The notes under the pieces: generated by a model | The model's database searches: none | What the model saw: only the letters and a program-made list of their open reading frames with translations | What the model was told of the DNA's origin: nothing | Translations under genes and position numbers: made by a program | Assembly: GCF_029338255.1 (NCBI RefSeq) | Contig: NZ_CP119787.1 | Span: 372,001 to 436,000, forward strand | DNA length: 64,000 nt | Origin: Haloarcula halobia | GTDB lineage: Archaea; Halobacteriota; Halobacteria; Halobacteriales; Haloarculaceae | Direction: 5' to 3' | Part shown: positions 1 to 64,000 of the stretch, one piece after another | Numbering within the stretch: position 1 is the first letter of the stretch | Layout of the letters: each line of letters opens with the position of its first letter

Positions 1-250
1 CGACGGTGACCCGGCCGTTCCCCCAGAGCACCACGATGGCGCCGTGTGTCGCGAACTCGACCTTTATTCGGTCGCCCTCGCCGTCCTGGCGGAAGATGCT
101 GTCCAGGCCGTCGGGGTCGATGGTGTCGTAGAGGACACAGTCGTCCCGGGAGATGTCCCTGCCCTTTGCCTCCGAGAGCGCTGAAACGATGGCCGTACTC
201 AGCGATTCGTTCTCTTCGACGGGGCGTCTGACGACGGATTCCGTGTTCAC
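1..250 (-). CDS. HalOD1 output-domain protein, C-terminus missing (runs off window)
   Basis: Reading leftward from a GTG at 248-250 gives about 83 residues before the window edge. The stretch CVLYDTIDPDGLDSIF followed by a V-V-L-W-G-N-G-R-V-T-V end matches the short haloarchaeal output domain HalOD1, usually about 80-100 residues and found alone or at the end of haloarchaeal signalling proteins. Its biochemical role is not established. An AT-rich TATA-like stretch (cttatttatcc, about 287-297) lies upstream. The gene belongs to the host chromosome, just outside the integrated element. Confidence 0.75.
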   Translation of the reverse strand, partial: MNTESVVRRPVEENESLSTAIVSALSEAKGRDISRDDCVLYDTIDPDGLDSIFRQDGEGDRIKVEFATHGAIVVLWGNGRVTV

Positions 251-326
251 GTGACGGGGTATGTAAGGTGGGAAGAAAGTATTGATGCCTTATTTATCCG
301 ACGGAGCCGGGTCGACGACGGCGGCG

Positions 327-397
327 AGGGTTCGAGACGGAATCGAACCCTGTGAGGACGCCGTTCGCATGGCGGTTCTCGCTCCCCTCAAACCGCC
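327..397. other. Two hairpins in host intergenic DNA left of the attachment site
   Basis: A perfect 9-bp inverted repeat (agggttcga / tcgaaccct, 327-351, 7-base loop) is followed by a 7-bp one (ggcggtt / aaccgcc, 371-397). They lie between the HalOD1 gene and the tRNA-Gln 3' half. They could end transcription of the tRNA, which reads leftward towards them. They do not fold as a tRNA. Confidence 0.4.
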
Positions 398-507
398 CAT
401 TCGCCGCGCGCGACTGGCAGGGTTCGAATCTTCTGTTCACTACGGCACCCGCTCACGGAATGCGAGCACACGCGAGGCGGTGCTCGCCGGGTGGTTCGCG
501 GAAGAAG

Positions 508-554
508 TAGTCCCAGAAGGATTCGAACCTTCGTCGAAGCCCCCAGAAGGCTTC
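508..554 (-). pseudogene. tRNA-Gln(CUG), 3' half of the host gene split by integration
   Basis: On the reverse strand this reads as the anticodon arm (stem AAGCC/GGCTT, loop TTCTGGG, anticodon CUG), a T arm (GAAGG/CCTTC around TTCGAAT) and a 3' acceptor strand TGGGACT with discriminator A. No 5' half is present here; the upstream sequence belongs to the integrated element. Joined at the shared 16-bp core to the piece at 19293-19334, it gives a complete 73-nt tRNA with a fully paired acceptor stem (AGTCCCA/TGGGACT). The two pieces are therefore one gene interrupted by the element. Confidence 0.9.
539..554 (-). repeat. attL core, 16-bp direct repeat
   Basis: The sequence gcccccagaaggcttc is present here and again at 19293-19308, in the same orientation. 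It covers the anticodon stem-loop of tRNA-Gln(CUG). The bases just outside differ (a and t here, t and a at the right copy). This is the crossover region of a tyrosine-recombinase integration event. Confidence 0.9.
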
Positions 555-562
555 TGCCCATA

Positions 563-580
563 CCCGACCATATTTGCTAG
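563..580 (+). repeat. Element-end repeat, copy 1 (candidate integrase arm site)
   Basis: cccgaccatatttgctag starts nine bases inside the left core. Related sequences occur near the right end at 19115-19132 and 19181-19198, all in the same orientation. Short direct repeats beside the core are typical of the arm-type sites bound by tyrosine integrases. They could instead be TATA regions of leftward promoters, because their complement contains CAAATA. Confidence 0.5.
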
Positions 581-682
581 TGTTTGTAAAAATATTCATC
601 ATTAAACGGCTTCTCCGACACCCCTTAATACCATATTACTGAATCAATTCGGAAAAAGAAACACGAGCACAATTGCTGAGTT

Positions 683-928
683 TCACTCCCGAGAAGCTTC
701 GATGACTTCCGGCGATATGTCGAGCATCATCTCGGCCTTTGAGCCGAGCCTGTAGATGGCCGCCTGTTTACTTTCTCGGCGTAACCAGCCCTTGTCCTGC
801 ATTTCTCGCAAGGTGCGCCTCACCGTGTGTCTCTGCTCCTCTTCGAACGGCAGGTCGCTTATCTTGAACTGCCCACGGTTGGCGACCTCCATCAAAGCCG
901 CATCCCAAACGTCGTCTCTCAGGGTCAT
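683..928 (-). CDS. Small winged-helix DNA-binding protein (left copy)
   Basis: This 81-residue protein starts MTLRDDVWDA; six extra in-frame residues are possible upstream (to 946). It shares the pattern F-x-I-S-D-L-P-F, then Q-R-x-T-V-R-R-T-L-R-E-M and W-L-x-R-E-S, with the protein at 17365-17610 at the other end of the element. The spacing fits a winged helix, with TVRRTLREM as the recognition helix. It lies 33 bp after the integrase stop and probably shares its transcript, so a role as integrase regulator or directionality factor is plausible (inference). Confidence 0.75.
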   Translation of the reverse strand: MTLRDDVWDAALMEVANRGQFKISDLPFEEEQRHTVRRTLREMQDKGWLRRESKQAAIYRLGSKAEMMLDISPEVIEASRE

Positions 929-961
929 ATTTTCGCCCCCGGGCACGCCGCGAGTGTGGTG

Positions 962-2170
962 TTACTGGGAAGTCCCATTAAGTGCCTCCAGACTCCGCTT
1001 GATAGCCTCGGTATCATTCTGCACGTAGCGACGTGCTGTTTCCACATTATTGATGCGAAGCTGTGTCATCACCGCTGAGAGCCCCTCGGTATTCCCAATT
1101 ACGGTTCCGGTTCCCCTGCGTATCATGTAGAAGCCGGTCTCTCGATTGGTGGTATCGATGCCTGCCTCTTGCATCAGTCGCCCCATAACACCCTTCTCAC
1201 CGCCGAGAGAGTCCGCCGAATACGGGTTGCCCTCGCGCGTGAGCCACATCTCGTCCCGCCCATCGTACATCTCGATGGAGTTACGCTCCTTGAGCCAGAG
1301 CTTGAGCAGGCGAACTGCCTCCTTTGAGAGGATGCACTTACGGTTATCCCCGCCTTCCTTGCTATCCTCCTCGGGATTTATCCCGATGTGACCCTCGTCG
1401 CCTCGGAGATTGAACCACGAGACCTTGGCATCCTCAATCTCGCAGGGGCGGAAGCCGAGGTCGAGCGCCGCGAAGGTCAGAGAGGGGATTTTATAGCTGT
1501 TTGCGCGCTCCCAATCCTCCTCTGTGAGGTCTAATACGGGCTTACGAAGCCTCTGGGCGAGGTGAGCCGCCCACTCCTGTTCTTTATCACCAGATTCCAT
1601 CTGTTCCCTGTCCGGTACAGCGTACGCTCGAAGTGCCGCAGACCTCACGTCTCGCAATTCAGTGGGCAGGAGGTAATCCGAAAAGCCCGTAACTTCCTCC
1701 TCAGCGATTTCTTGGTACACATCCTCGCTATCGGGAATCTCGTACTCGATGCCCCGACGTTTGAGGATAATGGCGACGTTGTTAATCGTCCGCCGGTCGG
1801 ATTTGAGCATGTTATCGCCCGGGGTGAGATGAGTCTTCCAGTATGCGTCGAGCATCTCTGGTTCGATAGCCGTGGTGAACCCGTACTCGTCCCACGCCCA
1901 CAGCAGGAACGTTTCAATACGGGACTTGATATTCCGCATACTCGCCTTCGAATAGCCCTTCGGCTTGACGTAGTTCGGCTTGCGGCCTCGGTCGAAGGCC
2001 CAGCGGAGGATGTCCATCATCCACTCTTCGTACATCTCCAGTTCGAGCGGAGCAAGCTGTTTCTTGATTTCTTCCCGCGTGTCCGGCACACCCATCTCCT
2101 CTCGCGTGTACTCTGGGATGTCTGTGTCTGACGAGTACGGCCCACCGATTGTCTGGTTGTCTGAACTCAT
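962..2170 (-). CDS. int: Tyrosine recombinase / integrase of the element
   Basis: This 402-residue protein has an N-terminal SAM-like core-binding region (about 40-140) and a C-terminal catalytic domain. Catalytic candidates are R241 in LDLGFRPCEIE, the Y348-x-x-R351 box in GFYMIRRGTG (where His is usual at the first position) and nucleophile Y382 in ETARRYVQ. It sits about 400 bp from the left core, as expected for the enzyme that integrates and excises the element. Three phased GCTATAG repeats lie directly upstream. The gene is intact, so integration did not split it as it does in SSV-type viruses. Confidence 0.88.
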   Translation of the reverse strand: MSSDNQTIGGPYSSDTDIPEYTREEMGVPDTREEIKKQLAPLELEMYEEWMMDILRWAFDRGRKPNYVKPKGYSKASMRNIKSRIETFLLWAWDEYGFTTAIEPEMLDAYWKTHLTPGDNMLKSDRRTINNVAIILKRRGIEYEIPDSEDVYQEIAEEEVTGFSDYLLPTELRDVRSAALRAYAVPDREQMESGDKEQEWAAHLAQRLRKPVLDLTEEDWERANSYKIPSLTFAALDLGFRPCEIEDAKVSWFNLRGDEGHIGINPEEDSKEGGDNRKCILSKEAVRLLKLWLKERNSIEMYDGRDEMWLTREGNPYSADSLGGEKGVMGRLMQEAGIDTTNRETGFYMIRRGTGTVIGNTEGLSAVMTQLRINNVETARRYVQNDTEAIKRSLEALNGTSQ

Positions 2171-2240
2171 TTGTCCTACGCTGTGCGAAGAAACCCGACC
2201 AAATAAGTTTACGTATTTTTCTCCGTATTCGGAAACAGGA

Positions 2241-2269
2241 GCTATAGGCTTGCTATAGCGCCGCTATAG
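2241..2269. promoter_or_regulatory. Three GCTATAG repeats with 11-bp period upstream of int
   Basis: GCTATAG occurs at 2241-2247, 2252-2258 and 2263-2269, an 11-bp spacing that puts all copies on one face of the helix. The int start is 71 bp away at 2170, and the divergent gene starts at 2403. A related gctatagctata lies at 8585-8596. This looks like an operator for control of int. Confidence 0.55.
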
Positions 2270-2402
2270 ATACAGTAGAAATAATCGATATAGGCACATT
2301 TGCTCAGATTGTTCGTCATGCGGGTTGCAGTTATCGGCGCGCCCGCGATGTTGTTACACCCTGACCCGGGTGTTCAAGTTGATTGCCTGATTCTGGGGAA
2401 AT

Positions 2403-2768
2403 ATGCCTGAGTACAGTGAATCAGACCTCCCCTCGGAGACACTCTCGATTAATAGCCGAACATGGCGGCGAGAGAAATTTGACCGTGATGGGTACCAGTG
2501 GATTCGCGAGATGGATGATGACGAATATGACTGGAATCCAGAGACGGATGACGTGTCTCTGGTTGGAACCGACACTCCGATTCGCGCAGTGAACCTGCAG
2601 TTCCTCGATGGAGAGTGGCACGTTGAAGGTGCGGAGACAGCCGGACCAGACTATCATCGTCCGGGATTCACCGAAACCATCAGTAGTGACTTCTCCGCGT
2701 CAGTCCCCGAGGGGTCAGAGGCCGAAGCATTTGAGAAGGTCAAAGAGTTCGCTCGTCGCCTTTCCTGA
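2403..2768 (+). CDS. Hypothetical acidic protein
   Basis: This 121-residue acidic protein starts MPEYSESDLPS. I do not recognise the family. A central region (IRAVNLQFLDGEWHVEGAE) looks like beta strands, and the C-terminal third looks like a helix (AEAFEKVKEFARRL). It contains no cysteine cluster and no membrane segment. It is divergent from int and convergent with the EVE-like gene. Conventional acidic composition and an uninterrupted frame support it as a real gene. Confidence 0.6.
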   Translation: MPEYSESDLPSETLSINSRTWRREKFDRDGYQWIREMDDDEYDWNPETDDVSLVGTDTPIRAVNLQFLDGEWHVEGAETAGPDYHRPGFTETISSDFSASVPEGSEAEAFEKVKEFARRLS

Positions 2769-2802
2769 CTCTGATTCACGGGAGCGAGGGTCCAGAATCC
2801 CC

Positions 2803-3231
2803 TCAGTCGTTGAATTCGACGCCTGCTGAGTCGAGTATCAGTTGAAAGTCCTCCTCGCATATCTGGTGGATACTGTGCTGAGGGACTCCAGTCAATCCGG
2901 GTCTATCGCAAAGGAATGAAATCTCGTCCTTGAGCCCAGAGTCTCCAATTCCCTTCAGGATGACTGGCGGTTCAAATGCAGTATAGTTCGTAATATGCGC
3001 GAAGTAATCAGTCGTCACGCCCGACCCGTTCCCGGATTCTCGCTTGTCTATGTGTGATATTTCACCCGCGCCGAACAGTTCGTATTGTCCGACCCGGTAG
3101 TACACGAACCTATCGCCCGCAGTCAATTGCTGGGCCCCGGGGGTATTCCCCCGATAATGGTACACCTCTCCAACCTCGTCATTATAATTGCTCCCGTCAG
3201 TTCCCTTCTGATTGAGCCAGTAGTACGCCAT
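2803..3231 (-). CDS. EVE/PUA-like domain protein in the restriction cluster
   Basis: This 142-residue protein starts MAYYWLNQKG, and that start fits EVE proteins, which commonly begin with a [YW]W-x-N motif. The blocks LTAGDRFVYYRVGQYELFGAGEIS and VTTDYFAHITNYTAFEPPV resemble the EVE/PUA-like fold, which binds modified bases such as 5-methylcytosine and is often built into modification-dependent restriction. The start codon is one base after the stop of the glycosylase gene at 3233-3997, so the two are probably co-transcribed. No nuclease motif is seen. A role in reading m5C or its deamination product is inference. Confidence 0.55.
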   Translation of the reverse strand: MAYYWLNQKGTDGSNYNDEVGEVYHYRGNTPGAQQLTAGDRFVYYRVGQYELFGAGEISHIDKRESGNGSGVTTDYFAHITNYTAFEPPVILKGIGDSGLKDEISFLCDRPGLTGVPQHSIHQICEEDFQLILDSAGVEFND

Positions 3232-3232
3232 G

Positions 3233-3997
3233 TCAAGCAAGCTTTCCCGAATAGTAGTGACAGGCCTTGTTAATAGGACACGCTTCGCAACTCGGGTCGT
3301 TCGGAGTACAGACCAGCGCTCCCAAATCCAGTATTGCAAGGTTGAACGCTCGGGCAAGTGCGGGTTCAGATGGGACGAGGGCATCCAGAAGTGCGTACAC
3401 TTCATCGCTCTTGTGGGGTTGATTCGGCATGTCGTATCCCAGAACTCGACTTAACACGCGTGCGAAGTTGGAGTCTACGAGAGCGAGAGCCTCTCCTCGT
3501 GCAAAAATTTGGACGGCCCGCGCGGTGTAGTCACCAACTCGCCACGGTTCCTTCAGAGCATCAATTGACTCTGGTACCTCTCCACCGTGGTCATTACAAA
3601 TCATCTCCACCGTTTCGTTGAGCGTTCGAACACGGTGATTCACGAACCCCAGAGACCGAATTGTCTCGCGAACGGTATCTTCCGGGGCGGCGTGAAGGTC
3701 CTGAGGCGTGTTGAATTGCTCGAAGAATTGGTCATAGATGGCATCAACGGCATCGGCTCTTGTGCGCTGTAACAGTATTTCCGTGGCATATATCGCCCAC
3801 GGGTCTGTCGTCTCCCGCCACGGGTACTGACGCCCGTGCTCCTCAAGCCATTCTAACAGGGTAGGGATAGAGGAAACGAACTGGCGGACCCGAGTAGAGG
3901 CGTCGTCGATACCTGCCCCGGATGCGACATCGATGGCCGCACCCACATCAACCACCTCGAAGATTTCGTCTTCAGAGACCTGTGTTCGTCCGAGCAT
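3233..3997 (-). CDS. HhH-GPD DNA glycosylase, thymine-mismatch (Mig.MthI/MutY-like) type
   Basis: This 254-residue protein contains the helix-hairpin-helix/GPD region WRVGDYTARAVQIF then VDSNFARVLSRVLG, with catalytic-type Asp175 and Tyr157. Cys230, 237, 240 and 246 form the C-x6-C-x2-C-x5-C motif of a 4Fe-4S cluster. Tyr, rather than Lys (EndoIII) or Ser (bacterial MutY), before the TA pair is shared with Mig.MthI, a plasmid thymine glycosylase encoded beside an m5C methyltransferase. Here the gene is divergent from an m5C methyltransferase (90 bp apart). The likely job is removing T from T:G mismatches made when methylated cytosines deaminate. Confidence 0.8.
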   Translation of the reverse strand: MLGRTQVSEDEIFEVVDVGAAIDVASGAGIDDASTRVRQFVSSIPTLLEWLEEHGRQYPWRETTDPWAIYATEILLQRTRADAVDAIYDQFFEQFNTPQDLHAAPEDTVRETIRSLGFVNHRVRTLNETVEMICNDHGGEVPESIDALKEPWRVGDYTARAVQIFARGEALALVDSNFARVLSRVLGYDMPNQPHKSDEVYALLDALVPSEPALARAFNLAILDLGALVCTPNDPSCEACPINKACHYYSGKLA

Positions 3998-4087
3998 TCG
4001 TGATTGAGTTGTCCCTCCCCTATGATGAATTCTCCGCAGATTGCGGACCGTTAAGTAGGATGAAGCAACATGCAGTGATAGAACACG

Positions 4088-5401
4088 ATGACGGAACTGA
4101 CAGCGATTGACCTTTTCTGTGGTGCTGGTGGCCTATCGCAAGGGCTGGAAGATGCCGGGTATGAGGTCATCTGGGCCCTTGACCATGAAGAGAACACCAA
4201 GCCGACCTTCGACGAGAATCACGGCTGTGAAATGGAGGTCGGGGACATCCGTGAGACCGAGCCCCCGGACCTTGGTCTTGAGCAGGGTGAGCTAGACCTC
4301 GTTGCTGGTGGGCCTCCTTGTCCTACGTTCTCCTTGGTTGGTCGGTCGAAGATTAATTCGCTTGAGGGTCAGAATACGAAGACGGACGACCGACACGCGC
4401 TCTACGAGGATTTCCTTCGCTTTGTCTCTCACTACGAGCCAAAGGCGTTTATTATGGAGAACGTCGAGGGGATGCTGTCTGCGACAAATGAGGATGGTGA
4501 ACAGGTTGTTGATGTTATCCTTGAGCAAATGCGGGACCTCGGTTACGAGGCAGACGCACAACTGCTAGATGCCGCCGACTACGGAGTTCCCCAGCACCGA
4601 AAGCGTCTGTTCTTTATCGGAAACCGAATTGGAGCCGAGAATCCCGACATGACCGAGTGGGAGACTCACCGCGAGCCCCGCAACGAGGAAGAGAAGAAAA
4701 TTAAATACAAGCGCGACCCGGAGGCTCTCGCCGACGAGGACCAGAGTACTCTCGGTGGTTTCGCTGAGGACGAGGAGGAAGATGAGTTCCCTACGTTCAA
4801 GAAGAATATTAGCAAGGAACCGTGGAATACGGTTGCTGACGCCATTCTTGACCTGCCTCCTGTCTCTCCAAGTGGGGAGACGCCACCGACAAAAGCAGAA
4901 GAATACGAACTTGGTCCAGTATCGGAGTATCAGTACTGGGTGCGTGACATCCCCGAGGACAAAGAGTGGGACGAGATGCCACTTCTCAATCACGAGTGTC
5001 GAGGGCACAATATGCGTGACCTGACGCTGTACAAACTGCTCGGAGAGGGTACCTCGTATATAATTGGAGATATTCCCGAAGAACACCAGCCGTACCGGTC
5101 AGATATATTCCCGGACAAGTTGAAAAAGCAGAACCCGAAAGAACCCTCGACGACCATCGTGGCCCATTTGTACAAAGATGGCCACATGTTTATCCATCCG
5201 AACGAAGCGCGCTCGTTCACGGTTCGCGAGGCGGCTCGGTGCCAGTCATTTAAGGACTCATTCGAATTCCCCGGAGCACGTACACATGCGTTCAAACAGG
5301 TTGGTAACGCAGTCCCGCCACTTCTCGCGCAGGCTCTTGGTACAGCGGTCAGAACTGAGGTATTCGACAGTCCAATCAAACAGCCGCAGAAGGCTGATTA
5401 G
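4088..5401 (+). CDS. DNA (cytosine-5) methyltransferase of a type II R-M system
   Basis: This 437-residue protein has the canonical m5C motifs in order: DLFCGAGG at 8-15 (AdoMet), GGPPCPTFS with the catalytic Cys at about residue 78, MENVEG (ENV at 124-126), QHRKR at 169-173 and GNAVPP near the C-terminus. The target-recognition region between motifs VIII and IX (about 180-330) has a long acidic insert around DEDQSTLGGFAEDEEEDE. It transfers a methyl group from AdoMet to C5 of cytosine in a specific site that I cannot predict. The restriction gene follows tail to tail, overlapping by four bases. Confidence 0.93.
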   Translation: MTELTAIDLFCGAGGLSQGLEDAGYEVIWALDHEENTKPTFDENHGCEMEVGDIRETEPPDLGLEQGELDLVAGGPPCPTFSLVGRSKINSLEGQNTKTDDRHALYEDFLRFVSHYEPKAFIMENVEGMLSATNEDGEQVVDVILEQMRDLGYEADAQLLDAADYGVPQHRKRLFFIGNRIGAENPDMTEWETHREPRNEEEKKIKYKRDPEALADEDQSTLGGFAEDEEEDEFPTFKKNISKEPWNTVADAILDLPPVSPSGETPPTKAEEYELGPVSEYQYWVRDIPEDKEWDEMPLLNHECRGHNMRDLTLYKLLGEGTSYIIGDIPEEHQPYRSDIFPDKLKKQNPKEPSTTIVAHLYKDGHMFIHPNEARSFTVREAARCQSFKDSFEFPGARTHAFKQVGNAVPPLLAQALGTAVRTEVFDSPIKQPQKAD

Positions 5402-6471
5402 TCCGCCGTCGCTTCTTCCGACAACCGACATCCCGCGAACTCTGCAACATCGCTCAAGAATTCGTCCGCCGGTCGAAGTGCGTACGTTAGTTCATCATCG
5501 TCGCTGTATCGTTCCCACACAAACGAATCCCGGGGCACGTAGATACGCCCACCGTCGTCTGCGATAATCTGGAGTTTTTCGCGGCTGATGTCTGCCATCA
5601 TCAGGGATACGAACCAGACCTCATCGGCTCCGATTTCGGACTGACGAGCGAGCGACTGTTTGAACCGTTCGCGGAGCGTCCGCTTGCAACTGAATCCGAT
5701 GGTCGCGTCCGGCCCATCCACGATGTTATCGACTTCGAGGTCCCCGAAATGCTCCGGCACGCCAGTTGCAGGAATTCCGAAACGGCTGAAGACGCGCTGG
5801 AGACCTGTTTCAAGGACGTTGCCTGCCGTTGCCGTCCGACTTTGACCTGCTCTCCGTTCGTATTCTTGTATTATTCCTGATACTATTCGGATAACATCAG
5901 TTTCGCTCCAGTCTGGGTCGTTCTGAAGGTCGTCGAACAACTCACGAAGATACCTGATGAGCACTGCTCGCTGTGCCCCAAGCTGATATGCCTCGCCGTC
6001 CACGTCAACGTCAAACATCGCGTCGAAGGCTTTCGTCGCGTCTATCGTGCCATCTTCGCCTTCCAGAGTATCATCAACAATCTCGTGGATTTCATTTTTC
6101 CCGAAGGAGGGCGTCGTCTTCATTATACGACTCGTTCGAACGACCGCCCGTGCCGCGATGACGAATTCTTCCACGTCCTCACGGTCATCGATACGGTGAA
6201 GGATACGCTCGGTCATGTCCTCCGTCTGGCGGTACTTCTTGCTGATGTCGCCACCGTAGAGCTTGTTAATGGAGTTTCGGATGTGGTCTCGAAGAGTCTC
6301 TTTGAGCGAGTCTACGTCCGCCCCTGCATCTAATTCGTCGGAGAGCTTGTCGGAGAGTTCCTCCAAGGCGTCTGCTTCGTTAGTCGCGTACCCGGAGAAC
6401 CGCGAGGCAACGAGGTCGCGAGCAAACCAGTATGTCTTGTACTCGGCTGGATTCAACTCATCGTCGTCCAT
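5398..6471 (-). CDS. Type II restriction endonuclease candidate, PD-(D/E)XK (EcoRII/PspGI-like)
   Basis: From MDDDELNPAEY the protein has 357 residues; two in-frame Met codons upstream are less likely. The C-terminal half carries a PD-(D/E)XK arrangement: E221 in NVLETGLQRVF, D244/D248 in FGDLEVDN and K263 in IGFSCKRTLRERFKQ. The CK-x-T-x-x-E-R-x-x-Q run resembles EcoRII and PspGI enzymes. The helical N-terminal half (about 1-200) may bind DNA or act as an effector domain. Its TAA stop overlaps the methyltransferase TAG stop at 5398-5401. It should cut DNA unmethylated at the site modified by that enzyme; the cognate pairing is inferred from position. Confidence 0.72.
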   Translation of the reverse strand: MDDDELNPAEYKTYWFARDLVASRFSGYATNEADALEELSDKLSDELDAGADVDSLKETLRDHIRNSINKLYGGDISKKYRQTEDMTERILHRIDDREDVEEFVIAARAVVRTSRIMKTTPSFGKNEIHEIVDDTLEGEDGTIDATKAFDAMFDVDVDGEAYQLGAQRAVLIRYLRELFDDLQNDPDWSETDVIRIVSGIIQEYERRAGQSRTATAGNVLETGLQRVFSRFGIPATGVPEHFGDLEVDNIVDGPDATIGFSCKRTLRERFKQSLARQSEIGADEVWFVSLMMADISREKLQIIADDGGRIYVPRDSFVWERYSDDDELTYALRPADEFLSDVAEFAGCRLSEEATAD

Positions 6472-6714
6472 AGGGTGGTCCAGACATGTTGGGGTCCTAA
6501 ATCTATCCAAATCTGGATACATTAACGCGAAATCGCGTATATGTGGAAATTATCTATGCTGAGTCTTCTACCGGAGCTATGTGGGTTTCAAAACTCATCA
6601 GTCGGTTCACATCTGCTGGTCAGAAAGGCTCTCGACCTGAAATGAAGGGGTTCGGCTGGGGCCCCAAAATAAACCGAAACATCGTCGTGACAACTGCGCT
6701 GGCAGTGGTCTAAT

Positions 6715-7761
6715 TTAGCTTTCATGACCGACACTGAGGTCGCGTATCTCCCCTGTTTTCCGGTAGTGTTGCATATCCTCGGAAAACTCCTCATTCGAGC
6801 GCAAATGGAGTTTCCCGTTGGTCTTGTGTTCGTGGGCTTTCTTTCCTCCGTCTATGTCTGGAACCTGTTGAAGAGTTTTTGGCGGAACGTATGATGCGAT
6901 AGTTGATTTAGCCCATGCCGGGCTCTGCACCGTTCCCTCGAACATACAGTTGTTTACTTCGCTTGGGTCTTGGAAAAATGAGAACAGCACCCACGGAACA
7001 TTATTAGATACGGCACGGCTCGCGCGTTCGCGAGACGCCGCAGACTTGATTTCAACGTTCAATTGGTCAGTGGATGGATTAGCCCTGTAAACTATCGCAT
7101 CTGCATTATCATCGTCCGTATCGAACTCATCGCCTTCAGTAAATCCGTCTGCTACAAGACATCGACTACAGATTACCTCATTTGCGTTGCCAGCCATCGA
7201 TTTTGTTCCGTTGTTCATCGCGGTGACTCGACTGGGGAGTTCCTTCGCACAGATGTGTGCCGTCTCCTCCATCACTCCCTCGATGACATCGCTAAGGCCC
7301 TCTATTGTATCGGGGAATCCATCTTGGAGAGCACGTGACTGGAATTCACGAAGACTTGCTTCAGCATACCGTTCTTTCTCTCGGTCTCCCTCAGCAGTAC
7401 ATGCCTGTTGAACCTCGTTGAGGTTCTGGCTGTTTACTGAATCAACGCCTATAGATTGTGCGCAAAGGTCAACCCACACGTCTGATTTCGGGAACTGACC
7501 TGCAATATGCCAGAACAGGTCAGGATTCCACCTAAAGAGCGCCTTCACTTTTGATTTGAACGGCCCTTTCCCATAGGTGAGACCCCGGTCCTTTGCCAGT
7601 GTAAACGCGTAATCGAAGGAAAGTGGTTTATCTGATTCGTTGACCAGTTCAATAACTATTTTGTAATCATTATACACTCGTGAATCAACACTTTCTTTAT
7701 TTAGAGCATCAGCCAAGTCATCATCATCGGGGAGACTGAACTCTTCGGTATCTCCACTCAT
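6715..7761 (-). CDS. Second PD-(D/E)XK nuclease candidate
   Basis: This 348-residue protein has no firm family match. The C-terminal part shows E195 in GNANEVICSR, D221 in DNADAIVYR and E237-x-K239 in LNVEIKSAASRERA, then a conserved-looking core VPWVLFSFFQDPSEV. This order fits the PD-(D/E)XK fold of type II restriction enzymes. It lies upstream of and in the same direction as the nuclease at 5398-6471 (243 bp between), with no second methyltransferase nearby. It may be a second subunit, an accessory or modification-dependent nuclease, or an orphan restriction enzyme. Confidence 0.5.
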   Translation of the reverse strand: MSGDTEEFSLPDDDDLADALNKESVDSRVYNDYKIVIELVNESDKPLSFDYAFTLAKDRGLTYGKGPFKSKVKALFRWNPDLFWHIAGQFPKSDVWVDLCAQSIGVDSVNSQNLNEVQQACTAEGDREKERYAEASLREFQSRALQDGFPDTIEGLSDVIEGVMEETAHICAKELPSRVTAMNNGTKSMAGNANEVICSRCLVADGFTEGDEFDTDDDNADAIVYRANPSTDQLNVEIKSAASRERASRAVSNNVPWVLFSFFQDPSEVNNCMFEGTVQSPAWAKSTIASYVPPKTLQQVPDIDGGKKAHEHKTNGKLHLRSNEEFSEDMQHYRKTGEIRDLSVGHES

Positions 7762-8034
7762 GCGAGGCTGTTGAAGATGTCTCGTTCTGGGTGGATAGAC
7801 TGAGGACGAGACATCGAGCAGGTCGCGGAATCGCTCTGTCTTCTTTGATTGATGTCGTGAAGACGAATGACCGCATCATCAAATGATTGTGCCATGAGAA
7901 GGTCCAGACATGAGATGGTCCTATTTCTTTCGCATATATTGTAAGATAGAGAAGAGAAAATTTGCCAGTATTTCATCAGGCGTTAAGAAAGCCAATCGCA
8001 AGTATATTTGAAGATGTGTAGTCATCGTTTCGGT

Positions 8035-8265
8035 ATGACACGCTTCAACGCCGGAGACAGGGTACGAATAGATATTCCCGACAAGGACGACCCAGACCAT
8101 GAAAAATATCATGGAAGACAGGGCGAAGTCATCGAAATTTTCGAGGATGCGGCGAGCGATGTGACTGGTGACGAACGCGACAACTTGCTCTACAGGGTAG
8201 AATTCGACGGTGATGAAGAAATGGACTTCAGATGGCGCGACCTCCGTCCCCCGGAGGACACATGA
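8035..8265 (+). CDS. Small SH3-like (KOW/L21e-like) protein
   Basis: The 76-residue reading from MTRFNAGDRVRIDIPD is a compact beta protein: a G-D-R-V-R-I entry strand, H-x-x-Y-H-G-R-Q-G-E-V turn and L-Y-R-V-E-F-D-G-D strands ending in DFRWRDLRP. This matches SH3-like barrels such as KOW or ribosomal L21e-like folds. Nine extra residues upstream (from 8008) are possible, but the internal Met fits the domain start better. Function unknown; it is followed 31 bp later by another small gene on the same strand. Confidence 0.6.
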   Translation: MTRFNAGDRVRIDIPDKDDPDHEKYHGRQGEVIEIFEDAASDVTGDERDNLLYRVEFDGDEEMDFRWRDLRPPEDT

Positions 8266-8296
8266 TGTTTTGATTATTGCACTCGTTGGCAAAGAT

Positions 8297-8521
8297 ATGG
8301 CCGAATACAAGATTGACCTATCGTTTGGTTCTGAAGGAGTGGTTCATTTGCACGTGTTCGACCTTGACGACTTAGAGCCCGGACCAATTGAGACATGCGA
8401 GGTTGGCGAGGATTTAAATACAGAGGCACTCCGGCGGGCTTGGAGTCGGTTCTACGATGGATTCGAGACGCCCGATACGGGCGAGTATCTTGAAGAGAAT
8501 CAGGACGCAGACGAGCTTTGA
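8297..8521 (+). CDS. Hypothetical small acidic protein
   Basis: This 74-residue protein starts MAEYKIDLSFG and ends in an acidic tail. The alternation in YKIDLSFGSEGVVHLHVFDLDDL suggests a beta hairpin followed by a helix (TEALRRAWSRFYDGF). The phrase 'L-R-R-A-W-S/A-x-F/M' also occurs in the C-terminal part of the DUF433 protein at 17735-18445 (DLHAAWAWMFEQGD), so the two may share a small domain. No known function. Confidence 0.55.
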   Translation: MAEYKIDLSFGSEGVVHLHVFDLDDLEPGPIETCEVGEDLNTEALRRAWSRFYDGFETPDTGEYLEENQDADEL

Positions 8522-8632
8522 CCTAGGTAGCCTTGTTGAAACCCTCAACAGATGATAAATTCTATTCCGGTGCGGTCAATACAGGCTATAGCTATATCAG
8601 TATTAATTACAAAATCTTCCTCCTAATTTACA

Positions 8633-8863
8633 TTACTGTGGCCAGACGACAACATCGTTAACGAGAATTTGTCGAACTTGTCCATCACTATCCATATCAA
8701 CTTTCACTACCCTACTACCATCGTTAATTTTCACATCAGCGGATTCATCAGACATTTCGACCTGCAAGTCAGCGGTCCCTGAATTAGCAACCAGTTCTGC
8801 CATCATGGCGCGACCGTTCGTTTTCGTGCTAGTTAGGGTATTTAGAGTGATTTCGCCGGGCAT
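8633..8863 (-). CDS. Hypothetical small protein, beta-rich
   Basis: This 76-residue acidic protein begins MPGEITLNTLTSTKTNG and looks mostly beta (ADLQVEMSDESADVKINDGSRVVKVDMDSDG). No cysteines and no membrane segment. It is isolated in an AT-rich stretch between two other small genes. Family not recognised; the acidic composition supports it being real. Confidence 0.5.
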   Translation of the reverse strand: MPGEITLNTLTSTKTNGRAMMAELVANSGTADLQVEMSDESADVKINDGSRVVKVDMDSDGQVRQILVNDVVVWPQ

Positions 8864-9038
8864 ACATTCTCATTATTCCGGGTGGAGATAATATCACCGC
8901 TCTCATTTGGCAGATACGCACATCTTTTCCCGACTGTTTCACACGGGAACCCACCCTAAAAATAGGATTTCAACAGAGCCGACTGGCTGTAATGGTCATT
9001 TCGGTTTCATTCGATTCAGTGAGGCACGAATGCGGTTT

Positions 9039-9383
9039 CTATTCAAACTGTTCTTTCTGGCCCTTGATAATCGAAAGCGTAGCGGCATTCTTAGTCTCGA
9101 ACTTGTCGCCATCATAGACCGGGAGTTCAATATCTTCTTCCCTGCCTTGGAGAAGTCGGTTCTTACACCAGAGAGCCACACATGCGACACAAGCCCCTAA
9201 CACGATTGGCAGTTTCAGGCCTTGGAGTTCCTTCACATCCACATCAAGTAACTCAGTAAGACCACTACCAATTGCTTGGATGTTGAGTTTCCCGGCATGC
9301 CTCGCAACCCGAGCTAATATAGGTTCAACGCGTCTGTAAGTCTCTTCTGAGAGAACCAGATTCCCTTTGTGGAAACGGTTCAT
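9039..9383 (-). CDS. Hypothetical small membrane protein
   Basis: From MNRFHKGNLVLSEET the protein has 114 residues; an alternative start at 9407 adds eight. One hydrophobic segment (LPIVLGACVACVALWC) follows an amphipathic region and precedes a basic/acidic cytosolic tail. It faces the gene pair at 9564-10392, with a strong inverted-repeat operator between them, which suggests shared control. Function unknown. Confidence 0.5.
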   Translation of the reverse strand: MNRFHKGNLVLSEETYRRVEPILARVARHAGKLNIQAIGSGLTELLDVDVKELQGLKLPIVLGACVACVALWCKNRLLQGREEDIELPVYDGDKFETKNAATLSIIKGQKEQFE

Positions 9384-9419
9384 AACGACAGTGGGTGTCA
9401 CGAGCACTTGAGTTTCTCG

Positions 9420-9457
9420 CTCAGTTTGGGATTCTTCTCGTAGACTCCCAAACTGAG
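9420..9457. promoter_or_regulatory. 12-bp inverted repeat operator, with a third half-site at 9513-9527
   Basis: ctcagtttggga (9420-9431) and tcccaaactgag (9446-9457) are perfect complements with 14 bases between them. A third copy, agactcccaaactga, is at 9513-9527. All three lie between divergent genes at 9383 or 9407 (leftward) and 9564 (rightward). This is the layout of an operator for a dimeric repressor controlling both directions. Confidence 0.6.
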
Positions 9458-9563
9458 CCCCGTTTTACCCCCTATATCGAACCAATATCGGCCTGAATGA
9501 TGGGTGTATTGCAGACTCCCAAACTGAAGGAACACTCATATAATTGGAAGCTAATTGATAATT

Positions 9564-9749
9564 ATGGCGAAGGCCCTCTTCTACCCGTTCCACAAACTGT
9601 GGCACAAGCACGACGAGACATGCCCCGAATGTTCCCCGCTCCCGATGGGCGAAATCGAACTGTTCCCGAACGAGGTGGTGATTCGGATGAAGCCGCGCGC
9701 CGAAGACCTGTTCAAGAACTGCTACAAGAACGATTCCAACGATGAGTAA
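9564..9749 (+). CDS. Small protein co-translated with the second recombinase
   Basis: This 61-residue protein starts MAKALFYPFHKLW and has an H-x3-C-x2-C arrangement (HKHDETCPEC) that may bind zinc. A TATA-like catataat lies about 25 bases ahead, fitting a leaderless start. Its stop overlaps the start of the next gene by eight bases (9742-9749), so translation is probably coupled. A partner or directionality role for the recombinase is possible but unproven. Confidence 0.55.
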   Translation: MAKALFYPFHKLWHKHDETCPECSPLPMGEIELFPNEVVIRMKPRAEDLFKNCYKNDSNDE

Positions 9750-10392
9750 ACCCGAATCCAAGAAGTCCGTGGTGCATCGCTATATCAACATCCGAGAGGT
9801 AGACCTGCTCCGGGACGCCGCACACGACCGAAACCTCCGATACGACTCGCTGGGCCGTCGCCTGCGTGATGAGGTACTCATCGTACTGGCCATCGACCTT
9901 GGTCTCCGCGCCAACGAGCTACGTCAGTTGAAGAAGACGATGTTTCGACTGGAGGATGGAGAAGTCGTCCTTCCCGGGCACGTGCAGAAGGATTACCCGA
10001 GGGAAGACATCACTCCGGGAGCGGTTACGATGCGCCTCGACCCGTACGGCCACTTCGGGACAGTCCGCCTGCTCCGCTCGTACTTCCAGAGTGAATGGTA
10101 CCGCGCCCGGGAGAGTGAGTATGTGTTCCCGAGCCGTCAGAGCGCGGTGATGTCGAACCAATCCATCCGCAACGTGGTTGAAGACCTCGCCGTCCACGCG
10201 GACGTTACGGTTTACCGTTCCGATGGAGAGCCCGCCGCCCCGTCAGAATTGCACCCTCATGCATTCAGACACTCCCTAGCGAACTATATGCTGGCCGACG
10301 AGGAGACCCGGCTTGTGGACGTACGGAACAGATTGCGGCACAGGTCCGTAAATACGACTGAGAGAGTTTACGACCACTTCCAGCGGCGTTGA
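9742..10392 (+). CDS. Tyrosine recombinase, short catalytic-domain form
   Basis: This 216-residue protein has the complete catalytic set: R56 in IDLGLRANEL, H172-A-F-R175, H199 in LRHRSVNTTERVYDH and nucleophile Y209. It lacks the usual N-terminal core-binding domain (typical XerC/D proteins have about 300 residues), so it is a reduced enzyme. It lies mid-element, far from either attachment core, and is unlikely to be the integrase. Resolution of element multimers or inversion of a nearby segment are alternatives. Confidence 0.8.
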   Translation: MSKPESKKSVVHRYINIREVDLLRDAAHDRNLRYDSLGRRLRDEVLIVLAIDLGLRANELRQLKKTMFRLEDGEVVLPGHVQKDYPREDITPGAVTMRLDPYGHFGTVRLLRSYFQSEWYRARESEYVFPSRQSAVMSNQSIRNVVEDLAVHADVTVYRSDGEPAAPSELHPHAFRHSLANYMLADEETRLVDVRNRLRHRSVNTTERVYDHFQRR

Positions 10393-10398
10393 GAGATT

Positions 10399-10701
10399 TT
10401 AGTCCTCTTCCTGCTCCTGATATACCTCTTCGATTCGCTGAACGGCGTGGAGGTCATGCCGGAAATACCACCGACCATCCTCGGGTTTGTAGACCGCTAT
10501 TTCCTTGTCTTCTGAATCAGGTCGATACCAGACATCAGGATGTTCTCCGAGGACGCGTTCGATTCGTTCCTCTTTTTTGTCACTACTACAATCGTTGCAC
10601 AGCAAACGCATCGGCTGGCGAACACCAATCATATAGGGCGCGTCGTAAGTGACCCCGCACCTGTTGCACTCTCGTTCTTCTGTATAGTACTTACTAGGCA
10701 T
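10399..10701 (-). CDS. Small zinc-ribbon protein
   Basis: This 100-residue protein starts MPSKYYTEERECNRCG. Two C-x2-C pairs (CNRC and CNDC, about 24 residues apart) form a zinc ribbon. The C-terminal part (VWYRPDSEDKEIAVYKPEDGRWYFRHDLHAVQR) is beta-rich. It is convergent with the recombinase gene, seven bases apart. Function unknown; nucleic-acid or protein binding is common for such ribbons. Confidence 0.6.
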   Translation of the reverse strand: MPSKYYTEERECNRCGVTYDAPYMIGVRQPMRLLCNDCSSDKKEERIERVLGEHPDVWYRPDSEDKEIAVYKPEDGRWYFRHDLHAVQRIEEVYQEQEED

Positions 10702-10874
10702 ATGAGACCCAGTACACGGCACTCAAATGAATGTCTATTGGATTTTCACTTACTCAAACCGAGTGAATGTCCGACTATGACAGCTGGGGTGCCTGTCCAC
10801 ACCTCGCTAGCAAAACCGCGCCACACAATTGATGCACGACGCGGGGACTCGCCTGAAAGCTCACGAAACGTACT

Positions 10875-11039
10875 CTATTCTGGCCAGTCTTCGAGTGTTG
10901 CGTTCGCCCGAGCAGTCAGTTCTCTCTCAACGTACCCGCCGAGGTCGTCAAGCGTGTGGATGTCCGTTGATTGCACGAATTCAACGATGTCCTCTGGGAG
11001 TGAGTCAGGTGGGTCGGGATGGTCCATGTCATCGGCCAT
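10875..11039 (-). CDS. Hypothetical 54-residue acidic protein
   Basis: It starts MADDMDHPDPPDSLP and continues as two predicted helices (EDIVEFVQS and DDLGGYVERELTARANATL). Short proteins of this style are common in haloarchaeal plasmids. Its promoter region contains the element-specific CTGAATGAG motif as an inverted pair (11086-11119) and an array of cacgtac repeats (11131-11178). The gene at 17365-17610 has a similar upstream region. Confidence 0.55.
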   Translation of the reverse strand: MADDMDHPDPPDSLPEDIVEFVQSTDIHTLDDLGGYVERELTARANATLEDWPE

Positions 11040-11446
11040 GACCTGATTCCGCGTTTGTCGAGGATAATGCCGGGGGACGCATCGCTCTGAATGAGGTGGG
11101 GGTGGAGACCTCATTCAGACCGGTTTTTGATACGAACGTATGCACGTACGTAGCCACGTACACCACTCTACACACACGTATGTCATACTTCCTATGATTA
11201 TATTATGTGCCCCCAGTGAACGTGTTTTCTAGGAGGTCATAGTCCCGCCCGAAATTAAGAATTCTACTGTGGCTCGAATAGATACGCAGTCACTGTTTCC
11301 TACCGGGTGTAGAATTTGGCTTGAATTCTTACCCTCTTAGGATAGCTCTATAATCAACGACCTGCGTATATTTTCAGTTTCCCCAGACAACGGTCTTCAA
11401 CCATTATTGGGAGAAGCCTTATACATATATCATCCTGAGCGAATGT
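11040..11446. promoter_or_regulatory. 407-bp intergenic region with motif pair and GTACGT array
   Basis: No gene is evident. It holds tctgaatgaggtggg (11086-11100) facing acctcattcaga (11108-11119), then repeated (c)acgta/gtacgt units between 11131 and 11178 (tatgcacgtacg, tagccacgtac, cacacacgta). The part from 11200 to 11420 is AT-rich and ends in a TATA-like ttatacatatat just before the gene at 11447. Confidence 0.5.
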
Positions 11447-11683
11447 ATGGTTCCCAAAACCGACGCTGACGTTGATAAAGCCCATCCAGTGCCAAGTATG
11501 GAAGTTTCAAAAGACCACACGCAAGTCTCGTGGCGACCCTTCGGGGCTGTTGAGTGCAGTGAGTGTAAGCAGACCAAGCAGTCTGGTGGACGCCTCCGAC
11601 TCCGTGAGGCTGGTGAGGTCAAACCTCATTACGATGGACTCGTCTGCGAGAACTGCAAAGACGGCCTCATCAATTATGAATGA
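11447..11683 (+). CDS. Small zinc-finger protein
   Basis: This 78-residue protein starts MVPKTDADVDKAHP. CSEC and CENC, 26 residues apart, form a likely zinc-binding site around a basic loop (GGRLRLREAGEVKPHYDG), like HNH- or ribbon-type small proteins. A TATA-like ttatacatatat about 23 bases upstream fits a leaderless transcript. Its stop overlaps the next start by eight bases, so the pair is an operon. Confidence 0.6.
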   Translation: MVPKTDADVDKAHPVPSMEVSKDHTQVSWRPFGAVECSECKQTKQSGGRLRLREAGEVKPHYDGLVCENCKDGLINYE

Positions 11684-12050
11684 GCAAGCACCGTGCGACC
11701 ACAAGTTCACAAAAACCGGCGACACCACTGATGTGGCCGAACTCACTGAGGAATTATTTGCTGAGGAAATCGACACAGTAGCGGATGAGCACGATGTGTC
11801 TCGTAATGAACTCACAAAAGTAGTTGCCTCCGACCTCGGCTTCTGGGTTCCGACAGACCGAAGTTATGTTGACGACGACGTAGCGATTGTACTCGGCACT
11901 CACAAGGAACTGACCGTCCCTGACACATACCGAGATGCCGTACAGCGTGTCCACAATCGTGCGGCTGAACGTATTACTGCCGACTCTGACTGGAACGTGG
12001 CCGAACAAACAGAAGTCTACGTCGCACCGCGTGAACTCCAAGGTCGTTAA
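11676..12050 (+). CDS. Hypothetical acidic protein, second gene of pair
   Basis: This 124-residue protein starts MNEQAPCDHKFTKTG. It is acidic, with helix ELTEELFAEEIDTVADEHDV and a later helix YRDAVQRVHNRAAERI. Translation is probably coupled to the upstream zinc-finger gene through the eight-base overlap at 11676-11683. No family is recognised. Confidence 0.55.
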   Translation: MNEQAPCDHKFTKTGDTTDVAELTEELFAEEIDTVADEHDVSRNELTKVVASDLGFWVPTDRSYVDDDVAIVLGTHKELTVPDTYRDAVQRVHNRAAERITADSDWNVAEQTEVYVAPRELQGR

Positions 12051-12225
12051 GCAAAGCACCTCTTAGTCAATCAATCCGTTTGTCAGATAGTAGATGTGAG
12101 GGAGATATTGTAATGAGTCTTCGTCTCCGGCCTTTCAGCGTGACGACGCGAAATTCATCTTCCGCCCTCACATACGTATCACCAAGTTAATCTACCTCGC
12201 TCACTGGATAAATCAAGATAAGTAG

Positions 12226-12233
12226 TTATATAT
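12226..12233 (+). promoter_or_regulatory. TATA box for the gene at 12258
   Basis: ttatatat is centred about 28 bases before the ATG at 12258, the standard distance for a leaderless haloarchaeal transcript. This supports the ATG over the in-frame GTG at 12246. Confidence 0.5.
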
Positions 12234-12257
12234 CGTTCATATTTCGTGTCGGACAGT

Positions 12258-12572
12258 ATGGAGAAAGACAGCGATGAGATGCCTGCCCTGCGCGATGTGT
12301 GGACCGAAGAGAATCCGTATCAAGAAACAGAACAAGATGTGTTCTTAGAGTGGGAGAACGGGGCACAGGCTCACGTACACATTACCGAGACTCTGGAGTA
12401 CGCGCTCACAGTACGCTGGCCTGATGGCGGCGTCGCTGGGACAGAACCGCTGGCCAGCGAAACCAGTTCCGCGTTTGGTGCCTTGAGAACCCTGAATGCT
12501 GTTCTGGCTCAAGACGAGAATAGACGGCTCCGCGATGAGTATCCCGCCGTCCACGCGGTGTTGACGCCGTGA
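12258..12572 (+). CDS. Hypothetical acidic protein
   Basis: This 104-residue protein starts MEKDSDEMPALRDVW; a GTG start at 12246 would add four residues. It is strongly acidic with a beta-like core (DVFLEWENGAQAHVHITETLEYALTVRWPDGG) and a C-terminal helix (FGALRTLNAVLAQDENRRLRDEY). Family not recognised. Two copies of the CTGAATG motif follow its stop codon. Confidence 0.55.
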   Translation: MEKDSDEMPALRDVWTEENPYQETEQDVFLEWENGAQAHVHITETLEYALTVRWPDGGVAGTEPLASETSSAFGALRTLNAVLAQDENRRLRDEYPAVHAVLTP

Positions 12573-12900
12573 GATTAGTATCAAATTCTTGCTCTGAATG
12601 GGGTGTGTTGCGGTCTGAATGAGGTGTGTCCCCAGTGCAACCCAAACAATCCGGGCACCCCGGGAAGCACCCATGTAGTGGATGATTTGCGTCATCTCCG
12701 GCGGCCCTGCCAAATGCCGGGCACTCTGTTATCGTGGTCACCCCATCCCGCACGCGATACGAGGGTACCCTCCATAGAGAGGGGTCGTTAGTTCCCTCAG
12801 ATAACAGATGAAATCGGTGAGATAACATCTGATAATAAACGCATCTCACCGAACTCATATGTTATCAATACATTTGCACCTTGATTCCCTCATCTCCAAT
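12573..12900. promoter_or_regulatory. 328-bp intergenic region with CTGAATG pair and GATAACA operator
   Basis: tctgaatggggtgtgt (12593-12608) and tctgaatgaggtgtgt (12614-12629) are tandem copies 21 bp apart. Further right, agataacagatg (12799-12810), agataacatctg (12820-12831) and the inverted tgttatca (12860-12867) repeat, together with a perfect 10-bp inverted repeat tcggtgagat / atctcaccga (12814-12823 and 12843-12852). This lies directly before the winged-helix gene at 12901 and is its likely autoregulatory operator. Confidence 0.55.
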
Positions 12901-13287
12901 ATGTACCCCAAACACGAGCGGATTCTGGGCGCACTACAGTTGCTCGACGGGGCGGCCAGTATCGATGAACTTGCACGGGCAAGCGGTATCTCGAATCGTG
13001 ACATCAACAATTCCTTGCGAACTATCGAACCAGAGTTCGTCACCATTACTGGAACAAAGTCACGCCGAGGCGACCGCCGCGATGACCCGAAGATGCTCCG
13101 ACTGACCGACGAAGGCCACGAAGTAGCAAAGGAGGCGTCAGTGAAGCTATACGAAGACAAGCCAACCGTTGCGTTGCATGAGACGATGAACCGACTGAGG
13201 GCGCGTGTTACCGCAATCGAGGATGCTCACGCCGCGCTGGAGAAAGAGAATCGAAAACTCAAGCGTATTCTCCTCGACGAACTCTGA
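12901..13287 (+). CDS. Winged-helix regulator with C-terminal coiled coil
   Basis: From MYPKHERILGALQLL the protein has 128 residues; an upstream Met at 12859 is possible but lies inside the operator. Residues about 1-75 form a winged helix (SIDELARASGISNRDINNSLRTI, then MLRLTDEGHEVA). Residues about 85-125 form a coiled coil (MNRLRARVTAIEDAHAALEKENRKLKRIL), which fits a dimeric transcription factor. The inverted repeats ahead of it suggest autoregulation. Confidence 0.7.
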   Translation: MYPKHERILGALQLLDGAASIDELARASGISNRDINNSLRTIEPEFVTITGTKSRRGDRRDDPKMLRLTDEGHEVAKEASVKLYEDKPTVALHETMNRLRARVTAIEDAHAALEKENRKLKRILLDEL

Positions 13288-13443
13288 AAAAGGTCTGTTG
13301 TCCAGTAACAGTTGGAATATTACCCCAGCACAGCATGTACTCAGTCCTTTCTCAGTAGGGCGAAAACTGAAAAGCGAAATTTCAAGGCCAAGTTACGGGA
13401 CTAAGAGCATTTTTGTTGTATGAGTTTTCCAATTCCTTCTCTC

Positions 13444-13482
13444 AACGTGAGACCGTCACGCTTGACGTGAGAGGCTCACGTT
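13444..13482. promoter_or_regulatory. Inverted and direct CGTGAG repeats upstream of the large winged-helix gene
   Basis: aacgtgag (13444-13451) and ctcacgtt (13475-13482) are exact complements, and a direct acgtgaga copy lies between them (about 13465-13472). The array sits about 70 bp ahead of the gene at 13551. It could be an operator or part of a plasmid-type replication origin for the element. Confidence 0.45.
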
Positions 13483-13550
13483 TCAATCTGCCGACACATA
13501 TTTGCCATAATACACGAACTAGTCAGTAACCGATTGATGCTTTCCCAGAA

Positions 13551-15311
13551 ATGGGGTGTCACAGCACCCCTCTAGCGTCGGTCGGGAATCCCTCCCTACA
13601 TGGGATGACCAACATGATAGAAGACGCGCACGAGCCGCATATATCTAGCGGCACTGATACAGCAGAATCGCCTCAGAACAACAGTTTTTCCACTGAATCG
13701 AAGGTTTTCTCCCGGGGCACGACTCACGGGTGTGACATCTGGTTCCAGATTAACGATAAGGGCCGCCTCCACCGCGAACTTTCTTCGCTCTGTCGTAACC
13801 TCGACCAAAGCACGGGTCACGCTTCGTCAAGCAACAACCCGCACAAGCTCGGTCGTCTCAACGGTAGCTGGACGGCAAGTAGTGATTATCAGGACGTTGG
13901 CCTCTTCCCGAGCGGCGTCGAGTACGGCTCGCAAGGTAATTCGGGAAACTGGACACAGAATGACTGCCATGTGCTCAATCTCTACGACAGTATCTGTCGA
14001 GGCTCTTCAGGTATTGCGGACAACGCTCGGAAACTCCGAGTCGAAGTTCACGAGCGGGCGGATGGACTTGTGTACGAAGATGGAAATGAGTATTCGTGGC
14101 CTGCTGGGTGGCAGACTGAACAACAATATGAGGGAACCGCGATTCGCATTCAAGCGTCGTACGTCTTTGACCTGTACGAGACTATTCGTCACGCGTTCGA
14201 GTATCTATTAGTCGCATTCAGCAAAGCGAGGGCCAAACGATACGCTCGGGACATCATCCACGAGACTGTTCGCTTCAGTGGTCTCGAACTGCATCATCGC
14301 CACCATCTCCGTACGAAGGATGCAACTGTCCAGACCCTTCGAGATTCGGCCCGTCTAGTCGTGTCCGGTGACGCGAGCGGGAAAGAGAAGGCAACTGTTG
14401 AGCGCGGTCACTACCAAATCTATGCGTTTTCGACGACGAATCTTGGAGCAATTGGGTTCGATACGGATATTACGTATGAGCTTCCGAATGGGGAATCTCG
14501 GACCGAATCAGTTCCGAAGCACTACCTGAAGGAGTATATGCATGAGGAGGCTCACAGCTTCTCCGACTCGCACGCCTTGGCCCACCCGAAGCTGGAGGTC
14601 AAACACCGGGGTGCGTTTCCCGCACCCGCATGGGACGCGATGGTTGAACACCTCCACGAGGTCCTGCACGCGCACATCGAGTGGGCGGGCATCACCGAAG
14701 ACGACCTCATAAGTGACGAGTGGTACACTCCCGGAGAACCCATCGAGACAGCGACCCCAGAGGATTACAAAATCAAACTCCGCGAGTACTTCGAAAGTGA
14801 CGGACTCCAGCGGACAGTCATCGGGATGCTGTTCGAGCGCCAGACGATGGCCATTCACGACATCCTCCACCTCGTGGTTCGCAACAGCCGTAACAACCGT
14901 ATTAGCTACGACGAACTCGCGGAACTTACTGGACTTAGTAAGAGCACCATCGGGAGACATGTGGCCGAGTTGGAAGGACATCAACTCGTCTTACGAGACC
15001 ACCAAGGCCGTGCGGGAATGTGGGTTACAGTCACCGAGTACGCGAAAAAGAAGGTCGGTGGCCTGCTTGACAAGATGCGGACTTGCGGGGATGTACTTCG
15101 TGACATCGCCTCGCGAAAGGAACAGCGCAAGAGGGACGCACCCGCGAAGCGCCGGGCGCAAGATAAGGCCCAGCAGAAGTCAGAGTCGGAATCCGACCAG
15201 TCTACACTAAAACCGAGTGACCCGTGGACACCGGAAAAGACTCCGCGTGACCGCTACCTTGGTGAGCAGACAAAACGGAGAGTCTCGGATGACAACCTCG
15301 GCCCACCATAG
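13551..15311 (+). CDS. Large winged-helix protein, candidate element replication/regulatory protein
   Basis: This protein has 586 residues (568 if it starts at the ATG at 13605). Most of it is unfamiliar to me. Around residues 430-505 there is a clear winged helix: NNRISYDELAELTGLSKSTIGRHVAELEGHQLV followed by a wing. The C-terminus (about 530-586) is a charged, probably disordered tail rich in K, R, Q and S. It is the largest protein of the element and lies beside an inverted-repeat array. Large haloarchaeal plasmid proteins with this winged helix are often replication-related, but I see no polymerase, primase or relaxase motif. Confidence 0.6.
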   Translation: MGCHSTPLASVGNPSLHGMTNMIEDAHEPHISSGTDTAESPQNNSFSTESKVFSRGTTHGCDIWFQINDKGRLHRELSSLCRNLDQSTGHASSSNNPHKLGRLNGSWTASSDYQDVGLFPSGVEYGSQGNSGNWTQNDCHVLNLYDSICRGSSGIADNARKLRVEVHERADGLVYEDGNEYSWPAGWQTEQQYEGTAIRIQASYVFDLYETIRHAFEYLLVAFSKARAKRYARDIIHETVRFSGLELHHRHHLRTKDATVQTLRDSARLVVSGDASGKEKATVERGHYQIYAFSTTNLGAIGFDTDITYELPNGESRTESVPKHYLKEYMHEEAHSFSDSHALAHPKLEVKHRGAFPAPAWDAMVEHLHEVLHAHIEWAGITEDDLISDEWYTPGEPIETATPEDYKIKLREYFESDGLQRTVIGMLFERQTMAIHDILHLVVRNSRNNRISYDELAELTGLSKSTIGRHVAELEGHQLVLRDHQGRAGMWVTVTEYAKKKVGGLLDKMRTCGDVLRDIASRKEQRKRDAPAKRRAQDKAQQKSESESDQSTLKPSDPWTPEKTPRDRYLGEQTKRRVSDDNLGPP

Positions 15312-16078
15312 GTCGAATCATTACCCCGGGGTCGCGGGACTCCTGAGCGACAGCTATCTCTTTTTGAGGTGGTTTCCGATAGTACGAGGGCATTCTCGCC
15401 CAATTTCTCACCAAATCCTCAAAGTGAAGGTCTCGAATGCCGAGTTTTCGTGCAAGACCTTGGTGCATCTGATAAACTGGACGTGAAAGCATGATTGTTC
15501 GATAGAGGTAAAATGGCAAATTTCGGGCTTTCTATGCCTTGTACGCGGGGTTTGGTGATGAAAATGTGGCACGTTCCTGTGCCAGTCCCCCTTAGACTAT
15601 TGCGGCTAACAAAGGACGGGCAGGGCCGGTCCCGTTGGAGTCGCACTTGTTCGAAGTCAGGGCACGTTGGACACCACATCAAATATGGCATGTAGCCGCC
15701 GAAATTCTTAGAAAAATAAAAACCGCTGTGATTTATCGTATCTCCCGGCTGTCCACGATGAGATGCGATGTGGCCCGCCAGTGAGTTGCCTCGGTTGAGT
15801 TTGGCACGATGAAGAATCGGCAGGTAATGGCACGGGAAAAGCATACATGATGACGTTCGTCACGACCGAGACCGAAGATTCCGGCGTGGTCGTGAAGCAG
15901 GTGACGAGTCGATAAAGGACTCGCGCATGGGCGACCTGATGGCTCGATACGACGAGGAGACATACGAGGTGGTTCGGACAGCACTGACATACAAGGTTGA
16001 CGGCGTACTCGTGACCGTCCAAGAGCCATCCATCGTTACGAGAGGTATGCTTATTTTACACCATATTGACGAGTTCAT
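15312..16078. other. 767-bp stretch without a convincing intact gene
   Basis: Two fragments look protein-like but are not in one sound frame. On the reverse strand, from 15694, MPYLMWCPTCPDFEQVRLQR leads into CHIFITKPRVQGIE, and another frame then carries MLSRPVYQMHQGLARKLGIRD (to about 15340). On the forward strand, 15927 onwards reads MGDLMARYDEETYEVVRTA with no stop before the next gene. These may be remnants of decayed genes. A TATA-like ttatttta near 16052 serves the gene at 16079. Confidence 0.4.
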
Positions 16079-16735
16079 ATGGATATGGAGAGACCCAACC
16101 CACCGGATGGAGTCCGCGACCTCAACAGTCAGCCAGCGGTGGCGAGCGACCGGCGACTGCTCGACCTGCGTGACAAACTGGAGGTGGGCTTGCCCGATGA
16201 GGTGTTCGACGACCTTTCCCGGTGGCCGATGCCTGATGAACCCGAAGCTGAGCAAGACGACGCGTATCGTGAGCGGGCGCTGGCGTACGTCAAGGAGTGT
16301 ATTGAGTACCGCGAGACTATCCGTCCAGATTCGCTTCGCGCGCCCGAGGAACTGCCCGAGGAGGTAGAGCGAGTGACGGCGGGAGCGTGGGTGTGGTATC
16401 ACGGCGACTATGAGGTGGAACACTCACGCCCTGAGACCGATGCGAAGGACGTGGAGGCTGGGAAGTACCTGCTGTTCGCGCCGGGGGACGCGCGGGTGCT
16501 TGAGGATGTTGTGCTGGAGGAGTTTCAGCAGAGGCCGTACACAGGGGCGAAGCTCCCGACGAAGCCGGGGAAGAAAGAAGACTGGGTGCTGTGTCTCTAC
16601 CAGCCAGATAACCGCTACTGGTACGATGTGAAGGACGCTCACCACAACGAACCGACGGTGCGATTTCGGGGATTCAAGACGAATGCGGCCACGAAACGCG
16701 GAGACTACTCCGACCGCTTCGAGAACGCCCAGTAA
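16079..16735 (+). CDS. Bles03/DUF1917-like protein (putative phosphothreonine-lyase fold)
   Basis: This 218-residue protein has a TATA box about 27 bases upstream. The C-terminal 115 residues (AWVWYHG, then GKYLLFAPGDARVLEDVV, AKLPTKPGKKEDWVLCLYQ and FRGFKTNAATKRGDYSDRF) resemble the Bles03/DUF1917 family, annotated in haloarchaea as a putative phosphothreonine-lyase-like domain. The N-terminal 90 residues are an acidic helical region. Catalytic activity is unproven. It is not a typical mobile-element function, so it is cargo of unknown benefit. Confidence 0.55.
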   Translation: MDMERPNPPDGVRDLNSQPAVASDRRLLDLRDKLEVGLPDEVFDDLSRWPMPDEPEAEQDDAYRERALAYVKECIEYRETIRPDSLRAPEELPEEVERVTAGAWVWYHGDYEVEHSRPETDAKDVEAGKYLLFAPGDARVLEDVVLEEFQQRPYTGAKLPTKPGKKEDWVLCLYQPDNRYWYDVKDAHHNEPTVRFRGFKTNAATKRGDYSDRFENAQ

Positions 16736-16802
16736 CGCCTGAACTCTTACTGGGACATATTCAACGTGCTTGTCGTGGGGGACTGCGACGTACGGTGGGC
16801 GG

Positions 16803-17201
16803 CTATTTTTCTCTACGTTCTTTCTCTAACAGAACACCGGAATCACAGCCTTTCTCATCGGTCGAATTCGTCCAGTCGTCGGTCACGGTCCAGCTACTTC
16901 CCTCTGACAAGCAAGTAACGAGGCTCTCCTCATCCATGTCATATAGCGCCGCCTCAAGAACACGGGACGCGGGTACATCCTCTTCGAACGCCGCCTGCAC
17001 CCTCTCTACGCGTTGCATCAGCCCGCGAAACGGGGTGGGTTCAGTCTCAACCTCGACGATGACGCAACTCACGCCGTCACGGTGGTCTAACCACTGGTCA
17101 TTATTGGGGTCAACATGCATCGTCTCGTATCGTCGGTAGTCTATGTCGAAAGACATCAACTTCTCCGATGCGCTGGGTAGTAAAAAATCTATGTCAGACA
17201 T
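16803..17201 (-). CDS. Hypothetical acidic protein
   Basis: This 132-residue protein starts MSDIDFLLPSASEK. It has a beta-like centre (GVSCVIVEVETEPTPFRG), a helix (LMQRVERVQAAFEEDV) and the block AALYDMDEESLVTCLSEGSSWTVTDDW. No family is recognised. It is divergent from the winged-helix gene at 17365 and shares the GTACGT-rich intergenic region with it. Confidence 0.55.
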   Translation of the reverse strand: MSDIDFLLPSASEKLMSFDIDYRRYETMHVDPNNDQWLDHRDGVSCVIVEVETEPTPFRGLMQRVERVQAAFEEDVPASRVLEAALYDMDEESLVTCLSEGSSWTVTDDWTNSTDEKGCDSGVLLEKERREK

Positions 17202-17204
17202 TTG

Positions 17205-17288
17205 AGTTGATGTACTTGAGTACGTTTGTTCGTACGTACACCGGCACGTACATGGGTACGTACGCCCGAATCTACGGACCTGAATGAG
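17205..17288. promoter_or_regulatory. GTACGT repeat array plus CTGAATGAG motif
   Basis: Repeated gtacgt/cacgtac units occur at about 17213-17271 (gtacttgagtacg, cgtacgtac, cacgtacatg, gtacgtacg), followed by cctgaatgag at 17279-17288. The same two motifs occur in the same order ahead of the leftward gene at 10875-11039. Shared architecture implies one regulator acting on both, inside the element. Confidence 0.5.
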
Positions 17289-17364
17289 AATCGTCTAATT
17301 CATGCCAGCCAACATGAGTGCTCTCTTATACATCTACATCGTACCCACATTTGGAGAAGAAGAA

Positions 17365-17610
17365 ATGACCCTCAGAGATTCCGTTTGGCACGCCGTGATG
17401 AAGCAGTTAATAAAAACCGGCCAATTCCGCATCAGCGACCTGCCGTTCAACGAATCACAGCGTACCACCGTCCGCAGGACGCTCCGAGAGATGGAGAAGC
17501 AGAAATGGCTCTCCCGCGAAAGCGACCGCGCGGCTACGTGGCGTATGGGCGAGTTAGCTGAGCTTCACCTGAATGTCTCCGCTGACAAAATAAAGGCGGC
17601 TAAGGCATAG
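17365..17610 (+). CDS. Small winged-helix DNA-binding protein (right copy)
   Basis: This 81-residue protein starts MTLRDSVWHAVMKQL, preceded by a ggag at 17353; an ATG at 17302 would add 21 residues but is unlikely. It is a paralogue of the protein at 683-928, sharing G-Q-F-[KR]-I-S-D-L-P-F and T-V-R-R-T-L-R-E-M. Having one copy near each end of the element may reflect duplication or two modules brought together. Probable role: binding short operators within the element. Confidence 0.75.
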   Translation: MTLRDSVWHAVMKQLIKTGQFRISDLPFNESQRTTVRRTLREMEKQKWLSRESDRAATWRMGELAELHLNVSADKIKAAKA

Positions 17611-17734
17611 TCTGACTCGTTAACCCCCGCCGTGTCAGACTGGGACGGCCATTAGAGGTCTCAGCATCGTCCTGATTCTCATGAGAAAACTCGTCTATCG
17701 CTAGGTCCCGGACCCATCATCCGGTCCGAGACGC

Positions 17735-18445
17735 TCACACCTCGCCGCCGAGGACGGCCAGCGCGTTACAGTAACCTTGGAGCTTAGCCTCCATCTCAGG
17801 TGAGAGGTCATCTCGGTCTTGATAGGGTTCAAGCAGGCGACGGACGCGGGCGCGAGCGTCATCAAGGTCCGTGGGGTCGTCTAAATCATCGAGCAAATTG
17901 TTGATGTCTTCAAGATTCTCCTCATCGTCAAGGAGGTGCTGGCGCTCCTCGATGGTAGCTCGGTCGTCGGAGCCATCGGAGTCTGACCGGTCGCCCTGCT
18001 CAAACATCCACGCCCACGCCGCGTGAAGGTCCCGCTCGCTATATCCGTCGGGCAGGTCGTCGATGTCGATTGTTGCCGTCGCGATGGCCCCGGGCTCATC
18101 GGCATCCCGGTCGAAGACAGAGAGCCTTGGTCCGCCTCGCCTGCTATCGAACGATACGTCTATGTGAAGTGGCGTGTCTCGGGGCTTACTACTGCGCTCG
18201 ACGGCCTCGGGAAAATCCACCGCGAAGTGAAGCGCGGCTCTAACCTGTTCCTCGCTCAGGTGCGGATAAATCTTCTTGCCAGCGATGTCTTTGATGCCGA
18301 ATCCAGCACGATAAAAATCCAGTATGTGATAGACTGCGATACGATGCCCGTCCAGCCGGGGCGAGCCGCCCAGCGTGTCCCGTGTCGATATGATGTCGAT
18401 TACCTCATCATCGATGTTGTAGCTGGCCTCGGGGAAATCTGGCAT
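17735..18445 (-). CDS. DUF433-domain protein with long acidic C-terminus
   Basis: From MPDFPEASYNIDDEV the protein has 236 residues. Residues about 15-80 (IISTRDTLGGSPRLDGHRIAVYHILDFYRAGFGIKDIA, then YPHLSEEQVRAALHFAVD) are a DUF433 domain, a small HTH-like domain usually found alone as the antitoxin of a PIN-like toxin. No toxin gene is adjacent. The remainder holds a DLHAAWAWMFEQGD segment and a very acidic tail (EENLEDINNLLDDLDDPTDLDD type). It may be a stand-alone regulator or a remnant of a toxin-antitoxin pair. Confidence 0.72.
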   Translation of the reverse strand: MPDFPEASYNIDDEVIDIISTRDTLGGSPRLDGHRIAVYHILDFYRAGFGIKDIAGKKIYPHLSEEQVRAALHFAVDFPEAVERSSKPRDTPLHIDVSFDSRRGGPRLSVFDRDADEPGAIATATIDIDDLPDGYSERDLHAAWAWMFEQGDRSDSDGSDDRATIEERQHLLDDEENLEDINNLLDDLDDPTDLDDARARVRRLLEPYQDRDDLSPEMEAKLQGYCNALAVLGGEV

Positions 18446-18558
18446 ACCCTTCGTTCGATGACTACTGACAAAAGAGCGCCGCACAGTTAATCGTCCGCTG
18501 GAGCGAACCTGTGGTCAGAGAAGAGTTGATGAGCGTTCTGAATGAGGGGTGGGTTACG

Positions 18559-18864
18559 TCAGGTCCGCGCCTGCTGGATGCCTTTCTTGATGTCCTCAAT
18601 TACCTGCTGGAGATTGTATCCCTCGGCGGGCCGGACTGAGTAGAAGTCTAACCAGACGGTCTGAGTCTCCGGTTCAAGATTGTAGTGGATGTTGTATCCC
18701 CGGAACGGTCCGATAGTAATGAAGACGCGCCACTGGTCGTTGATGGCGTCTGCAACCCGCGTCGCGGTCTCCAGTTCGCCCCGGTTGAATTCTGGGCTTT
18801 TATAAAACACACGGGAATGGTTAGTGGCCGTTACGTTCGTCGAGTCGTTATCTACTTGACTCAT
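18559..18864 (-). CDS. Hypothetical protein
   Basis: This 101-residue protein starts MSQVDNDSTNVTATN. It has a mixed alpha/beta look: helix GELETATRVADAINDQW, strand VFITIGPFRGYNIHYNL, strand QTVWLDFYSVR and helix LQQVIEDIKKGIQQ. Family not recognised. A CTGAATGAGG motif copy (18537-18553) follows its stop. It is the last protein gene before the tRNA and the right attachment site. Confidence 0.55.
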   Translation of the reverse strand: MSQVDNDSTNVTATNHSRVFYKSPEFNRGELETATRVADAINDQWRVFITIGPFRGYNIHYNLEPETQTVWLDFYSVRPAEGYNLQQVIEDIKKGIQQART

Positions 18865-19043
18865 ACTCGGACCAACGAAAAACCCATGTATATACTCTGG
18901 TATCTTGCTGAAAGCCCCGATAACAGCGTTTAGAAGGCATCTATTCTCATTTTGGCAGTCAGTGGACTTGTCGTGGAACTGGTCGCATCCAGTGTATCCA
19001 TCGACAAACCAGTCGCTTACAGAGATTGTAGATGGAAGAAGTA

Positions 19044-19116
19044 TAGTCCTAGCTGGATTCGAACCAGCGTCATCGGCCCCAGAAGCCGATAGGATTGGCC
19101 ACTACCCTATAGGACT
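19044..19116 (-). tRNA. tRNA-Gln(CUG), intact copy carried by the element
   Basis: This reverse-strand tRNA is 73 nt long. The acceptor stem is AGTCCTA/TAGGACT with discriminator A, the D arm is identical to that of the split host gene, the anticodon stem is TCGGC/GCCGA around loop TTCTGGG (anticodon CUG), and the T stem is GCTGG/CCAGC around TTCGAAT. All stems pair. It lies 177 bp inside the right attachment core, so it travels with the element. It probably replaces the host gene destroyed by integration. Its anticodon and T stems differ from the host copy by paired changes. Confidence 0.93.
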
Positions 19117-19132
19117 GCACCATATTTGCTAG
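19115..19132 (+). repeat. Element-end repeat, copy 2
   Basis: ctgcaccatatttgctag overlaps the 5' edge of the intact tRNA-Gln and shares 13 bases (ccatatttgctag) with copy 1 at 568-580. It is either an arm-type integrase site or part of the tRNA promoter. Confidence 0.5.
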
Positions 19133-19180
19133 GGTTTCAGTTTCCCATTTCGCTTTCTTGTATTACCGGTTTGACACCGG

Positions 19181-19198
19181 CCCGACCTTATTTGCTAA
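19181..19198 (+). repeat. Element-end repeat, copy 3, beside a long hairpin
   Basis: cccgaccttatttgctaa differs from copy 1 at two positions. Just to the right, a stem with arms gagtt/aactc and gttgcc/ggcaac folds at 19204-19236. The region 19117-19292 contains no gene. Confidence 0.5.
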
Positions 19199-19292
19199 GG
19201 TTCGAGTTTGTGTTGCCGGTGAAGGCAACCGAACTCAATCAGCCCTTGGGACTTGACCGTTTTAGGCGCTTTGAAACGCCATGTATCCCGTT

Positions 19293-19308
19293 GCCCCCAG
19301 AAGGCTTC
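19293..19308 (-). repeat. attR core, 16-bp direct repeat
   Basis: This gcccccagaaggcttc is identical to attL at 539-554 and continues rightward into the 5' half of the host tRNA-Gln. The sequence to its left belongs to the element and does not restore the tRNA 3' half. Confidence 0.9.
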
Positions 19309-19334
19309 AGGATTGGCCACTACCCCATGGGACT
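19293..19334 (-). pseudogene. tRNA-Gln(CUG), 5' half of the split host gene
   Basis: On the reverse strand it starts AGTCCCATGGGGTAGTGG and runs through the D arm into the anticodon stem-loop, then leaves the tRNA at the core. Together with 508-554 it gives a complete tRNA. Its own promoter region lies to the right, in host DNA, so a truncated transcript may still be made. Confidence 0.9.
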
Positions 19335-19468
19335 GCTGCACCCACGTCTACCCGGTGGTCCCTTGTAAGCGTTGCGCGATGGAATCGGGCGTGTCATACG
19401 CCAGCAGACGGCGCATCGACCGGCCGGACATCGACACCGCTTTGCCACGCTGTGTGCCACAGTCGCGT

Positions 19469-20077
19469 ATGTACGTCGGACGCTTCGTCGTCGTCGCGCC
19501 CGAGGTCGGCGCGTACCGCGTCTCCTCGCGCTCGTTCCCGAACCGCCAGGCAGTCGACCGCGACGGCACGGTCACCGTCGAACCGACGCCGGACGCCCCG
19601 GAGACGGACAACCCCTACATCTCCTACAACGGCGTCCGCGTGACCGGGCGCGGCGCGGTCGTCGGCAACGGCTCCCACGTCGACCCCATCGCCGAGAAAC
19701 TCGCGCTGGGCTACCCCGCTCGCGACGCGCTGGCCGAACCGCTGCTGGCGCTGGACTTCGAGAAGGACGACTACGACACACCCCGGATCGCCGGGATCGT
19801 CGGCCTCGACGAGTCGGACCCCACGACGACCGCCGACGGGCCCGGCGCGGTCGTCGGCACCGTCCGCCGGGACGCCCTGCTCGTCGAGGAGGTCACCGAG
19901 CCGACGCTCGTCGCCACCTACGAGGAAGACAGCCCGACTCCCTTCGACCTCGCCGCGACGGACGCCGAGGGCGCGGCCCACGAGGTGTACGACCACGAGT
20001 TCGAACACGCTGTCTGTGCCGCCGGCGTCGCCGGGACGGCCGGCGACTTCGACGTCACCGTCTACAACGGCGAGTAA
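19469..20077 (+). CDS. purO: Archaeal IMP cyclohydrolase
   Basis: This 202-residue protein starts [20 protein letters not shown]. The [11 protein letters not shown] block, the [15 protein letters not shown] segment and the [28 protein letters not shown] run match PurO. PurO closes the ring of FAICAR to make IMP, the last step of archaeal purine synthesis, and replaces the C-terminal activity of bacterial PurH. Length is normal for the family. It is the first host gene to the right of the integrated element. Confidence 0.9.
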
Positions 20078-20128
20078 GGTCCCCTCGAGCACCGACACTC
20101 AAGACCCTCCAGCGGGTACCGTCGGGGC

Positions 20129-20827
20129 ATGAAGGTTGGGATACTCTCGGACATCCACGGGAACCGCGTGGCGCTCGAAGCCGTCCTCGAAGACATGCCA
20201 CCGGTCGACCGGCTGGTCTGTGCCGGCGACGTGGTCGGCTACAACCCCTGGCACGCCGACTGTATCGACGCGGTGCGCGGCGAGTCAGGGGCGCTGCCCG
20301 ACGGCGTTCCCTGGCCCGACGCGCCGGTGCCGACGGTGATGGGCAACCACGACCGGGCGGTCGCCAGCGAGACGCCCTTCGCGTTCAACTCGATGGCCGC
20401 CGCCGGCGTCGACCACGCCCGCGACCAGCTCGACGACGCGCAGCTGGCCTGGCTCGCCGACCTCCCCGAGGAACGGCGGGTCTGCGACGACCGGGTGAAG
20501 CTCGTCCACGGCCACCCGCGGGACCCGGACCACTACACCTACCCCAGCGAGTTCGGCCCCGGCCTGCTGGGCGACGAGGACGTCCTCGTGATGGGCCACA
20601 CGCACCACCAGCACCACGAGGGCTACGACGAGGGCGTCGTGATGAACCCCGGGAGCGTCGGCCAGCCCCGCGATGGCGACCCCCGTGCGGCATACGCCGT
20701 GCTGGACCTCACCTCGATGACGGTCGAGGACCGCCGGGTCGAGTACGACATCGAGGCCGTCGCCGACGCGGTCGCCGACGCCGGCCTCCCGCGGCGAATC
20801 GGGTCACGACTGGCCGAGGGTCGCTAG
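20129..20827 (+). CDS. Calcineurin-like metallophosphoesterase (MJ0936/YfcE type)
   Basis: This 232-residue protein has the complete metal-binding motif series: D-x-H in MKVGILSDIHGN, GDVVGYNP, GNHD, HGHPRD and GHTHHQ. These coordinate two metal ions in small phosphodiesterases of the MJ0936/YfcE group. The natural substrate cannot be told from sequence. It follows purO on the same strand after 51 bp and may share its transcript. Confidence 0.85.
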   Translation: MKVGILSDIHGNRVALEAVLEDMPPVDRLVCAGDVVGYNPWHADCIDAVRGESGALPDGVPWPDAPVPTVMGNHDRAVASETPFAFNSMAAAGVDHARDQLDDAQLAWLADLPEERRVCDDRVKLVHGHPRDPDHYTYPSEFGPGLLGDEDVLVMGHTHHQHHEGYDEGVVMNPGSVGQPRDGDPRAAYAVLDLTSMTVEDRRVEYDIEAVADAVADAGLPRRIGSRLAEGR

Positions 20828-20876
20828 ACGGTCGAACAAAGAGCCACAGGCAGTCCCGTCGAGGGCCGGTCGCGGG

Positions 20877-22052
20877 TCAGAACTCGTCTTGAATCAGGCT
20901 GAGCGCCTGCTCGCGGTCGTCCCACGGGATGAACACGGAGACGGACGTCGCCGAGGTGAGGACGTCGTAGATGTGGACGTGTGCGTCGGCGACCGGTTCG
21001 ATGACCCGCAGCGCCAGGTTGGGTTTGCTTGGGTCGCCGGCGGTGACCCGGATAACGGCGATGTCGTCCTCGACGGTCACCGAAGAGAGCGTCTCGTCGT
21101 CGACGATGCGGTCGTGGAGCAGTGCCTCGACCTGCTGGGCGTCGTCCTCGTCGACGTAGAAGGTCAGCGAGTCCATCCCCGAGGAGTTGGCCTCGATGTT
21201 GATTCCCGCGTCGCCGATGGCAGAGGAGAGCTCGGCGAGGATGCCGGGACTGTTGCGGATCGCGCGCCCGGCGACGGTGACACAGGCCACCGGGTTCTCC
21301 TGGAGGTCGATGAGGCTCTGGAACTCGCCCTCGATGGAGGTGCCGCCGGTCAACAGGTCGCCGTGCTGATAGTGGGCGACCCGCACCGAGAGGTCCGCGT
21401 CCTTGTAGGCGAGCGCCGACGGGGCGACGACCTCGGCCCCGCGGAACGACAGCGACCGGAGTTCGTCGACGGTGATCTTCCCGACGTTGCGGGCCCCCTC
21501 GACGACGCGGGGGTCGCCGGTCATGACGCCCTCGACGTCGGTGACGATGACGACCTCGTCGGCGTCCATGTAGTTGCCCATCATGACCGCCGACGTGTCA
21601 GAGCCGCCGCGGCCCAGCGTCGTGACGTTGCCCTCGTGGTCCTGGGCCAGGAAGCCCGTGATGACGGGCACGACGTCTTTCAGTTGGCCGGCCAGCGCGT
21701 GGGCACGCTTCCTGGTCTCCTCGACGTCGACCTCGCCGTACTCGTCGGTGATGATGGGCCACTCGTCGCTGCCCGGTTCGAGGAAGACGGCGTCGATCCC
21801 CCGGGCAGAGAGCGCCCCCTTGAGCATCCGGACCGAGGTGCGCTCGCCCATCGAGACGATCTCGGCGCGGTCGGCGTCGTCGGCCTCGTACTCGATCTCC
21901 TCGAGGAGCTCGTCGGTAGTGTTGCCCATCGCCGAGGCGACGACGGCCACCTCGTGGCCCTGTTCGACCGCCGTCGCGATGGAGTCGGCGGCCCGGTTGA
22001 TGCGGTCGCCGCTCCCCAGACTCGTCCCGCCGAACTTCGCGACTACCCGCAT
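20877..22052 (-). CDS. lysC: Aspartate kinase
   Basis: This 391-residue protein starts MRVVAKFGGTSLGSGD (kinase motif KFGGTS). The amino-acid kinase domain spans about 1-250, followed by two ACT domains (from VACVTVAGRAIRNSPGILAEL), which in this family bind threonine or lysine for feedback control. It phosphorylates aspartate for threonine, methionine and homoserine-derived synthesis. Threonine synthase lies 1.7 kb away on the same strand. Upstream in-frame residues are a low-complexity extension and not the likely start. Confidence 0.93.
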   Translation of the reverse strand: MRVVAKFGGTSLGSGDRINRAADSIATAVEQGHEVAVVASAMGNTTDELLEEIEYEADDADRAEIVSMGERTSVRMLKGALSARGIDAVFLEPGSDEWPIITDEYGEVDVEETRKRAHALAGQLKDVVPVITGFLAQDHEGNVTTLGRGGSDTSAVMMGNYMDADEVVIVTDVEGVMTGDPRVVEGARNVGKITVDELRSLSFRGAEVVAPSALAYKDADLSVRVAHYQHGDLLTGGTSIEGEFQSLIDLQENPVACVTVAGRAIRNSPGILAELSSAIGDAGINIEANSSGMDSLTFYVDEDDAQQVEALLHDRIVDDETLSSVTVEDDIAVIRVTAGDPSKPNLALRVIEPVADAHVHIYDVLTSATSVSVFIPWDDREQALSLIQDEF

Positions 22053-22192
22053 ACTATCACCCGCACGATGTGAGTGTGAGTCATTGGCAGCGCGTTCGCC
22101 GTCGTTCCGGTTAACTGTGTTCATCTGCTGTGGTTTCCGGAGTGGTAGGGACCGACACACCGTTTATTTGGATGGAAGCCTGAGTGACAGGT

Positions 22193-22609
22193 ATGGAGAT
22201 TCGTGACGCCGTCGAGTCAGACGCTGGGCGTCTCGCCGAGCTCGCCGACAGCCCACCCGACGTGATGCGCAACCTCATCCACGACCGGACCGTGCGCGTG
22301 GCGACAGTGGTCGGCGAGGACGGCGATGACCCCGAGGTCCGTGGCTTCATCAGTTTCGACGCCGGCCGGGGGACCGTCCACGTGACACAGCTCGCCGGCC
22401 CGGCCGACGTCTGCGAACGACTGCTCGACGAGCCGATCGCCTTCGCCGGGCGCGAGGGGATGGCCGTGGAACTGCTCGTCCCCGACGGTTCCGACGACGT
22501 CGAGTCGGCCGTCGAGGCCGTCGGCTTCGACGACACCGGGTCCGGCCCGCAGTTCGACGGGCGGCCGACGGTCCGCTACCGACTCGAGTCAGAGCGCGTC
22601 CGGCAGTGA
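22193..22609 (+). CDS. GNAT-family acetyltransferase-like protein
   Basis: This 138-residue protein starts MEIRDAVESDAGRLAELAD, the typical N-terminus of GNAT enzymes. A TATA-like tttatttg about 30 bases ahead fits leaderless transcription. The central strands (VATVVGEDGDDPEVRGFISFD) and later VELLVPDGSDDVESAVEAVGF fit the fold, but the acetyl-CoA pyrophosphate loop (Q/R-x-x-G-x-G/A) is not clear, so catalysis is uncertain. It is divergent from lysC. Confidence 0.65.
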   Translation: MEIRDAVESDAGRLAELADSPPDVMRNLIHDRTVRVATVVGEDGDDPEVRGFISFDAGRGTVHVTQLAGPADVCERLLDEPIAFAGREGMAVELLVPDGSDDVESAVEAVGFDDTGSGPQFDGRPTVRYRLESERVRQ

Positions 22610-22645
22610 CCCGGGCCCACCGCCCTCCCCGCGAGTGTAGCCGGC

Positions 22646-22906
22646 ATGAGTAACACAGAGCGCGTCGTCGTCGGGACGCTCGTCGCCCTCGTCGCCCTCG
22701 TCGCCGTCGGACTGCTCTTTCTCGGTCCCGTCGGCTGGTTGCTGGCGGCGGCCGTCGTCGTCGCGACGATTGTCCTCGCGGACTTCAGCGGCCTCTTCGA
22801 GGACGAGACGCGACCCAGGCAGTGCAACTGCGGCCAGTGCGGGGCCCCGAACCCGGTCGACAGCGACAGCTGCGGGCACTGTGGCGCGGCGCTGGCGAGC
22901 GAGTAG
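22646..22906 (+). CDS. Small membrane protein with C-terminal zinc ribbon
   Basis: This 86-residue protein has two hydrophobic segments (VVVGTLVALVALVAVGLLFL and GWLLAAAVVVATIVLA) and a cytosolic C-terminal zinc ribbon with C-N-C-G-x-C-G and C-G-H-C-G pairs. Such two-part proteins are common in haloarchaea and have no assigned function. It follows the GNAT gene after 36 bp on the same strand. Confidence 0.75.
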   Translation: MSNTERVVVGTLVALVALVAVGLLFLGPVGWLLAAAVVVATIVLADFSGLFEDETRPRQCNCGQCGAPNPVDSDSCGHCGAALASE

Positions 22907-22974
22907 GCGGGTCGCAAGCGACACCCGGGTACGCAAGCACGGGGGCGTGTTTCGTCCGAGTGCCGCCGGCGCGC

Positions 22975-23640
22975 TCACCGCGGCGGGAGCGTCTCGAGGT
23001 GCCGGAGCGGGCGCAGGTCGCCGGCCGCGTCCCGGTCGGTCAGTTGCTGGGTGAACGCCCCCCGGTAACTGAGGACGTGCCCGGCAAGCGGGTTCTCGAC
23101 GGTGGCGAGGACGTGGTACCGCTCGCCCGACTCGTCGTAGCGGTCCCGAACCTCGAGGTCGGCCTCGAGCGGCCCCGGCAGTTCGACGTATCGGTCCCCG
23201 AGGTGGGCCCACTGGCGGCCCGCCTCGACCACCAGCGCACCGTCCTCGACGCGGGGGTGCAGTTCCGTGGCGACGGGCCCGCCGCGTCCGAGGAAATCGA
23301 GCAGGCGCTCGCCTGCCTCGTCCCAGACGGTCACGGTGTCGAAGCGTCGGGTTCGCCGGTCGAAGTGGAACTCCCGGCGCGTCGTCATGGCCTCGTGGCC
23401 GTCGAGGTCGTAGCCGGCCGTCGTCACCGTGAACGGGACGTCGTGGCCCGCCTCGGGGAAGAGCATGTCCCGGGCCGTCATCGCGTACAGCGCCGGGAGG
23501 ACGTGGGTGCCCCGGAGGATGTCCATCTCGCCCCGGCCCACCGTCACGCCGTCGTCGGGCCCGATGTCGTAGCGCTCACGGACCTTCGGGTGGAGGTCGG
23601 CGGCCGCCGACCCCAGCGCCCGTTCGTAGACGCCGGTCAT
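22975..23640 (-). CDS. DUF4166-domain protein
   Basis: From MTGVYERALGSAAADLHP the protein has 221 residues (224 from the next Met upstream). The opening Y-E-x-A-L-x-x-x-x-x-x-L-H-P-x-V-R-E-R-Y and later F-T-V-T-T-A-G-Y-D and R-R-E-F-H-F match DUF4166, which in other species is fused to NAD-dependent oxidoreductases. Here it stands alone. No signal peptide or membrane helix. Biochemical role unknown. Confidence 0.7.
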   Translation of the reverse strand: MTGVYERALGSAAADLHPKVRERYDIGPDDGVTVGRGEMDILRGTHVLPALYAMTARDMLFPEAGHDVPFTVTTAGYDLDGHEAMTTRREFHFDRRTRRFDTVTVWDEAGERLLDFLGRGGPVATELHPRVEDGALVVEAGRQWAHLGDRYVELPGPLEADLEVRDRYDESGERYHVLATVENPLAGHVLSYRGAFTQQLTDRDAAGDLRPLRHLETLPPR

Positions 23641-23766
23641 CGGCACCACTCGCGGCGACCAGTTTCGACACTCGGCGATGCGTCCGTTCGGTTCCGGAGG
23701 GCGGTGTCCATACGCGCGACTCTTCTCCTCCAGATGACAAAAAGTCCCCGTCGACGCCCGCCGGCG

Positions 23767-25152
23767 TTACTTCTTCTTGCGGAGTTTCCGGTAGAGGTAC
23801 GCGAGGCCGATCCCACCGGCGATGAGGGCCGGAATCGACGCCGAGTCGGCGGCCTTCGACGCCTGTCGCCGGACCGTCTCCCCGACCGACGACCCCTCGT
23901 CGATGAGTTCGAGGATGGCGTCGGTGTCGTTGGGCACGGGTTCGGGGTCGTTGCCCGCCTCGGCGGCCGCGTCGGGGTCTTTCAGCAGGTGGCCGGTCGT
24001 GAGACAGACCACCGATTCGTCGTCCTCGACGTCACCCCGGTCGCGGAGTTTCCGGAGGGCGGCCACGGACGCGGCGGAGGCGGGTTCGACGCCCACGCCC
24101 TCGCCGGCCAGGGCGCGCTGGGCCTCGGTGATCTCCTCGTCGGAGACGGCGACGGCGGTGCCGCCGGTCTCGCGGATTCCGGGCAGGGCCTTCGGGGCGT
24201 TGACCGGGTTGCCGATGCGAATGGCCGTCGCGCGCGTCTCGACGTCCTCCCAGCGGCGGGTCTCGTCGTACCCCTCCTCGATGGCCTCGACCATCGGCGC
24301 GGCGCCCTCGGCCTGTGCGCCGGTGAGTTTCGGCACCTGGTCTTCGGTGATGGCTCCGGACTTGACGAGTTCGCGGAAGCACTTGTACAGCGCCGCGGTG
24401 TTGCCGGCGTTGCCCACCGGGAGGACGATGCGGTCCGGGTACTCGCCGTAGTCGGCGTAGTGTTCCTCCATGATCTCGAGGCCGATGGTCTTCTGGCCCT
24501 CCAGGCGGAAGGGGTTCAGCGAGTTCAGGAGGTAGGCTTCCCCGCGCTGGGCGAGGTCCTGCACGCGGTCGAGACACTGGTCGAAGTTGCCGTCGACCTC
24601 GAGGATGCGGGCCTGGTGGAGCGCGGCCTGGGCGATCTTCCCGGCAGCGACCTTGCCGGCGGGCAGGAGCACGAGCGTCTCCATCCCGCCGCGGCTGCCG
24701 TAGGCAGCGAGTGCCGCGGAGGTGTTTCCGGTCGACGCGCAGGCCAGGCGGTCGACGCCGACCTCCTGAGCGACGCGGACGCCGACGGTCATCCCGCGGT
24801 CCTTGAACGACCCCGTGGGGTTCATCCCCTCGTGTTTGACCCGGAGGCTCTTCACGCCGGTCTCGTCCTCGAGTCGGGGGACGCGGTGCAGCGGCGTGTT
24901 CCCCTCGGGCAGCGAGACACCCTCGTCGAAGGGCAGTGCCGCCCTGTAACGCCAGACGCCGTCGCCCTCGCCCTCGAAGTCCTCGAAGGTCGGCAGGTCG
25001 GCGTAGCGCGCCTCGAGCAGTCCGTCACAGGACTCGCAGGTGTAGATGACGTCGTCGAAGGGGGCGAAAGTCTCGCCACACTCGATGCAGGCGAGCCAGA
25101 CGCCGTCGTCGGCTTCCGGAGGTACCTCGTCGGTGAGTTGCAGGTCGGCCAT
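23767..25152 (-). CDS. thrC: Threonine synthase with C-terminal membrane-like extension
   Basis: From MADLQLTDEVPPEAD the protein has 461 residues. An N-terminal zinc-ribbon-like CIECGETF and CESCDG segment precedes the PLP domain. The PLP lysine is in NPTGSFKDRGM and the phosphate loop is ASTGNTSAALAAYG. It converts O-phosphohomoserine to threonine. The last about 60 residues are unusual: after an acidic linker they end in a hydrophobic stretch (SIPALIAGGIGLAYLYR) and a basic KLRKKK tail, which looks like a membrane anchor. The usual archaeal enzyme stops before this. Confidence 0.9.
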   Translation of the reverse strand: MADLQLTDEVPPEADDGVWLACIECGETFAPFDDVIYTCESCDGLLEARYADLPTFEDFEGEGDGVWRYRAALPFDEGVSLPEGNTPLHRVPRLEDETGVKSLRVKHEGMNPTGSFKDRGMTVGVRVAQEVGVDRLACASTGNTSAALAAYGSRGGMETLVLLPAGKVAAGKIAQAALHQARILEVDGNFDQCLDRVQDLAQRGEAYLLNSLNPFRLEGQKTIGLEIMEEHYADYGEYPDRIVLPVGNAGNTAALYKCFRELVKSGAITEDQVPKLTGAQAEGAAPMVEAIEEGYDETRRWEDVETRATAIRIGNPVNAPKALPGIRETGGTAVAVSDEEITEAQRALAGEGVGVEPASAASVAALRKLRDRGDVEDDESVVCLTTGHLLKDPDAAAEAGNDPEPVPNDTDAILELIDEGSSVGETVRRQASKAADSASIPALIAGGIGLAYLYRKLRKKK

Positions 25153-25206
25153 TGTCGGTGCCACGGCGCGGGGAACAAAAAGTCGGGCGGTTGCCGGCCG
25201 GACCGT

Positions 25207-25587
25207 TCAGGCCGCGTCGAACCGGTCGATCTGCTCGTGGACGGCCTCGGCCCACTCGTTTAGCGTCTCGTGCATCAGGTCGCGGGCCTCCTCGAGCGGC
25301 GTCGCGGTGTACTGGTAGACGTGGCCGCCGCCGTCGAGCAGGCGCCGCCGGCGCTTCGCGAGGGACTTCTCGCGGAGCGTCGACAGCGACCGGTTGACGT
25401 TCGACCGGTCCCGGTCGAGCTCGTTTGCGAGCTCCTCGACGGTGCTGCCCGGATTCGACAGCAGCGTCTGGTAGGTCCGTACCTCGTGAGACTGGATGCC
25501 GAAGACACACGCCATCACCTCGTCGAGCGAGGGGTCGTCGTCGACCATGAGTTCGCGGAACCGGTTCGGTGAGGGGTTGACTGCCAT
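25207..25587 (-). CDS. TrmB-like winged-helix transcription regulator
   Basis: This 126-residue protein has HTH elements in E-V-R-T-Y-Q-T-L-L, then G-S-T-V-E-E-L-A-N-E-L-D-R-D-R-S-N-V-N-R-S-L-S-T-L-R, with a basic wing (KRRRRLLDGGGHVYQYTATP) and a C-terminal helix for dimerisation. It resembles the short TrmB/MarR-type haloarchaeal regulators. Lying 54 bp upstream of thrC on the same strand, it may control amino-acid genes nearby, but no ligand domain is visible. Confidence 0.75.
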   Translation of the reverse strand: MAVNPSPNRFRELMVDDDPSLDEVMACVFGIQSHEVRTYQTLLSNPGSTVEELANELDRDRSNVNRSLSTLREKSLAKRRRRLLDGGGHVYQYTATPLEEARDLMHETLNEWAEAVHEQIDRFDAA

Positions 25588-25660
25588 GTGGGTACAGTAG
25601 CACCGCGTGCCGCATAAACGGGGTCGTTACCCGGAGCTCACCTGGTCGGGGCCTCCGGGA

Positions 25661-25891
25661 TCAGGCCTGCGCGTAGCCCTGTCGTTCGAGACAGGTCCGC
25701 ATCTCGTCGCGGCTCTCGTGTTTGTGGAGCCGGGTGGGTGTATCGCAGTACCAGACGTCGTCGTACCGGAGCGTGACCTCGTGGGAGCCACCGAGGAACT
25801 CCGTCGTGACGACGACCCGGCGGCCGCCCTCGAGCACGTCGAGTATCTCCTCGACGTCGGCTTCGCCGGCCTCGATTTCGAGCGGGTCCAT
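25661..25891 (-). CDS. Hypothetical small protein
   Basis: This 76-residue acidic protein starts MDPLEIEAGEADVEEIL. The pattern GGRRVVVTTEFLGGSHEVTLRYDDVWYCDTPT suggests a small beta sheet, followed by LHKHESRDEMRTCLERQGYA. I believe it belongs to a small haloarchaeal family of unknown function. No metal-binding cluster apart from two separated cysteines. Confidence 0.6.
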   Translation of the reverse strand: MDPLEIEAGEADVEEILDVLEGGRRVVVTTEFLGGSHEVTLRYDDVWYCDTPTRLHKHESRDEMRTCLERQGYAQA

Positions 25892-26092
25892 CGCGCGTCT
25901 CTACCGCCGCCAGGCTAATAGTACCCACCCTGACCTGTCAGCCGCGGCTGTGTGCGTTGACCGGGCAGGCACATCGCCGCCACACCGGTATGTGTCGCGA
26001 GCCGTCCCGGTATGTAACCGCTTCCGGTGGGTGTACGCCGCCCACCCTGTCGGGGCACCACTTTTGAACGGAGCGGTGAAGCCAGACCTACG

Positions 26093-28153
26093 ATGTACGA
26101 CAGACGGACGATACTCGCGGGGACGTTCGGTGCACTCGCGGGCCTGGCGGGGTGTCAAGCGCCCGGGAGCGCCGGCGACGAGAACACCCCCACGGGTACG
26201 GCACGCGACGGCGCGACGGGAGCGACAGACACCGCGACGGCGGCTGACGTCGACTACGGCGGCTGGTTCGCCGACACGAGCAACTTCGACGGGACGGTCG
26301 ACCGGACCGGGCAGTCCTCGGTCACCGTCTCGGTCGGCACGTCGGGCAACGGCGGCGCGTTCGCCTTCGACCCGCCGGCGGTCCACGTCGATCCGGGGAC
26401 CACCGTCACCTGGGAGTGGACGGGCGAGGGCGGCGCCCACAACGTCGTCGCCCAGGACGACTCGTTCCGGAGCGGCGACCCGGTCGGTGAGTCGGGGACG
26501 ACGTTCGAACGCACCTTCGAGAGCCCCGGGACGACGAAGTACTTCTGCTCGCCCCACGACTCGCTGGGGATGCGCGGCGCGGTGGTCGCCGGCGACCCGT
26601 CGGGCGGGTCCGGTAGCCAGGCAGCCACCTACGACTTCGCGGCGGCGACGTTCGACGCCTACTGGTACTCGCTGTACAACATGTCGACGAACATCGCGAT
26701 GAGCGGGAACGGCGTCCCGTTCCCCCTGAACGACCAGATGGCACAGCTCAGAGATCAGCGGCTCCCGGCGATGCTCGAGACCGCCGGCGACGAAGGGCCG
26801 CCCATCCGGAACCCGAACCTCTCGTTGGCGGCATTCACCGAGGGCGACCCCCACTTCACGCAGCGACCGGACTTCGGGGGCGAGTCCGGGCGGCCCGACG
26901 CCGAGACGCTGGCGTGGGACCCCGAGCAGTCCTCCGGTATCGTCAGCCCGTCCTCGCTCGCGTGGACCCACCTGAAGGGCGTCACCTGGGCGAAGAACTT
27001 CCAGGCGCACTTCGACCTGTTGCCCGACGAGATACAGCCACAGTTCCGCGCGCAACTGCTGGCGACGCTGGCACAGGTGGGCATCAACGCGGCCGTCCTG
27101 GTCGGTGGTTCGCGGGGCAACGGCGCGCTCACCCACGGCGACAGCTTCGAGTTCCTCTCGGAGTACCGGCCGGCCGCGGGGGAGATCGTCGACGGGACGA
27201 GACGGCCCCACCACCACGCGGCGATGCTGTGGTTCCTCTCGGACATGACCAGCCTCGCCCAGAACGGGTGGTTCGGGTACGAGAACCCGCGCCCCCTGCT
27301 CCCGCGGGAGGCCGGCGCCGACGCCGTCTTCGACCCGCCGGTGGGCATCCAGGAGATAACGGACGGCGTCGCCGAGACGACGATGGGCCTGTTCGACCCG
27401 GCAACGGTGGCCCAGCAGGAATCGACCCGCTCGGTCGGGCTGTTGCTCGGCGCGGTGGGGTACTACGGCCCCCAGGCCGGGAGCGGCGAGTCGCGGTCGG
27501 CCGCCGCCGACTACGCGAACGGTCTCGCCGGGGTCATCGAGACGAACCTCGCCGGCAACGGTAAGGTCACGAACGGCGCCGCCAACCAGGCCGCCACGCA
27601 GGGCACCGTCGCCCAGGGGCTGCTGTGGGCCTCACAGCTCGACGGCGTGGACTACGAGGACACCGCCAGCGACGTCGTCGGCTACCTGGTCGACGAGCTG
27701 TGGCACGCCGACGCCGGCACGTTCGCCTCCGGGAGCGGTGACTCGACGTACACCATCACGGCCCGCGACGCGGGCGACATCACCGGCGGGCTCAATGCGG
27801 CCGACGCCGTCCTCGGGAACACCGAGGTGCGCCCGCTGTTCGCCGAGTTCTTCGACGCGACGTTCAACCGCGGCCGGCTCCAGCGCGCCCAGCGCCCGCC
27901 GTCGGTGAGCCAGTCCAACCCCGACGAGCCGCCCCTGCCCCCGGAGGCCGGCGGCGAGTTCGGGCAGGCCGCCGTCTACAACGGCGAAGTCGAGTACGAC
28001 ATCGGTGCCGGCGAGTGGTCGGTGACCGACGACCGGTTTTACACCGCCGACGCGCTCTATCTGGCCAACCAGGACATCTGGGTCGGGAACTGGGGCGGCG
28101 AGTTCTACCAGGGTCGCGGGGTCCCCGGCACCAGCGACGAACCGCCGCGCTGA
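26093..28153 (+). CDS. Exported halocyanin-domain fusion lipoprotein
   Basis: This 686-residue protein starts MYDRRTILAGTFGALAG. A signal peptide with lipobox LAGC puts the lipid-modified Cys at residue 21. A Thr/Gly/Asp linker follows. A type I copper domain spans about 75-170: the His of GGAHNVVAQDD, then Y-F-C-S-P-H-D-S-L-G-M, carry the His, Cys, His and Met copper ligands. The remaining about 500 residues are largely helical with no family I know (for example SLAWTHLKGVTWAKNFQAHFD, RRPHHHAAMLWFLSDMT). The copper site implies electron transfer outside the cell membrane, possibly to the C-terminal domain. Confidence 0.8.
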   Translation: MYDRRTILAGTFGALAGLAGCQAPGSAGDENTPTGTARDGATGATDTATAADVDYGGWFADTSNFDGTVDRTGQSSVTVSVGTSGNGGAFAFDPPAVHVDPGTTVTWEWTGEGGAHNVVAQDDSFRSGDPVGESGTTFERTFESPGTTKYFCSPHDSLGMRGAVVAGDPSGGSGSQAATYDFAAATFDAYWYSLYNMSTNIAMSGNGVPFPLNDQMAQLRDQRLPAMLETAGDEGPPIRNPNLSLAAFTEGDPHFTQRPDFGGESGRPDAETLAWDPEQSSGIVSPSSLAWTHLKGVTWAKNFQAHFDLLPDEIQPQFRAQLLATLAQVGINAAVLVGGSRGNGALTHGDSFEFLSEYRPAAGEIVDGTRRPHHHAAMLWFLSDMTSLAQNGWFGYENPRPLLPREAGADAVFDPPVGIQEITDGVAETTMGLFDPATVAQQESTRSVGLLLGAVGYYGPQAGSGESRSAAADYANGLAGVIETNLAGNGKVTNGAANQAATQGTVAQGLLWASQLDGVDYEDTASDVVGYLVDELWHADAGTFASGSGDSTYTITARDAGDITGGLNAADAVLGNTEVRPLFAEFFDATFNRGRLQRAQRPPSVSQSNPDEPPLPPEAGGEFGQAAVYNGEVEYDIGAGEWSVTDDRFYTADALYLANQDIWVGNWGGEFYQGRGVPGTSDEPPR

Positions 28154-28415
28154 CGCCCGTTCCCCTGTGAACAGTTGGCAAACGTATCGGAAAGGGTAAC
28201 GTTTCGGGTGGAACCACAGTCGCCACGCTGTGCGAGTTCGTGCTCGACGATCGTCCGCAGTCCCGCACGGAACGGGCGGTGGTCCGGACCGAGCGGCGCG
28301 GCGGCCGTCGCGGGGTCGCCGACGGAGGTGACGCCGGCGGGACGGATGACGGTGCCTGCCGTCACCCGGGAGTCGAACCACAAACCCCACAACGGACCGC
28401 GACGGCAGTCCGGCT

Positions 28416-28694
28416 ATGGCCAGGACCGTCCACGAGCTGCGAAACGAGATTCGAACGTCCGTGGGGCGCTTCGAGCGGGAGGTATCCTCCGGGTTCACCA
28501 AGGAGACGCTGGCGGCCGTCTGCGAGGCCGTCGGTTACGAGATCGACACCGATCGCCTCCCGTCCAAACCCCGGATGCGGGCCGGCATCCTCTGGAGGGT
28601 CGGCGAACTCGAGACCGACGACCCCGCGAAGGCCGACGGGGCCTTCCGGAAGGCCCAACTCGAGGCTATCACGGACGCGTTGCGTGGGGAGTGA
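28416..28694 (+). CDS. Hypothetical haloarchaeal protein
   Basis: This 92-residue protein starts MARTVHELRNEIRTSVGRF. It is mostly helical (FTKETLAAVCEAVGYEID, MRAGILWRVGELE, AFRKAQLEAITDAL) with a charged surface. No motif of known function. The 262-bp gap before it, after the halocyanin-fusion gene, contains no evident gene. Confidence 0.6.
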   Translation: MARTVHELRNEIRTSVGRFEREVSSGFTKETLAAVCEAVGYEIDTDRLPSKPRMRAGILWRVGELETDDPAKADGAFRKAQLEAITDALRGE

Positions 28695-28848
28695 GCACTG
28701 GCCACGAGATCAAGGGCCGAATTTTTTCGTCGTATTTACTCCCATATTCCGAACAAACTTCTATTTTTTCTACATTTACATCGTAACATGCTAGTATAAT
28801 ACCCAGTAAAACTTAATATCCTGTGCCGAGGGGATTGGAACGTCGGAG

Positions 28849-29028
28849 ATGTCACTCAAATCGTTCACGGCCGCGCTGACGCTGTACGAGAGCCAGACAC
28901 TCACGCTCGAGCAGGCCGCGACGCACGGCGGCGTCACGGTGTCGAGGTTCGAGACGGCCCTCCAGGCACGTGGGATTCCGGTCCGCGAGACCGGACGGAA
29001 CCGGGCGAGCGCGCAGACGGCGAAGTAG
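28849..29028 (+). CDS. Small HTH protein, 59 residues
   Basis: From MSLKSFTAALTLYESQTLTL the 59-residue frame closes with TAG at 29026. LEQAATHGGVTVSRFETALQARGIPVRE has the shape of a single HTH, as in UPF0175 and DUF7317 type haloarchaeal antitoxin-like proteins. A TATA-like ttaatatc about 25-30 bases upstream supports expression. No toxin partner is adjacent. Confidence 0.6.
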   Translation: MSLKSFTAALTLYESQTLTLEQAATHGGVTVSRFETALQARGIPVRETGRNRASAQTAK

Positions 29029-29098
29029 CCCCACTGCGATACGGGGTGGGCTAGCAATCGGCGCAAGTTCTATTGCCCGGTCGACCGGGGGTGAGAGT

Positions 29099-29842
29099 AT
29101 GGGAGCGACACCGCTTGCAGGACAGGCCGTACTGATTACGGGCGCGAGTTCGGGCATCGGCGCGGCGACGGCCCGCCGGGTCGCCGCCGACGGGGGCGAC
29201 GTGGCGTTGCTCGCCCGCCGCGAGGGGCGCCTCGAGGACCTTGCCGACGAGGTGGCCGACGCCCACGACGTCAGGGCCCACGTCGTCCCGGCGGACGTGA
29301 GCGACCCGGCGGCGATGACGGCGGCCGTCGAGTCGACCGTCGAGACGCTCGGGTCGCTCGACGGCGTCGTCGCCAACGCCGGCCTCGGGCGCGGGGACGA
29401 GGTCGAGACGATGACCGACGACGACTACCGGACGATGATGGACGTCAACGTCGACGGCGCGTTCTACACCGCCCGCGAGGCCCTGCCGTACCTCGGCGAG
29501 GCGGCCGGGAACATGGTCTTCATCGGGAGCTTCGCCGGCCAGTACCCCCGTCCGGCCAACCCCGTCTACGCCGCCACGAAGTGGTGGGTCCGCGGGTTCG
29601 CGATGAGTCTGGCCGCCCAGGTCGGCGACGAGGACGTGGGCGTCACCGTCGTCAACCCCGCGGAGGTCCGCTCGGAGTTCGGCAGCGAGGACGGCGAGGC
29701 CTTCGAGGAACGGTTCGAACCCGGCGAGGTGACCGAACCGGAGGAGGTGGCCGACGCCGTCGCCTTCGCGCTCGCCCAGTCGCCGCCGACGATGGTCAAC
29801 GAACTGGACGTCTACCGCCGGGACAAGTTCGCGCACTTCTAG
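29099..29842 (+). CDS. Short-chain dehydrogenase/reductase
   Basis: This 247-residue protein starts MGATPLAGQAVLITGASSGIG. TGASSGIG is the cofactor-binding glycine motif, NAG is present in VVANAGLGRG, the catalytic Ser is in IGSFAGQ, and Y-A-A-T-K supplies the active-site Tyr and Lys. Arg residues after strand 2 (LLARREGRLE) favour NADP(H). The substrate is unknown. The start is set by the glycine-motif spacing; the upstream in-frame sequence is not protein-like. Confidence 0.88.
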   Translation: MGATPLAGQAVLITGASSGIGAATARRVAADGGDVALLARREGRLEDLADEVADAHDVRAHVVPADVSDPAAMTAAVESTVETLGSLDGVVANAGLGRGDEVETMTDDDYRTMMDVNVDGAFYTAREALPYLGEAAGNMVFIGSFAGQYPRPANPVYAATKWWVRGFAMSLAAQVGDEDVGVTVVNPAEVRSEFGSEDGEAFEERFEPGEVTEPEEVADAVAFALAQSPPTMVNELDVYRRDKFAHF

Positions 29843-30144
29843 ACCACGTTTTACTTCGTCGGGTCGTTCGCTCCGCTCACGACCACTCCTCGCAAAAACG
29901 TGGGGAGAAACTGCCGGACCCGAACGAAGTGAGGGTCCGGAGAAACGGCTCGCTGCGCTCGCCGTATGCTGGTTACCCGCTACGCTTGTTCTGCCAGCCA
30001 CACCAGCAGCCCCTTCTGGGCGTGCAACCGGTTCTCCGCCTGGTCCGTCACCCACTTTTTCCGCGTCGGGTGTCCTCGCTCGCTGCGGACACTATTCGCG
30101 CAAAAACATGGGGAAAAAGCCGCTCACTCCGTTCGCGCCCCTCG
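29843..30144. repeat. 302-bp intergenic region holding a duplicate of the argF 3' end
   Basis: 29990-30046 (57 bp) is identical to 30152-30208, the last codons of argF. Reading leftward it encodes DQAENRLHAQKGLLVWLAEQ, as at the true C-terminus. Both copies are followed on their left by the related sequence cgcaaaaac[ag]tgggga. A tandem duplication of about 160 bp that later diverged is the simplest reading. No other gene is seen. Confidence 0.8.
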
Positions 30145-31035
30145 CTATTGCTCTGCCAGCCACACCAGCAGCCCCTTCTGGGCGTGCAACCGGTTCTCCG
30201 CCTGGTCCCACACGATGGCGTTGTCGCCCTCGACGACCTCGTCGGTGACCTCCTCGCCGCGGTGGGCCGGGAGACAGTGCATCAGTCTGCGGTCGCCAAG
30301 CAGGTCCGACGTCACCTGGAAGCCGTCGAACGCCGCGAGCTTCTCCTCGCGGCGGTCCTCCTGGCCCATGCTGACGAACACGTCGGTGTAGACCACGTCG
30401 GCACCCGCGACGGCCGCCTGGGGGTCGTGAGTCGTCTCCGGAGCGTCGCCGAGTTCGGCGGCCCTCTCGAGGACGTCGTCGTCGACCTCGTAGCCCTCGG
30501 GCGTGGCGACGGTGAGGTCGATACCGGTCATGGCCGCGCCCAGCACGAACGACTGGCAGACGTTGTTCCCGTCGCCGACCCAGGCGACGCCGACGTCGAA
30601 GTCGCCGAACTGCTCGCGGATGGTCAGCAGGTCGGCCAGCGTCTGGCAAGGGTGGGCGTCGTCGGTCAGGGCGTTGATGACCGGCACGTCGGCGTACGCG
30701 GCCAGTTCCTCGACGTCCGCGTGGTCGTAGACGCGCGCCATGACGAAATCGACGTAACGGGAAAGCGCCCGCGCGGTGTCCTTGACCGGTTCGCCGTGAC
30801 CCAGATGGATGTCGTCGGGCCCCAGGAAGATCGCGTGGCCGCCGAGCTGGGTCATCCCCGTCTCGAAGGAGACGCGGGTCCGGGTCGAAGGCTTCTCGAA
30901 TATCATCCCCAGCGTCTGCTGGTCGAGCAGGTCGTTGCGCGTGGCCGGCCCGGTGCCGGCCTTCATGTCGGCGGCACGGTCCAGCACGGCGTGCAGTTCG
31001 TCGGTCGTGAGGTCGTCGACGTCGAGTAGGTGCAT
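30145..31035 (-). CDS. argF: Ornithine carbamoyltransferase
   Basis: This 296-residue protein starts MHLLDVDDLTTDELHAVL. The carbamoyl-phosphate motif STRTRVSFE, ornithine-binding HPCQTLADLLT and active-site HCLPAHRGEE are all present. It makes citrulline from ornithine and carbamoyl phosphate. It is the last gene of the leftward arginine operon, five bases after argE. The last 57 bp are duplicated downstream. Length is slightly shorter than many OTCases, as is common in haloarchaea. Confidence 0.95.
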   Translation of the reverse strand: MHLLDVDDLTTDELHAVLDRAADMKAGTGPATRNDLLDQQTLGMIFEKPSTRTRVSFETGMTQLGGHAIFLGPDDIHLGHGEPVKDTARALSRYVDFVMARVYDHADVEELAAYADVPVINALTDDAHPCQTLADLLTIREQFGDFDVGVAWVGDGNNVCQSFVLGAAMTGIDLTVATPEGYEVDDDVLERAAELGDAPETTHDPQAAVAGADVVYTDVFVSMGQEDRREEKLAAFDGFQVTSDLLGDRRLMHCLPAHRGEEVTDEVVEGDNAIVWDQAENRLHAQKGLLVWLAEQ

Positions 31036-31040
31036 CGTCT

Positions 31041-32102
31041 TCAGTCCTCCAGGAGGCGTTCGGTGACGTCGGTCAGAACGCTGACCGAGCGGTCGTACTC
31101 CGCGAGTTCGATGTGTTCGTCGGGCGCGTGGTCCAGGTCGGAGTCGCCCGGGCCGTAGGTGACCATCGGGCAGTCCCAGGCCTTCGCGTAGACGTTCATG
31201 TCGCTGGTGCCGGTCTTGCGCAGCATGTGCGGTTCGCCGCCGTGCTGGCGGATGGTCGCCCGGAAGGCCCGCGCGACCGGCGTCCGGGGGCTCTGCATCA
31301 CGGGTTCGACCTGGTCGTTCCAGTTGACCGTGCCGTTCTCGAGGTAGCCGTCGGCGATCTCGCGGATCTCGTCGGTCGTGTACTCCGGTGGCACCCGCAA
31401 CTGGACCTCCATCGTCGTCTCGACGGAGAGGCCGTCCTCGGAGATACCGCCGTCGATGTCGACGGGCTTGCAGGTCACCCGCTCGAAGACGGGCATCCAC
31501 TCGTCGGGGTCGAACTCGGCCTCGACGGCCGACCACCAGTCGATGGCGTCCTGGATGGCGTTGTTCTCCGGCCGCGAGGAGTGACCCGACTCGCTGGTGG
31601 CGACGTAGGTGCCACCGAGCAGGCCCCGGTAGCCCAGCGTGATGCCCTCCCAGCCCGAGGGTTCGCCGTTGATGACGGCGTCGGGTGCCGACTCGCGGTC
31701 CTCGACGAGGTACCGCCCCCCGGTCGAGTCGACTTCCTCCATGACGACGCCGGCGAAGGAGGCGCCCGTACGAACGGCCGCGACGGCCATCGCACACAGC
31801 GGTCCCTTCGCGTCGACGGAGCCACGGCCCCAGAGCACGTCGCCCTCGTCGCCGTCCTCGACGCGGACCGGGATATCGCCCGGCACGGTGTCGACGTGGG
31901 AGGTCAGGAGGACGCCGTCGTCGGCCGGGGCGCGGACGTTGCCGACCTCGTCGATCCACACCTCGCGGCCGTGGGCCTCGAAGAACTCGGCGAGGTACGC
32001 CGCCGCGTCACCCTCGTCTCCCGAGACGGAGGGAGTGCGGACGACGTCTTCGAGGAGTTCGCGGGCCTCGCCGTCGACCTCGCGGGTCTGGGCCTCGCTC
32101 AT
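31041..32102 (-). CDS. argE: [LysW]-ornithine/lysine hydrolase
   Basis: This 353-residue M20-family metallopeptidase has metal ligands in LLTSHVDTVPGD, GRGSVDAKGPL (Asp plus general-base region EEVDSTGG) and the late HAPDEHIEL. It matches LysK/ArgE, which releases ornithine (or lysine) from the C-terminal Glu of LysW. The start overlaps the argD stop by four bases (32099-32102). Because LysW is encoded in this operon, the substrate is the carrier-bound form rather than N-acetylornithine. Confidence 0.9.
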   Translation of the reverse strand: MSEAQTREVDGEARELLEDVVRTPSVSGDEGDAAAYLAEFFEAHGREVWIDEVGNVRAPADDGVLLTSHVDTVPGDIPVRVEDGDEGDVLWGRGSVDAKGPLCAMAVAAVRTGASFAGVVMEEVDSTGGRYLVEDRESAPDAVINGEPSGWEGITLGYRGLLGGTYVATSESGHSSRPENNAIQDAIDWWSAVEAEFDPDEWMPVFERVTCKPVDIDGGISEDGLSVETTMEVQLRVPPEYTTDEIREIADGYLENGTVNWNDQVEPVMQSPRTPVARAFRATIRQHGGEPHMLRKTGTSDMNVYAKAWDCPMVTYGPGDSDLDHAPDEHIELAEYDRSVSVLTDVTERLLED

Positions 32103-33226
32103 GTCAGCACCTCCGTCAGCGCGTCGACGACCTCGTCGACGTGGCTCTCGTCGATGGTCAGCGGCGGCAGCAGGCGCACGACGGTCCGGCCCGCCGGTAG
32201 CGCGAGCACCTGGTGGTTCAGGGCCAGTTGCTTCAGCGCCGTGTTGGCGCCGCGGCCGACCTCGACGCCGACCATCAGGCCCTCGCCGCGGACCTCGCGC
32301 ACCTCGTCGCCGATGGCCGCTTCGAGTTCGGTCTGGAGGTACTCGCCCATCACGGCGGCGTTGCCGGGCACCGACTCCTCGATGAGCGCCGAGACGGTCG
32401 CGCCCGCCGCGGCCGAGATGACCGGCCCGCCGGAGAACGTCGAGGCGTGGGAGCCGTAGTTCTCGGCGATCCAGTCACGGCAGAGCGTCGCTCCGATTGG
32501 GAAGCCGTTGCCCAGGCCCTTCGCCGAGGTGATCATGTCCGGCGTGACGGCGGCCCGCGTGGAGTTCCAGAGCGCGCCGGTCCGACCCATCCCGGTCTGG
32601 ACCTCGTCGAAGATGAGCGCCGCGCCGACGTCCTCGGTTATCTCACGTGCCGCTTCGAGGTATTCCTTCGACGCGGGGTTGATGCCGCCCTCGCCCTGGA
32701 CGGGTTCGACGATGAACGCCGCGGTGTCCTCGTCGACGGCCTCGTCCAGCGCCTCGCTATCGTCGTAGGGGACGAACTCCACGTCGCCGATGAGCGGCTC
32801 GTAGGGCTTCTTGTACTTGGTCTTCCACGTGGTCGCCAGCGCGCCCATCGTCCGGCCGTGGAAGCCCTGCATGGTGGCGACGATCTTCGAGTCGCCCGTC
32901 GCCGACCGGGCGAACTTCAGCGCCGCCTCGTTGGCCTCCGTGCCGGAGTTACAGAGCCACGTCTTGTCGATGGGGTCCGGCGCGGTGTCCGCGAGCAGTT
33001 CGTACAGCGCCGTCCGCTCGGCGTTGGGGTAGGACGCCTGGACGTAGGTCAGTTTCTCGAACTGCTCGGTGACGGCCTCCTGGACCGCGGGATGGCCGTG
33101 GCCCAGCGGGACGCAGGCGTAAGATGCGCCCATATCGAGGTACTCGGTGCCGCTGTCGTCGGCGACGTACGCGCCGTCGCCGCGCTCGATCTGGATGGGT
33201 TTCTCGTTGAAGACGAATCCGGTCAT
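32099..33226 (-). CDS. argD: [LysW]-glutamate-semialdehyde aminotransferase
   Basis: This 375-residue class III aminotransferase has its PLP Lys in ITSAKGLGNGFPIGA, LIFDEVQTGMGRTG before it and C-N-S-G-T-E-A-N-E-A-A-L-K as the phosphate loop. It transfers the amino group from glutamate to the LysW-bound semialdehyde. Four-base overlaps on both sides (with argB and argE) indicate translational coupling. Family ArgD/LysJ. Confidence 0.93.
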   Translation of the reverse strand: MTGFVFNEKPIQIERGDGAYVADDSGTEYLDMGASYACVPLGHGHPAVQEAVTEQFEKLTYVQASYPNAERTALYELLADTAPDPIDKTWLCNSGTEANEAALKFARSATGDSKIVATMQGFHGRTMGALATTWKTKYKKPYEPLIGDVEFVPYDDSEALDEAVDEDTAAFIVEPVQGEGGINPASKEYLEAAREITEDVGAALIFDEVQTGMGRTGALWNSTRAAVTPDMITSAKGLGNGFPIGATLCRDWIAENYGSHASTFSGGPVISAAAGATVSALIEESVPGNAAVMGEYLQTELEAAIGDEVREVRGEGLMVGVEVGRGANTALKQLALNHQVLALPAGRTVVRLLPPLTIDESHVDEVVDALTEVLT

Positions 33227-34101
33227 GCTGTGTCCTCCTGAATCGCGCTCGCGTGGACGTGCGTCCCGCTCCCGTCAAGCGCCGAGAGAATCGGCTCCTC
33301 GGCGTTGGCGTCGGCCACGACCACCTCGGGCGCGCCGCCCGAAAGCGCCTCCTCGGCGGCCATGATCTTCCGGCCCATGAACCCCTCGGCGGCGTCCTCG
33401 AGGGCGGCCCAGTCGTCGGTCGTCTCGACGGACTCGATGAGCGTGTCGGGGTCGTCGGGATCTCCGTAGACGCCCTCGACGTCGGTCAACAGTACCAGGG
33501 TGGCGTCGAGTTCGCCGGCGATAGCGGCGGCCGAGCGGTCGGCGTCGGTGTTGACCGGGATAATCTGTTCTCGCGGCTCGTCGCCGCTCGAATCTTCCGA
33601 GGCGCTTCGCGCCTCGCTACCCGCCATCGGTGGCGCAGCCACCGGCGTGTAGCCGTCGGACAGGAGCGTCTCCAGCAGGTCGCCGTTGACCTGCTTGATG
33701 GTCCCGCTGTGGTCACCCCGGCGGATCTTCTTCGTGCCGTCCTCGACGACCCGGACCGCGGACTTGCGGGGGCCGTAGAGCAACTTGCCGTCGACGCCGT
33801 TCAGCCCGACGGCGTCCACGTCGAGGCTCTGGAGGCCGGCGACGAGTTGCGTGTTGAGGTGGCCAAAGGCCATCTCGAAGACCTCCATCGTCGTCTCGTC
33901 GGTGAACCGGCCGACGACGCCCGAGGGCGTCTCGACGTACTCCGGTTCGACGCCGAGTCGTTCGAGCGTCTCGTCGACCTTCGTCGAGCCGCCGTGGACC
34001 ACGACGACCTGTTCGCCCGCTTCGACCAGCGTTGCGACGTCCGCAAGCGCCCCCGCGGGGTCGACCGCGCGAGCGCCGCCTACCTTGATAACTACAGTCA
34101 T
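33223..34101 (-). CDS. argB: [LysW]-glutamate/aminoadipate kinase, with small insert
   Basis: This 292-residue amino-acid kinase has V-V-V-H-G-G-S, GLNGVDGKLLYGPRKS and IPVNTDADRSAAAIAGEL. It phosphorylates the carrier-bound glutamate. Around residues 150-175, just before the IPVN segment, there is a low-complexity insert (MAGSEARSASEDSSGDEPRE). It is encoded by DNA containing two short perfect hairpins (33599-33615 and 33629-33643). Relatives seem to have a shorter loop here. The frame stays open, so the enzyme is probably active. Confidence 0.92.
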   Translation of the reverse strand: MTVVIKVGGARAVDPAGALADVATLVEAGEQVVVVHGGSTKVDETLERLGVEPEYVETPSGVVGRFTDETTMEVFEMAFGHLNTQLVAGLQSLDVDAVGLNGVDGKLLYGPRKSAVRVVEDGTKKIRRGDHSGTIKQVNGDLLETLLSDGYTPVAAPPMAGSEARSASEDSSGDEPREQIIPVNTDADRSAAAIAGELDATLVLLTDVEGVYGDPDDPDTLIESVETTDDWAALEDAAEGFMGRKIMAAEEALSGGAPEVVVADANAEEPILSALDGSGTHVHASAIQEDTA

Positions 34102-34119
34102 GAAAACACTCTCCAGTGG

Positions 34120-35157
34120 TCACGGTGCGCCGACGGGGTGGAGCCCCTGGAACTCCAGACCCGCGGTCTCCTCGATGCCGAACGCGACGTTCGCGGCGTG
34201 GACGGCCTGGCCGGCCGACCCCTTCATCATGTTGTCGATGGCCGAGAAGACGACGATACGCTTGTTCCCGGGGTCGAGTTCGAAGCCGACCTCGGCGTTG
34301 TTCGTCCCGGCGACGGCCTTGGGCTCGGGGTAGCGATAGACGCCACCGCCGCCCGCGACCAGTTCGACGAACGGTTCGTCCTCGTACTCCCCCCGGTACG
34401 CGCCCCAGAGGTCGCCCTTCGAGACGGGGCCGTCGGGGAAGACGTGACAGGTCGCGCTCGCGCCGCGGACCATGTCCACCGCGTGGACGGTAAAGGAGAC
34501 GTCCAGACCGAGGAACTCCTGGATCTCGGCCTCGTGGCGGTGGCCCGTCGGCGCGTAGGGGCGGACGACGCCCGAGCGCTCGGGGTGCGAGGAGGCCTCG
34601 CCGCCGCCGGCCCCGCCCTCGCTTGAGCCGACCTTCACGTCGACGACGACCTGCTCGTCGCCCGAGAGGACGTCGTGTTCGAAGAGGGGGAGCAATCCGA
34701 GAATCGTCGCCGTGGCGTTACAGCCCCCGGAGGCGATGAGGTCGGCCCCTTCGAGGTTCTCGCGATTGAGTTCGGGCAGGGCGTACTCGCTCTCCGCGAG
34801 CAGTTCCGGGCGCGTGTGCCCGTCGTACCACTCGTCGTACTGTGCTTCGGTGGAGAGGCGGAAGTCCGCCGAGAGGTCGACGACGGTGCCGGCGGCCTCC
34901 TGGAAGTCGTCTATCTGTTCCATCGAGACGCCGTGGGGCGTCGCGGCGAACAGGACGTCCACCGATTCCAGGTCCTCCGGCGAGGAGAAGCGCAGGTCCG
35001 AGTGGCGCAGGTTCGGGTGCTGGTGGCCGATGGTCTTGTTCTCCTTCGACCGGCTCGTGGCCTGTGCGAGTTCGAACTCGGGGTGACCGTCGAGCAGGCG
35101 GAGGAGTTCGCCGCCGGTGAACCCGGAGCCGCCGACGACGCTCGCGGAATACGTCAT
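34120..35157 (-). CDS. argC: [LysW]-glutamyl-phosphate reductase
   Basis: This 345-residue protein has the N-terminal NADP-binding GGSGFTGGELLRLLDGH and the active-site Cys in SGGCNATATILGL. The dimerisation and catalytic domain follows, with V-D-V-K-V-G-S-S-E-G-G. It reduces the carrier-bound acyl phosphate to the semialdehyde. It overlaps the start of argB's upstream neighbour lysX by four bases (35154-35157). Family ArgC/LysY. Confidence 0.93.
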   Translation of the reverse strand: MTYSASVVGGSGFTGGELLRLLDGHPEFELAQATSRSKENKTIGHQHPNLRHSDLRFSSPEDLESVDVLFAATPHGVSMEQIDDFQEAAGTVVDLSADFRLSTEAQYDEWYDGHTRPELLAESEYALPELNRENLEGADLIASGGCNATATILGLLPLFEHDVLSGDEQVVVDVKVGSSEGGAGGGEASSHPERSGVVRPYAPTGHRHEAEIQEFLGLDVSFTVHAVDMVRGASATCHVFPDGPVSKGDLWGAYRGEYEDEPFVELVAGGGGVYRYPEPKAVAGTNNAEVGFELDPGNKRIVVFSAIDNMMKGSAGQAVHAANVAFGIEETAGLEFQGLHPVGAP

Positions 35158-36050
35158 GCCGACACCTCCGTATCGCGCTGGCTTTCGACCGTCGATTCGA
35201 GCCAGTCGACGACGGTGGCGGGTACGTCGACGTCGGCCACCTCGTTCAGCGCCTTGAACTCGACGGTGTGGTTGACCTCGTGGACGGTGTAGTCCTCGAA
35301 CTCGCCCGTCTCCTCGTCGTACCCGACCTCCATCAGGTCGATGCCCAGCAGGCCGCCCCCGACCGCCTCGGACGCCTGCTCGACCAGTTCGAGCGCGCGG
35401 TCGTCCAGGTCGAAGGTGTCGGTCTCCGCGCCCTTCGCGGCGTTGGTGAGCCAGTGGTCCGACGAGCGGACCATCGCCGCGACGGGTTCGCCGTCGGTCG
35501 CCAGGACGCGGATGTCCCGGCCGGGCTTGTCGACGAACTCCTGGACGTAGAAGATCTTGTGCTCGTAGTGGCCGAGCGTCTCCTTGTGCTCTAAGATGGC
35601 CTCGGCGGCCGAGCGGGAGTCGATCTTCGCCATCAGGCGACCCCAGGAGCCGACGACGGGCTTGAGGACACAGGGGTAGCCGAACTTCTCGATGGACTCC
35701 AGCGCGGCGTCTTTCGTGAACGCCACGTCCGTATCGGGCGTGGGGACGCCGGCCTCGACCAGCGCGAGGCTGTTTTTCACCTTGTCCGCGCAGGTCTCGG
35801 CCACCTCGGGCCCGTTGACGACCGGCACGTCGTAGGCTCGCGCGAACTTCGTCGCGTAGACGCTGCGCGAGGTCGCCAGACAGCGGTCGACGACGACGTC
35901 GAGGTCCGCGAACGCCTCGGGCGGGTCGTTGATGTTGAACTGCTGTTTGCGGACGTCGATCTTCACCACGTCGTGGTCGCGGTCGCGCAGTTCCGAGAGC
36001 AGGAGCTTCTCGTCCTTGCGGATGCGCGAGTAGAGGAGTCCGACCTTCAT
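35154..36050 (-). CDS. lysX: LysW-glutamate/aminoadipate ligase (RimK-like ATP-grasp)
   Basis: This 298-residue ATP-grasp enzyme carries P-C-V-L-K-P-V-V-G-S-W-G-R (nucleotide-binding loop), Y-V-Q-E-F-V-D-K-P-G-R-D-I-R-V and the metal-binding V-H-E-V-N-H-T-V-E. It joins the alpha-amino group of glutamate (or aminoadipate) to the C-terminal Glu of LysW. Together with LysW it replaces N-acetylglutamate synthase. The first step of the operon pathway. Confidence 0.93.
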   Translation of the reverse strand: MKVGLLYSRIRKDEKLLLSELRDRDHDVVKIDVRKQQFNINDPPEAFADLDVVVDRCLATSRSVYATKFARAYDVPVVNGPEVAETCADKVKNSLALVEAGVPTPDTDVAFTKDAALESIEKFGYPCVLKPVVGSWGRLMAKIDSRSAAEAILEHKETLGHYEHKIFYVQEFVDKPGRDIRVLATDGEPVAAMVRSSDHWLTNAAKGAETDTFDLDDRALELVEQASEAVGGGLLGIDLMEVGYDEETGEFEDYTVHEVNHTVEFKALNEVADVDVPATVVDWLESTVESQRDTEVSA

Positions 36051-36099
36051 GCTGTCACCTCGGTGTGGGCCGGCACGTCACGCCGTGCCGCCACCGCCA

Positions 36100-36264
36100 T
36101 CACTCGCCCCAGTCCTCTTCGAGCTCGGGGGCGCTGTCGAGCTCGACCGGGTCCGTCTCGACGACTTCGAGTTCGGCCCCGCAGGTGGTGCAGTCGACGA
36201 TCTCTCCGACTTCCAGGTCGTCGTGCAGGGAGACTTCGGCCCCACACTCGATGCAGTCTGCCAT
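36100..36264 (-). CDS. lysW: Amino-group carrier protein LysW/ArgW
   Basis: A 54-residue frame, easily missed because of its size, starts MADCIECGAEVSLHDD. Two C-x2-C pairs (CIEC and CTTC) form the zinc site, and the chain ends with E-D-W-G-E, the conserved tail whose final Glu carries the biosynthetic intermediate. It lies 49 bp upstream of lysX. A TATA-like cttaaagtg motif on the coding strand about 27 bases upstream suggests a promoter inside the arginine cluster at this point. Confidence 0.93.
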   Translation of the reverse strand: MADCIECGAEVSLHDDLEVGEIVDCTTCGAELEVVETDPVELDSAPELEEDWGE

Positions 36265-36429
36265 TGTACCTCACTCTCACGTAGCGACCCACTTAAAGAC
36301 TTCGAACTTATCAGAAAACAATAGTGAAACGTACTACCGTCTAACGGAGCGACGCGGCCGATTGCAGCACGTGACTGATTCGTATATCAGAATTTTTGTA
36401 TTTGAGCCCCTCGCGGGGGTCGTCGTCGC

Positions 36430-37938
36430 TCAGGCAAGGCGCCTCACCTCCGTCTGGCGGCGCTCGTGGGCCGCCTCGACGGCAGTCTGTCGTTCGACGA
36501 GCCCTTCCCGGTCCGTCGTGAGGGTCTCTTCGGCGACTGACACCTGCGCGGCGACGGCCTCGGGGGCAGGCCCTCCGCGGGAGTTCCGCATCGCGACGCT
36601 CTCGGTCGGGTCCAGCGCCTGTTCGACGGCATCGCGCTCGACGTACGCAGACAGCGGGTCGCCCAGCACGTCCTCGGCGACCGTCGACAGGGCCTCGTAG
36701 TCCGGCGCGTTCTCGTCCGGCCCCAGCTGTGCGGCGGCCTCGGCGACCACCTCGTGGGCAGTGCGGAACGGGACGCCGGCCATCGCCAGCAGGTCCGCGA
36801 CCCCCGTCGCGGTGGCGAACCCGTCGGTTGCGGCAGCCTCGAGTGTCTCCTCGGGCCAGTCGGCCGTCGCGACGGCCCCCGCCGCCACCTCGACGCTCTC
36901 GGTGACGCTGTCGATGGCGTCCCAGGCGTGCCGGCCGGCGCGTTGCAGGTCGCGGTTGTACGCGCGGGGCTGTCCTTTGAGGTTGGTGAGCAGGCCGTTC
37001 AGCCCCGCCGTCGCGTCGCCGGTGCGCCCGCGGACCAGCTCCAGCGTGTCCGGGTTCTTCTTCTGGGGCATGATGGAACTCGTCGAGGAATACTCGTCGT
37101 GGAGGTCGACGTGGCCCTTGCTGGCCATCACGACGAGGTCCTCGGCCAGGCCCGACAGGGTCGTCGCAAGCGTCGCGACGGCGCTCGTCACCTCCACGAG
37201 GAAGTCGCGGCTCGCCGAGGCGTCCATCGAGTTCTCCGCGACCGAATCGAACCCCAGCAGCTCGGCGGTGCGCGACCGGTCGACGTCGAACGGCGTCCCC
37301 GCGAAGGCGGCCGACCCGAGGGGGTTCTGGTTGACGCGACGGTAGGCCGAGAGCAACCGTGCGGTGTCGCGCTGCAGCGCCTGTTCGTAGGACAGCACCC
37401 AGTGGGCCACCGTCGTCGGTTGCGCGGGCTGGAGGTGCGTGTAGCCCGGCATCACCGTCTCGTCGTGGTCGCGGGCGACCGCGAGCAGCTGCTCGCGGGC
37501 ACCGACGAGCGTCTCGAGGAGGGTCAGCAGGTCCGCGCGCAGGCGGTAGCGGATGCAGGCCGCCACCTCGTCGTTGCGCGAGCGCGCGGTGTGCATCTTC
37601 CCCCCGTCGGGGCCGACGCGCTCGATGACGGCGCTCTCGATGGCCTCGTGGACGTCCTCCCCGTCCGGGAGGGCGTCGTGACCGGTGGCCTCGACGTCGT
37701 CGAGGGCCGCCAGGATCTCGCCGGCGACGTCGGCCTCGATTATCTCCTGCTCGACCAGCATCACGACGTGGGCGCGGTCGACGGCGAGGTCGGCCGCGAA
37801 GATGCGCTCGTCGTCTGAAAGCGACGAGAGGAACGCGCGGGCCGGGCCGCCGGCGAAGCGGTCGCGGCGGACGACAGTCTCGTCGGCCCCGCTGTCGTCG
37901 GCGTGCTCGTCCGTGCTGGGGTCCTCGCCGTCGGTCAT
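36430..37938 (-). CDS. argH: Argininosuccinate lyase
   Basis: This 502-residue protein has an acidic N-terminal tail followed by the fumarase/aspartase-superfamily core. Its signature is S-S-I-M-P-Q-K-K-N-P-D, and HTARSRNDE and GYTHLQPAQP are conserved substrate-binding blocks. It cleaves argininosuccinate to arginine and fumarate. It begins three bases after argG ends, so the two are co-transcribed. Confidence 0.95.
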   Translation of the reverse strand: MTDGEDPSTDEHADDSGADETVVRRDRFAGGPARAFLSSLSDDERIFAADLAVDRAHVVMLVEQEIIEADVAGEILAALDDVEATGHDALPDGEDVHEAIESAVIERVGPDGGKMHTARSRNDEVAACIRYRLRADLLTLLETLVGAREQLLAVARDHDETVMPGYTHLQPAQPTTVAHWVLSYEQALQRDTARLLSAYRRVNQNPLGSAAFAGTPFDVDRSRTAELLGFDSVAENSMDASASRDFLVEVTSAVATLATTLSGLAEDLVVMASKGHVDLHDEYSSTSSIMPQKKNPDTLELVRGRTGDATAGLNGLLTNLKGQPRAYNRDLQRAGRHAWDAIDSVTESVEVAAGAVATADWPEETLEAAATDGFATATGVADLLAMAGVPFRTAHEVVAEAAAQLGPDENAPDYEALSTVAEDVLGDPLSAYVERDAVEQALDPTESVAMRNSRGGPAPEAVAAQVSVAEETLTTDREGLVERQTAVEAAHERRQTEVRRLA

Positions 37939-37941
37939 GGC

Positions 37942-39240
37942 TTACTCCTGGTCGGCCTCGCCGCTCACGGCGGTGCCGTTCGCGTGCTCCGGGGCCTCCC
38001 CCTGGTCGGCCCCGCTCCCGTCGGGCACGGCCGTGTCTTTCTTCGCGTCCTCGAGGATGTCGTTGGCCAGGCGGGACTGGAAGCCGTGGTACTTCGCGAC
38101 GCCGGTGGCGTCCTGCTGGGTGATGCCGCCGGTGATGGTCTCCTCGTCGAAGGAGGCCGCCGACTCGCTGTAGACGGCGTAGGCCGATTCGCGGGAGACC
38201 GGGCGGCAGTGGCCGCCCTCGAGTTTCATCGTCACGGTGCCGGTGACACGCTCGTTCGTGTCGTCGATGAACGCCTCCAGCGCACTGACCAGCGGCGCGT
38301 CGACCAGGCCCTCGTAGGCCTTCTGGGACCACTGCTGGTCGACCTGGGCCTTGAACGCGCGTTCCTCCTGTGTGAGGACGAGCCCCTCCAGTGCCTCGTG
38401 GGCCGTCAGGAGCACCGTCGCGGCCGGGTGCTCGTAGTTCTCGCGCACCTTCAGGCCGAGCATCCGGTCTTCCATCATGTCGGTGCGGCCGACGCCGAAG
38501 GAACCGGCCTGCTCGTTGAGCTGCTCGATGAGCTCGACCGTCCCCAGCGCTTCGCCGTCGAGCGCGACGGCCACGCCCGCCTCGAAGGTGATCTCGACGA
38601 GTTCCGCCGCCTTGCCGGAGGGGTTGTCGGTCCACTTGTAGATGTCGTCCTCGGGGATAGTCGAGGGGTCCTCCAGCTCCGAGCCCTCGATGGAGCGGCT
38701 CCAGAGGTTCGTGTCGATGGAGTAACGGCCGCCGTCGCCGCCCTCGACGGGCAGGCCCTGCTCTTTGGCGTACTCGTTTTCCCACTCGCGGGTGAGCCCG
38801 AGTTCGCGCACGGGGGCGACGACTTCGAGGTCCGAATCGCGCCAGATGGCCTCGAATCGCAGCTGGTCGTTGCCCTTGCCGGTACAGCCGTGGGCGATGC
38901 CGGCACAGTCCTGCTCCTGGGCCACCGAGAGGATGGCCTTCGCGATGACCGGGCGGGCCAGCGCCGTCCCGAGCGGGTAGCCCTGGTAGTCGGCGTTGGC
39001 CTTGACGGCGTCCATACAGAGGTCAGCGAACTCCTCGCGGGCGTCGACGACGTACTGCTCGACGCCCAGCGCCTCGGCGGTCTCTGCTGCCTCCTCGAAC
39101 TCGTAGTCGGGCTGGCCGACGTCGACGGTGACGCCGATGACCTCGTCGTAGCCGTACTCCTCTTTCAGCAGCGATACGCAGACTGTCGTGTCGAGCCCCC
39201 CGGAGAAGGCGAGCGCGACGGTGCCGTTTCCGTCTGTCAT
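37942..39240 (-). CDS. argG: Argininosuccinate synthase
   Basis: This 432-residue protein has the ATP-pyrophosphatase loop LAFSGGLDTTV near the N-terminus and the blocks HGCTGKGNDQLRFE and IDTNLWSRS typical of ArgG. It condenses citrulline and aspartate using ATP. The last about 40 residues are an acidic/Gly-rich extension (DGSGADQGEAPEHANGTA) beyond the usual end. It is the first gene of the leftward arginine cluster. The 293-bp region upstream holds no gene and includes a gtacgtggtggtacc inverted repeat. Confidence 0.95.
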   Translation of the reverse strand: MTDGNGTVALAFSGGLDTTVCVSLLKEEYGYDEVIGVTVDVGQPDYEFEEAAETAEALGVEQYVVDAREEFADLCMDAVKANADYQGYPLGTALARPVIAKAILSVAQEQDCAGIAHGCTGKGNDQLRFEAIWRDSDLEVVAPVRELGLTREWENEYAKEQGLPVEGGDGGRYSIDTNLWSRSIEGSELEDPSTIPEDDIYKWTDNPSGKAAELVEITFEAGVAVALDGEALGTVELIEQLNEQAGSFGVGRTDMMEDRMLGLKVRENYEHPAATVLLTAHEALEGLVLTQEERAFKAQVDQQWSQKAYEGLVDAPLVSALEAFIDDTNERVTGTVTMKLEGGHCRPVSRESAYAVYSESAASFDEETITGGITQQDATGVAKYHGFQSRLANDILEDAKKDTAVPDGSGADQGEAPEHANGTAVSGEADQE

Positions 39241-39533
39241 TGGTAGGTCGTGGGTGGGTTCCGTGGTGTGACTGTCGATTTCGCTTCCCTGCCGGACAGC
39301 CGACGGCGGTGGTCGGCGACGAACGAACCGTGAGACGAAGTGTGGGTGGTAGTGGGCCTAACGGAGGGCCCGTCGTCGCAGTCGCAGAAGGGTGGTGGAC
39401 CTCTCGCTGGCGTCGGCAGCCGTGCGCCGAGAGGTCACGATCATGTACGTGGTGGTACCGAGAGTCGGCTACAAATAACTTCCGTGTTCGAGAGAGTCTG
39501 CGCCGCGGTACCACGACAGATGTTCACACGACG

Positions 39534-40289
39534 TCAGGGGTTCCGGGAGTGATCGCCGTCGGCCGTCGCCGTCCCGTTCGGGGTCCGCCGGGTGCGCATC
39601 GTCTCGTCCGCGGTGCCCTCACCCATGTGCGGACCGTGGTCGTCACCCGCGTTCGGGCCACGGTCGTCTCCCGGTCCGGCGTCACCGCCCATCGGGCCGC
39701 CGACCGCACGGTCCTGACGGGGCGGGTCGCCGGCGTGCGGGCCGGCTATCTGCCGGGCCATCTCGGCCACGTCGGGGCCGGTCATCCGGTGGGCCCGGTC
39801 GGCGAGGTGTCGGACGGTGTCGACGTCGACGCCGTTGGCCCTGAGCGTGTCGGCGGGGAGCCGGTCGGCCGTCGTGGCGGTCTGGTTGGCCAGTCGGCCG
39901 GTGGCGCGGGTCTCGGCGTGCAGGTGCGCCATGCGAGCGCGGTACTCGCCCTCGCGCATCGAGCCGTTCGCCCGGGCCTGGTCGAAGGCGGCCCTGCGCT
40001 GTTCGAGGCGCTCGAGTCGGGTCTCGACGTCGCCGGCCTGCCTGGCGACGACGGCGGCGCGAGCATCGTCGGAGTGCGCCCTGGCGACGCTGATGCCGTA
40101 GGCGCGGGCCTCGACGTCACCGCCCAGTTCCGCGCCCTGAACGCCGACGGCGCCGGCGAACTGTGCACCGGGTGGGACGGCCGTCGATTCGGTGGTGGTC
40201 GTCTCCTGTGCCATCGTGGTGGCCGGCAGGCCGACCAGGGACACGGCGACGAGCACGGCGACGACCACTGCGGGGATACTTCGTCTCAT
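39534..40289 (-). CDS. Exported haloarchaeal protein with signal peptide
   Basis: This 251-residue protein has a signal peptide (MRRSIPAVVVAVLVAVSLVG, then LPATTMA). The mature part has a Thr-rich N-terminus, a central helical/coiled-coil region (SDDARAAVVARQAGDVETRLERLEQRRAAFDQARANGSM) and a disordered Gly/Asp/Arg-rich tail. No anchor is seen, so it is probably secreted or loosely attached. Function unknown; similar exported coiled-coil proteins are common in haloarchaea. Confidence 0.7.
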   Translation of the reverse strand: MRRSIPAVVVAVLVAVSLVGLPATTMAQETTTTESTAVPPGAQFAGAVGVQGAELGGDVEARAYGISVARAHSDDARAAVVARQAGDVETRLERLEQRRAAFDQARANGSMREGEYRARMAHLHAETRATGRLANQTATTADRLPADTLRANGVDVDTVRHLADRAHRMTGPDVAEMARQIAGPHAGDPPRQDRAVGGPMGGDAGPGDDRGPNAGDDHGPHMGEGTADETMRTRRTPNGTATADGDHSRNP

Positions 40290-40469
40290 CGTACGCTACA
40301 CTTGGCGCGGGACCGCCGTATAACCGACAGACGGTCAGCCCGGATTTCCCCGGATTAAGGCGGATTAAACCGCCAGAAGGCGGCCACTTCCGGGCGAACA
40401 CCACCACTCGCCGTCGAGCCCGGAGACAGCTAGGGTACAGTTTTGTCGGGCGGTCTGGTACGGACGGGC

Positions 40470-41027
40470 GTGACCGACGACGACTGGCGCGGCGACGACG
40501 AGGACGAGCCGGACAAGCGGGAGGTCGAGGAGCTGCTGGAAGACCTCAAGGAACTCGAGGACGTCGTCGACTCGCCGGTCGAGCGGCGGGTCATCATGCG
40601 AACCATGGAGACGCTCACCCGGTTCACCGCCGGCCGCATCTTCGGTCTCGACGACGTGGCCCAGCAGATCGTGGGCGGGTTCATCCTCTCGGCCCCGTTC
40701 GTCGTCACCGAGGAGGTGTGGAGCCTCGCCACGACGATGAACTGGGTGCAGTGGGCCGTCACCGTGCTGATGGTCCTGGGCATCGGCTACGGGACGCTCT
40801 ATCGTGCAAACGACGACCGTGACCCCGACCAGGAGCGGTCCGTCCTCGGGATTCCGCTGCGTTTCGTCTCCCTGATACTCATCTCGTATCTCTCGGTGGC
40901 GGTCCTCGCGTTCGTGTTCAACGCCCCCGAGACGTTCGATGCCGGGCCCTCGACGACGCTGAAGGCCATCTGTATCGGGGCCATCTTCGGCGTCGTCGGG
41001 GCGGCGACGGCCGACTCGCTGTTCTGA
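40470..41027 (+). CDS. Integral membrane protein, DUF2391-like
   Basis: From a GTG start (VTDDDWRGDDED) the protein has 185 residues. An acidic cytosolic N-terminus with a helical linker (VEELLEDLKELEDVVD) is followed by four hydrophobic segments (IVGGFILSAPFVV, WAVTVLMVLGIGYGTLY, FVSLILISYLSVAVLAFVF and AICIGAIFGVVGAATA). The pattern resembles DUF2391/TIGR02587 membrane proteins. Function unknown. Confidence 0.65.
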   Translation: MTDDDWRGDDEDEPDKREVEELLEDLKELEDVVDSPVERRVIMRTMETLTRFTAGRIFGLDDVAQQIVGGFILSAPFVVTEEVWSLATTMNWVQWAVTVLMVLGIGYGTLYRANDDRDPDQERSVLGIPLRFVSLILISYLSVAVLAFVFNAPETFDAGPSTTLKAICIGAIFGVVGAATADSLF

Positions 41028-41032
41028 GCGGG

Positions 41033-42085
41033 TTACTCGTCGTCGTCGGCGTCGGTCACGTCCACGTCCGGCAGCATGACGACGTTCTCCCGGCCGATTC
41101 GGAACGTCTCGACCCGCTCGTCGTCGCGCAGACCACCGATGACCTGGCTCGTCTTTGCGTCGGTCCACCCGAGTTCGCTGGCGACCGCCTGTTGCTTGAT
41201 TCGGCCGCCGTTACGTTCGAGCAGGCGCAGCACCTGCTCCTCGTTGCTGAGGAGGTCGTCCGGCGGCGCCGTCTCGGCCTGCGCAGCGGCGTCCGCGTCC
41301 CCGTCGTCGGTCGCCGTCTGCGTGTCGCCGCCGTCGGGGCCGTCACCACCCTCACCGGCGAGGCGCCGACGAGTGAGGACCGCCGCGGCCGCCAACGCGA
41401 GCAGCACCACGAGCGCGCCGCCGACGACCAGCGGGTCGAGGCCACCGCTGTCGGAGGGCGCGCCTTCGGTGGCGACGACGCGGGGTTCGTCGGTCCCGAA
41501 CTGTTGCTGGCCCCGCCAGGTCACGGAGGTGTTCGTCCGGTCGTCGGGCTGGGGGGTGACAGAGGTGGCGGTGTAGGCGGCCGGCCAGCGAAGCGTCAGC
41601 GAGGTGTCGCTGTCCAGGAAGAGGCCGGCGAGCGCGTCGCCGCTCTCGAGTTGCCCGTCGCTCGTCGCCGCAAAGTTGGTCCACCGGAACCGGTAGGTGA
41701 CGACGCCGTACGTCTGGCCGAACGTCTCCTGCCGGGCGGTGACCGAGACGTTCCGGACGGCCATCGACCGGCCGGTGGCGTTCTCGGCCGTCGCAGCTGT
41801 CCGCCCCATCCGGTCGCCGAAGCGGTCGGTGTAGACCGACTCGTTGGCCTCGATGTCCGCCCGGAGGTCCCCGAAGGCCTGGGTGTCGTTGTCGTCGTCG
41901 AGGCGGATGCGGTAGGCGACCGTCCACCGGGCGTCCCCGTCCGCCTCGACGTCGGCGGTCATCACGACCACGTCCGGATCGACGGACTGCTGGGCGAGCG
42001 CATCGAAGACGCCGGCGGATGCAGTCGGGACGAGGAACAGCGTCACGACCAGTGCGAGCGCCAGGAGGCGGCCAGTCGGTGGCAT
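41033..42085 (-). CDS. Membrane-anchored protein with cytosolic winged-helix domain
   Basis: From MPPTGRLLALALVVTLFLVP (signal peptide, cut after TASA) the protein has 350 residues. An extracellular beta-rich domain (about 30-200, WTVAYRIRLDDDNDTQ, VVTYRFRWTNFA) precedes a membrane helix (PLVVGGALVVLLALAAAAVL), an acidic linker and a C-terminal winged helix (EEQVLRLLERNGGRIKQQAVASELGWTDAKTSQVIGGLRD). This arrangement suggests signalling from the cell surface to DNA, as in the DUF7343/DUF7345-type haloarchaeal proteins. The DNA target is unknown. Confidence 0.75.
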   Translation of the reverse strand: MPPTGRLLALALVVTLFLVPTASAGVFDALAQQSVDPDVVVMTADVEADGDARWTVAYRIRLDDDNDTQAFGDLRADIEANESVYTDRFGDRMGRTAATAENATGRSMAVRNVSVTARQETFGQTYGVVTYRFRWTNFAATSDGQLESGDALAGLFLDSDTSLTLRWPAAYTATSVTPQPDDRTNTSVTWRGQQQFGTDEPRVVATEGAPSDSGGLDPLVVGGALVVLLALAAAAVLTRRRLAGEGGDGPDGGDTQTATDDGDADAAAQAETAPPDDLLSNEEQVLRLLERNGGRIKQQAVASELGWTDAKTSQVIGGLRDDERVETFRIGRENVVMLPDVDVTDADDDE

Positions 42086-42174
42086 CTTCGCGTGGCTTTC
42101 GAGGCTCGGATGAAATACCTTACCACCGAGACCGGGCCACAAGGGATATCTCCGTCCGTCGACAGGGCTCACCC

Positions 42175-42363
42175 ATGGATCGCGCGAAACTCGAGGTCGA
42201 GACGCTGCTGAAGGTACTGCTGGTCCTCATCATCGTCTGGATCGGGCTCGAGGTCGTCGGAGAGGTACTGGGCATACTGGGGTGGTTGCTGGGACCGCTC
42301 CAGCCACTGCTCGGCATCGTTCTCATCGTCCTCATCATCCTCTACCTGACCGGTCGCCTGTAA
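42175..42363 (+). CDS. Small membrane protein, 62 residues
   Basis: It starts MDRAKLEVETLLKVLLVL and has two or three hydrophobic stretches (VLLVLIIVWIGLEVVGEVLGI and LLGIVLIVLIILYL) separated by GWLLGPLQP. It resembles small haloarchaeal membrane families such as DUF7554. Divergent from the membrane-anchored regulator, with 89 bp between starts. Confidence 0.65.
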   Translation: MDRAKLEVETLLKVLLVLIIVWIGLEVVGEVLGILGWLLGPLQPLLGIVLIVLIILYLTGRL

Positions 42364-42408
42364 CGCCCGACCGCGCCCCTTTTGCCGTCCGCACGACTCC
42401 ACACCACC

Positions 42409-42918
42409 GTGTACAGTCTGAACGTCTCGATTCCCGCCGCCGTCACCAGGCGTGCGAGTGAGCTTGCCCGCGAGCTCCCGCGAGCACGCGCCCGGCCTCG
42501 TGGCGAGCACACGCTGGTGATAAAGCGCCTCGGCGGGGGCGACCACACGGCCTACGCCCGCCTCGAGGGGCGAGCGCGGGACGCACTTCGGGGAACCGCT
42601 CCCTTCCAGGTCCGGGTGACGGGAATCGAGCAGTTCGAGACGGCCGTCACGGGCCCCTCGCCCGTCGTGTACCTCGCCGTCGAGAGCCCCGGACTGCTCG
42701 CCCTCCACGAGCGACTCTGCGAGTCGTTCGAGGCGATCGACGGGCTCGAAGGCGACGACTACACCCCCCACGTAACCGTCGCGCGCGGCGGCGACCGGGC
42801 GGCGGCCGACCGCCTCGTCGCCCGGGAGATCGACCCCGTGGAGTGGACCGTCGAAGAGCTGGTCTTCCAGGATGCCGAGCGCGGGCAGTCGGTCTCGCGG
42901 GTGTCCCTCCCGGCGTAG
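42409..42918 (+). CDS. 2'-5' RNA ligase / cyclic phosphodiesterase family protein
   Basis: From a GTG start (VYSLNVSIPAAV) the protein has 169 residues. The two-histidine phosphoesterase signature appears as HTLVIKR and HVTVARG, about 90 residues apart, as in LigT/CPDase enzymes that process 2',3'-cyclic phosphates on RNA. The first motif reads H-T-L rather than the usual H-x-T, so activity needs caution. The RNA substrate is unknown. Confidence 0.72.
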   Translation: MYSLNVSIPAAVTRRASELARELPRARARPRGEHTLVIKRLGGGDHTAYARLEGRARDALRGTAPFQVRVTGIEQFETAVTGPSPVVYLAVESPGLLALHERLCESFEAIDGLEGDDYTPHVTVARGGDRAAADRLVAREIDPVEWTVEELVFQDAERGQSVSRVSLPA

Positions 42919-43079
42919 TGGCGAACAGGTGACACTCCCGGTCCCGGAGCGGCGTGTCACGCTATCGCGGGACGCCCCGGGGCGACGTTCAGCGCACAGC
43001 GGAACTGGTCCCGGGTTCGCATATGAACCTTCGGCGCGGGTGGCAACGTTTTTGCCCTCGCCTGCCGTGGCAATCGCGT

Positions 43080-43502
43080 ATGGATTATCGCGAGGTCGAC
43101 ACCGCCTCGGAGTTCGTCTGCCGACTGGACCACGGCGCCGACTGGCGAGCGGAGATCGAGGGGCTCGCCGACGACGAGGACCTCGACGCGGCCTTCTTCT
43201 ACGGGCTCGGCGCGGTGCAGGACGCCGAGATATGGTTCTACGACCAGGACCGACAGGAGTACGACCCCGTCACGTTCGACGAGGAACTCGAGATGGCCGC
43301 CTGCATGGGCAACGTCTCGTGGCTGGACGGCGAGCGGTTCGCCCACACCCACGCCGTCCTCTCGCGGCCGGACGGCGAGGCCATCGCGGGCCACCTGAAC
43401 AGCGCGACGGTGTTCGCCGGCGAGGTGTACGTCCGTGGGTTCGACACCCACCTGGAACGCGCCCACGACGAGACGACGGACCTGGACCTCTGGGAGCGCT
43501 GA
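43080..43502 (+). CDS. PPC/DUF296-domain protein
   Basis: This 140-residue protein starts MDYREVDTASEFVCRLDHG. The blocks AAFFYGLGAVQDAEIWFYDQ, MAACMGNVSWLDGERFAHTHAVLS and GHLNSATVFAGEVYVRG match the PPC domain, which in archaea and bacteria occurs alone as a trimer. In plants it is fused to AT-hook motifs. Its stop is one base before the polC start, suggesting coupling with the replicative polymerase gene. Confidence 0.85.
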   Translation: MDYREVDTASEFVCRLDHGADWRAEIEGLADDEDLDAAFFYGLGAVQDAEIWFYDQDRQEYDPVTFDEELEMAACMGNVSWLDGERFAHTHAVLSRPDGEAIAGHLNSATVFAGEVYVRGFDTHLERAHDETTDLDLWER

Positions 43503-43503
43503 G

Positions 43504-46500
43504 ATGCGAGAGGCCGACGAACAGTACTTCGAGACGCTGGAGACGCAACTCGACGAGGCGATGGCCGTCGCCCAGCGCGCGAAGAAACGAGGTGGGGACC
43601 CCAAACCCGAGGTCGAGATTCCCACGGCCAGGGACATGGCCGACCGCGTCGAGAACATCCTCGGCATCGAGGGCGTCGCCGAGCGCGTGCGCGAACTCGA
43701 GGGGCAGATGTCCCGCGAGGAGGCCGCCCTGGAACTCGTCGACGACTTCGTCGAGGGGACCGTCGGCGACTACGACACCCGCGAGGGGAAAGTCGAGGGC
43801 GCGGTCCGCACCGCCGTCGCCCTGCTGACCGAGGGTGTGGTCGCCGCGCCGATCGAGGGGATCGACCGCGTCGAGTTGCTCGAAAACGACGACGGGACGG
43901 AGTTCATCAACGTCTACTACGCCGGCCCGATCCGCTCTGCGGGCGGGACCGCCCAGGCACTGTCGGTGCTGGTCGCCGACTACGCCCGCGCGCTGCTCGG
44001 CATCGACCAGTACAGGGCCCGCGAGGAGGAGATCGGCCGCTACGCCGAGGAGGTCGACCTCTACGACAAGGACACCGGCCTCCAGTACTCCCCGAAGGAG
44101 AAGGAGACGAAGTTCATCGCCGAGCACATGCCCATCATGCTCGACGGCGAGGCCACCGGCGACGAGGAGGTTTCGGGCTTCCGGGACCTCGAGCGCGTGG
44201 ACTCGAACTCGGCGCGCGGCGGGATGTGCCTCGTGCTCGCGGAGGGCATCGCCCTGAAGGCCCCGAAGATCCAGCGCTACACGCGGAACTTAGACGAGGT
44301 CGACTGGCCGTGGCTCCAGGACCTCATCGACGGGACCATCGGCGACGAGGACAGCGAGGCCGCCGAGGAAGCAGACGACGACGGCGAGGACGGGAGCGAG
44401 GACGCCAGGGAGGAGGACGACGACGCGAGCGAGGAACCGAGTGGGCCACCGCGCGTCGACCCCGCCAAGAAGTACCTCCGGGACCTCATCGCCGGCCGAC
44501 CCGTCTTCTCTCACCCCTCGAAGCCGGGCGGCTTCCGCCTGCGCTACGGCCGGGCCAGGAACCACGGGTTCGCGACGGCCGGCGTCCACCCGGCGACGAT
44601 GCACCTGGTCGACGACTTCCTGGCGACCGGGACCCAGATCAAGACCGAGCGGCCCGGGAAAGCCGCCGGCGTCGTCCCCGTCGACACCATCGAAGGGCCG
44701 ACCGTTCGCCTCGCCAACGGCGAGGTCCGGCGCATCGACGACGCCGAGGAGGCCCTGGCGGTGCGCAACGGGGTCGAGAAGGTCCTGGACCTCGGCGAGT
44801 ACCTGGTCAACTACGGCGAGTTCGTCGAGAACAACCACCCGCTCGCGCCCGCCTCCTACACCGTCGAGTGGTGGGAGCAGGACGTCGAGGCCGCCGGCGC
44901 CGACGTCCAGGCGCTGTGCGACGACCCCACCGTCGACCTCGCCGAACCCAGCGCCGAGGAAGCCCTGGCGTGGGCGAACGAGTACGACGCGCCGCTCCAC
45001 CCGAAGTACACCTACCTCTGGCACGACGTCACGGTCGACCGAGTGACGGCCCTCGCCGACGCCGTCGAGGCGGCACGGGTCGCACAGACCGACGGGGCGG
45101 CGATGGAACGCGAGGCGGCCGTCGACGGAGCGCTCGTGCTCCCGAAGTCCGAGCCAGTTCGGGAGACGCTGGAGCATCTACTGGTCGAACACACCCAGGA
45201 CGAGGACTCCCTGATCGTCGAGGACTGGGTGCCGCTGGTCCGGACGCTTGGCTTCTCGGGGTCGCTGGACCGGGACTGGACCCCGGCGGATCTCTCCGAG
45301 CGCGCCCGCACGTACGACGACGGCGACAACGCCATCGAAGCGGTGAACGAGATTGCCCCCTTCGAGGTCCGCGAGCGCGCCCCCACCCGCATCGGGAACC
45401 GGATGGGTCGCCCGGAGAAGTCCGAGCGCCGGGACCTCTCGCCGGCTGTCCACACCCTCTTCCCCATCGGCGAGGCCGGCGGGGCCCAGCGGGACGTCGC
45501 GACGGCGGCGAAGCACGCCGACTCGATGAGCGACACGCCGGGCCGCGTCGAGGTGGAGGTCGCCCGCCGGCGGTGTCTGGAGTGTGGCACCGAGACCCAC
45601 ATGGCCCGCTGTCCGGAGTGTTCGGGCGCGGCCGAGACCGTTTACGAGTGTCGCGACTGCGGGGAGGAGGTCGAACCCGACGAGTCGGGCCGGGCCGAGT
45701 GTCCTCGCTGTGAGACGCTGGCCTCGCCGGTCCAGACGAAGGAACTCGACATCCACGCGGCCTACCGCGACGCCCTCGAATCGGTCGGCGAGCGCGAGAC
45801 GGCCTTCGAGCAACTGAAGGGCGTCAAGGGGCTCTCCTCGGCCGAAAAGATCCCCGAGCCGATGGAGAAGGGCGTCCTCCGGGCGAAACACGACGTCTCG
45901 TCGTTCAAGGACGGCACCGTCCGCTACGACATGACCGACCTGCCGGTGACCGCGGTGCGGCCGTCGGAACTCGACGTCGAAGCCGACCGACTGCGGTCGC
46001 TGGGCTACGAGTACGACATCCACGGCGAACGCCTCACCCACGAGGACCAGCTGGTCGAACTCAAGGTCCAGGACGTCGTCCTCTCGGACGGCGCGGCCGA
46101 GCACATGCTTCAGACCGCCGCCTTCGTCGACGATCTGCTGGAACAGTACTACGGCCTCGAGCGGTACTACGAGTTCGACGGCCGCGAGGACCTCGTGGGC
46201 GAACTCGTCTTCGGGATGGCCCCCCACACGAGCGCGGCGACGGTGGGCCGCGTCGTCGGGTTCACGTCGGCGGCCGTCGGGTACGCGCATCCGTATTTTC
46301 ACGCCGCTAAGCGCCGCAACTGCGATGGTGACGAAGATTGCGTCATGCTCCTCATGGACGGCCTGTTGAACTTCTCGCGTGCCTATCTCCCCGACAAGCG
46401 CGGGGGCCGGATGGACGCCCCGCTGGTGATGTCCTCGCGAATCGACCCCAGCGAGATCGACGACGAGGCCCACAACATGGACATCATGGACGCCTATCCC

Positions 46501-47073
46501 CGGGAGTTCTACGAGGCGACCCGCGAGATGGCCGACCCCGCCGACGTCGAGGAGGTTATGACGATCGCGGAGTCGACGCTGGGCACCGACCGCGAGTACA
46601 CCGACTTCCGGCACACCCACGACACCACGAACATCGCCGCGGGGCCGGCGCTGTCGGCGTACAAGACTTTGGGGTCGATGGAGGACAAGATGGACGCCCA
46701 GCTCGCCATCTCGCGGACGCTGCGCTCGGTCGTCGAGAGCGACGTCGCCGAACGCATCATCGAGTACCACTTCCTGCCGGACCTCATCGGGAACCTCCGG
46801 GCCTTCTCCCGCCAGGAGACCCGCTGTCTGGACTGCGGGGAGTCCTACCGGCGGATGCCCCTGAGCGGCGACTGCCGGGAGTGTGGCGGGCGGGTGAACC
46901 TCACCGTCCACGAGGGGTCGGTCACGAAGTACATCGACACGGCCATCCGTGTCGCCGAGGAGTTCGGCGCGCGGGATTACACGAAACAGCGCCTGAAGAT
47001 TCTCGAGCGCTCCATCGAGTCCGTCTTCGAGAACGACCACAACAAGCAGTCGGGCATCGCCGACTTCATGTGA
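43504..47073 (+). CDS. polC: DNA polymerase D (family D) large subunit DP2, intein-free
   Basis: This 1189-residue protein starts MREADEQYFETLE. It has YAGPIRSAGGTAQALS near the N-terminus, an acidic insert (about 285-325), zinc clusters around CLECGTETHMARCPECS and CRDCGEEVEPDESGRAECPRC, the catalytic KRRNCDGDEDCVMLLMDGL (Cys940) and a C-terminal zinc module CLDCG/CRECG. Together with DP1 it forms the archaeal replicative polymerase. The NCDGDED segment, a known intein insertion point in archaeal DP2, is uninterrupted. Codons around 46284-46345 are more AT-rich than the rest of the gene. Confidence 0.95.
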   Translation: MREADEQYFETLETQLDEAMAVAQRAKKRGGDPKPEVEIPTARDMADRVENILGIEGVAERVRELEGQMSREEAALELVDDFVEGTVGDYDTREGKVEGAVRTAVALLTEGVVAAPIEGIDRVELLENDDGTEFINVYYAGPIRSAGGTAQALSVLVADYARALLGIDQYRAREEEIGRYAEEVDLYDKDTGLQYSPKEKETKFIAEHMPIMLDGEATGDEEVSGFRDLERVDSNSARGGMCLVLAEGIALKAPKIQRYTRNLDEVDWPWLQDLIDGTIGDEDSEAAEEADDDGEDGSEDAREEDDDASEEPSGPPRVDPAKKYLRDLIAGRPVFSHPSKPGGFRLRYGRARNHGFATAGVHPATMHLVDDFLATGTQIKTERPGKAAGVVPVDTIEGPTVRLANGEVRRIDDAEEALAVRNGVEKVLDLGEYLVNYGEFVENNHPLAPASYTVEWWEQDVEAAGADVQALCDDPTVDLAEPSAEEALAWANEYDAPLHPKYTYLWHDVTVDRVTALADAVEAARVAQTDGAAMEREAAVDGALVLPKSEPVRETLEHLLVEHTQDEDSLIVEDWVPLVRTLGFSGSLDRDWTPADLSERARTYDDGDNAIEAVNEIAPFEVRERAPTRIGNRMGRPEKSERRDLSPAVHTLFPIGEAGGAQRDVATAAKHADSMSDTPGRVEVEVARRRCLECGTETHMARCPECSGAAETVYECRDCGEEVEPDESGRAECPRCETLASPVQTKELDIHAAYRDALESVGERETAFEQLKGVKGLSSAEKIPEPMEKGVLRAKHDVSSFKDGTVRYDMTDLPVTAVRPSELDVEADRLRSLGYEYDIHGERLTHEDQLVELKVQDVVLSDGAAEHMLQTAAFVDDLLEQYYGLERYYEFDGREDLVGELVFGMAPHTSAATVGRVVGFTSAAVGYAHPYFHAAKRRNCDGDEDCVMLLMDGLLNFSRAYLPDKRGGRMDAPLVMSSRIDPSEIDDEAHNMDIMDAYPREFYEATREMADPADVEEVMTIAESTLGTDREYTDFRHTHDTTNIAAGPALSAYKTLGSMEDKMDAQLAISRTLRSVVESDVAERIIEYHFLPDLIGNLRAFSRQETRCLDCGESYRRMPLSGDCRECGGRVNLTVHEGSVTKYIDTAIRVAEEFGARDYTKQRLKILERSIESVFENDHNKQSGIADFM

Positions 47074-47210
47074 GCGCGGCCGACCGAACCAGTTCTCTGT
47101 GCCCCCCGACCCCGCTTGCGGCCACGTACGTACCAGATACGGACGCCGTGTGACGGTCGTGTGACAGTCGTCCGATGGGTGCTTTTGACCCCCTGTGCCG
47201 TCCTTGCGAT

Positions 47211-47432
47211 ATGGTCACACGCCCTGACGACGGGGCGACGCCCGAATCGCCGGCGGCGCCCAGCATCCAGGTACGCGAGCGCGGGCCGACCTACTCGCCC
47301 AGCACGCTCTACCAGCTCGAGATAGCGGTCCTGAAACACCAGGTCGCCACGCTCGAGTCGGAACTGGAACGCAGAGAACAGCAACGACAGGCGCTCGTCG
47401 ACCGGTACGAGCGACTGTTAGAACAGCGGTAG
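47211..47432 (+). CDS. Small coiled-coil protein
   Basis: This 73-residue protein starts MVTRPDDGATPESPAAPS. The N-terminal half is disordered and the C-terminal half is one long helix with heptad pattern (LYQLEIAVLKHQVATLESELERREQQRQALVDRYERLLE). Probably a dimeric partner protein; function unknown. It is convergent with serA, four bases apart. Confidence 0.65.
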   Translation: MVTRPDDGATPESPAAPSIQVRERGPTYSPSTLYQLEIAVLKHQVATLESELERREQQRQALVDRYERLLEQR

Positions 47433-47436
47433 GGGC

Positions 47437-49023
47437 CTACTCGTCGCCGAGGGCGACGTAGGTGGTCTCGATGATGCGGTCGTCGGCGTTCAATGTCTCG
47501 AGCAGTTCGGCGGGCGGTTTCTCGTCCAAGTTGTAGACCGAGAGCGCCTCGCTGCCGATGGTCCGGCGGCCGTTGAACATCCCCGCGATGTTGATGTCGG
47601 ACTCGCCGAGTGCCGTCCCGATGAAGCCGATGGTGCCGGGTTCGTCCTTGTTCCGGACGACCAGCATGTGGCCGTGGGGGACCGCCTCGATGCGGTGGCC
47701 GTCGATGCGGACGATGCGGGACTCCTCGCCACCGAATCGGGTCCCACAGACGGAGACGGAGTCCTCGCCGTCGGAGACGGTGACGGTGATGAGGCTCTGG
47801 TAGTCCTCTGCGGAGCTCGTCTTCGACTCCGTGACGTCGATGCCGCGCTCCTTCGCGATCTGGGGGGCGTTGACCGCGTTGACCTGCATGTCGGAGGGCT
47901 CGAAGACGCCTTTCAGCGCGCTGGCAGTGACGTACTCGACGTCCTGGTCGGCGATGTCGCCGGCGTAGGCGACCTCGACGGTGGACATGTGCTTGTCGAA
48001 CAGCTGGACGGCGATTCGGCCGGCGGTGTCGGCCAGGTCGAGGTACGGCTGGACCTGTTCGAACGTCGCGCGGTCGATGGAGGGGGCGTTCAGTGCGTTC
48101 GCGACCGGTTCCTCGTTGAACGCCGCGACGACCTGGTCGGCCGTTGAGGTGGCGACGTTCTCCTGGGCGGCCTCAGTCGAGGCGCCCAGGTGGGGGGTGA
48201 CGATGACGTCGTCGACGTCCAGCAGCGGACTACCGGGGTCCAGCGGTTCCTCGCCGAAGACGTCCAGCGCCGCACCTTTGAGGACGCCGTCCTCGACGGC
48301 CTCGGCCAGCGCCGCCTCGTCGACGATGCCGCCGCGGGCACAGTTGACGACGTAGCCGCCCTCGAGCTGGGCGAGTTCCTCTTCGCCGATCATGTTCTCG
48401 GTCTCGGGGGTCAGCGGCGTGTGGATGGTGACGAAGTCGGCGGCCGCGAGACACTCGTCGAGTTCGTCGACAAGGTCGGCGCCGAACTGGCTGGCGCGTT
48501 CCTCGCTGATGTAGGGATCGAAGGTCACGATGTCCATCCCGAGGTGACCCAACCGCTTGGCGACCTCCTGGCCGACGCGCCCGAAACCGACGACGCCCAG
48601 CGTCTTGTTGTTGAGCTCGGTGCCGAGGAACTCGCCTTTGGCCCACTCGCCGTGCTTCAGGCGCTCGTGGGCCTGGGGGATAGAGCGCGCGGTGGCAAAC
48701 GCCATCGCGACGGAGTGTTCGGCGGCGGCGCGGACGTTGCCCTCGGGGGCGTTCGCGACGACGACGCCGTGGCCGGTGGCGGCGTCGATGTCGATGTTGT
48801 CGACGCCGATGCCGGCCCGGCCGACGATGACGAGTTCGGGGGCGGCCTCGAACAGCGCTCTCGAGACGTCCGTGCCGGAGCGGACGATGAGCGCGTGGGC
48901 GTCGGAAACGGCGTCGAACAGTGCCTCGCCCTCGACGTCGTAGGCTGTCTCGACCTCGTGGCCCGCTTGGCGGAGGCGTTCGAGTCCGGCGTCCGCGATG
49001 GGGTCCGTGACGAGTACCTTCAT
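47437..49023 (-). CDS. serA: D-3-phosphoglycerate dehydrogenase
   Basis: From MKVLVTDPIADAGLERLR the protein has 528 residues. The NAD-binding loop is LGVVGFGRVGQEVAKRL, the catalytic His lies in TPHLGAST, and the substrate-domain Arg lies in NCARGGIVDE. A C-terminal allosteric substrate-binding domain and an ACT domain (MLVVRNKDEPGTIGFIG) give the long-type SerA, the first enzyme of serine synthesis and usually inhibited by serine. An upstream in-frame extension to 49152 is not protein-like. Confidence 0.94.
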   Translation of the reverse strand: MKVLVTDPIADAGLERLRQAGHEVETAYDVEGEALFDAVSDAHALIVRSGTDVSRALFEAAPELVIVGRAGIGVDNIDIDAATGHGVVVANAPEGNVRAAAEHSVAMAFATARSIPQAHERLKHGEWAKGEFLGTELNNKTLGVVGFGRVGQEVAKRLGHLGMDIVTFDPYISEERASQFGADLVDELDECLAAADFVTIHTPLTPETENMIGEEELAQLEGGYVVNCARGGIVDEAALAEAVEDGVLKGAALDVFGEEPLDPGSPLLDVDDVIVTPHLGASTEAAQENVATSTADQVVAAFNEEPVANALNAPSIDRATFEQVQPYLDLADTAGRIAVQLFDKHMSTVEVAYAGDIADQDVEYVTASALKGVFEPSDMQVNAVNAPQIAKERGIDVTESKTSSAEDYQSLITVTVSDGEDSVSVCGTRFGGEESRIVRIDGHRIEAVPHGHMLVVRNKDEPGTIGFIGTALGESDINIAGMFNGRRTIGSEALSVYNLDEKPPAELLETLNADDRIIETTYVALGDE

Positions 49024-49257
49024 ACCGGGTCGGACTTCCTGGGGGGCCATAACGCTTGTTTTCTCGTCGCGTGTGTACGCGACCCGAAACCACAGACGGG
49101 CGAGAGACGAACGTCGGGGAAACCGGCGGTCCGTGGACCTGCCGACCGGCATCGGGACGTGGGCACGACAGGATCCACTGGTCGAGCGGGGTGATAAGAT
49201 GGCGTTACCGGGCGAGAACCGTCGATAGCGTCTCGACGACCGGGTCGAAACAGACGC

Positions 49258-49425
49258 TTACCGCCATGCCGGGAGCGAGGCCGCCTCTACGAGTGGAAGT
49301 GTAAGATAGGCGTCGTCCTGCGAGACGTCCGCGATGATGAGGGTGTCGGTCGTGCCTTCCTCGACGGAAGCCATGACCTCTCCGTCCGCAGCAACTTCCA
49401 CTGGGGCAACCGTGTCCGGCTCCAT
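49258..49425 (-). CDS. Small acidic protein, 55 residues
   Basis: It starts MEPDTVAPVEVAADGEVMAS and ends LPLVEAASLPAWR with TAA at 49258. A TATA-like cttaaata (reverse strand, about 49448-49455) lies 27 bases upstream of the ATG, which supports a leaderless transcript. It resembles the small haloarchaeal DUF7556-type proteins. Function unknown. Longer overlapping frames in this spot are Arg-rich and not credible. Confidence 0.65.
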   Translation of the reverse strand: MEPDTVAPVEVAADGEVMASVEEGTTDTLIIADVSQDDAYLTLPLVEAASLPAWR

Positions 49426-49791
49426 GCATGATAATATGTAACAATAGTATTTAAGAATAGCGGAACCGACGCACGGCGCGTCAGTGCCCTCAGAATTGAC
49501 ATCGTCCGGTCACTGCGATTCTCGAGTGTGAAACGACGCTACTGTTAGTTTCCAGCAAACGCTCGATTCGAGCGTCTGGGAGGGTAATCCGGGATGAAAC
49601 CGGGTAATTGCTCGTTATCGTGACCGATTCTCCGAGTGACAGGATGGCGGGGGGCACTGGCCCATCATCCGCGGGTCGGGAGCCGTCCCGGCGACGCGAG
49701 GCGCCTGGGGGAGGGCGCCGAGGGCACCGCTGGCGGTCGAACGCGGCGGATGTTAAGGACTTAGTAGGTGCGGGGCGGACCCTTTGGCAGT
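49426..49791. other. 366-bp intergenic region
   Basis: It holds the promoter of the 55-residue gene (left edge), a 15-base palindrome cgctcgattcgagcg (49560-49574), and a GC-rich stretch with a ggatgg...ccatcc-like pairing (about 49642-49670). No open frame looks coding, and I cannot match it to RNase P, SRP or another known RNA. Confidence 0.4.
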
Positions 49792-50637
49792 ATGAACGTT
49801 GCAGACGTCATGACGCCTCGCTCGGAGGTCGTCACCGTCGAGATTCCCGGCACCCGTGACGACGTTCTCGAGTACCTCCAGGAGCGGGCGTTCTCGTCCG
49901 TCCCCGTGATCAAAGCGACCGACGACGGCGAGGAGTTCCGTGGCATCGTCTCCCGGGACGCCCTCATCGACCGGCCGGACGAAGACCAGCTGGCACTGCT
50001 CGTCGAGGAAGTCGAGACCACGACCGCGGAGGCCACCGTCGAGGCGGCCGCCCGTCTGATGGTCGAGAAAGGCGAACGCAGACTGCCCGTCGTCGACGGC
50101 GAGCTCGAGGGAATCGTCACCGTCACCGACGTCATCCGCGCCATCGCCAGCGGCGACGCCGACGGGGAGACGGAGGTCGGCGACCTGGCGGGCCGCGACA
50201 TCAACTGCATCTACGCCGGGACGCCACTGACGGTCGCCGAGCGAGAGCTGGCCCACGCCGGCGTCCCCTACGGCGTCGTCCTGGACGACGACGGCGACAC
50301 CGCAGGCATGCTGACCGAAGTGGACATCATCGAGGTGGCTCGCGTCGTCGAGGGCGAGGACGACACCGGCGACTCCATCGCCGGCCAGGACGACGAGTGG
50401 GCCTGGGAGGGTATCAAGGCCGTCGGCGGTCGCTACATGCCGACGCGCAACGTCGAGATCCCGGTCGAACCCGTACGCGAGTTCATGACCGAGGACCTGG
50501 TCACCGTCAACAAGCGCCGGACCGCGACGGAGGCGGCCCAGCTGATGATCGAACACGAGATCGAGCAGATTCCGCTGGTCTCCGGTTCGGACCTGGTCGG
50601 CATCGTCCGGGACATCGACCTGCTGAGGGCCCTATGA
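49792..50637 (+). CDS. Four-CBS-domain protein
   Basis: This 281-residue protein starts MNVADVMTPRSEVVTVEIP. Four CBS repeats in two Bateman pairs are visible (VMTPRSEV, ATVEAAARLMVEKGERRLPVV, AGTPLTVAERELAHAG and FMTEDLVTVNKRRTATEAAQLM). CBS pairs bind adenosyl ligands such as ATP, AMP or AdoMet and act as sensors. Its stop overlaps the glyS start (ATGA at 50634-50637), so it may adjust or report on energy state alongside glycyl-tRNA synthesis. Confidence 0.85.
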   Translation: MNVADVMTPRSEVVTVEIPGTRDDVLEYLQERAFSSVPVIKATDDGEEFRGIVSRDALIDRPDEDQLALLVEEVETTTAEATVEAAARLMVEKGERRLPVVDGELEGIVTVTDVIRAIASGDADGETEVGDLAGRDINCIYAGTPLTVAERELAHAGVPYGVVLDDDGDTAGMLTEVDIIEVARVVEGEDDTGDSIAGQDDEWAWEGIKAVGGRYMPTRNVEIPVEPVREFMTEDLVTVNKRRTATEAAQLMIEHEIEQIPLVSGSDLVGIVRDIDLLRAL

Positions 50638-52370
50638 GCGAGGGCGAGCGCCTCACCGAACTGGCCAAGCGCCGGGGCTTTTTCTTCCCGGCCGCCGGGG
50701 CCTACGGCGGCGCCGCCGGCTTCTGGACCTACGGCCCGCAGGGCGCGGCCCTGAAGTCGAACGTCGAGGAGGCCTGGCGCGACCGCTTCGTCGTCAAGGA
50801 GGGTCACCAGGAGATATCCGCGCCGGACGTGATGCCCGAACCCGTCTTCGAAGCCTCGGGCCACCTGGACGGCTTCGACGACATGATCGTCGAGTGCGGC
50901 GAGTGCGGCGCGACCCACCGGGCCGACCACGTCGTCGAGGACAACACCGACATCGAGGAGGCCGAGTCCCTGCCCAACGAGGAGGTCATGGAGATCATCG
51001 CCGACCACGACATCGGCTGTCCCTCCTGTGGCGCGTCGCTGGCCGACGAACCCGTCGAGAACTTCAACCTGATGTTCGAGACCAACATCGGCCCGGGCAC
51101 CTCCTCGCCGGGCTACCTGCGCCCCGAGACCGCCCAGGGCATCTTCGTCGAGTTCCCGCAACTGGCCGAGTACGCCCGCAACCAGCTGCCCTTCGGCGTC
51201 GCCCAGATCGGCAAGGCCTACCGCAACGAGATCTCACCGCGAAAGTCCCTCGTGCGAGTGCGTGAGTTCACGCAGGCCGAACTCGAGCACTTCGTCGACC
51301 CCGAAGAAGACGAGCCGCCCCTCTCGGCGGTCGAGGACGTCGTCCTCCCGCTGTACTCCGGCGAGGCCCAGCAGGCCGAGGACGGCGGCCAGGTCGAGCT
51401 GACCGTCGGCGAAGCCGTCGCCGACGGCGTCATCGCCAGCGACTGGGTGGCCTACTACCTGGGCGTCGCGAAAGACTGGTACGAGCGCGTCGGCGTCGAC
51501 ATGGACCGGTTCCGGTTCCGCCAGCACCTCCCCGGCGAGCTGGCCCACTACGCATCGGACTGCTGGGACGCCGAGGCCGAGATCGACGGCGACTGGATCG
51601 AGATCACCGGCTTCGCCTACCGGGGCAGTTACGACCTCGACAAGCACGCCGAACACTCCGGCGAGGACTACACCGTCTTCAAGCAGTACGACGACCCCGT
51701 CACGGTCGAGCGACCGACCGTCGACCCCGACATGAGCTACCTGGGGCCGGAGTTCGGCGGCGCGGCCGGCGACGTCGCCGACGCACTCGAAGCGCTGGCC
51801 GAACGGGACCCCGGGGCCTTCGACGGCGACGAGGTGACCGTCGAGGCCGACGGTGAGTCCTACACGGTGCCGGTCGAGCGGACGAACTTCGCCGTCGAGG
51901 AGGTGACCGAGAGCGGCGAGCACGTCACGCCCCACGTCGTCGAACCCTCCTTCGGCGTCGGCCGGATCGTCTACACGGTGCTGGCCCACGCGTACTCGAC
52001 CGACGAGGTCGACGGCGAGGCGCGGACGTACCTCGATCTCCCGCCCGAACAGGCCCCGACCACCGTCGGCGTCTTCCCCCTGATGGACAAGGACGGGATG
52101 GACGACGACGCCCGGGAGATCGCCGGAGCGCTGCGGGCGGCGGGCCACGCGGTCACCTACGACGACAGCGGCGCGATCGGTCGTCGCTACCGCCGCCAGG
52201 ACGAGGTCGGCACCCCCTACTGCGTGACCGTCGACTACGAGTCCCTCGAGGAGGACACTGTCACGCTCCGGGAGCGGGACTCGACCGAGCAGAAGCGCGT
52301 CTCCATCGACGGGTTGGCCGAGACGCTCGACCAGCTGACCACCGGCGAGACGACGTTCGACGACCTGTAA
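50634..52370 (+). CDS. glyS: Glycyl-tRNA synthetase (class II, archaeal type)
   Basis: This 578-residue protein starts MSEGERLTELAKRRGFFFPA. The class II motif 2 region YRNEISPRKSLVRVREFTQAELEHF, motif 3 (EPSFGVGRIVYTVL) and a zinc insertion (CGECGATH, then CPSCGASL) are present. A C-terminal anticodon-binding domain (VGVFPLMDKDGM onward) follows. It charges tRNA-Gly with glycine. The start overlaps the CBS gene stop by four bases, and the next gene starts one base after its stop. Confidence 0.95.
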   Translation: MSEGERLTELAKRRGFFFPAAGAYGGAAGFWTYGPQGAALKSNVEEAWRDRFVVKEGHQEISAPDVMPEPVFEASGHLDGFDDMIVECGECGATHRADHVVEDNTDIEEAESLPNEEVMEIIADHDIGCPSCGASLADEPVENFNLMFETNIGPGTSSPGYLRPETAQGIFVEFPQLAEYARNQLPFGVAQIGKAYRNEISPRKSLVRVREFTQAELEHFVDPEEDEPPLSAVEDVVLPLYSGEAQQAEDGGQVELTVGEAVADGVIASDWVAYYLGVAKDWYERVGVDMDRFRFRQHLPGELAHYASDCWDAEAEIDGDWIEITGFAYRGSYDLDKHAEHSGEDYTVFKQYDDPVTVERPTVDPDMSYLGPEFGGAAGDVADALEALAERDPGAFDGDEVTVEADGESYTVPVERTNFAVEEVTESGEHVTPHVVEPSFGVGRIVYTVLAHAYSTDEVDGEARTYLDLPPEQAPTTVGVFPLMDKDGMDDDAREIAGALRAAGHAVTYDDSGAIGRRYRRQDEVGTPYCVTVDYESLEEDTVTLRERDSTEQKRVSIDGLAETLDQLTTGETTFDDL

Positions 52371-52371
52371 G

Positions 52372-52962
52372 ATGGCCGACGAGGTCGCCCGGCGACTGGT
52401 CCACGCCTCGGGGTCGGCGGTCCCGCTCGCGCATCTGGTGGCCCCCGGCCTCGTCACCTGGACCGTCGTGAAGGCCTTCATGGCGCTGGCCGTGGCGGTC
52501 GCCGTCGGCCTCGAGTTCCTCCGTCTCTCGGTCGGCCTCGACTGGGCCATCTACGACCGCCTGACCCGCGAGTACGAACAGGACAACCCCGCGGGCTACG
52601 CGCTGTACATGGTCGGGATGGCGGCCGTCGCCTGGGCGGTCGGCCCCGCCGGGATGACCACCGCCATCGCGGTCCCCGCGATGCTGATGCTCACCGTGGG
52701 CGATCCAATCAGCGGCCTGCTGGGCTCCGCGGACGCGAGCAACGTCAAGCAGGCCTGGGTACTGTTTGTGATGTTCGGCGTCTGCACCCTGCTGGCCGCG
52801 CCGTTCGTGCGCCCGGTCGCGGCAGTCATGGGTGGGGCCGCCGCGACCTTCGCCGACGGCGTCAAGCCCAGAATCGCCGGCTACGTCGTCGACGACAACT
52901 TCTCGATTCCGGTGCTGGGTGCGGCCGCGATGTGGGCCGGCGTGGTCGTCGTGCCGGTCTGA
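52372..52962 (+). CDS. Dolichol kinase-like membrane protein
   Basis: This 196-residue protein has about six hydrophobic segments. Motifs include ADEVARRLVHASGSAVPL at the N-terminus, GDPISGLLGS and FADGVKPRIAGYVVDDNFSIPVLGA. This is the pattern of the SEC59/dolichol kinase and CDP-alcohol cytidylyltransferase superfamily. A role in lipid-carrier phosphorylation for protein glycosylation is likely by family. It begins one base after glyS. Confidence 0.78.
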   Translation: MADEVARRLVHASGSAVPLAHLVAPGLVTWTVVKAFMALAVAVAVGLEFLRLSVGLDWAIYDRLTREYEQDNPAGYALYMVGMAAVAWAVGPAGMTTAIAVPAMLMLTVGDPISGLLGSADASNVKQAWVLFVMFGVCTLLAAPFVRPVAAVMGGAAATFADGVKPRIAGYVVDDNFSIPVLGAAAMWAGVVVVPV

Positions 52963-53036
52963 GTCCGCGGCGGGGACGTTCCACTTTCACCGCGCTACCT
53001 GAACCCTTAACCGCCGCCGGGGCCAACGGTTCGCCA

Positions 53037-55493
53037 ATGGCGACCACCGACGCCGAGTCCGGTGGCGAACACCTCGACCGCCCGCTGGTGACGCCGGGGT
53101 TCCTCGAGAACCGGCGATACCAGGTCGAACTGGCCGCGACGGCGAGCCGGGACCACGCGCTCGTCTGTCTCCCGACCGGACTCGGCAAGACCACCGTCTC
53201 GCTGCTGGTGACCGCCGAGCGGCTGTCGACCGTCGGCGGGAAGGCGCTCCTGCTTGCCCCGACGAAGCCGCTGGTCCAGCAACACGCCGAGTTCTACCGC
53301 GAGGCCCTCGAGGTCGACGCCGACGACGTCGTCGTCTTCACCGGCGAGGTCCGCCCGGACGACCGCGCCGAACTGTGGGCGGACGCCCGCGTCGTCATCG
53401 CGACCCCGCAGGTCGTCGAGAACGACCTCGTGGGCAACCGCATCTCGCTCGCCCCGGTCACGCATTGCACCTTCGACGAGTGTCACCGTGCGACCGGCGA
53501 CTACGCCTACAACTACATCGCCGAGCGCTACCACGCCGACGCCGAGAACCCGCTGGTGACCGGGATGAGCGCCTCGCCCGGCGACGACGAGGAAGCGATT
53601 CTGGAGGTGTGTGAGAACCTCGGGCTCTCGGAGGTGGCGGTGATGACCGAAGACGACGCCGACGTCGCCGAGTACACCCACGACACGAGCGTCGAGTGGA
53701 AGCGCGTCGAGCTCCCCGAAGTCGTCCTCGAGATACGCGACGCCATCAACGAGGTGGTCGCGGAGCGACTCGAGAAGCTGCGCGACCTGGGCGTGACCCG
53801 CAAGACCTCGCCGGACATCTCCGAGCGCGAGATACAGGGGATGCAAGCCGAGTTGCGACAGCTGATGGACAACGACCAGAGCGAGGGGTACCAGGGGATG
53901 AGCCTGCTCGCCGAGATCCGCAAGCTCCGGACCGCCGTGACCTACGTCGAGACCCAGAGCGTCGAGTCGCTGATCCGGTACTTCGAGCGTCTGAAGGAGG
54001 CCGCCCGCACCTCCGGCGCGTCGAAGGCCGACCAGCGACTCGTCTCGGAGCCGAAGATTCGCGAGGCGATGCGCAAAGCGAACAGCTACGACGACCTGCA
54101 CCCGAAGTTCCGCCAGACCCGAATGTTGCTCGCCGAGACGCTGGGCATCGAGAACGGCGAGCGCATCATCGTCTTCACCGAGTCCCGGGACACCGCCGAG
54201 ACGCTCGTGGAGTTCCTCTCGGGACACTTCGACGTCGAGAAGTTCGTCGGCCAGAGCGACACCGACGGCAGCGAGGGGATGACCCAGACCCAGCAACAGG
54301 ACACGCTGGACCGCTTCCGGGCCGGCGAGTTCGAGGTGCTGGTCTCGACCTCCGTCGCCGAGGAGGGGCTGGACGTCCCCGAGGTCGACCTCGTGCTCTT
54401 CTATGAACCCGTTCCGACCGCCATCCGGGCCATCCAGCGCAAGGGCCGGACCGGGCGACAGGCCGAAGGTCAGGTCGTCGTCCTCCTGGCCGAGGACACC
54501 CGCGACGAGGCGTACTTCTGGAAGGCCCGGAACGACCAGAAGCGGATGCAAGACGAACTCCAGGAGCTCAAGGGCGTCGCCGGCGAACTCGAAGCAAAAC
54601 TGGACCAGACCGCCCTCGACGAGTACGACGAGGAGAGCGCCGCGGACGACGAATCGGGCGACGAGGGGGCGGGGAGTCCACCCGAAACGGGGGGTGGACG
54701 GGACCCTGATCCGGTGGCCGGGGACGGCCAGGCGGGGCTGGACGCGTTCGCGCCGGCCGACGACGGAGCCGATGACGCCGCCGGGGACGAAGCGGCCGAC
54801 GACCCCGAGGGTCCCGTCGCGAAGCCCGAGAGCGACGCCGGGGCCGTCGAGATCGTGGCCGACCAGCGCGAACTCGACTCGACCATCGCCCGCGACCTCT
54901 CGACGCGCGAGGGCATCGAGACGCGCCTAGAGACCCTGGCCGTCGGGGACTACGTGCTCTCGGACCGCGTGGTCGTCGAGCGAAAGACCGTCGCGGACTT
55001 CCTGGATACGCTGACCGGCGGCGACCGCTCGATGTTCGAGCAGGTGGGCGACGCCGCGCGTCACTACGCCCGCCCGGTCGTCGTCATCGAGGGCGAGGAC
55101 CTCTACGGAGCCCGGAACGTCCACCACCGGGCCATCCAGGGGGCGCTTGCCTCGCTGGCCGTCGACTTCGGCGCGTCGGTCCTCCGGACGAGCGACGAAG
55201 CGGAGACTGCCGACCTGCTCGCGGTCGTCGCCGAGCGCGAACAGGACGTCTCCGAGCGCGAGGTGAGTGTCCACGGCGAGAAGCAATCGAAGACCCTGCC
55301 CGAGCAACAGGAGTACGTCGTCGCCTCCATCGGCGAGGTCGGCCCGGTCACGGCCCGGAGCCTGCTTGAACACTTCGGGAGCGTCGAGGCGGTGATGACC
55401 GCCACGAAGGAGGACCTCATGGAGGTCGCGGGCGTCGGGGAGGTGACCGCCGACCGCGTGCGCGAGGTGGTCGGCGGCACGTACGGCGAGTGA
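53037..55493 (+). CDS. hef: Hef: FANCM-like helicase fused to XPF-type nuclease
   Basis: This 818-residue protein has SF2 helicase motifs LPTGLGKTT, FDECH, TGMSASPG, IVFTESRDTAETLVEFL and QRKGRTGRQ. An acidic linker of about 100 residues follows, then an ERCC4 nuclease with GDYVLSDRVVVERKTVADF (G-D...E-R-K-x3-D), and tandem HhH motifs (GEVGPVTARSLLEHFG, EVAGVGEVTADRV). It unwinds and cuts stalled replication forks. The start is the ATG preceding the acidic leader. Convergent with the p27-like gene. Confidence 0.95.
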   Translation: MATTDAESGGEHLDRPLVTPGFLENRRYQVELAATASRDHALVCLPTGLGKTTVSLLVTAERLSTVGGKALLLAPTKPLVQQHAEFYREALEVDADDVVVFTGEVRPDDRAELWADARVVIATPQVVENDLVGNRISLAPVTHCTFDECHRATGDYAYNYIAERYHADAENPLVTGMSASPGDDEEAILEVCENLGLSEVAVMTEDDADVAEYTHDTSVEWKRVELPEVVLEIRDAINEVVAERLEKLRDLGVTRKTSPDISEREIQGMQAELRQLMDNDQSEGYQGMSLLAEIRKLRTAVTYVETQSVESLIRYFERLKEAARTSGASKADQRLVSEPKIREAMRKANSYDDLHPKFRQTRMLLAETLGIENGERIIVFTESRDTAETLVEFLSGHFDVEKFVGQSDTDGSEGMTQTQQQDTLDRFRAGEFEVLVSTSVAEEGLDVPEVDLVLFYEPVPTAIRAIQRKGRTGRQAEGQVVVLLAEDTRDEAYFWKARNDQKRMQDELQELKGVAGELEAKLDQTALDEYDEESAADDESGDEGAGSPPETGGGRDPDPVAGDGQAGLDAFAPADDGADDAAGDEAADDPEGPVAKPESDAGAVEIVADQRELDSTIARDLSTREGIETRLETLAVGDYVLSDRVVVERKTVADFLDTLTGGDRSMFEQVGDAARHYARPVVVIEGEDLYGARNVHHRAIQGALASLAVDFGASVLRTSDEAETADLLAVVAEREQDVSEREVSVHGEKQSKTLPEQQEYVVASIGEVGPVTARSLLEHFGSVEAVMTATKEDLMEVAGVGEVTADRVREVVGGTYGE

Positions 55494-55510
55494 CGGACGT
55501 CGGGAACGCG

Positions 55511-56263
55511 TCAGTACGTCAGTGCGTCCAGCGCCTCGGCGGCCTCGCGCGCTGCCTCGAGGTGTTCGCGAGCGCGTCGTGGGTTGTCCGTCTGAGCCGC
55601 TCGCTGCGAGAACTCCCGGAGCGTCTGTGCGAGGAGCCGTTCGGCCGCGGCGACGTCCCCCCCGACGTCCGCATTCTCGTCAATGGTTCTAGATGAAACG
55701 GAGGGGTCGGCAGAGGGGATCGACCGGGACTCGTCGGCCGCGGGTTCGGGTTCTGTACCGTTCCTCGGCACGTCAGCCGGCCGATCTTCGGGACTCGGGT
55801 CATCGGCGTCGGCCACCGTTTCACGTGGACCGGCGGCAGCCCCGGGCTGCGCCTGCGCCTCGTCGGCCCCGCGCGGGTCGTCGGCACGCTCGGCGTCCTG
55901 TCGTGGGTCGTCGGCACGCCCGGCGGGCTGGTCGTCGGTCTGATCGTCCGACTCCGCCTGGTTGCCAAACTGGACGCGAGCCTCGTCGCCGGGGTTGGCG
56001 ACCTCGATGTGGTCGTCCCCGTCGCCGCCCTCGGCGTCCTCCTCGGCCGGTTCGCGTGTGATCGGTTTCTGGCAGGTCGGACAGAACTCCTGACCGTCGT
56101 AGCGAAAGACGGGGTCGCCACAGTCGCTGCAGTGGGCGTTGGTCATCGTCGCGCCCTTCAAGAGCAGTTCGCTCATCTCCTCGGTGGCCTGGCGTCGCTC
56201 CTCCTCGGCCTCGAACTTCTCGCGGAGTTTCTCGCGTTCGGCTTCCTTGTCGAAGTCGCTCAT
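55511..56263 (-). CDS. Sjogren/scleroderma autoantigen 1 (p27)-family zinc protein
   Basis: From [20 protein letters not shown] the protein has 250 residues. The characteristic core is [37 protein letters not shown], with two C-x2-C pairs forming one zinc site. A long acidic, low-complexity middle (with [19 protein letters not shown] repeats) leads to a C-terminal helical domain. The family is conserved in archaea and eukaryotes; its role is unknown, although proximity to DNA-repair and replication genes is seen here. Confidence 0.85.
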
Positions 56264-56442
56264 ACGCGTTCGAACGTGGCGGGACTGAAAACCGTTTACG
56301 ACTCCCGGTAGCCACCGCGGCGTCCGGAGACGTTCCCAGGACGCGCCGGGCGGGACGGCAGACGCCGAGATACCGGGAGTCCGCACCCGTTCGGCAGGGG
56401 TTCGACACGTTTAACGTGTGTGCGCGTCGGCATTCGAATGCT

Positions 56443-57357
56443 ATGACAAAGGTAAGCGTAGTCGGAGCGGCGGGCACCGTCGGTGCCGCTGCGGGCTACA
56501 ACATCGCGATTCGGGACATCGCCGACGAGGTCGTGCTGGTGGACATTCCGGACAAGGAAGAAGACACCGTCGGCCAGGCGGCCGACACCAACCACGGCAT
56601 CGCCTACGACTCGAACACGACGGTCCGCCAGGGCGGCTACGAGGACACCGCCGGCTCGGACGTCGTCGTCATCACGGCCGGCATCCCCCGTCAGCCCGGC
56701 CAGACCCGCATCGATCTGGCGGGCGACAACGCGCCGATCATGGAGGACATCCAGTCCTCGCTCGACGAGCACAACGACGACTACGTCTCGCTGACGACGT
56801 CGAACCCCGTCGACCTGCTCAACCGGCACCTCTACGAGGCCGGTGACCGACCGCGGGAGCACGTCATCGGCTTCGGCGGGCGACTCGACTCGGCGCGGTT
56901 CCGCTACGTCCTCGCCGAGCGCTTCGACGCCCCCGTCCAGAACGTCGAGGCGACCATCCTGGGCGAACACGGCGACGCACAGGTCCCGGTCTTCTCGAAG
57001 GTCCGCGTCGACGGGAGCGACCCCGACTTTTCGGCCGACGAGCGCGAGGAGATCCTCGCCGATCTGCAGGAGTCCGCGATGGACGTCATCGAGCGCAAGG
57101 GGGCCACCGAGTGGGGCCCGGCCCGCGGCGTCGCCCACATGGTCGAGGCCATCGTCCGCGACACCGGCGAGGTCCTGCCGGCGTCGGTCACGCTCCAGGG
57201 CGAGTTCGGCCACGAGGACACCGCCTTCGGCGTGCCGGTCAAACTGGGCAGCGAGGGCGTCGAGGAGATCGTCGAGTGGGACCTCGAGGACTACGAGGAA
57301 GAGCTGATGGCCGAGGCGGCCGACAAGCTCGCAGAGCAGTACGACACGATAGCGTAA
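56443..57357 (+). CDS. mdh: Malate dehydrogenase (halophilic, LDH-like)
   Basis: This 304-residue protein starts [20 protein letters not shown]. The NAD loop is [11 protein letters not shown], the catalytic pair lies in [12 protein letters not shown] (Asp/Arg) and [14 protein letters not shown] (His), and the substrate Arg is in [10 protein letters not shown]. It oxidises malate to oxaloacetate with NAD. From memory it is nearly identical through most of its length to the Haloarcula marismortui enzyme, whose structure is known. This is the best taxonomic marker in the window. Confidence 0.96.
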
Positions 57358-57417
57358 CCGGGAGAACACCCCGTAGGGGGTGGGTTTTGGGTTGAACGGC
57401 CGACCGGGAGCGTCGGG

Positions 57418-58080
57418 TCACTCCCGGTACGTCTCGGGGACCTGGATGGAGTAGCGGCCGTCCTCCTGGAGGGCGACGATGTACTCCTCGCGGTCGTACA
57501 GCTCCATGAGGTTGAGCTCGTACTGCCCGGGTTCGAGCACCTTGATGGACTCGAACTGGTCGTTGAGCTCCTTGCGGAGTTCCTGGAGGTCCGGTCGGTC
57601 CGGGTCCTCGTCGGGGTCCTCGGGCGGGTCCGGGTCCGCGCCGACGGGGCGAAACCGGTGTTCCTCGTCGGACTCGGCGGACGTATCCGAGGGGAGTTCG
57701 TCCGGCGAGACGACGTCGCCGCGCGCACTCGCCTGCGCGGCGTCCTCGCCGGGTTCGGCGGCCGCCGCGGCGCCGTCGTCGGGCATCGCGGCGTCGGCGC
57801 CCACGCCCGAATCTGCCGGGGCGGGTCCGGCCGCGCCCTCCGGATCGGACCCGCCGACGAAGTCCCGGACGGTCGCGGCCGTCTTCCCGACCGTGCGGGC
57901 GACCGAGCTGTCCGGACCCGGCGGTTCGGGAGGTTCTGCGTCGGTGTCCGGCGGCGATGGGTCGTCGGCGCCGCTGGGCTGGAACTGGAACTTGTTCCCG
58001 CCACAGTCCGGACAGCCCGAGAGCATCTCCTTCGAGCCGTCCTCGAACACGCGCGCGCAGTTCGTACACTGGTGTGGCAT
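57418..58080 (-). CDS. oapC: Origin-associated zinc-ribbon protein OapC-like
   Basis: This 220-residue protein has a zinc ribbon at the N-terminus (CTNC, then CPDC in MPHQCTNCARVFEDGSKEML), a long acidic disordered middle and a conserved C-terminal segment (KVLEPGQYELNLMELYDREEYIVALQEDGRYSIQVPE). It overlaps the next gene by one base and forms an operon with oapB and oapA pointing away from the origin. In haloarchaea these three genes are conserved beside the orc1-linked origin. The exact role is unsettled. Confidence 0.82.
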   Translation of the reverse strand: MPHQCTNCARVFEDGSKEMLSGCPDCGGNKFQFQPSGADDPSPPDTDAEPPEPPGPDSSVARTVGKTAATVRDFVGGSDPEGAAGPAPADSGVGADAAMPDDGAAAAAEPGEDAAQASARGDVVSPDELPSDTSAESDEEHRFRPVGADPDPPEDPDEDPDRPDLQELRKELNDQFESIKVLEPGQYELNLMELYDREEYIVALQEDGRYSIQVPETYRE

Positions 58081-58463
58081 TATTTCCTGGAGACGAGCGC
58101 GCTGATGAGGGTTTCGTCCTTGTGGAGCGTCTCGATCTGGTTGGCGGGGCCGATGACCGTGAGTTTCTTTGCCGACTCCTTGCCCATGATGCGGTCTAAG
58201 ATGCTCGCGTCTTTCGTCTCGGATTTCGGGTAGGTCTCGATCTCGATGCCGTTGAACTCGTCGGGGCTGATCTCGGTCATCGTCACCTCGATGAGCCGGG
58301 ACTCCTCGTCCGGGGAGAGTCCCTCCTCTAAGATGACGATGTTGCCGTCGCGGACGCCGTCCAAGATGGTCCGGATCTTCTCCATGGACGTGAGCCCGTC
58401 CATGCGTTCGCCGCTGATGAGGTCGATCTGGACGCCGTCGCTTGGGTCTTTGACTTCTGCCAT
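58080..58463 (-). CDS. oapB: Origin-associated DUF2073 protein OapB-like
   Basis: This 127-residue protein starts MAEVKDPSDGVQIDLISGER. The block RTILDGVRDGNIVILEEGLSPDEESRLIEVTM is typical of DUF2073, a family found next to the OapA GTPase. No catalytic motif. It lies six bases after oapA. Likely a partner of the GTPase in origin-linked function (from conserved context). Confidence 0.85.
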   Translation of the reverse strand: MAEVKDPSDGVQIDLISGERMDGLTSMEKIRTILDGVRDGNIVILEEGLSPDEESRLIEVTMTEISPDEFNGIEIETYPKSETKDASILDRIMGKESAKKLTVIGPANQIETLHKDETLISALVSRK

Positions 58464-58469
58464 ACTATC

Positions 58470-59111
58470 TCACCCGAAGTACTCCGCGATCTTGTCGTAG
58501 ACCTCGTCCATGTTGTCGCCCTCGAGCGCCGACAGCGGGATGGTCTCGTGCTGTGGGTAGGCGTTGGCGATGCGCTGGACCGACGAGTCCTCCAGGTCGA
58601 TCTTGTTCGCCAGGATGAGCACCGGGAGGTCCTGGCTCTCGATGATGCCGATGAGCATCGTGTTGACCTGGGTGAACGGGTCGGTCGCCGAGTCCAGGAC
58701 GTAGATGACGCCGTCGACGTCTTCGCGGAGCCAGTGCATCGCCTCGGCGACGCCCTCGGTGGCCTCGCGGGAGCGACGGACGGCGTCCTCTTTCTCCATG
58801 TCGTGTTCGAGGAACTCGGTGTAGTCGACCTTCGTCGTCACGCCGGGCGTGTCGACGATGTCGATGGTGACTTTCTTCCCGTCTCGCTCGATCTCGACGT
58901 TCTCCTTGCGACGTGCGCGACGCGTCTCGTGGGGGACGTGACTCTCGGGACCGACCGCGTCACCGGTCCAGTCGCGAGCGATTCGGTTCGCGAGCGTCGT
59001 CTTCCCCGCGTTCGGCGGCCCGTAGATGCCGATTCGCTTGGGGTCTTCCTCGGAGAACAGCGTCGATGCTGCCCGTGAAATGCTATCTTTGAGGTTTGTG
59101 AGTATTCCCAT
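58470..59111 (-). CDS. oapA: Origin-associated Era-like GTPase OapA
   Basis: This 213-residue protein starts MGILTNLKDSISRAASTLF. GTPase motifs: G1 YGPPNAGKTTLANRI, G3 DIVDTPGVT and G4 ILANKIDLED. It is the first gene of the leftward oap operon, with the origin region directly upstream. In other haloarchaea the oapA homologue flanks oriC1, and the group is thought to help control replication. Regulation from within the origin region is likely. Confidence 0.88.
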   Translation of the reverse strand: MGILTNLKDSISRAASTLFSEEDPKRIGIYGPPNAGKTTLANRIARDWTGDAVGPESHVPHETRRARRKENVEIERDGKKVTIDIVDTPGVTTKVDYTEFLEHDMEKEDAVRRSREATEGVAEAMHWLREDVDGVIYVLDSATDPFTQVNTMLIGIIESQDLPVLILANKIDLEDSSVQRIANAYPQHETIPLSALEGDNMDEVYDKIAEYFG

Positions 59112-59445
59112 CCTATCCTCCCGCCGCGCGGCATAGCCGGTATGGCGGCGTCTGCACGTAGAAGCCGGCCGAATTCACTTAAGCCTACGTCAGACAAATT
59201 AAAATTACGTGACAGGATGGTCACGGACCGGGATCGAGTGAGCCGAACCCGGACGGTACATCGCCGACGAGCAGCGAACGAGCCTGGTGACGGGCCTCGA
59301 CGACGGCGGGCCCGTGATGGACCGTCCGACGGGGAGGCGACGAGAGACTGGTGTGAAAGCAGGGAGACGACGGAACAGCCCGGACGGGTGCGGCTGCCCA
59401 CCGGACCACGAGGGAGATAGACCCGAAACGGCGTGGGGGGGAACG

Positions 59446-59473
59446 CCCCCCACCCCTTCGTTTCGACTGGAAC
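59446..59473 (-). repeat. ORB 1, left of the unwinding region
   Basis: On the reverse strand this reads gttccagtcgaaacgaaggg followed by gtgggggg. It matches ORB 2 and ORB 3 in the core tcca-[ct]-[nc]-cgaaa-[ct]-gaagggg with a G-run after it, and points away from the AT-rich segment. An Orc1/Cdc6 binding site. Confidence 0.88.
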
Positions 59474-59580
59474 GGGAACCACCCCCGTGGTCGGGACCGG
59501 CGATTCGACCGGAAACGGACCGGATCGAACGGACGGGACGGGGCAGTGCGCAGTGGAAACGGTGGAGGCCGCCACGGAGA

Positions 59581-59695
59581 AACCTCTAGACCCTAGTTCT
59601 AGCCCATCTATATCCCTCTATATGTTTTTACTTTCCAGTGCGGGTTTGGTTTTATAGTATACGATATAAATCTTTCCTAGTCTAGAGCGCAATCA
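59581..59695. other. AT-rich DNA unwinding element
   Basis: A 115-bp segment is rich in A and T (ctatatccctctatatg, ttttatagtatacgatataa) amid GC-rich DNA, and includes the palindrome-like ctagttctag. It lies between two outward-pointing ORBs, as expected for the place where origin DNA first melts. Confidence 0.85.
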
Positions 59696-59731
59696 CCGTA
59701 ACCGCTCCCCCCCACCCCGTCCCGATTCACC

Positions 59732-59760
59732 GTTCCACCCGAAATGAAGGGGTGGGGGGT
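59732..59760 (+). repeat. ORB 2, right of the unwinding region
   Basis: gttccacccgaaatgaaggg is followed by gtggggggt. It is oriented opposite to ORB 1, so the pair frames the AT-rich element. One base (t for c) differs from ORB 3 within the cgaaacgaagggg core. Confidence 0.88.
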
Positions 59761-60126
59761 CCACCCGGAATCGTCCCTCCACGGCACCCCCCCGGTCCTG
59801 TCACGGCCCGCTCATCTCGGGCGCCCACGAGGTCGCCCCTCGGGTGGGTCGGAGTCGGTGTTCGACGGCCGCCCGACGCCGGACTCCCCTCGCCTTCCCG
59901 TCGACGACGCCCGAGATGCCCCCGCGATGGGTCCCGTTCCCCACGCCTGCTTCCTCTCGAGCGTCCTCCCCGCTTCCCGCCGACCGAGGAGTCCAGCAGG
60001 TACAGTGACGAATCCCGACGCTGAGCCGTCGCTACACCCCGTCGTGGGATGTCTGGATCTTGATACCGGTGACACTCGAGACCCGCCGGACCGAAATATT
60101 TAATATCGAATCACCCACGGGTTCAC

Positions 60127-60243
60127 GTGGTTCATCTGGACGGACCGACGAGTGGCGAAGTCGATATCCACGGCGAATCCGGTCGTATCGAGACGTCTCA
60201 CTCGGTGCGTCCGACGGTTTCCACCCGAAACGAAGGGGTTTGA
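60127..60243 (+). CDS. Candidate leaderless small ORF ahead of orc1 (38 residues)
   Basis: A GTG at 60127 opens a frame reading VVHLDGPTSGEVDIHGES and ending S-T-R-N-E-G-V with TGA at 60241. A strong TATA (atatttaatat, 60096-60106) is centred 27 bases upstream, so transcription probably starts at or near the GTG. The frame ends nine bases before the orc1 ATG and its last codons are encoded by ORB 3. It may be an upstream peptide affecting orc1 translation, or only leader RNA. Confidence 0.4.
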   Translation: MVHLDGPTSGEVDIHGESGRIETSHSVRPTVSTRNEGV

Positions 60244-60244
60244 G
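60217..60244 (+). promoter_or_regulatory. ORB 3 in the orc1 leader
   Basis: gtttccacccgaaacgaagg is followed by ggtttgag, eight bases before the orc1 start. It lies downstream of the likely transcription start, so bound Orc1 could block transcription of its own gene. Confidence 0.8.
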
Positions 60245-60252
60245 TACAGAGC

Positions 60253-61818
60253 ATGACCGACGAATCCAACGACCACGACACCGACGACGGCCCGACGTCC
60301 GGCGAGAGTGGCCCGCTCGACGACTCGTCGAACCTCCTCGACCGTTCTGGCGCCGACCGGTCTGGCACGCCGGACCTCGACGACATCGTGCTCGACAATC
60401 TCGACACTGGCGACGAGGACGCCTCGGACGAGGCCTCCCGCGGCCTGTTCGACGACCTCCTCGAGGGTGAACCAATCTTCGAGAACAAGGAGGTGCTCAG
60501 GCCGTCGTACACCCCGCACAAACTGCCCCACCGCGAGGAGCAGATCAACAACATGGCGACCATCCTCGTGACGGCCCTGCGGGGCGACACCCCGTCGAAC
60601 ATCCTCATCTACGGGAAGACCGGGACCGGCAAGACCGCCAGTGCGAAGTTCGTCAGCGAGGAACTCGAGACCACCTCCCAGAAGTACGAGGTCCCCTGCG
60701 AGGTCGAGTACATCAACTGCGAGGTGACCGACACCCAGTACCGGGTGCTCGCCCAGCTAGCGAACAAGTTCATCAACAAGAACCTCGGGGTCATCGAGGA
60801 CCGGCTCGCGGACCTCTCCGACCTGCGCTCGCGCGTGCGAGACGACTCCTCGGTGCTGGCCGAGACCTCGTTTGCGTCACTCGACGCACTCGAGGCGGAG
60901 ATCGACGCCCTCGAAGCGGACCGCGACGAGTTCGAGGAGGTGCCAATGACCGGGTGGCCCACCGACCGCGTCTACTCTTCCTTTTTCGACGCCGTCGACT
61001 ACCACGAGCGCGTTGTCGTCATCATGCTCGACGAGATCGACAAGCTCGTCGAGAAGTCCGGCGACGACACGCTCTACAACCTCTCGCGAATGAACTCCGA
61101 GCTGGAGAACTCGCGGGTCTCCATCATGGGCATCTCGAACGACCTGAAGTTCACCGACTTCTTGGACCCCCGCGTCAAGTCCAGCCTCGGCGAGGAGGAG
61201 ATCGTCTTCCCGCCCTACGACGCCAACCAGCTGCGCGACATCCTCCAGGCCCGGGCCGACGTCGCGTTCAAGGGCGACGCACTCTCGGACGACGTCATTC
61301 CCCTGTGTGCGGCCTTCGCGGCCCAGGAACACGGCGACGCCCGCCGGGCGCTGGACCTCCTGCGGACGGCGGGGGAACTCGCCGAGCGCGACCAGACCGA
61401 CCACGTCGAGGAGGATCACGTCCGACAGGCCCAGGAGAAGATCGAACTCGACCGCGTGGTGGAGGTCGTCCGCACGCTCCCCACCCAGTCGAAGATCGTC
61501 CTCTTTGCCATCATCCTCCTGGAGAAAAACGGCGTGCGCAACATCAACACCGGCGAGGTGTTCAACATCTACAAGAACCTCTGTGAGGAGATCGACGCCG
61601 ACGTGCTGACTCAGCGCCGCGTCACGGACCTCATCTCTGAACTGGACATGCTCGGCATCGTCAACGCCGTCGTCGTCTCGAAGGGGCGCTACGGCCGGAC
61701 CAAGGAGATCTCGCTGTCGGTCCCGACAGACGAGACGGAGGCCGTGTTGCTCTCTGACTCCCGGCTGGGCGACATCGAGGACGTCCAGCCGTTCGTCCAG
61801 GCACGCTTCGACAACTGA
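60253..61818 (+). CDS. orc1: Orc1/Cdc6 replication initiator
   Basis: This 521-residue protein starts MTDESNDHDTDDGPTSGESG. An acidic N-terminal extension of about 75 residues leads to an AAA+ domain with Walker A GKTGTGKT (121-128), Walker B VVIMLDEIDKL and sensor-type ISNDLKF. A C-terminal winged helix follows (VRNINTGEVFNIYKNLCEEID, QRRVTDLISELDMLG). It binds ORBs and loads the MCM helicase. Linked to its own origin, as for the essential haloarchaeal initiator (orc1/cdc6A). Confidence 0.95.
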   Translation: MTDESNDHDTDDGPTSGESGPLDDSSNLLDRSGADRSGTPDLDDIVLDNLDTGDEDASDEASRGLFDDLLEGEPIFENKEVLRPSYTPHKLPHREEQINNMATILVTALRGDTPSNILIYGKTGTGKTASAKFVSEELETTSQKYEVPCEVEYINCEVTDTQYRVLAQLANKFINKNLGVIEDRLADLSDLRSRVRDDSSVLAETSFASLDALEAEIDALEADRDEFEEVPMTGWPTDRVYSSFFDAVDYHERVVVIMLDEIDKLVEKSGDDTLYNLSRMNSELENSRVSIMGISNDLKFTDFLDPRVKSSLGEEEIVFPPYDANQLRDILQARADVAFKGDALSDDVIPLCAAFAAQEHGDARRALDLLRTAGELAERDQTDHVEEDHVRQAQEKIELDRVVEVVRTLPTQSKIVLFAIILLEKNGVRNINTGEVFNIYKNLCEEIDADVLTQRRVTDLISELDMLGIVNAVVVSKGRYGRTKEISLSVPTDETEAVLLSDSRLGDIEDVQPFVQARFDN

Positions 61819-61829
61819 CGCCGTTTCTC

Positions 61830-61909
61830 ATACTGCCGGCTGTACGTTCGTACCAATTCTCGGCACCCCGGGGTGCCGAGTATTTTCTACACGTTACAGC
61901 CGGCAGTAT
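61830..61909. terminator. Nested palindrome between convergent orc1 and signal-peptidase genes
   Basis: Outer arms atactgccggctgta (61830-61844) and tacagccggcagtat (61895-61909) are exact complements. Inside, 61859-61880 is a perfect 22-base palindrome (ctcggcacccc and its complement) followed by tattttc. It starts 12 bp after the orc1 stop, and its last base is the stop codon edge of the leftward gene. It can fold on both strands and probably ends transcription from both sides. Confidence 0.75.
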
Positions 61910-62628
61910 CAGGCTCCCGCTTCGAACCCCGTCGCCGCGCCGGGGCCGGCCGTCGTCGCATTCATTGACCCGGCGTTCGGCGGGCGGGCGGCCGCCTGAT
62001 TCCAGCGGAGGCGGATCTGGCCAAGCACCGGCACCCGCAGTTCCGCGGTGCCCACGACCCACTCGGGTTTCACCGGGGCGCTGATGACGGCCGACCCGAC
62101 CTGGTCGTAGCGGGCGTTGTTGTCACCTTTCGTGATGAACCCGGCGTGGGGGGCCGGACAGTTCGATAGTTCCGCACAGCTCTTTGCGTCCCCGATGTCG
62201 CTGGGGTCGGCGCGGTCGTACCAGTTCTCGCCCCGGTCGACCCACAGCATCGCGCGGTGGATGATGGGCGTCGCCCGCCGGTTCCCGTCGGGGGCGTAGA
62301 CGATGACGTCGCCGGTCCCCTGGAACCGGACGTAGGTGCTGGTGTCGGCCGCCGTCGTCACGCCGTGGCGTGCGTCCGGCCCGGGGAAGCGCTCTTCGTC
62401 CATGACGAACACCAGGTCGCCCGTGTCGATGTGGGGTTCCATGCTCGGGCTCTCGATGGCCACCAGCGGGGGCCAGACGCCGCTGACCGAGAACAGTAAC
62501 AGCCCAACCAGGAGGACGGCGCTGGCGCTGCTGATGACGTCTGTCACGTACACCATCGCGCCGCGGCGGTCGGCCTCGTCCGTCGACGCCTCCTCACCGA
62601 CGGCCGAGCGGCGCTCGTCCCCGGACAT
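61909..62628 (-). CDS. Type I signal peptidase (S26, Sec11-like), copy A
   Basis: This 239-residue protein has one N-terminal membrane helix (SASAVLLVGLLLFSVSGVWPPLVA). The catalytic Ser is in IESPSMEPHIDTGD, the second residue is His in PIIHRAMLW (archaeal/ER type rather than bacterial Lys), and the Asp box is FITKGDNNARYDQ. It removes signal peptides outside the membrane. A Cys pair (CAELSNC) may form a disulphide. A close paralogue lies directly upstream. Confidence 0.9.
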   Translation of the reverse strand: MSGDERRSAVGEEASTDEADRRGAMVYVTDVISSASAVLLVGLLLFSVSGVWPPLVAIESPSMEPHIDTGDLVFVMDEERFPGPDARHGVTTAADTSTYVRFQGTGDVIVYAPDGNRRATPIIHRAMLWVDRGENWYDRADPSDIGDAKSCAELSNCPAPHAGFITKGDNNARYDQVGSAVISAPVKPEWVVGTAELRVPVLGQIRLRWNQAAARPPNAGSMNATTAGPGAATGFEAGA

Positions 62629-62657
62629 TCCTATCGCGGTTTGTCAGAGGCGCGGTA

Positions 62658-63371
62658 TCAACTTTCCGCTGTCCGGACCGCCGTTGTGCCGTTGGCGGGT
62701 CTGATCGGCGTCGGTACGGTCTCGGGGTCGCTCGTTTGCGTCCCGGCCCCGGCCACTGCCTGCGAGCGCAGGCGGACCCAGCCCAGGTCGGGGAGGCGGA
62801 CCTCGCCGGTCCCGATGACCCACGACGGGCGGACAACGGTGCTCGTGGTGCCGGCCTGATCGTACTCGGCGTTGAAGTCCCCCTTCGTGACGAACCCGGC
62901 GTGGGGGGCCGGACAGTTCCGCAGCTCCGCGCAGTCGGTCGCCGTCCCGACGGCGTCGGGGTCGGCGCGGTCGTACCAGTTCTCGCCCCGGTCGACCCAC
63001 AGCATCGCACGGTGGATGATGGGCGTCGCCGACGCGTCGCCGTCGGGCATGAACACGATGACGTCGCCCGGGCGACCGAACGCGACGTACCCGTCCTGTT
63101 CGCCGGCCGCCGCCGTCACGACGCCGTGGCGTGCGTCCGGCCCGGGGAAGCGCTCCTCGTCCATGACGAACACCATGTCGCCCGTCTCGATGTTCGGGGT
63201 CATGCTGGCGCTCTCGATGGCCACCAGCGGGGGCCAGACGCCGCTGACCGCAAAGAGGAACAGGCCGACCAGGCAGACGGCGACGACGGCGCTCGCGAGC
63301 TCGGTGGCGAGGTGGCCGGCCGCTCCCCCCGACCGGTCGTCTCGCCCGGCAGGTCCGCCGTCGCCGTCCAT
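62658..63371 (-). CDS. Type I signal peptidase (S26, Sec11-like), copy B
   Basis: From MDGDGGPAGRDDRSGG the protein has 237 residues. It carries the same motifs as copy A: IESASMTPNIETGD (Ser), PIIHRAMLW (His), FVTKGDFNAEYDQ (Asp) and the CAELRNC pair. DNA identity with copy A is long (for example around gacgccgtggcgtgcgtccg), showing a tandem duplication. The upstream in-frame extension is not protein-like. Divergent from the DP1 gene, 78 bp between starts. Confidence 0.9.
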   Translation of the reverse strand: MDGDGGPAGRDDRSGGAAGHLATELASAVVAVCLVGLFLFAVSGVWPPLVAIESASMTPNIETGDMVFVMDEERFPGPDARHGVVTAAAGEQDGYVAFGRPGDVIVFMPDGDASATPIIHRAMLWVDRGENWYDRADPDAVGTATDCAELRNCPAPHAGFVTKGDFNAEYDQAGTTSTVVRPSWVIGTGEVRLPDLGWVRLRSQAVAGAGTQTSDPETVPTPIRPANGTTAVRTAES

Positions 63372-63449
63372 CACTGGTCCGGATAGTCGGGAGCGGGCTA
63401 TCAATGTTGGGTCCGCTATCCTTTTGCCCGCCCACACTGAGTAGGGAGT

Positions 63450-64000
63450 GTGCCCCTGGAGACGCCGGCACGAATCGTCAGGGAACTCGCCAGCCGCGGC
63501 TACAACGCCGAGCGGGAAGCGGTGACGCGCCTCGCGGACGCGCCGGACCCCGCGGCCGCGCTCGACCGTGCACTGGAAACGATGCCCGCGGACGCGCTGA
63601 AACTGACGACCGATCACGTCGACGCCGTCCTCGAGAGCCACGCAGAACGCCGCGAATCCCACCGTGGCCAGTCGGAACCCGGCGGAACTGGGGCCGACTC
63701 CGAAACCGAACGATACCCCCCTGTTTCGACTGGAACGGCGGCGCCGAACCCGCCCGACGACGGTGGGGCCGTTCCACACGAAACAGGGGGGTCTCGGGAC
63801 GTCGACCTCTCGCTTCGTGCCGTCGAGGTCGCCAACGACATGACCGGCGACTCGACGGGGACCGGCGAGTACGCCGATTTCGTCGCCGTCTTCCGGGACC
63901 GCTACGAGAAGCTCGCGAGCAAGCTCCGCGGGCGGGTCAACCACCGGCCGACAGATGCCATCGAGGCGATGGGCGGGGGCAGCGAGGCGGCGCTTATCGG
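63450..64000 (+). CDS. polB: DNA polymerase D small subunit DP1 (N-terminal part, runs off window)
   Basis: From GTG at 63450, 183 codons are visible. The N-terminal helical domain (PARIVRELASRGYNAEREAV) is followed by a low-complexity linker and then VEVANDMTGDSTGTGEYADFVAVFRDRYEKLASKLRGR, matching haloarchaeal DP1 before the OB-fold. The phosphoesterase (exonuclease) domain would lie beyond the window. The linker is encoded by an inverted pair of ORB-like sequences (63717-63796). DP1 partners the polC product. Confidence 0.88.
   Translation, partial: MPLETPARIVRELASRGYNAEREAVTRLADAPDPAAALDRALETMPADALKLTTDHVDAVLESHAERRESHRGQSEPGGTGADSETERYPPVSTGTAAPNPPDDGGAVPHETGGSRDVDLSLRAVEVANDMTGDSTGTGEYADFVAVFRDRYEKLASKLRGRVNHRPTDAIEAMGGGSEAALI
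63717..63736 (-). repeat. ORB-like element inside the DP1 gene, left copy
   Basis: Reverse strand gttccagtcgaaacaggggg shares 14 consecutive bases (gttccagtcgaaac) with ORB 1, then a G-run. It encodes part of PPVSTGT in DP1. Confidence 0.75.
63771..63796 (+). repeat. ORB-like element inside the DP1 gene, right copy
   Basis: gttccacacgaaacaggggg followed by gtctcg is close to ORB 2 and to the left copy. It points away from the left copy, like the pair around the unwinding region, but the 34-bp spacer is GC-rich. It encodes VPHETGGS in DP1. Confidence 0.75.

Follow-up and report, generated by a model that had tools for sequence, protein, structure and literature searches.

Probable tRNA-dependent integration of a mobile element at the tRNA-Gln(CUG) gene of a haloarchaeon

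In a haloarchaeal genome of 3.48 Mb, the host tRNA-Gln(CUG) gene is interrupted by an 18.8-kb element. The sequence shows that recombination took place in the anticodon loop of the only tRNA-Gln(CUG) gene of the host, at a junction that left no tRNA, and that the element carries a complete, structurally intact tRNA-Gln(CUG) beside attP and on the same strand. Very probably, we are dealing with tRNA-dependent integration by an archaeal mobile element, in which the carried tRNA would rescue the host from the loss of its own gene. The locus lies in a 64,000-nucleotide stretch of DNA (contig C1, 372001-436000), all of which is referred to below as the window. The tRNA-Gln gene of one relative, G052, is identical to that of Halomarina halobia, which points to a probable place in the family Haloarculaceae.

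The split host gene and its empty site

The features that define the integration are as follows:
539-19308, no strand assigned: integrative element of about 18.8 kb, with 16-bp repeats at both ends and an empty site in the same-genus genome G023
19293-19334, minus strand: 5' part of the host tRNA-Gln(CUG) at attL, identified by sequence and by an upstream flank that is contiguous in relatives
19293-19308, minus strand: attL 16-bp core GAAGCCTTCTGGGGGC, a repeat shared with attR
539-554, minus strand: attR copy of the same 16-bp core
508-554, minus strand: displaced 3' part of the host tRNA-Gln, core included, called as tRNA-Gln(CUG) by ARAGORN when joined to the 5' part
19044-19116, minus strand: element-borne, complete tRNA-Gln(CUG), the replacement tRNA (ARAGORN; Rfam RF00005)

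The core GAAGCCTTCTGGGGGC is common to both halves of the host gene (19334-19293 and 554-508). At attL, the 5' part continues into GGGGGCAACGGGATACATGG with no T arm, acceptor or 3' half, and the core together with the next bases, AAC, forms an anticodon stem of mixed origin, GAAGCC/GGCAAC, in which two positions are A.A mismatches. No tRNA was called by ARAGORN at the attL junction alone, nor at attR, while the joined host flanks gave a tRNA-Gln(CUG); the element is therefore placed at 539-19308, with 19044-19116 inside it. The same reconstruction bears out the expectation that precise excision would restore the host gene. Thus attB overlaps the host tRNA gene, as seen in both the rebuilt gene and the empty site; the common core is short (16 bp), and a functional tRNA is rebuilt at neither junction, whereas classical identity-segment integration leaves an intact tRNA at one of them.

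In same-genus genomes, the upstream flank runs unbroken into the 5' part of an intact tRNA-Gln. The uninterrupted site is found in G023, with one tRNA-Gln and with flanks that are 92% identical over 1533 bp upstream and 91% identical over 1281 bp downstream. The G023 tRNA-Gln is 99% identical to the rebuilt host gene, including an unusual GAAGG T stem that was seen in no other same-genus genome among the matches listed. It lacks one base of a G run, which may be an assembly error given that this assembly is 90% complete. A second tRNA-Gln(CUG) was absent from the 24 other same-genus genomes searched. Since the empty site holds one tRNA, the carried tRNA is not an old host gene, in agreement with the original prediction, which had assigned it to the element and not to the locus before integration.

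The carried tRNA

The carried gene was detected by Rfam (RF00005, 59 bits, E 1e-10) and by ARAGORN, and is the sole tRNA in the left 21 kb of the window according to both. It lies 176 bp from the attL core, on the same strand as the broken host gene. Of its 73 positions (numbered here by counting along the 73-nt gene), 15 hold a base other than that of the rebuilt host gene. Fourteen of these differences make up seven fully compensated pairs, all still Watson-Crick: 27-45, 28-44, 29-43 and 31-41 near the anticodon, 50-64 and 51-63 in the T stem, and 6-67 in the acceptor stem. The remaining one is unpaired base 9. There are no differences in the D arm, anticodon loop or T loop, and the A1-U72 pair, an identity feature of archaeal tRNA-Gln, is retained. 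Both parts of the earlier description thus stand, namely that the D arm and anticodon loop of the host gene are kept and that the anticodon and T stems and one acceptor pair differ while remaining paired. The seven compensated pairs are the pattern of a tRNA under selection, whatever its source.

The carried tRNA matches the 16-bp core at 11 of 16 positions, and all five mismatches fall in the arms, none in the 7-base anticodon loop. Its arms read ATCGGC/GCCGAT. Those of the host are GAAGCC/GGCTTC, and those of the second type common among haloarchaea are GTTGCC/GGCAAC; bases 27, 31, 41 and 45, which these two main target types have in common, are all altered in the carried tRNA. With its arms altered, the carried tRNA should be a poor integrase target, provided that the overlap region is formed by the 7-base anticodon loop, as is usual for such integrases (PMC8371274). 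The original prediction had linked selection for function to loss of the integration core; compensated stems and broken core arms are indeed found, and the stem changes may or may not have been selected to remove the target.

Copy number and expression

Among the 44 tRNA genes of the genome, the carried copy is the one intact tRNA-Gln(CUG), which agrees with the claim that it is not redundant; the other tRNA-Gln is UUG and contains an intron. In 24 host ORFs, glutamine is encoded by 280 CAG and 29 CAA codons, so that CAG makes up about 91% of glutamine codons. The UUG tRNA-Gln might read CAG in part by wobble, and the CUG gene may therefore not be strictly essential.

Copy number was also surveyed in 391 haloarchaeal genomes of at least 90% completeness, using a 5' and a 3' half-gene pattern for tRNA-Gln(CUG). 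The gene is present in almost all genomes examined, and no second tRNA-Gln(CUG) was seen with these patterns in the other 390. Extra 5'-pattern matches in three genomes (G208, G218 and G304) were rejected as second tRNA-Gln genes, being no tRNAs, and second 3'-pattern matches elsewhere were, among the matches listed, sequences unlike tRNA stems. In three of the 391, all drafts (G164, G309 and G321), the CUG gene was not found by patterns and BLAST. In another genome (G144, contig C3), the tRNA-Gln(CUG) has an intron after the anticodon, inside the integrase-core region, which would also destroy the target; the anticodon arm of the tRNA-Gln of G006 looks similarly interrupted.

One feature bears on expression:
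19364-19377, minus strand: GCGCAACGCTTACA, a promoter motif of haloarchaeal tRNA-Gln genes that is conserved across many genera, here upstream of the broken gene

In many genera, tRNA-Gln is preceded by this motif at a distance of about 30 nt; within the window, the motif occurs only upstream of the broken gene. It points at the carried tRNA, which is on the same strand about 250 nt downstream, and no T run longer than three occurs between the core and the carried tRNA. The carried gene is without its own copy of the motif. Transcription from the surviving host promoter is thus likely on the basis of this arrangement, with the TATA-like TAATACAA, nearer the carried tRNA, as an alternative promoter candidate.

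The integrase and the failed rebuild

The element encodes its own integrase:
962-2170, minus strand: tyrosine integrase of 402 aa, related to HSTV-2-like haloviral integrases (PF00589, PHROG integrase and phage matches)

The protein is full length and aligns throughout with its relatives. Identity to the integrases of HSTV-2, HRTV and HSTV-4 viruses is 28-30%, and the nearest integrases are found in haloarchaeal genomes, at 46-48% in G155, G317, G373 and G450 (tRNA-His) and at 41% in G189 (tRNA-Glu). These adjoin displaced 3' parts of tRNA-His or tRNA-Glu at attR. At the opposite end stands an intact tRNA that shares their core and 3' part; G155 and G189 have it on the same contig, and in draft relatives the rebuilt tRNA was located on other contigs or across a contig break. 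Because the relatives rebuild their tRNA, the anticodon-loop target is a property of the integrase group, and the failure to rebuild is peculiar to this element. Its attL right arm, GGGGGCAACG, fits a GTTG-type tRNA-Gln and mispairs with the GAAG arm of the host, at the two A.A positions. From this, we infer an origin of the element in GTTG-type hosts; unable to rebuild the GAAG-type gene, it would persist by means of a whole carried tRNA.

In G317 (contig C3, 18500-19250), four more displaced tRNA-His 3' pieces lie downstream of the first, three of them repeating every 111 bp; they resemble the remains of repeated integrations or of a tandem duplication.

The architecture of attP

Four elements of attP were recognised:
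19212-19229, minus strand: GTTGCC-6 nt-GGCAAC, which mimics the anticodon arm of a GTTG-type tRNA-Gln (12/12 arm match; 0/400 shuffles)
19185-19197, minus strand: putative arm-type site TAGCAAATAAGGT (repeat match)
19119-19131, minus strand: putative arm-type site TAGCAAATATGGT, 2 nt upstream of the carried tRNA (repeat match)
567-579, minus strand: putative arm-type site TAGCAAATATGGT, across the attP core from the other two (repeat match)

Three exact copies of TAGCAAATAWGGT are present and flank the attP core on both sides, against a chance expectation of 0.19 matches in the window within two mismatches. AT-rich motifs resembling these arm-type sites are also present near the cores of relatives. 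In this element and the five related ones, both 6-bp arms of the target anticodon stem recur without mismatch about 79-101 bp past the core, inside the attL end, and are separated by a 6-nt spacer; such copies arose in none of 400 shuffles for each element, and the stems track the target (His, Glu or Gln). Because the four His elements are related to one another, these amount to three independent cases. The mimic of the present element is GTTG-type and not GAAG-type, which agrees with the proposed origin in GTTG hosts. Its spacer is one base shorter than the recombining loop (6 instead of 7), and it may therefore bind integrase without recombining. No description of such an anticodon-arm mimic was found in a literature search, and to our knowledge none has been reported for tyrosine integrases.

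Proposed mechanism

In the proposed mechanism, strand exchange by the tyrosine integrase would take place in the 7-base anticodon loop, TTCTGGG, with the help of 6-bp arms of the form GNNGCC. The right arm of attP and the mimic would both derive from a GTTG-type tRNA-Gln, so that joining to a GAAG-type host would give a mispaired and useless hybrid. The carried tRNA would replace the lost host tRNA, probably being read from the surviving promoter upstream of the latter. Because both of its core arms are changed, it would neither recombine with the attL core about 200 bp away nor receive a second element. Precise excision would restore the host gene exactly as the rescue tRNA leaves, and imprecise loss of this end would leave the cell without a CUG tRNA-Gln, so retention would be favoured. 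A tentative extension, which we consider possible but rather doubtful, is that the carried tRNA uncouples integration from tRNA rebuilding, allowing one attP to serve both GAAG and GTTG hosts, and that the non-recombining mimic binds integrase and controls recombination.

Alternative explanations

Two other histories of the locus could be hypothesized. In one, 19044-19116 is a second, tandem host gene that predates integration, as its closeness to the core (just 176 bp) and its location on the same strand might suggest. This is extremely improbable: the gene lies inside the 16-bp repeats, putative integrase arm sites separate it from the core, one tRNA is present at the empty site of G023, and none of the 24 other same-genus genomes has two. 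In the other, nested or successive elements are involved, and the tRNA is the rebuilt attL tRNA of an earlier, decayed element. The repeated displaced 3' pieces in G317, which suggest repeated integrations, and a second recombinase gene at 9742-10392 would fit such a history, but a rebuilt attL tRNA should have the host 5' flank and promoter directly upstream, where an arm-type site is found instead, and we regard this reading as very unlikely. It is also unlikely, if somewhat less so, that the carried tRNA is a dispensable or silent passenger in a host living on its UUG tRNA-Gln. Some archaea have a single tRNA-Gln(UUG), the CUG gene was not found in three of the 391 haloarchaea, and the carried tRNA has no conserved promoter motif of its own; however, seven pairs changed with compensation and none was broken, almost all haloarchaea examined have a CUG tRNA-Gln, and CAG dominates the glutamine codons.

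A carried tRNA that rescues the host could itself have been acquired in two ways, and the chances are about even that it was taken up whole from a haloarchaeon with a non-target stem, in which case the loss of the core would be a by-product and the rescue role unchanged. Such a donor is conceivable because some haloarchaea naturally have stems of this kind: tRNA-Gln with G31-C41 occurs with GTCGG, GTCAG and GCGAG stems, and the nearest known tRNA, from Halegenticoccus tardaugens, has a GTCGG stem and matches at 64 of 73 positions, compared with 58 of 73 for the host gene. Against whole acquisition, no tRNA was found with the exact ATCGG stem, and the four bases shared by both target types (27, 31, 41 and 45) are all changed. 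A viral source is not favoured, because haloviral tRNA-Gln (HVTV-1, 76%) and plasmid tRNA-Gln (Halobaculum and Salinibaculum) are less similar than chromosomal ones. Scans of viral contigs for the integrase, tRNA-Gln(CUG) and the exact anticodon arm gave nothing real, the one viral match to the exact arm being a chance hit in a protein gene. The plasmids of Salinibaculum KK48 and Halobaculum halophilum carry tRNA-Gln genes that are absent from the listed annotation (PLSDB annotation lists no RNA genes), and one of the two genes adjoins a LAGLIDADG gene.

Relation to known systems

tRNA-dependent lysogeny has been described in mycobacteriophages (Fionnbharth, cluster L and Gaia; Guerrero-Bustamante and Hatfull 2024, PMC10865867). 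The present element resembles that system in having a tyrosine integrase, an attB in a single-copy tRNA gene, a short core and a tRNA that is not rebuilt, in carrying a same-isotype tRNA that diverges from that of the host, and in having related integrases, there with long cores, that do rebuild the gene (PMC10865867). The nearest match to the Fionnbharth tRNA-Lys is 88%, in other species, and the nearest match here is also 88%. The differences are the archaeal host, an 18.8-kb element with restriction-modification genes and no phage structural genes found, a core of 16 bp instead of 8-10, and a carried tRNA that lies beside attP on the host-promoter strand, whereas the tRNA of Fionnbharth has its own promoter (PMC10865867). 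No virus structural gene was recognised in Pfam and PHROG scans of the main ORFs, there was no DNA match to phages, and the whole element had no relative in plasmids or phages. It was thus not identified as a temperate phage; hence, it is said to work like tRNA-dependent lysogeny and not to be a lysogen.

In the Rhizobium phage vTRX32-1 group, described in 2021, a 12-bp core is the point at which tRNA-Leu is split, and a phage tRNA-Leu without this motif takes its place, which was proposed to prevent super-integration (PMC8631192). That proposal is nearly the idea of the original prediction; it differs in concerning a bacterial phage and the isotype Leu, and, in the passages considered, in having no stem-by-stem analysis (PMC8631192). 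The principle is thus already known from these two precedents. Among archaea, HSTV-2-like integrases and classical tRNA integration share the integrase family and the tRNA target (PMC8371274). According to a 2021 review of archaeal recombinases, integration of mobile genetic elements reconstitutes an intact tRNA gene (PMC8371274); classical elements rebuild it at one junction, and the present one does not. The Caldiarchaeum tRNA-Thr(GGU) locus, also in an archaeon, has a 5' tRNA fragment and a complete same-isotype tRNA with a recombinase between them (Sugahara 2012, PMC3293823). Its authors attributed it to a normal pNOB8-type integration, in which the gene was rebuilt and gained an extra intron, followed by homologous recombination, and it differs from the present case in not being a carried full tRNA (PMC3293823). 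No earlier archaeal case of an element-carried replacement tRNA was found in a literature search with most subscription papers outside its scope. What looks new here is the archaeal, non-phage case and its likely cause, an attP arm from a GTTG-type tRNA-Gln that is unable to rebuild the gene of a GAAG-type host.

tRNA-dependent integration would thereby be extended to archaea and to a non-phage element, with a likely originating step in which a host with a mismatched tRNA stem is entered by an integrase group whose target is normally rebuilt. This may be one reason why mobile elements carry whole tRNA genes. In such elements, tRNA addiction is predicted to act alongside restriction-modification in holding the host, and others could be spotted by a testable rule: a broken tRNA gene together with a same-isotype, core-free tRNA inside the element.

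Other genes of the element

Further genes of the element, besides one for a DUF433 protein, are:
683-946, minus strand: small winged-helix-like protein beside the integrase, a candidate excisionase (paralogue of 17302-17610, plus strand, 55% identity)
3233-3997, minus strand: HhH-GPD protein matching the PADLOC type II nicking endonuclease model (profile match and PADLOC)
4088-5401, plus strand: C5 cytosine DNA methyltransferase, type II restriction-modification (PF00145, E 9e-67; PADLOC MTase_II)
9742-10392, strand not given: second small recombinase (profile match)
13551-15311, plus strand: winged-helix protein with DUF7845, regulator or replication-initiation-like (profile matches)

The two paralogous small winged-helix proteins lie near the two ends of the element, and one of them may be the excisionase. 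In the type II restriction-modification neighbourhood (3233-7761), the proteins at 5398-6522 and 6715-7761, which are without family matches, may be nucleases.

Follow-up and report, generated by a model that had tools for sequence, protein, structure and literature searches.

A conserved inverted pair of ORB boxes with fixed spacing inside the PolD small subunit gene of Halobacteria: a probable Orc1-binding element outside the origin

Origin ORBs take up one Orc monomer each, with a fixed polarity (PMC12141716 and PMC7776575). In Sulfolobus, an inverted pair of ORBs targets MCM to the intervening DNA (PMC12141716). In Haloarcula hispanica, the extended G-string of the boxes is essential for oriC1 and its mutation abolishes function, while an ORB-rich region downstream of cdc6E lowers the activity of oriC2, probably by titration; ORBs downstream of other ori-cdc6 regions are remarked on in general terms in the same paper, the pair described here not being among them (PMC3936714). 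Orc1-2 of Sulfolobus, a protein of the Orc1 family, is a global regulator of gene expression (PMC9738581). A survey of haloarchaeal origins, in which the polymerase gene goes unmentioned, considered only the intergenic regions beside orc/cdc6 genes (PMC3528665), and the available part of a Haloferax review places dp1 (HVO_0003) near oriC1 and orc1 and reports no boxes inside dp1 (PMC7776575). A search of freely accessible papers joining PolD, DP1, ORB and Orc1 returned none on the subject by title and abstract. No earlier report of the dp1 pair was found in the searched papers, which does not prove its absence from the literature.

The DNA analysed (the window, 64,000 nucleotides) comprises bases 372001-436000 of the larger of the two contigs of a 3.48-Mb haloarchaeal genome. 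Its relevant features are as follows.

59446-59475, minus strand: left ORB of oriC1 (comparison); extended G-string, exact core, inverted repeat
59730-59759, plus strand: right ORB of oriC1 (comparison); extended G-string, one core mismatch, inverted repeat
60219-60239, plus strand: exact ORB shortly before the start codon of orc1 (comparison)
60253-61818, plus strand: orc1 (orc1/cdc6; NF001625, 653 bits), presumed gene for the box-reading protein
63450-64000, plus strand: 5' portion of dp1, which encodes the PolD small subunit (DP1); GTG start at 63450, 522 amino acids in total, running past the end of the window
63715-63736, minus strand: left ORB box, reading GTTCCAGTCGAAACAGGGGGGT on this strand; 19-mer core at 63716-63734, G-run pointing outward (upstream)
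63735-63772, no strand: spacer between the cores, 38 bp; free in sequence, fixed in length, not AT-rich
63771-63792, plus strand: right ORB box, GTTCCACACGAAACAGGGGGGT; core 19-mer at 63773-63791, G-run pointing outward (downstream)

The host gene was identified as dp1 by its score of 982.6 bits with NCBIfam NF003116 (cut-off 425). The two boxes encode approximately residues 89-115; since solved DP1 structures align from residue 142 or later, the boxes lie in the linker, as had been proposed, and this linker is disordered. The closest solved chains for the Orc1 protein are 2qby_A and 2v1u_A, both from archaeal Orc1/Cdc6 proteins to which it is closely related; these are structures on ORB DNA. 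Between orc1 and dp1 there are two tandem signal-peptidase-like genes on the minus strand (61909-62628 and 62658-63371), which share stretches with 80-86% DNA identity and are a local duplication.

Both sequences named in the original prediction are present without mismatch: GTTCCAGTCGAAACAGGGGG on the minus strand at 63717-63736 and GTTCCACACGAAACAGGGGG on the plus strand at 63771-63790. A tighter form of the box, TCCANNNGAAACNNNGGGG, occurs in inverted orientation at 63716-63734 (minus) and 63773-63791 (plus). The boxes are indeed placed back to back, being the arms of the top-scoring inverted repeat in the 58-64 kb region (63711-63746 and 63761-63796; arms of 36 nt, 83% complementary). In shuffled sequence, 0.06 box matches with up to three mismatches are expected. 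In the whole 3.48-Mb genome TCCANNNGAAACNNNGGGG has four exact matches, two of which are in DP1 and two at oriC1/orc1 (the oriC1 left box and the box upstream of orc1); with one mismatch there are 15 matches, the reversed pattern used as a control giving 3. A close relative (G459) has five exact boxes, each of them at oriC1/orc1 or in dp1. A chance match is rejected by the shuffles, by these genome-wide counts and by the search of 391 genomes described below. As a separate observation, ORB-like sites with one mismatch are concentrated on that side of the chromosome which holds oriC1 (contig C1, 232-617 kb), 9 of 11 lying within about 200 kb of oriC1; further initiator sites may thus exist around the origin.

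The likeness to the origin boxes holds for one part of the box and fails for another. The ORB core TCCANNNGAAAC and a GGGG at the right distance from it are exact in both boxes and near-invariant in 81 DP1 genes, whereas the extended halophile G-string that should follow GGGGT is missing: origin boxes mostly have GGGGTGGGGG and dp1 boxes mostly have GGGGTCT. The sequence TCCANNNGAAACNNNGGGGT is common to 201 origin ORBs from the loci studied for DP1; these had been selected via the core, and only the positions outside it are independent evidence. The distance of 3.5 kb, proposed for the origin core, is that to the ORB beside orc1, and the nearest box flanking oriC1 is 4.0 kb away.

The evidence that the boxes are kept as DNA comes from 81 DP1 genes, i.e., the gene in the window and 80 further loci fetched via peptide patterns outside the linker. 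ORB-like boxes are found at the same place of DP1 in most of the fetched loci, and when the proteins are aligned the peptides of the two boxes keep a constant distance from each other and stand out as an island, while the rest of the linker is full of gaps. There are six key wobble positions, in codons 92, 94, 95, 108, 109 and 111. At these, the ORB base is present in 483 of 486 cells, compared with about 69 predicted by codon usage. Codon 92 is GTT, GCT, ACT, ATT, AAT or CCT and so encodes six amino acids, and codon 108 is TCT, GCT, GTT, ACT or others, again for six amino acids; in both, the third base is T in all 81 genes, T being the third base of 7.6% of codons gene-wide. Codon 111 is GAA in all 81. 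Among 513 codons, the five highest third-base z-scores (25-29) are all inside the boxes, the next being that of the start codon (15); relatedness inflates these scores, but it does so to the same degree for the rest of the gene's codons, and these provide the null. Thus, conservation of the DNA beyond that of the protein linker, the test put forward with the original prediction, was borne out in Halobacteria, and relatives that keep the linker without the boxes, which would have spoken against it, do not occur in the set of 81. There is strong support for the central idea that initiator boxes are being preserved as DNA in the linker of DP1.

The geometry of the pair is also constrained. The spacing from core to core is 38 bp in 78 of the 81 genes (35, 53 and 56 bp in the other three) and the pair spans 76 bp overall, while the length before the left box takes 29 values and that after the right box 20. 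The mean GC content of the spacer is 0.65, equal to that of the gene. Such constancy is not shared by ORB pairs in general: the inverted pair at oriC1, with boxes 181-337 bp apart, has 36 different spacings in 62 loci.

The exact pair was found in 170 of 391 Halobacteria genomes by a search that admitted 31 spacings, with no control matches. In the fetched loci, the pairs at 62 bp (23 loci) and those at 59 bp, i.e., one codon shorter (4 loci), are all in DP1; some loci (such as L093 and L128) represent the same place twice, making the number of separate genomes slightly lower. Pairs of any other spacing are all outside DP1, and those at 51-53 and 69-76 bp are therefore not the same element. 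Among about 200 genomes of the same phylum that are not Halobacteria (of 246 searched), no pair of the dp1 spacing was found; the few pairs that did turn up were scattered, had different spacings and were about as frequent as in the reversed control. Of 30 genomes chosen for absence of the exact pair, 22 have a degraded pair at an offset of 54, 57 or 69 bp; these scores are weak and in part due to chance, and serve as supporting evidence only. The right box is more durable than the left, and several Halorubrum-like genomes have an exact right box only. In Haloferax, TGCA replaces TCCA in the left box of all seven genes in the set and GAAGC replaces GAAAC in the right box of most of them; the origin boxes of this genus, unlike its dp1 boxes, are regular. 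Because of this weakening in Haloferax and the single box of the Halorubrum-like genomes, the element is not essential everywhere.

ORB-like sites were also observed elsewhere. In 40 of 70 loci, the chosen orc1 ATG is preceded by an exact ORB at a distance of 26-49 nt (mostly 27-35), the expected position of the orc1 core promoter, which suggests autoregulation by Orc1. Exact ORBs or inverted ORB-like pairs are found inside the orc1 coding sequence, mainly in Natrialbaceae (L157:4126-4176 and L159:4118-4186; orc1 of L040, L047, L048, L054, L058, L060, L069, L078, L084 and L091). Halobacterium-like genomes have a 51-bp inverted ORB-like pair directly after the orc1 stop codon (L149:4595-4645, L152:2653-2703, L153:4304-4354), and three genomes from one genus of another family have a 51-bp inverted pair between genes that by eye are Cgi121-like and purO-like (L154:4573-4623, L155:4405-4455, L156:4300-4350). 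In the window itself, a Hef-like helicase/nuclease gene (52932-55493) has an ORB-like box with one core mismatch in its acidic linker (54675-54694); about 7 of 25 relatives also have ORB-like boxes in this gene, and those of L195 and L210 are exact.

The dp1 gene is usually 2-5 kb downstream of orc1 and oriC1, but the pair does not depend on this. It is kept in dp1 of Halorarius litoreus, 131 kb from oriC1, and of Natrarchaeobius chitinivorans, 37 kb from oriC1, and at least one exact box is present in dp1 of Haladaptatus and Halomicrococcus, where the distance is 13-25 kb. The suggestion that the boxes form a loop to the nearby origin or act together with it is weakened, because they persist where DP1 is 13-131 kb from oriC1. 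Similarly, the pair is not a part of oriC1: it was retained after dp1 had moved away, and although its ORBs are inverted, as in an origin, they flank the 38-bp spacer of GC 0.65 rather than an AT-rich unwinding region.

Constraint on the DNA, fixed geometry and independence from origin proximity have thus been demonstrated for the dp1 boxes. Orc1 binding is deduced from the sequence identity of the boxes with the ORBs of oriC1, and the probability that they are a conserved Orc1-binding element is estimated at about 0.9. The pair is thus very likely to be an Orc1-binding element of the whole class, distinct from the origin and fixed in its geometry. Two Orc1 molecules would occupy the inverted boxes as a defined complex, with 38 bp between the cores and 76 bp overall, in the outward G-run polarity seen at oriC1 but with no duplex-unwinding region between the boxes.

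As to the job of the pair, Orc1-dependent control of dp1 expression is predicted as the likeliest, at somewhat short of an even chance. With Orc1 bound at approximately 270-340 nt within the transcribed region, elongation by RNA polymerase would be hindered or metered, and the supply of the PolD small subunit would then track the amount or nucleotide state of free Orc1. A role specific to dp1 is argued for because the element follows dp1 rather than the origin and its geometry is fixed, neither of which is needed for titration; Orc1-2 of Sulfolobus provides a precedent. Three points count against control of expression. An intragenic position is unusual for an archaeal regulator, the boxes are weakened in Haloferax and reduced to the right one in Halorubrum-like genomes, and the 2-5 kb linkage of dp1 to oriC1 in most genomes is also expected of titration or of an element linked to the origin. 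A wider circuit, in which Orc1 sets PolD supply via the dp1 pair and the box at its own promoter is the other branch, is a more tentative proposal still.

Titration of the initiator is the main rival and a serious one, though less likely than control of dp1: dp1 mostly adjoins oriC1, and H. hispanica is known to possess a titration region rich in ORBs. The pair would be a high-affinity sink for Orc1, duplicated soon after oriC1 fires, which reduces free Orc1 and postpones re-initiation, in the manner of datA for DnaA and of the oriC2D ORB cluster for Cdc6E. The usual distance of 2-5 kb and the small number of other exact Orc1 sites in the genome fit a sink of this kind. However, a sink could do without a constant spacing and without a constant host gene; the known example, with its 11 boxes, is an intergenic cluster near an origin, whereas here there are two boxes in the same codons throughout the class, within a gene, and they persist even with dp1 131 kb from oriC1.

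It is improbable that the pair is a platform for helicase loading, or a dormant mini-origin, where MCM would be loaded inside dp1 by Orc1 occupying both boxes. The outward polarity of the G-runs is that of oriC1, and the Sulfolobus pair that directs MCM to the DNA between its boxes would be a model; but the 38-bp spacer has the GC content of the gene and holds no unwinding region, the boxes of oriC1 are 181-337 bp apart, and the dp1 boxes are without the extended G-string; in H. hispanica, mutating that string abolishes the function of oriC1 (PMC3936714).

More doubtful still is an RNA hairpin, in which the arms pair in the dp1 mRNA and tune translation or elongation, the likeness to ORBs being secondary. 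The segment of the window folds at -58.4 kcal/mol (z -6.95) and folding is also good in three of four relatives, but any inverted pair of the strict box would fold strongly, and a Haloferax example (L053) is without a stable stem (z -1.45). Compensatory changes between the boxes, the mark of a structured mRNA, were not found: the second base of TCCA is changed in 11 left and 6 right boxes and position 10 in 15 and 8, in neither case ever together; the variable positions 12-14 and the flanks pair no more than in shuffles, with a slight excess at positions 5-6 only. Moreover, a stem needs neither a fixed loop of 38 nt nor identity with the intergenic boxes of oriC1. With strong fold energies but no covariation to speak of, the stem is largely refuted. 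Scarcely credible is selection of the linker peptide (PSVSTGT ... PVETKGS) as a DP1 binding motif that the DNA merely follows, since the peptide, though broadly alike in all 81 genes, varies in its amino acids (V/A/T/I/N/P; S/A/V/T; V/P/A/H) while the wobble bases stay, which is the reverse of selection on protein, and the wobble analysis rejects the peptide as sole cause of the conservation.

To our knowledge, little is known of how archaea control initiation and couple it to the supply of polymerase. Boxes for the initiator within a replicative polymerase gene, class-wide and at fixed spacing, would tie the supply of the replisome to initiation through a dedicated link; if Orc1-dependent control of dp1 is correct, Halobacteria would share a direct regulatory wire, with Orc1 both initiator and regulator of a replisome gene. 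The element is small and recodable, synonymous changes being possible at key bases, and is found in genera with tractable genetics, such as Haloarcula. It is also a warning that conserved initiator sites escape origin surveys confined to intergenic regions beside orc genes, PMC3528665 being an example.

Among known systems, the ORBs of haloarchaeal oriC1 resemble the dp1 pair in their core TCCANNNGAAACNNNGGGGT, their inversion, their outward G-runs and their presumed reader, Orc1. They differ in being intergenic, 181-337 bp apart at variable spacing, with an AT-rich region between them and an extended G-string, whereas the dp1 pair is intragenic, fixed at 38 bp, of the same GC content as its gene and without the extended G-string. 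The oriC2D region of Haloarcula hispanica likewise has non-origin ORBs near an origin, for which control of initiation mediated by the initiator was proposed, but it consists of eleven intergenic boxes for Cdc6E, has no fixed pair and is not class-wide (PMC3936714). The DnaA boxes of bacterial datA and of the dnaA promoter are also initiator boxes outside the origin, serving titration or gene control, although the proteins and boxes are unrelated and are not inside a polymerase gene. In the Orc1-2 regulon of Sulfolobus, a protein of the Orc1 family likewise regulates gene expression; Orc1-2, however, is a paralogue that works in the response to DNA damage and not as an initiator (PMC9738581), whereas the boxes in dp1 are those of the initiator Orc1 and are located inside a coding region.
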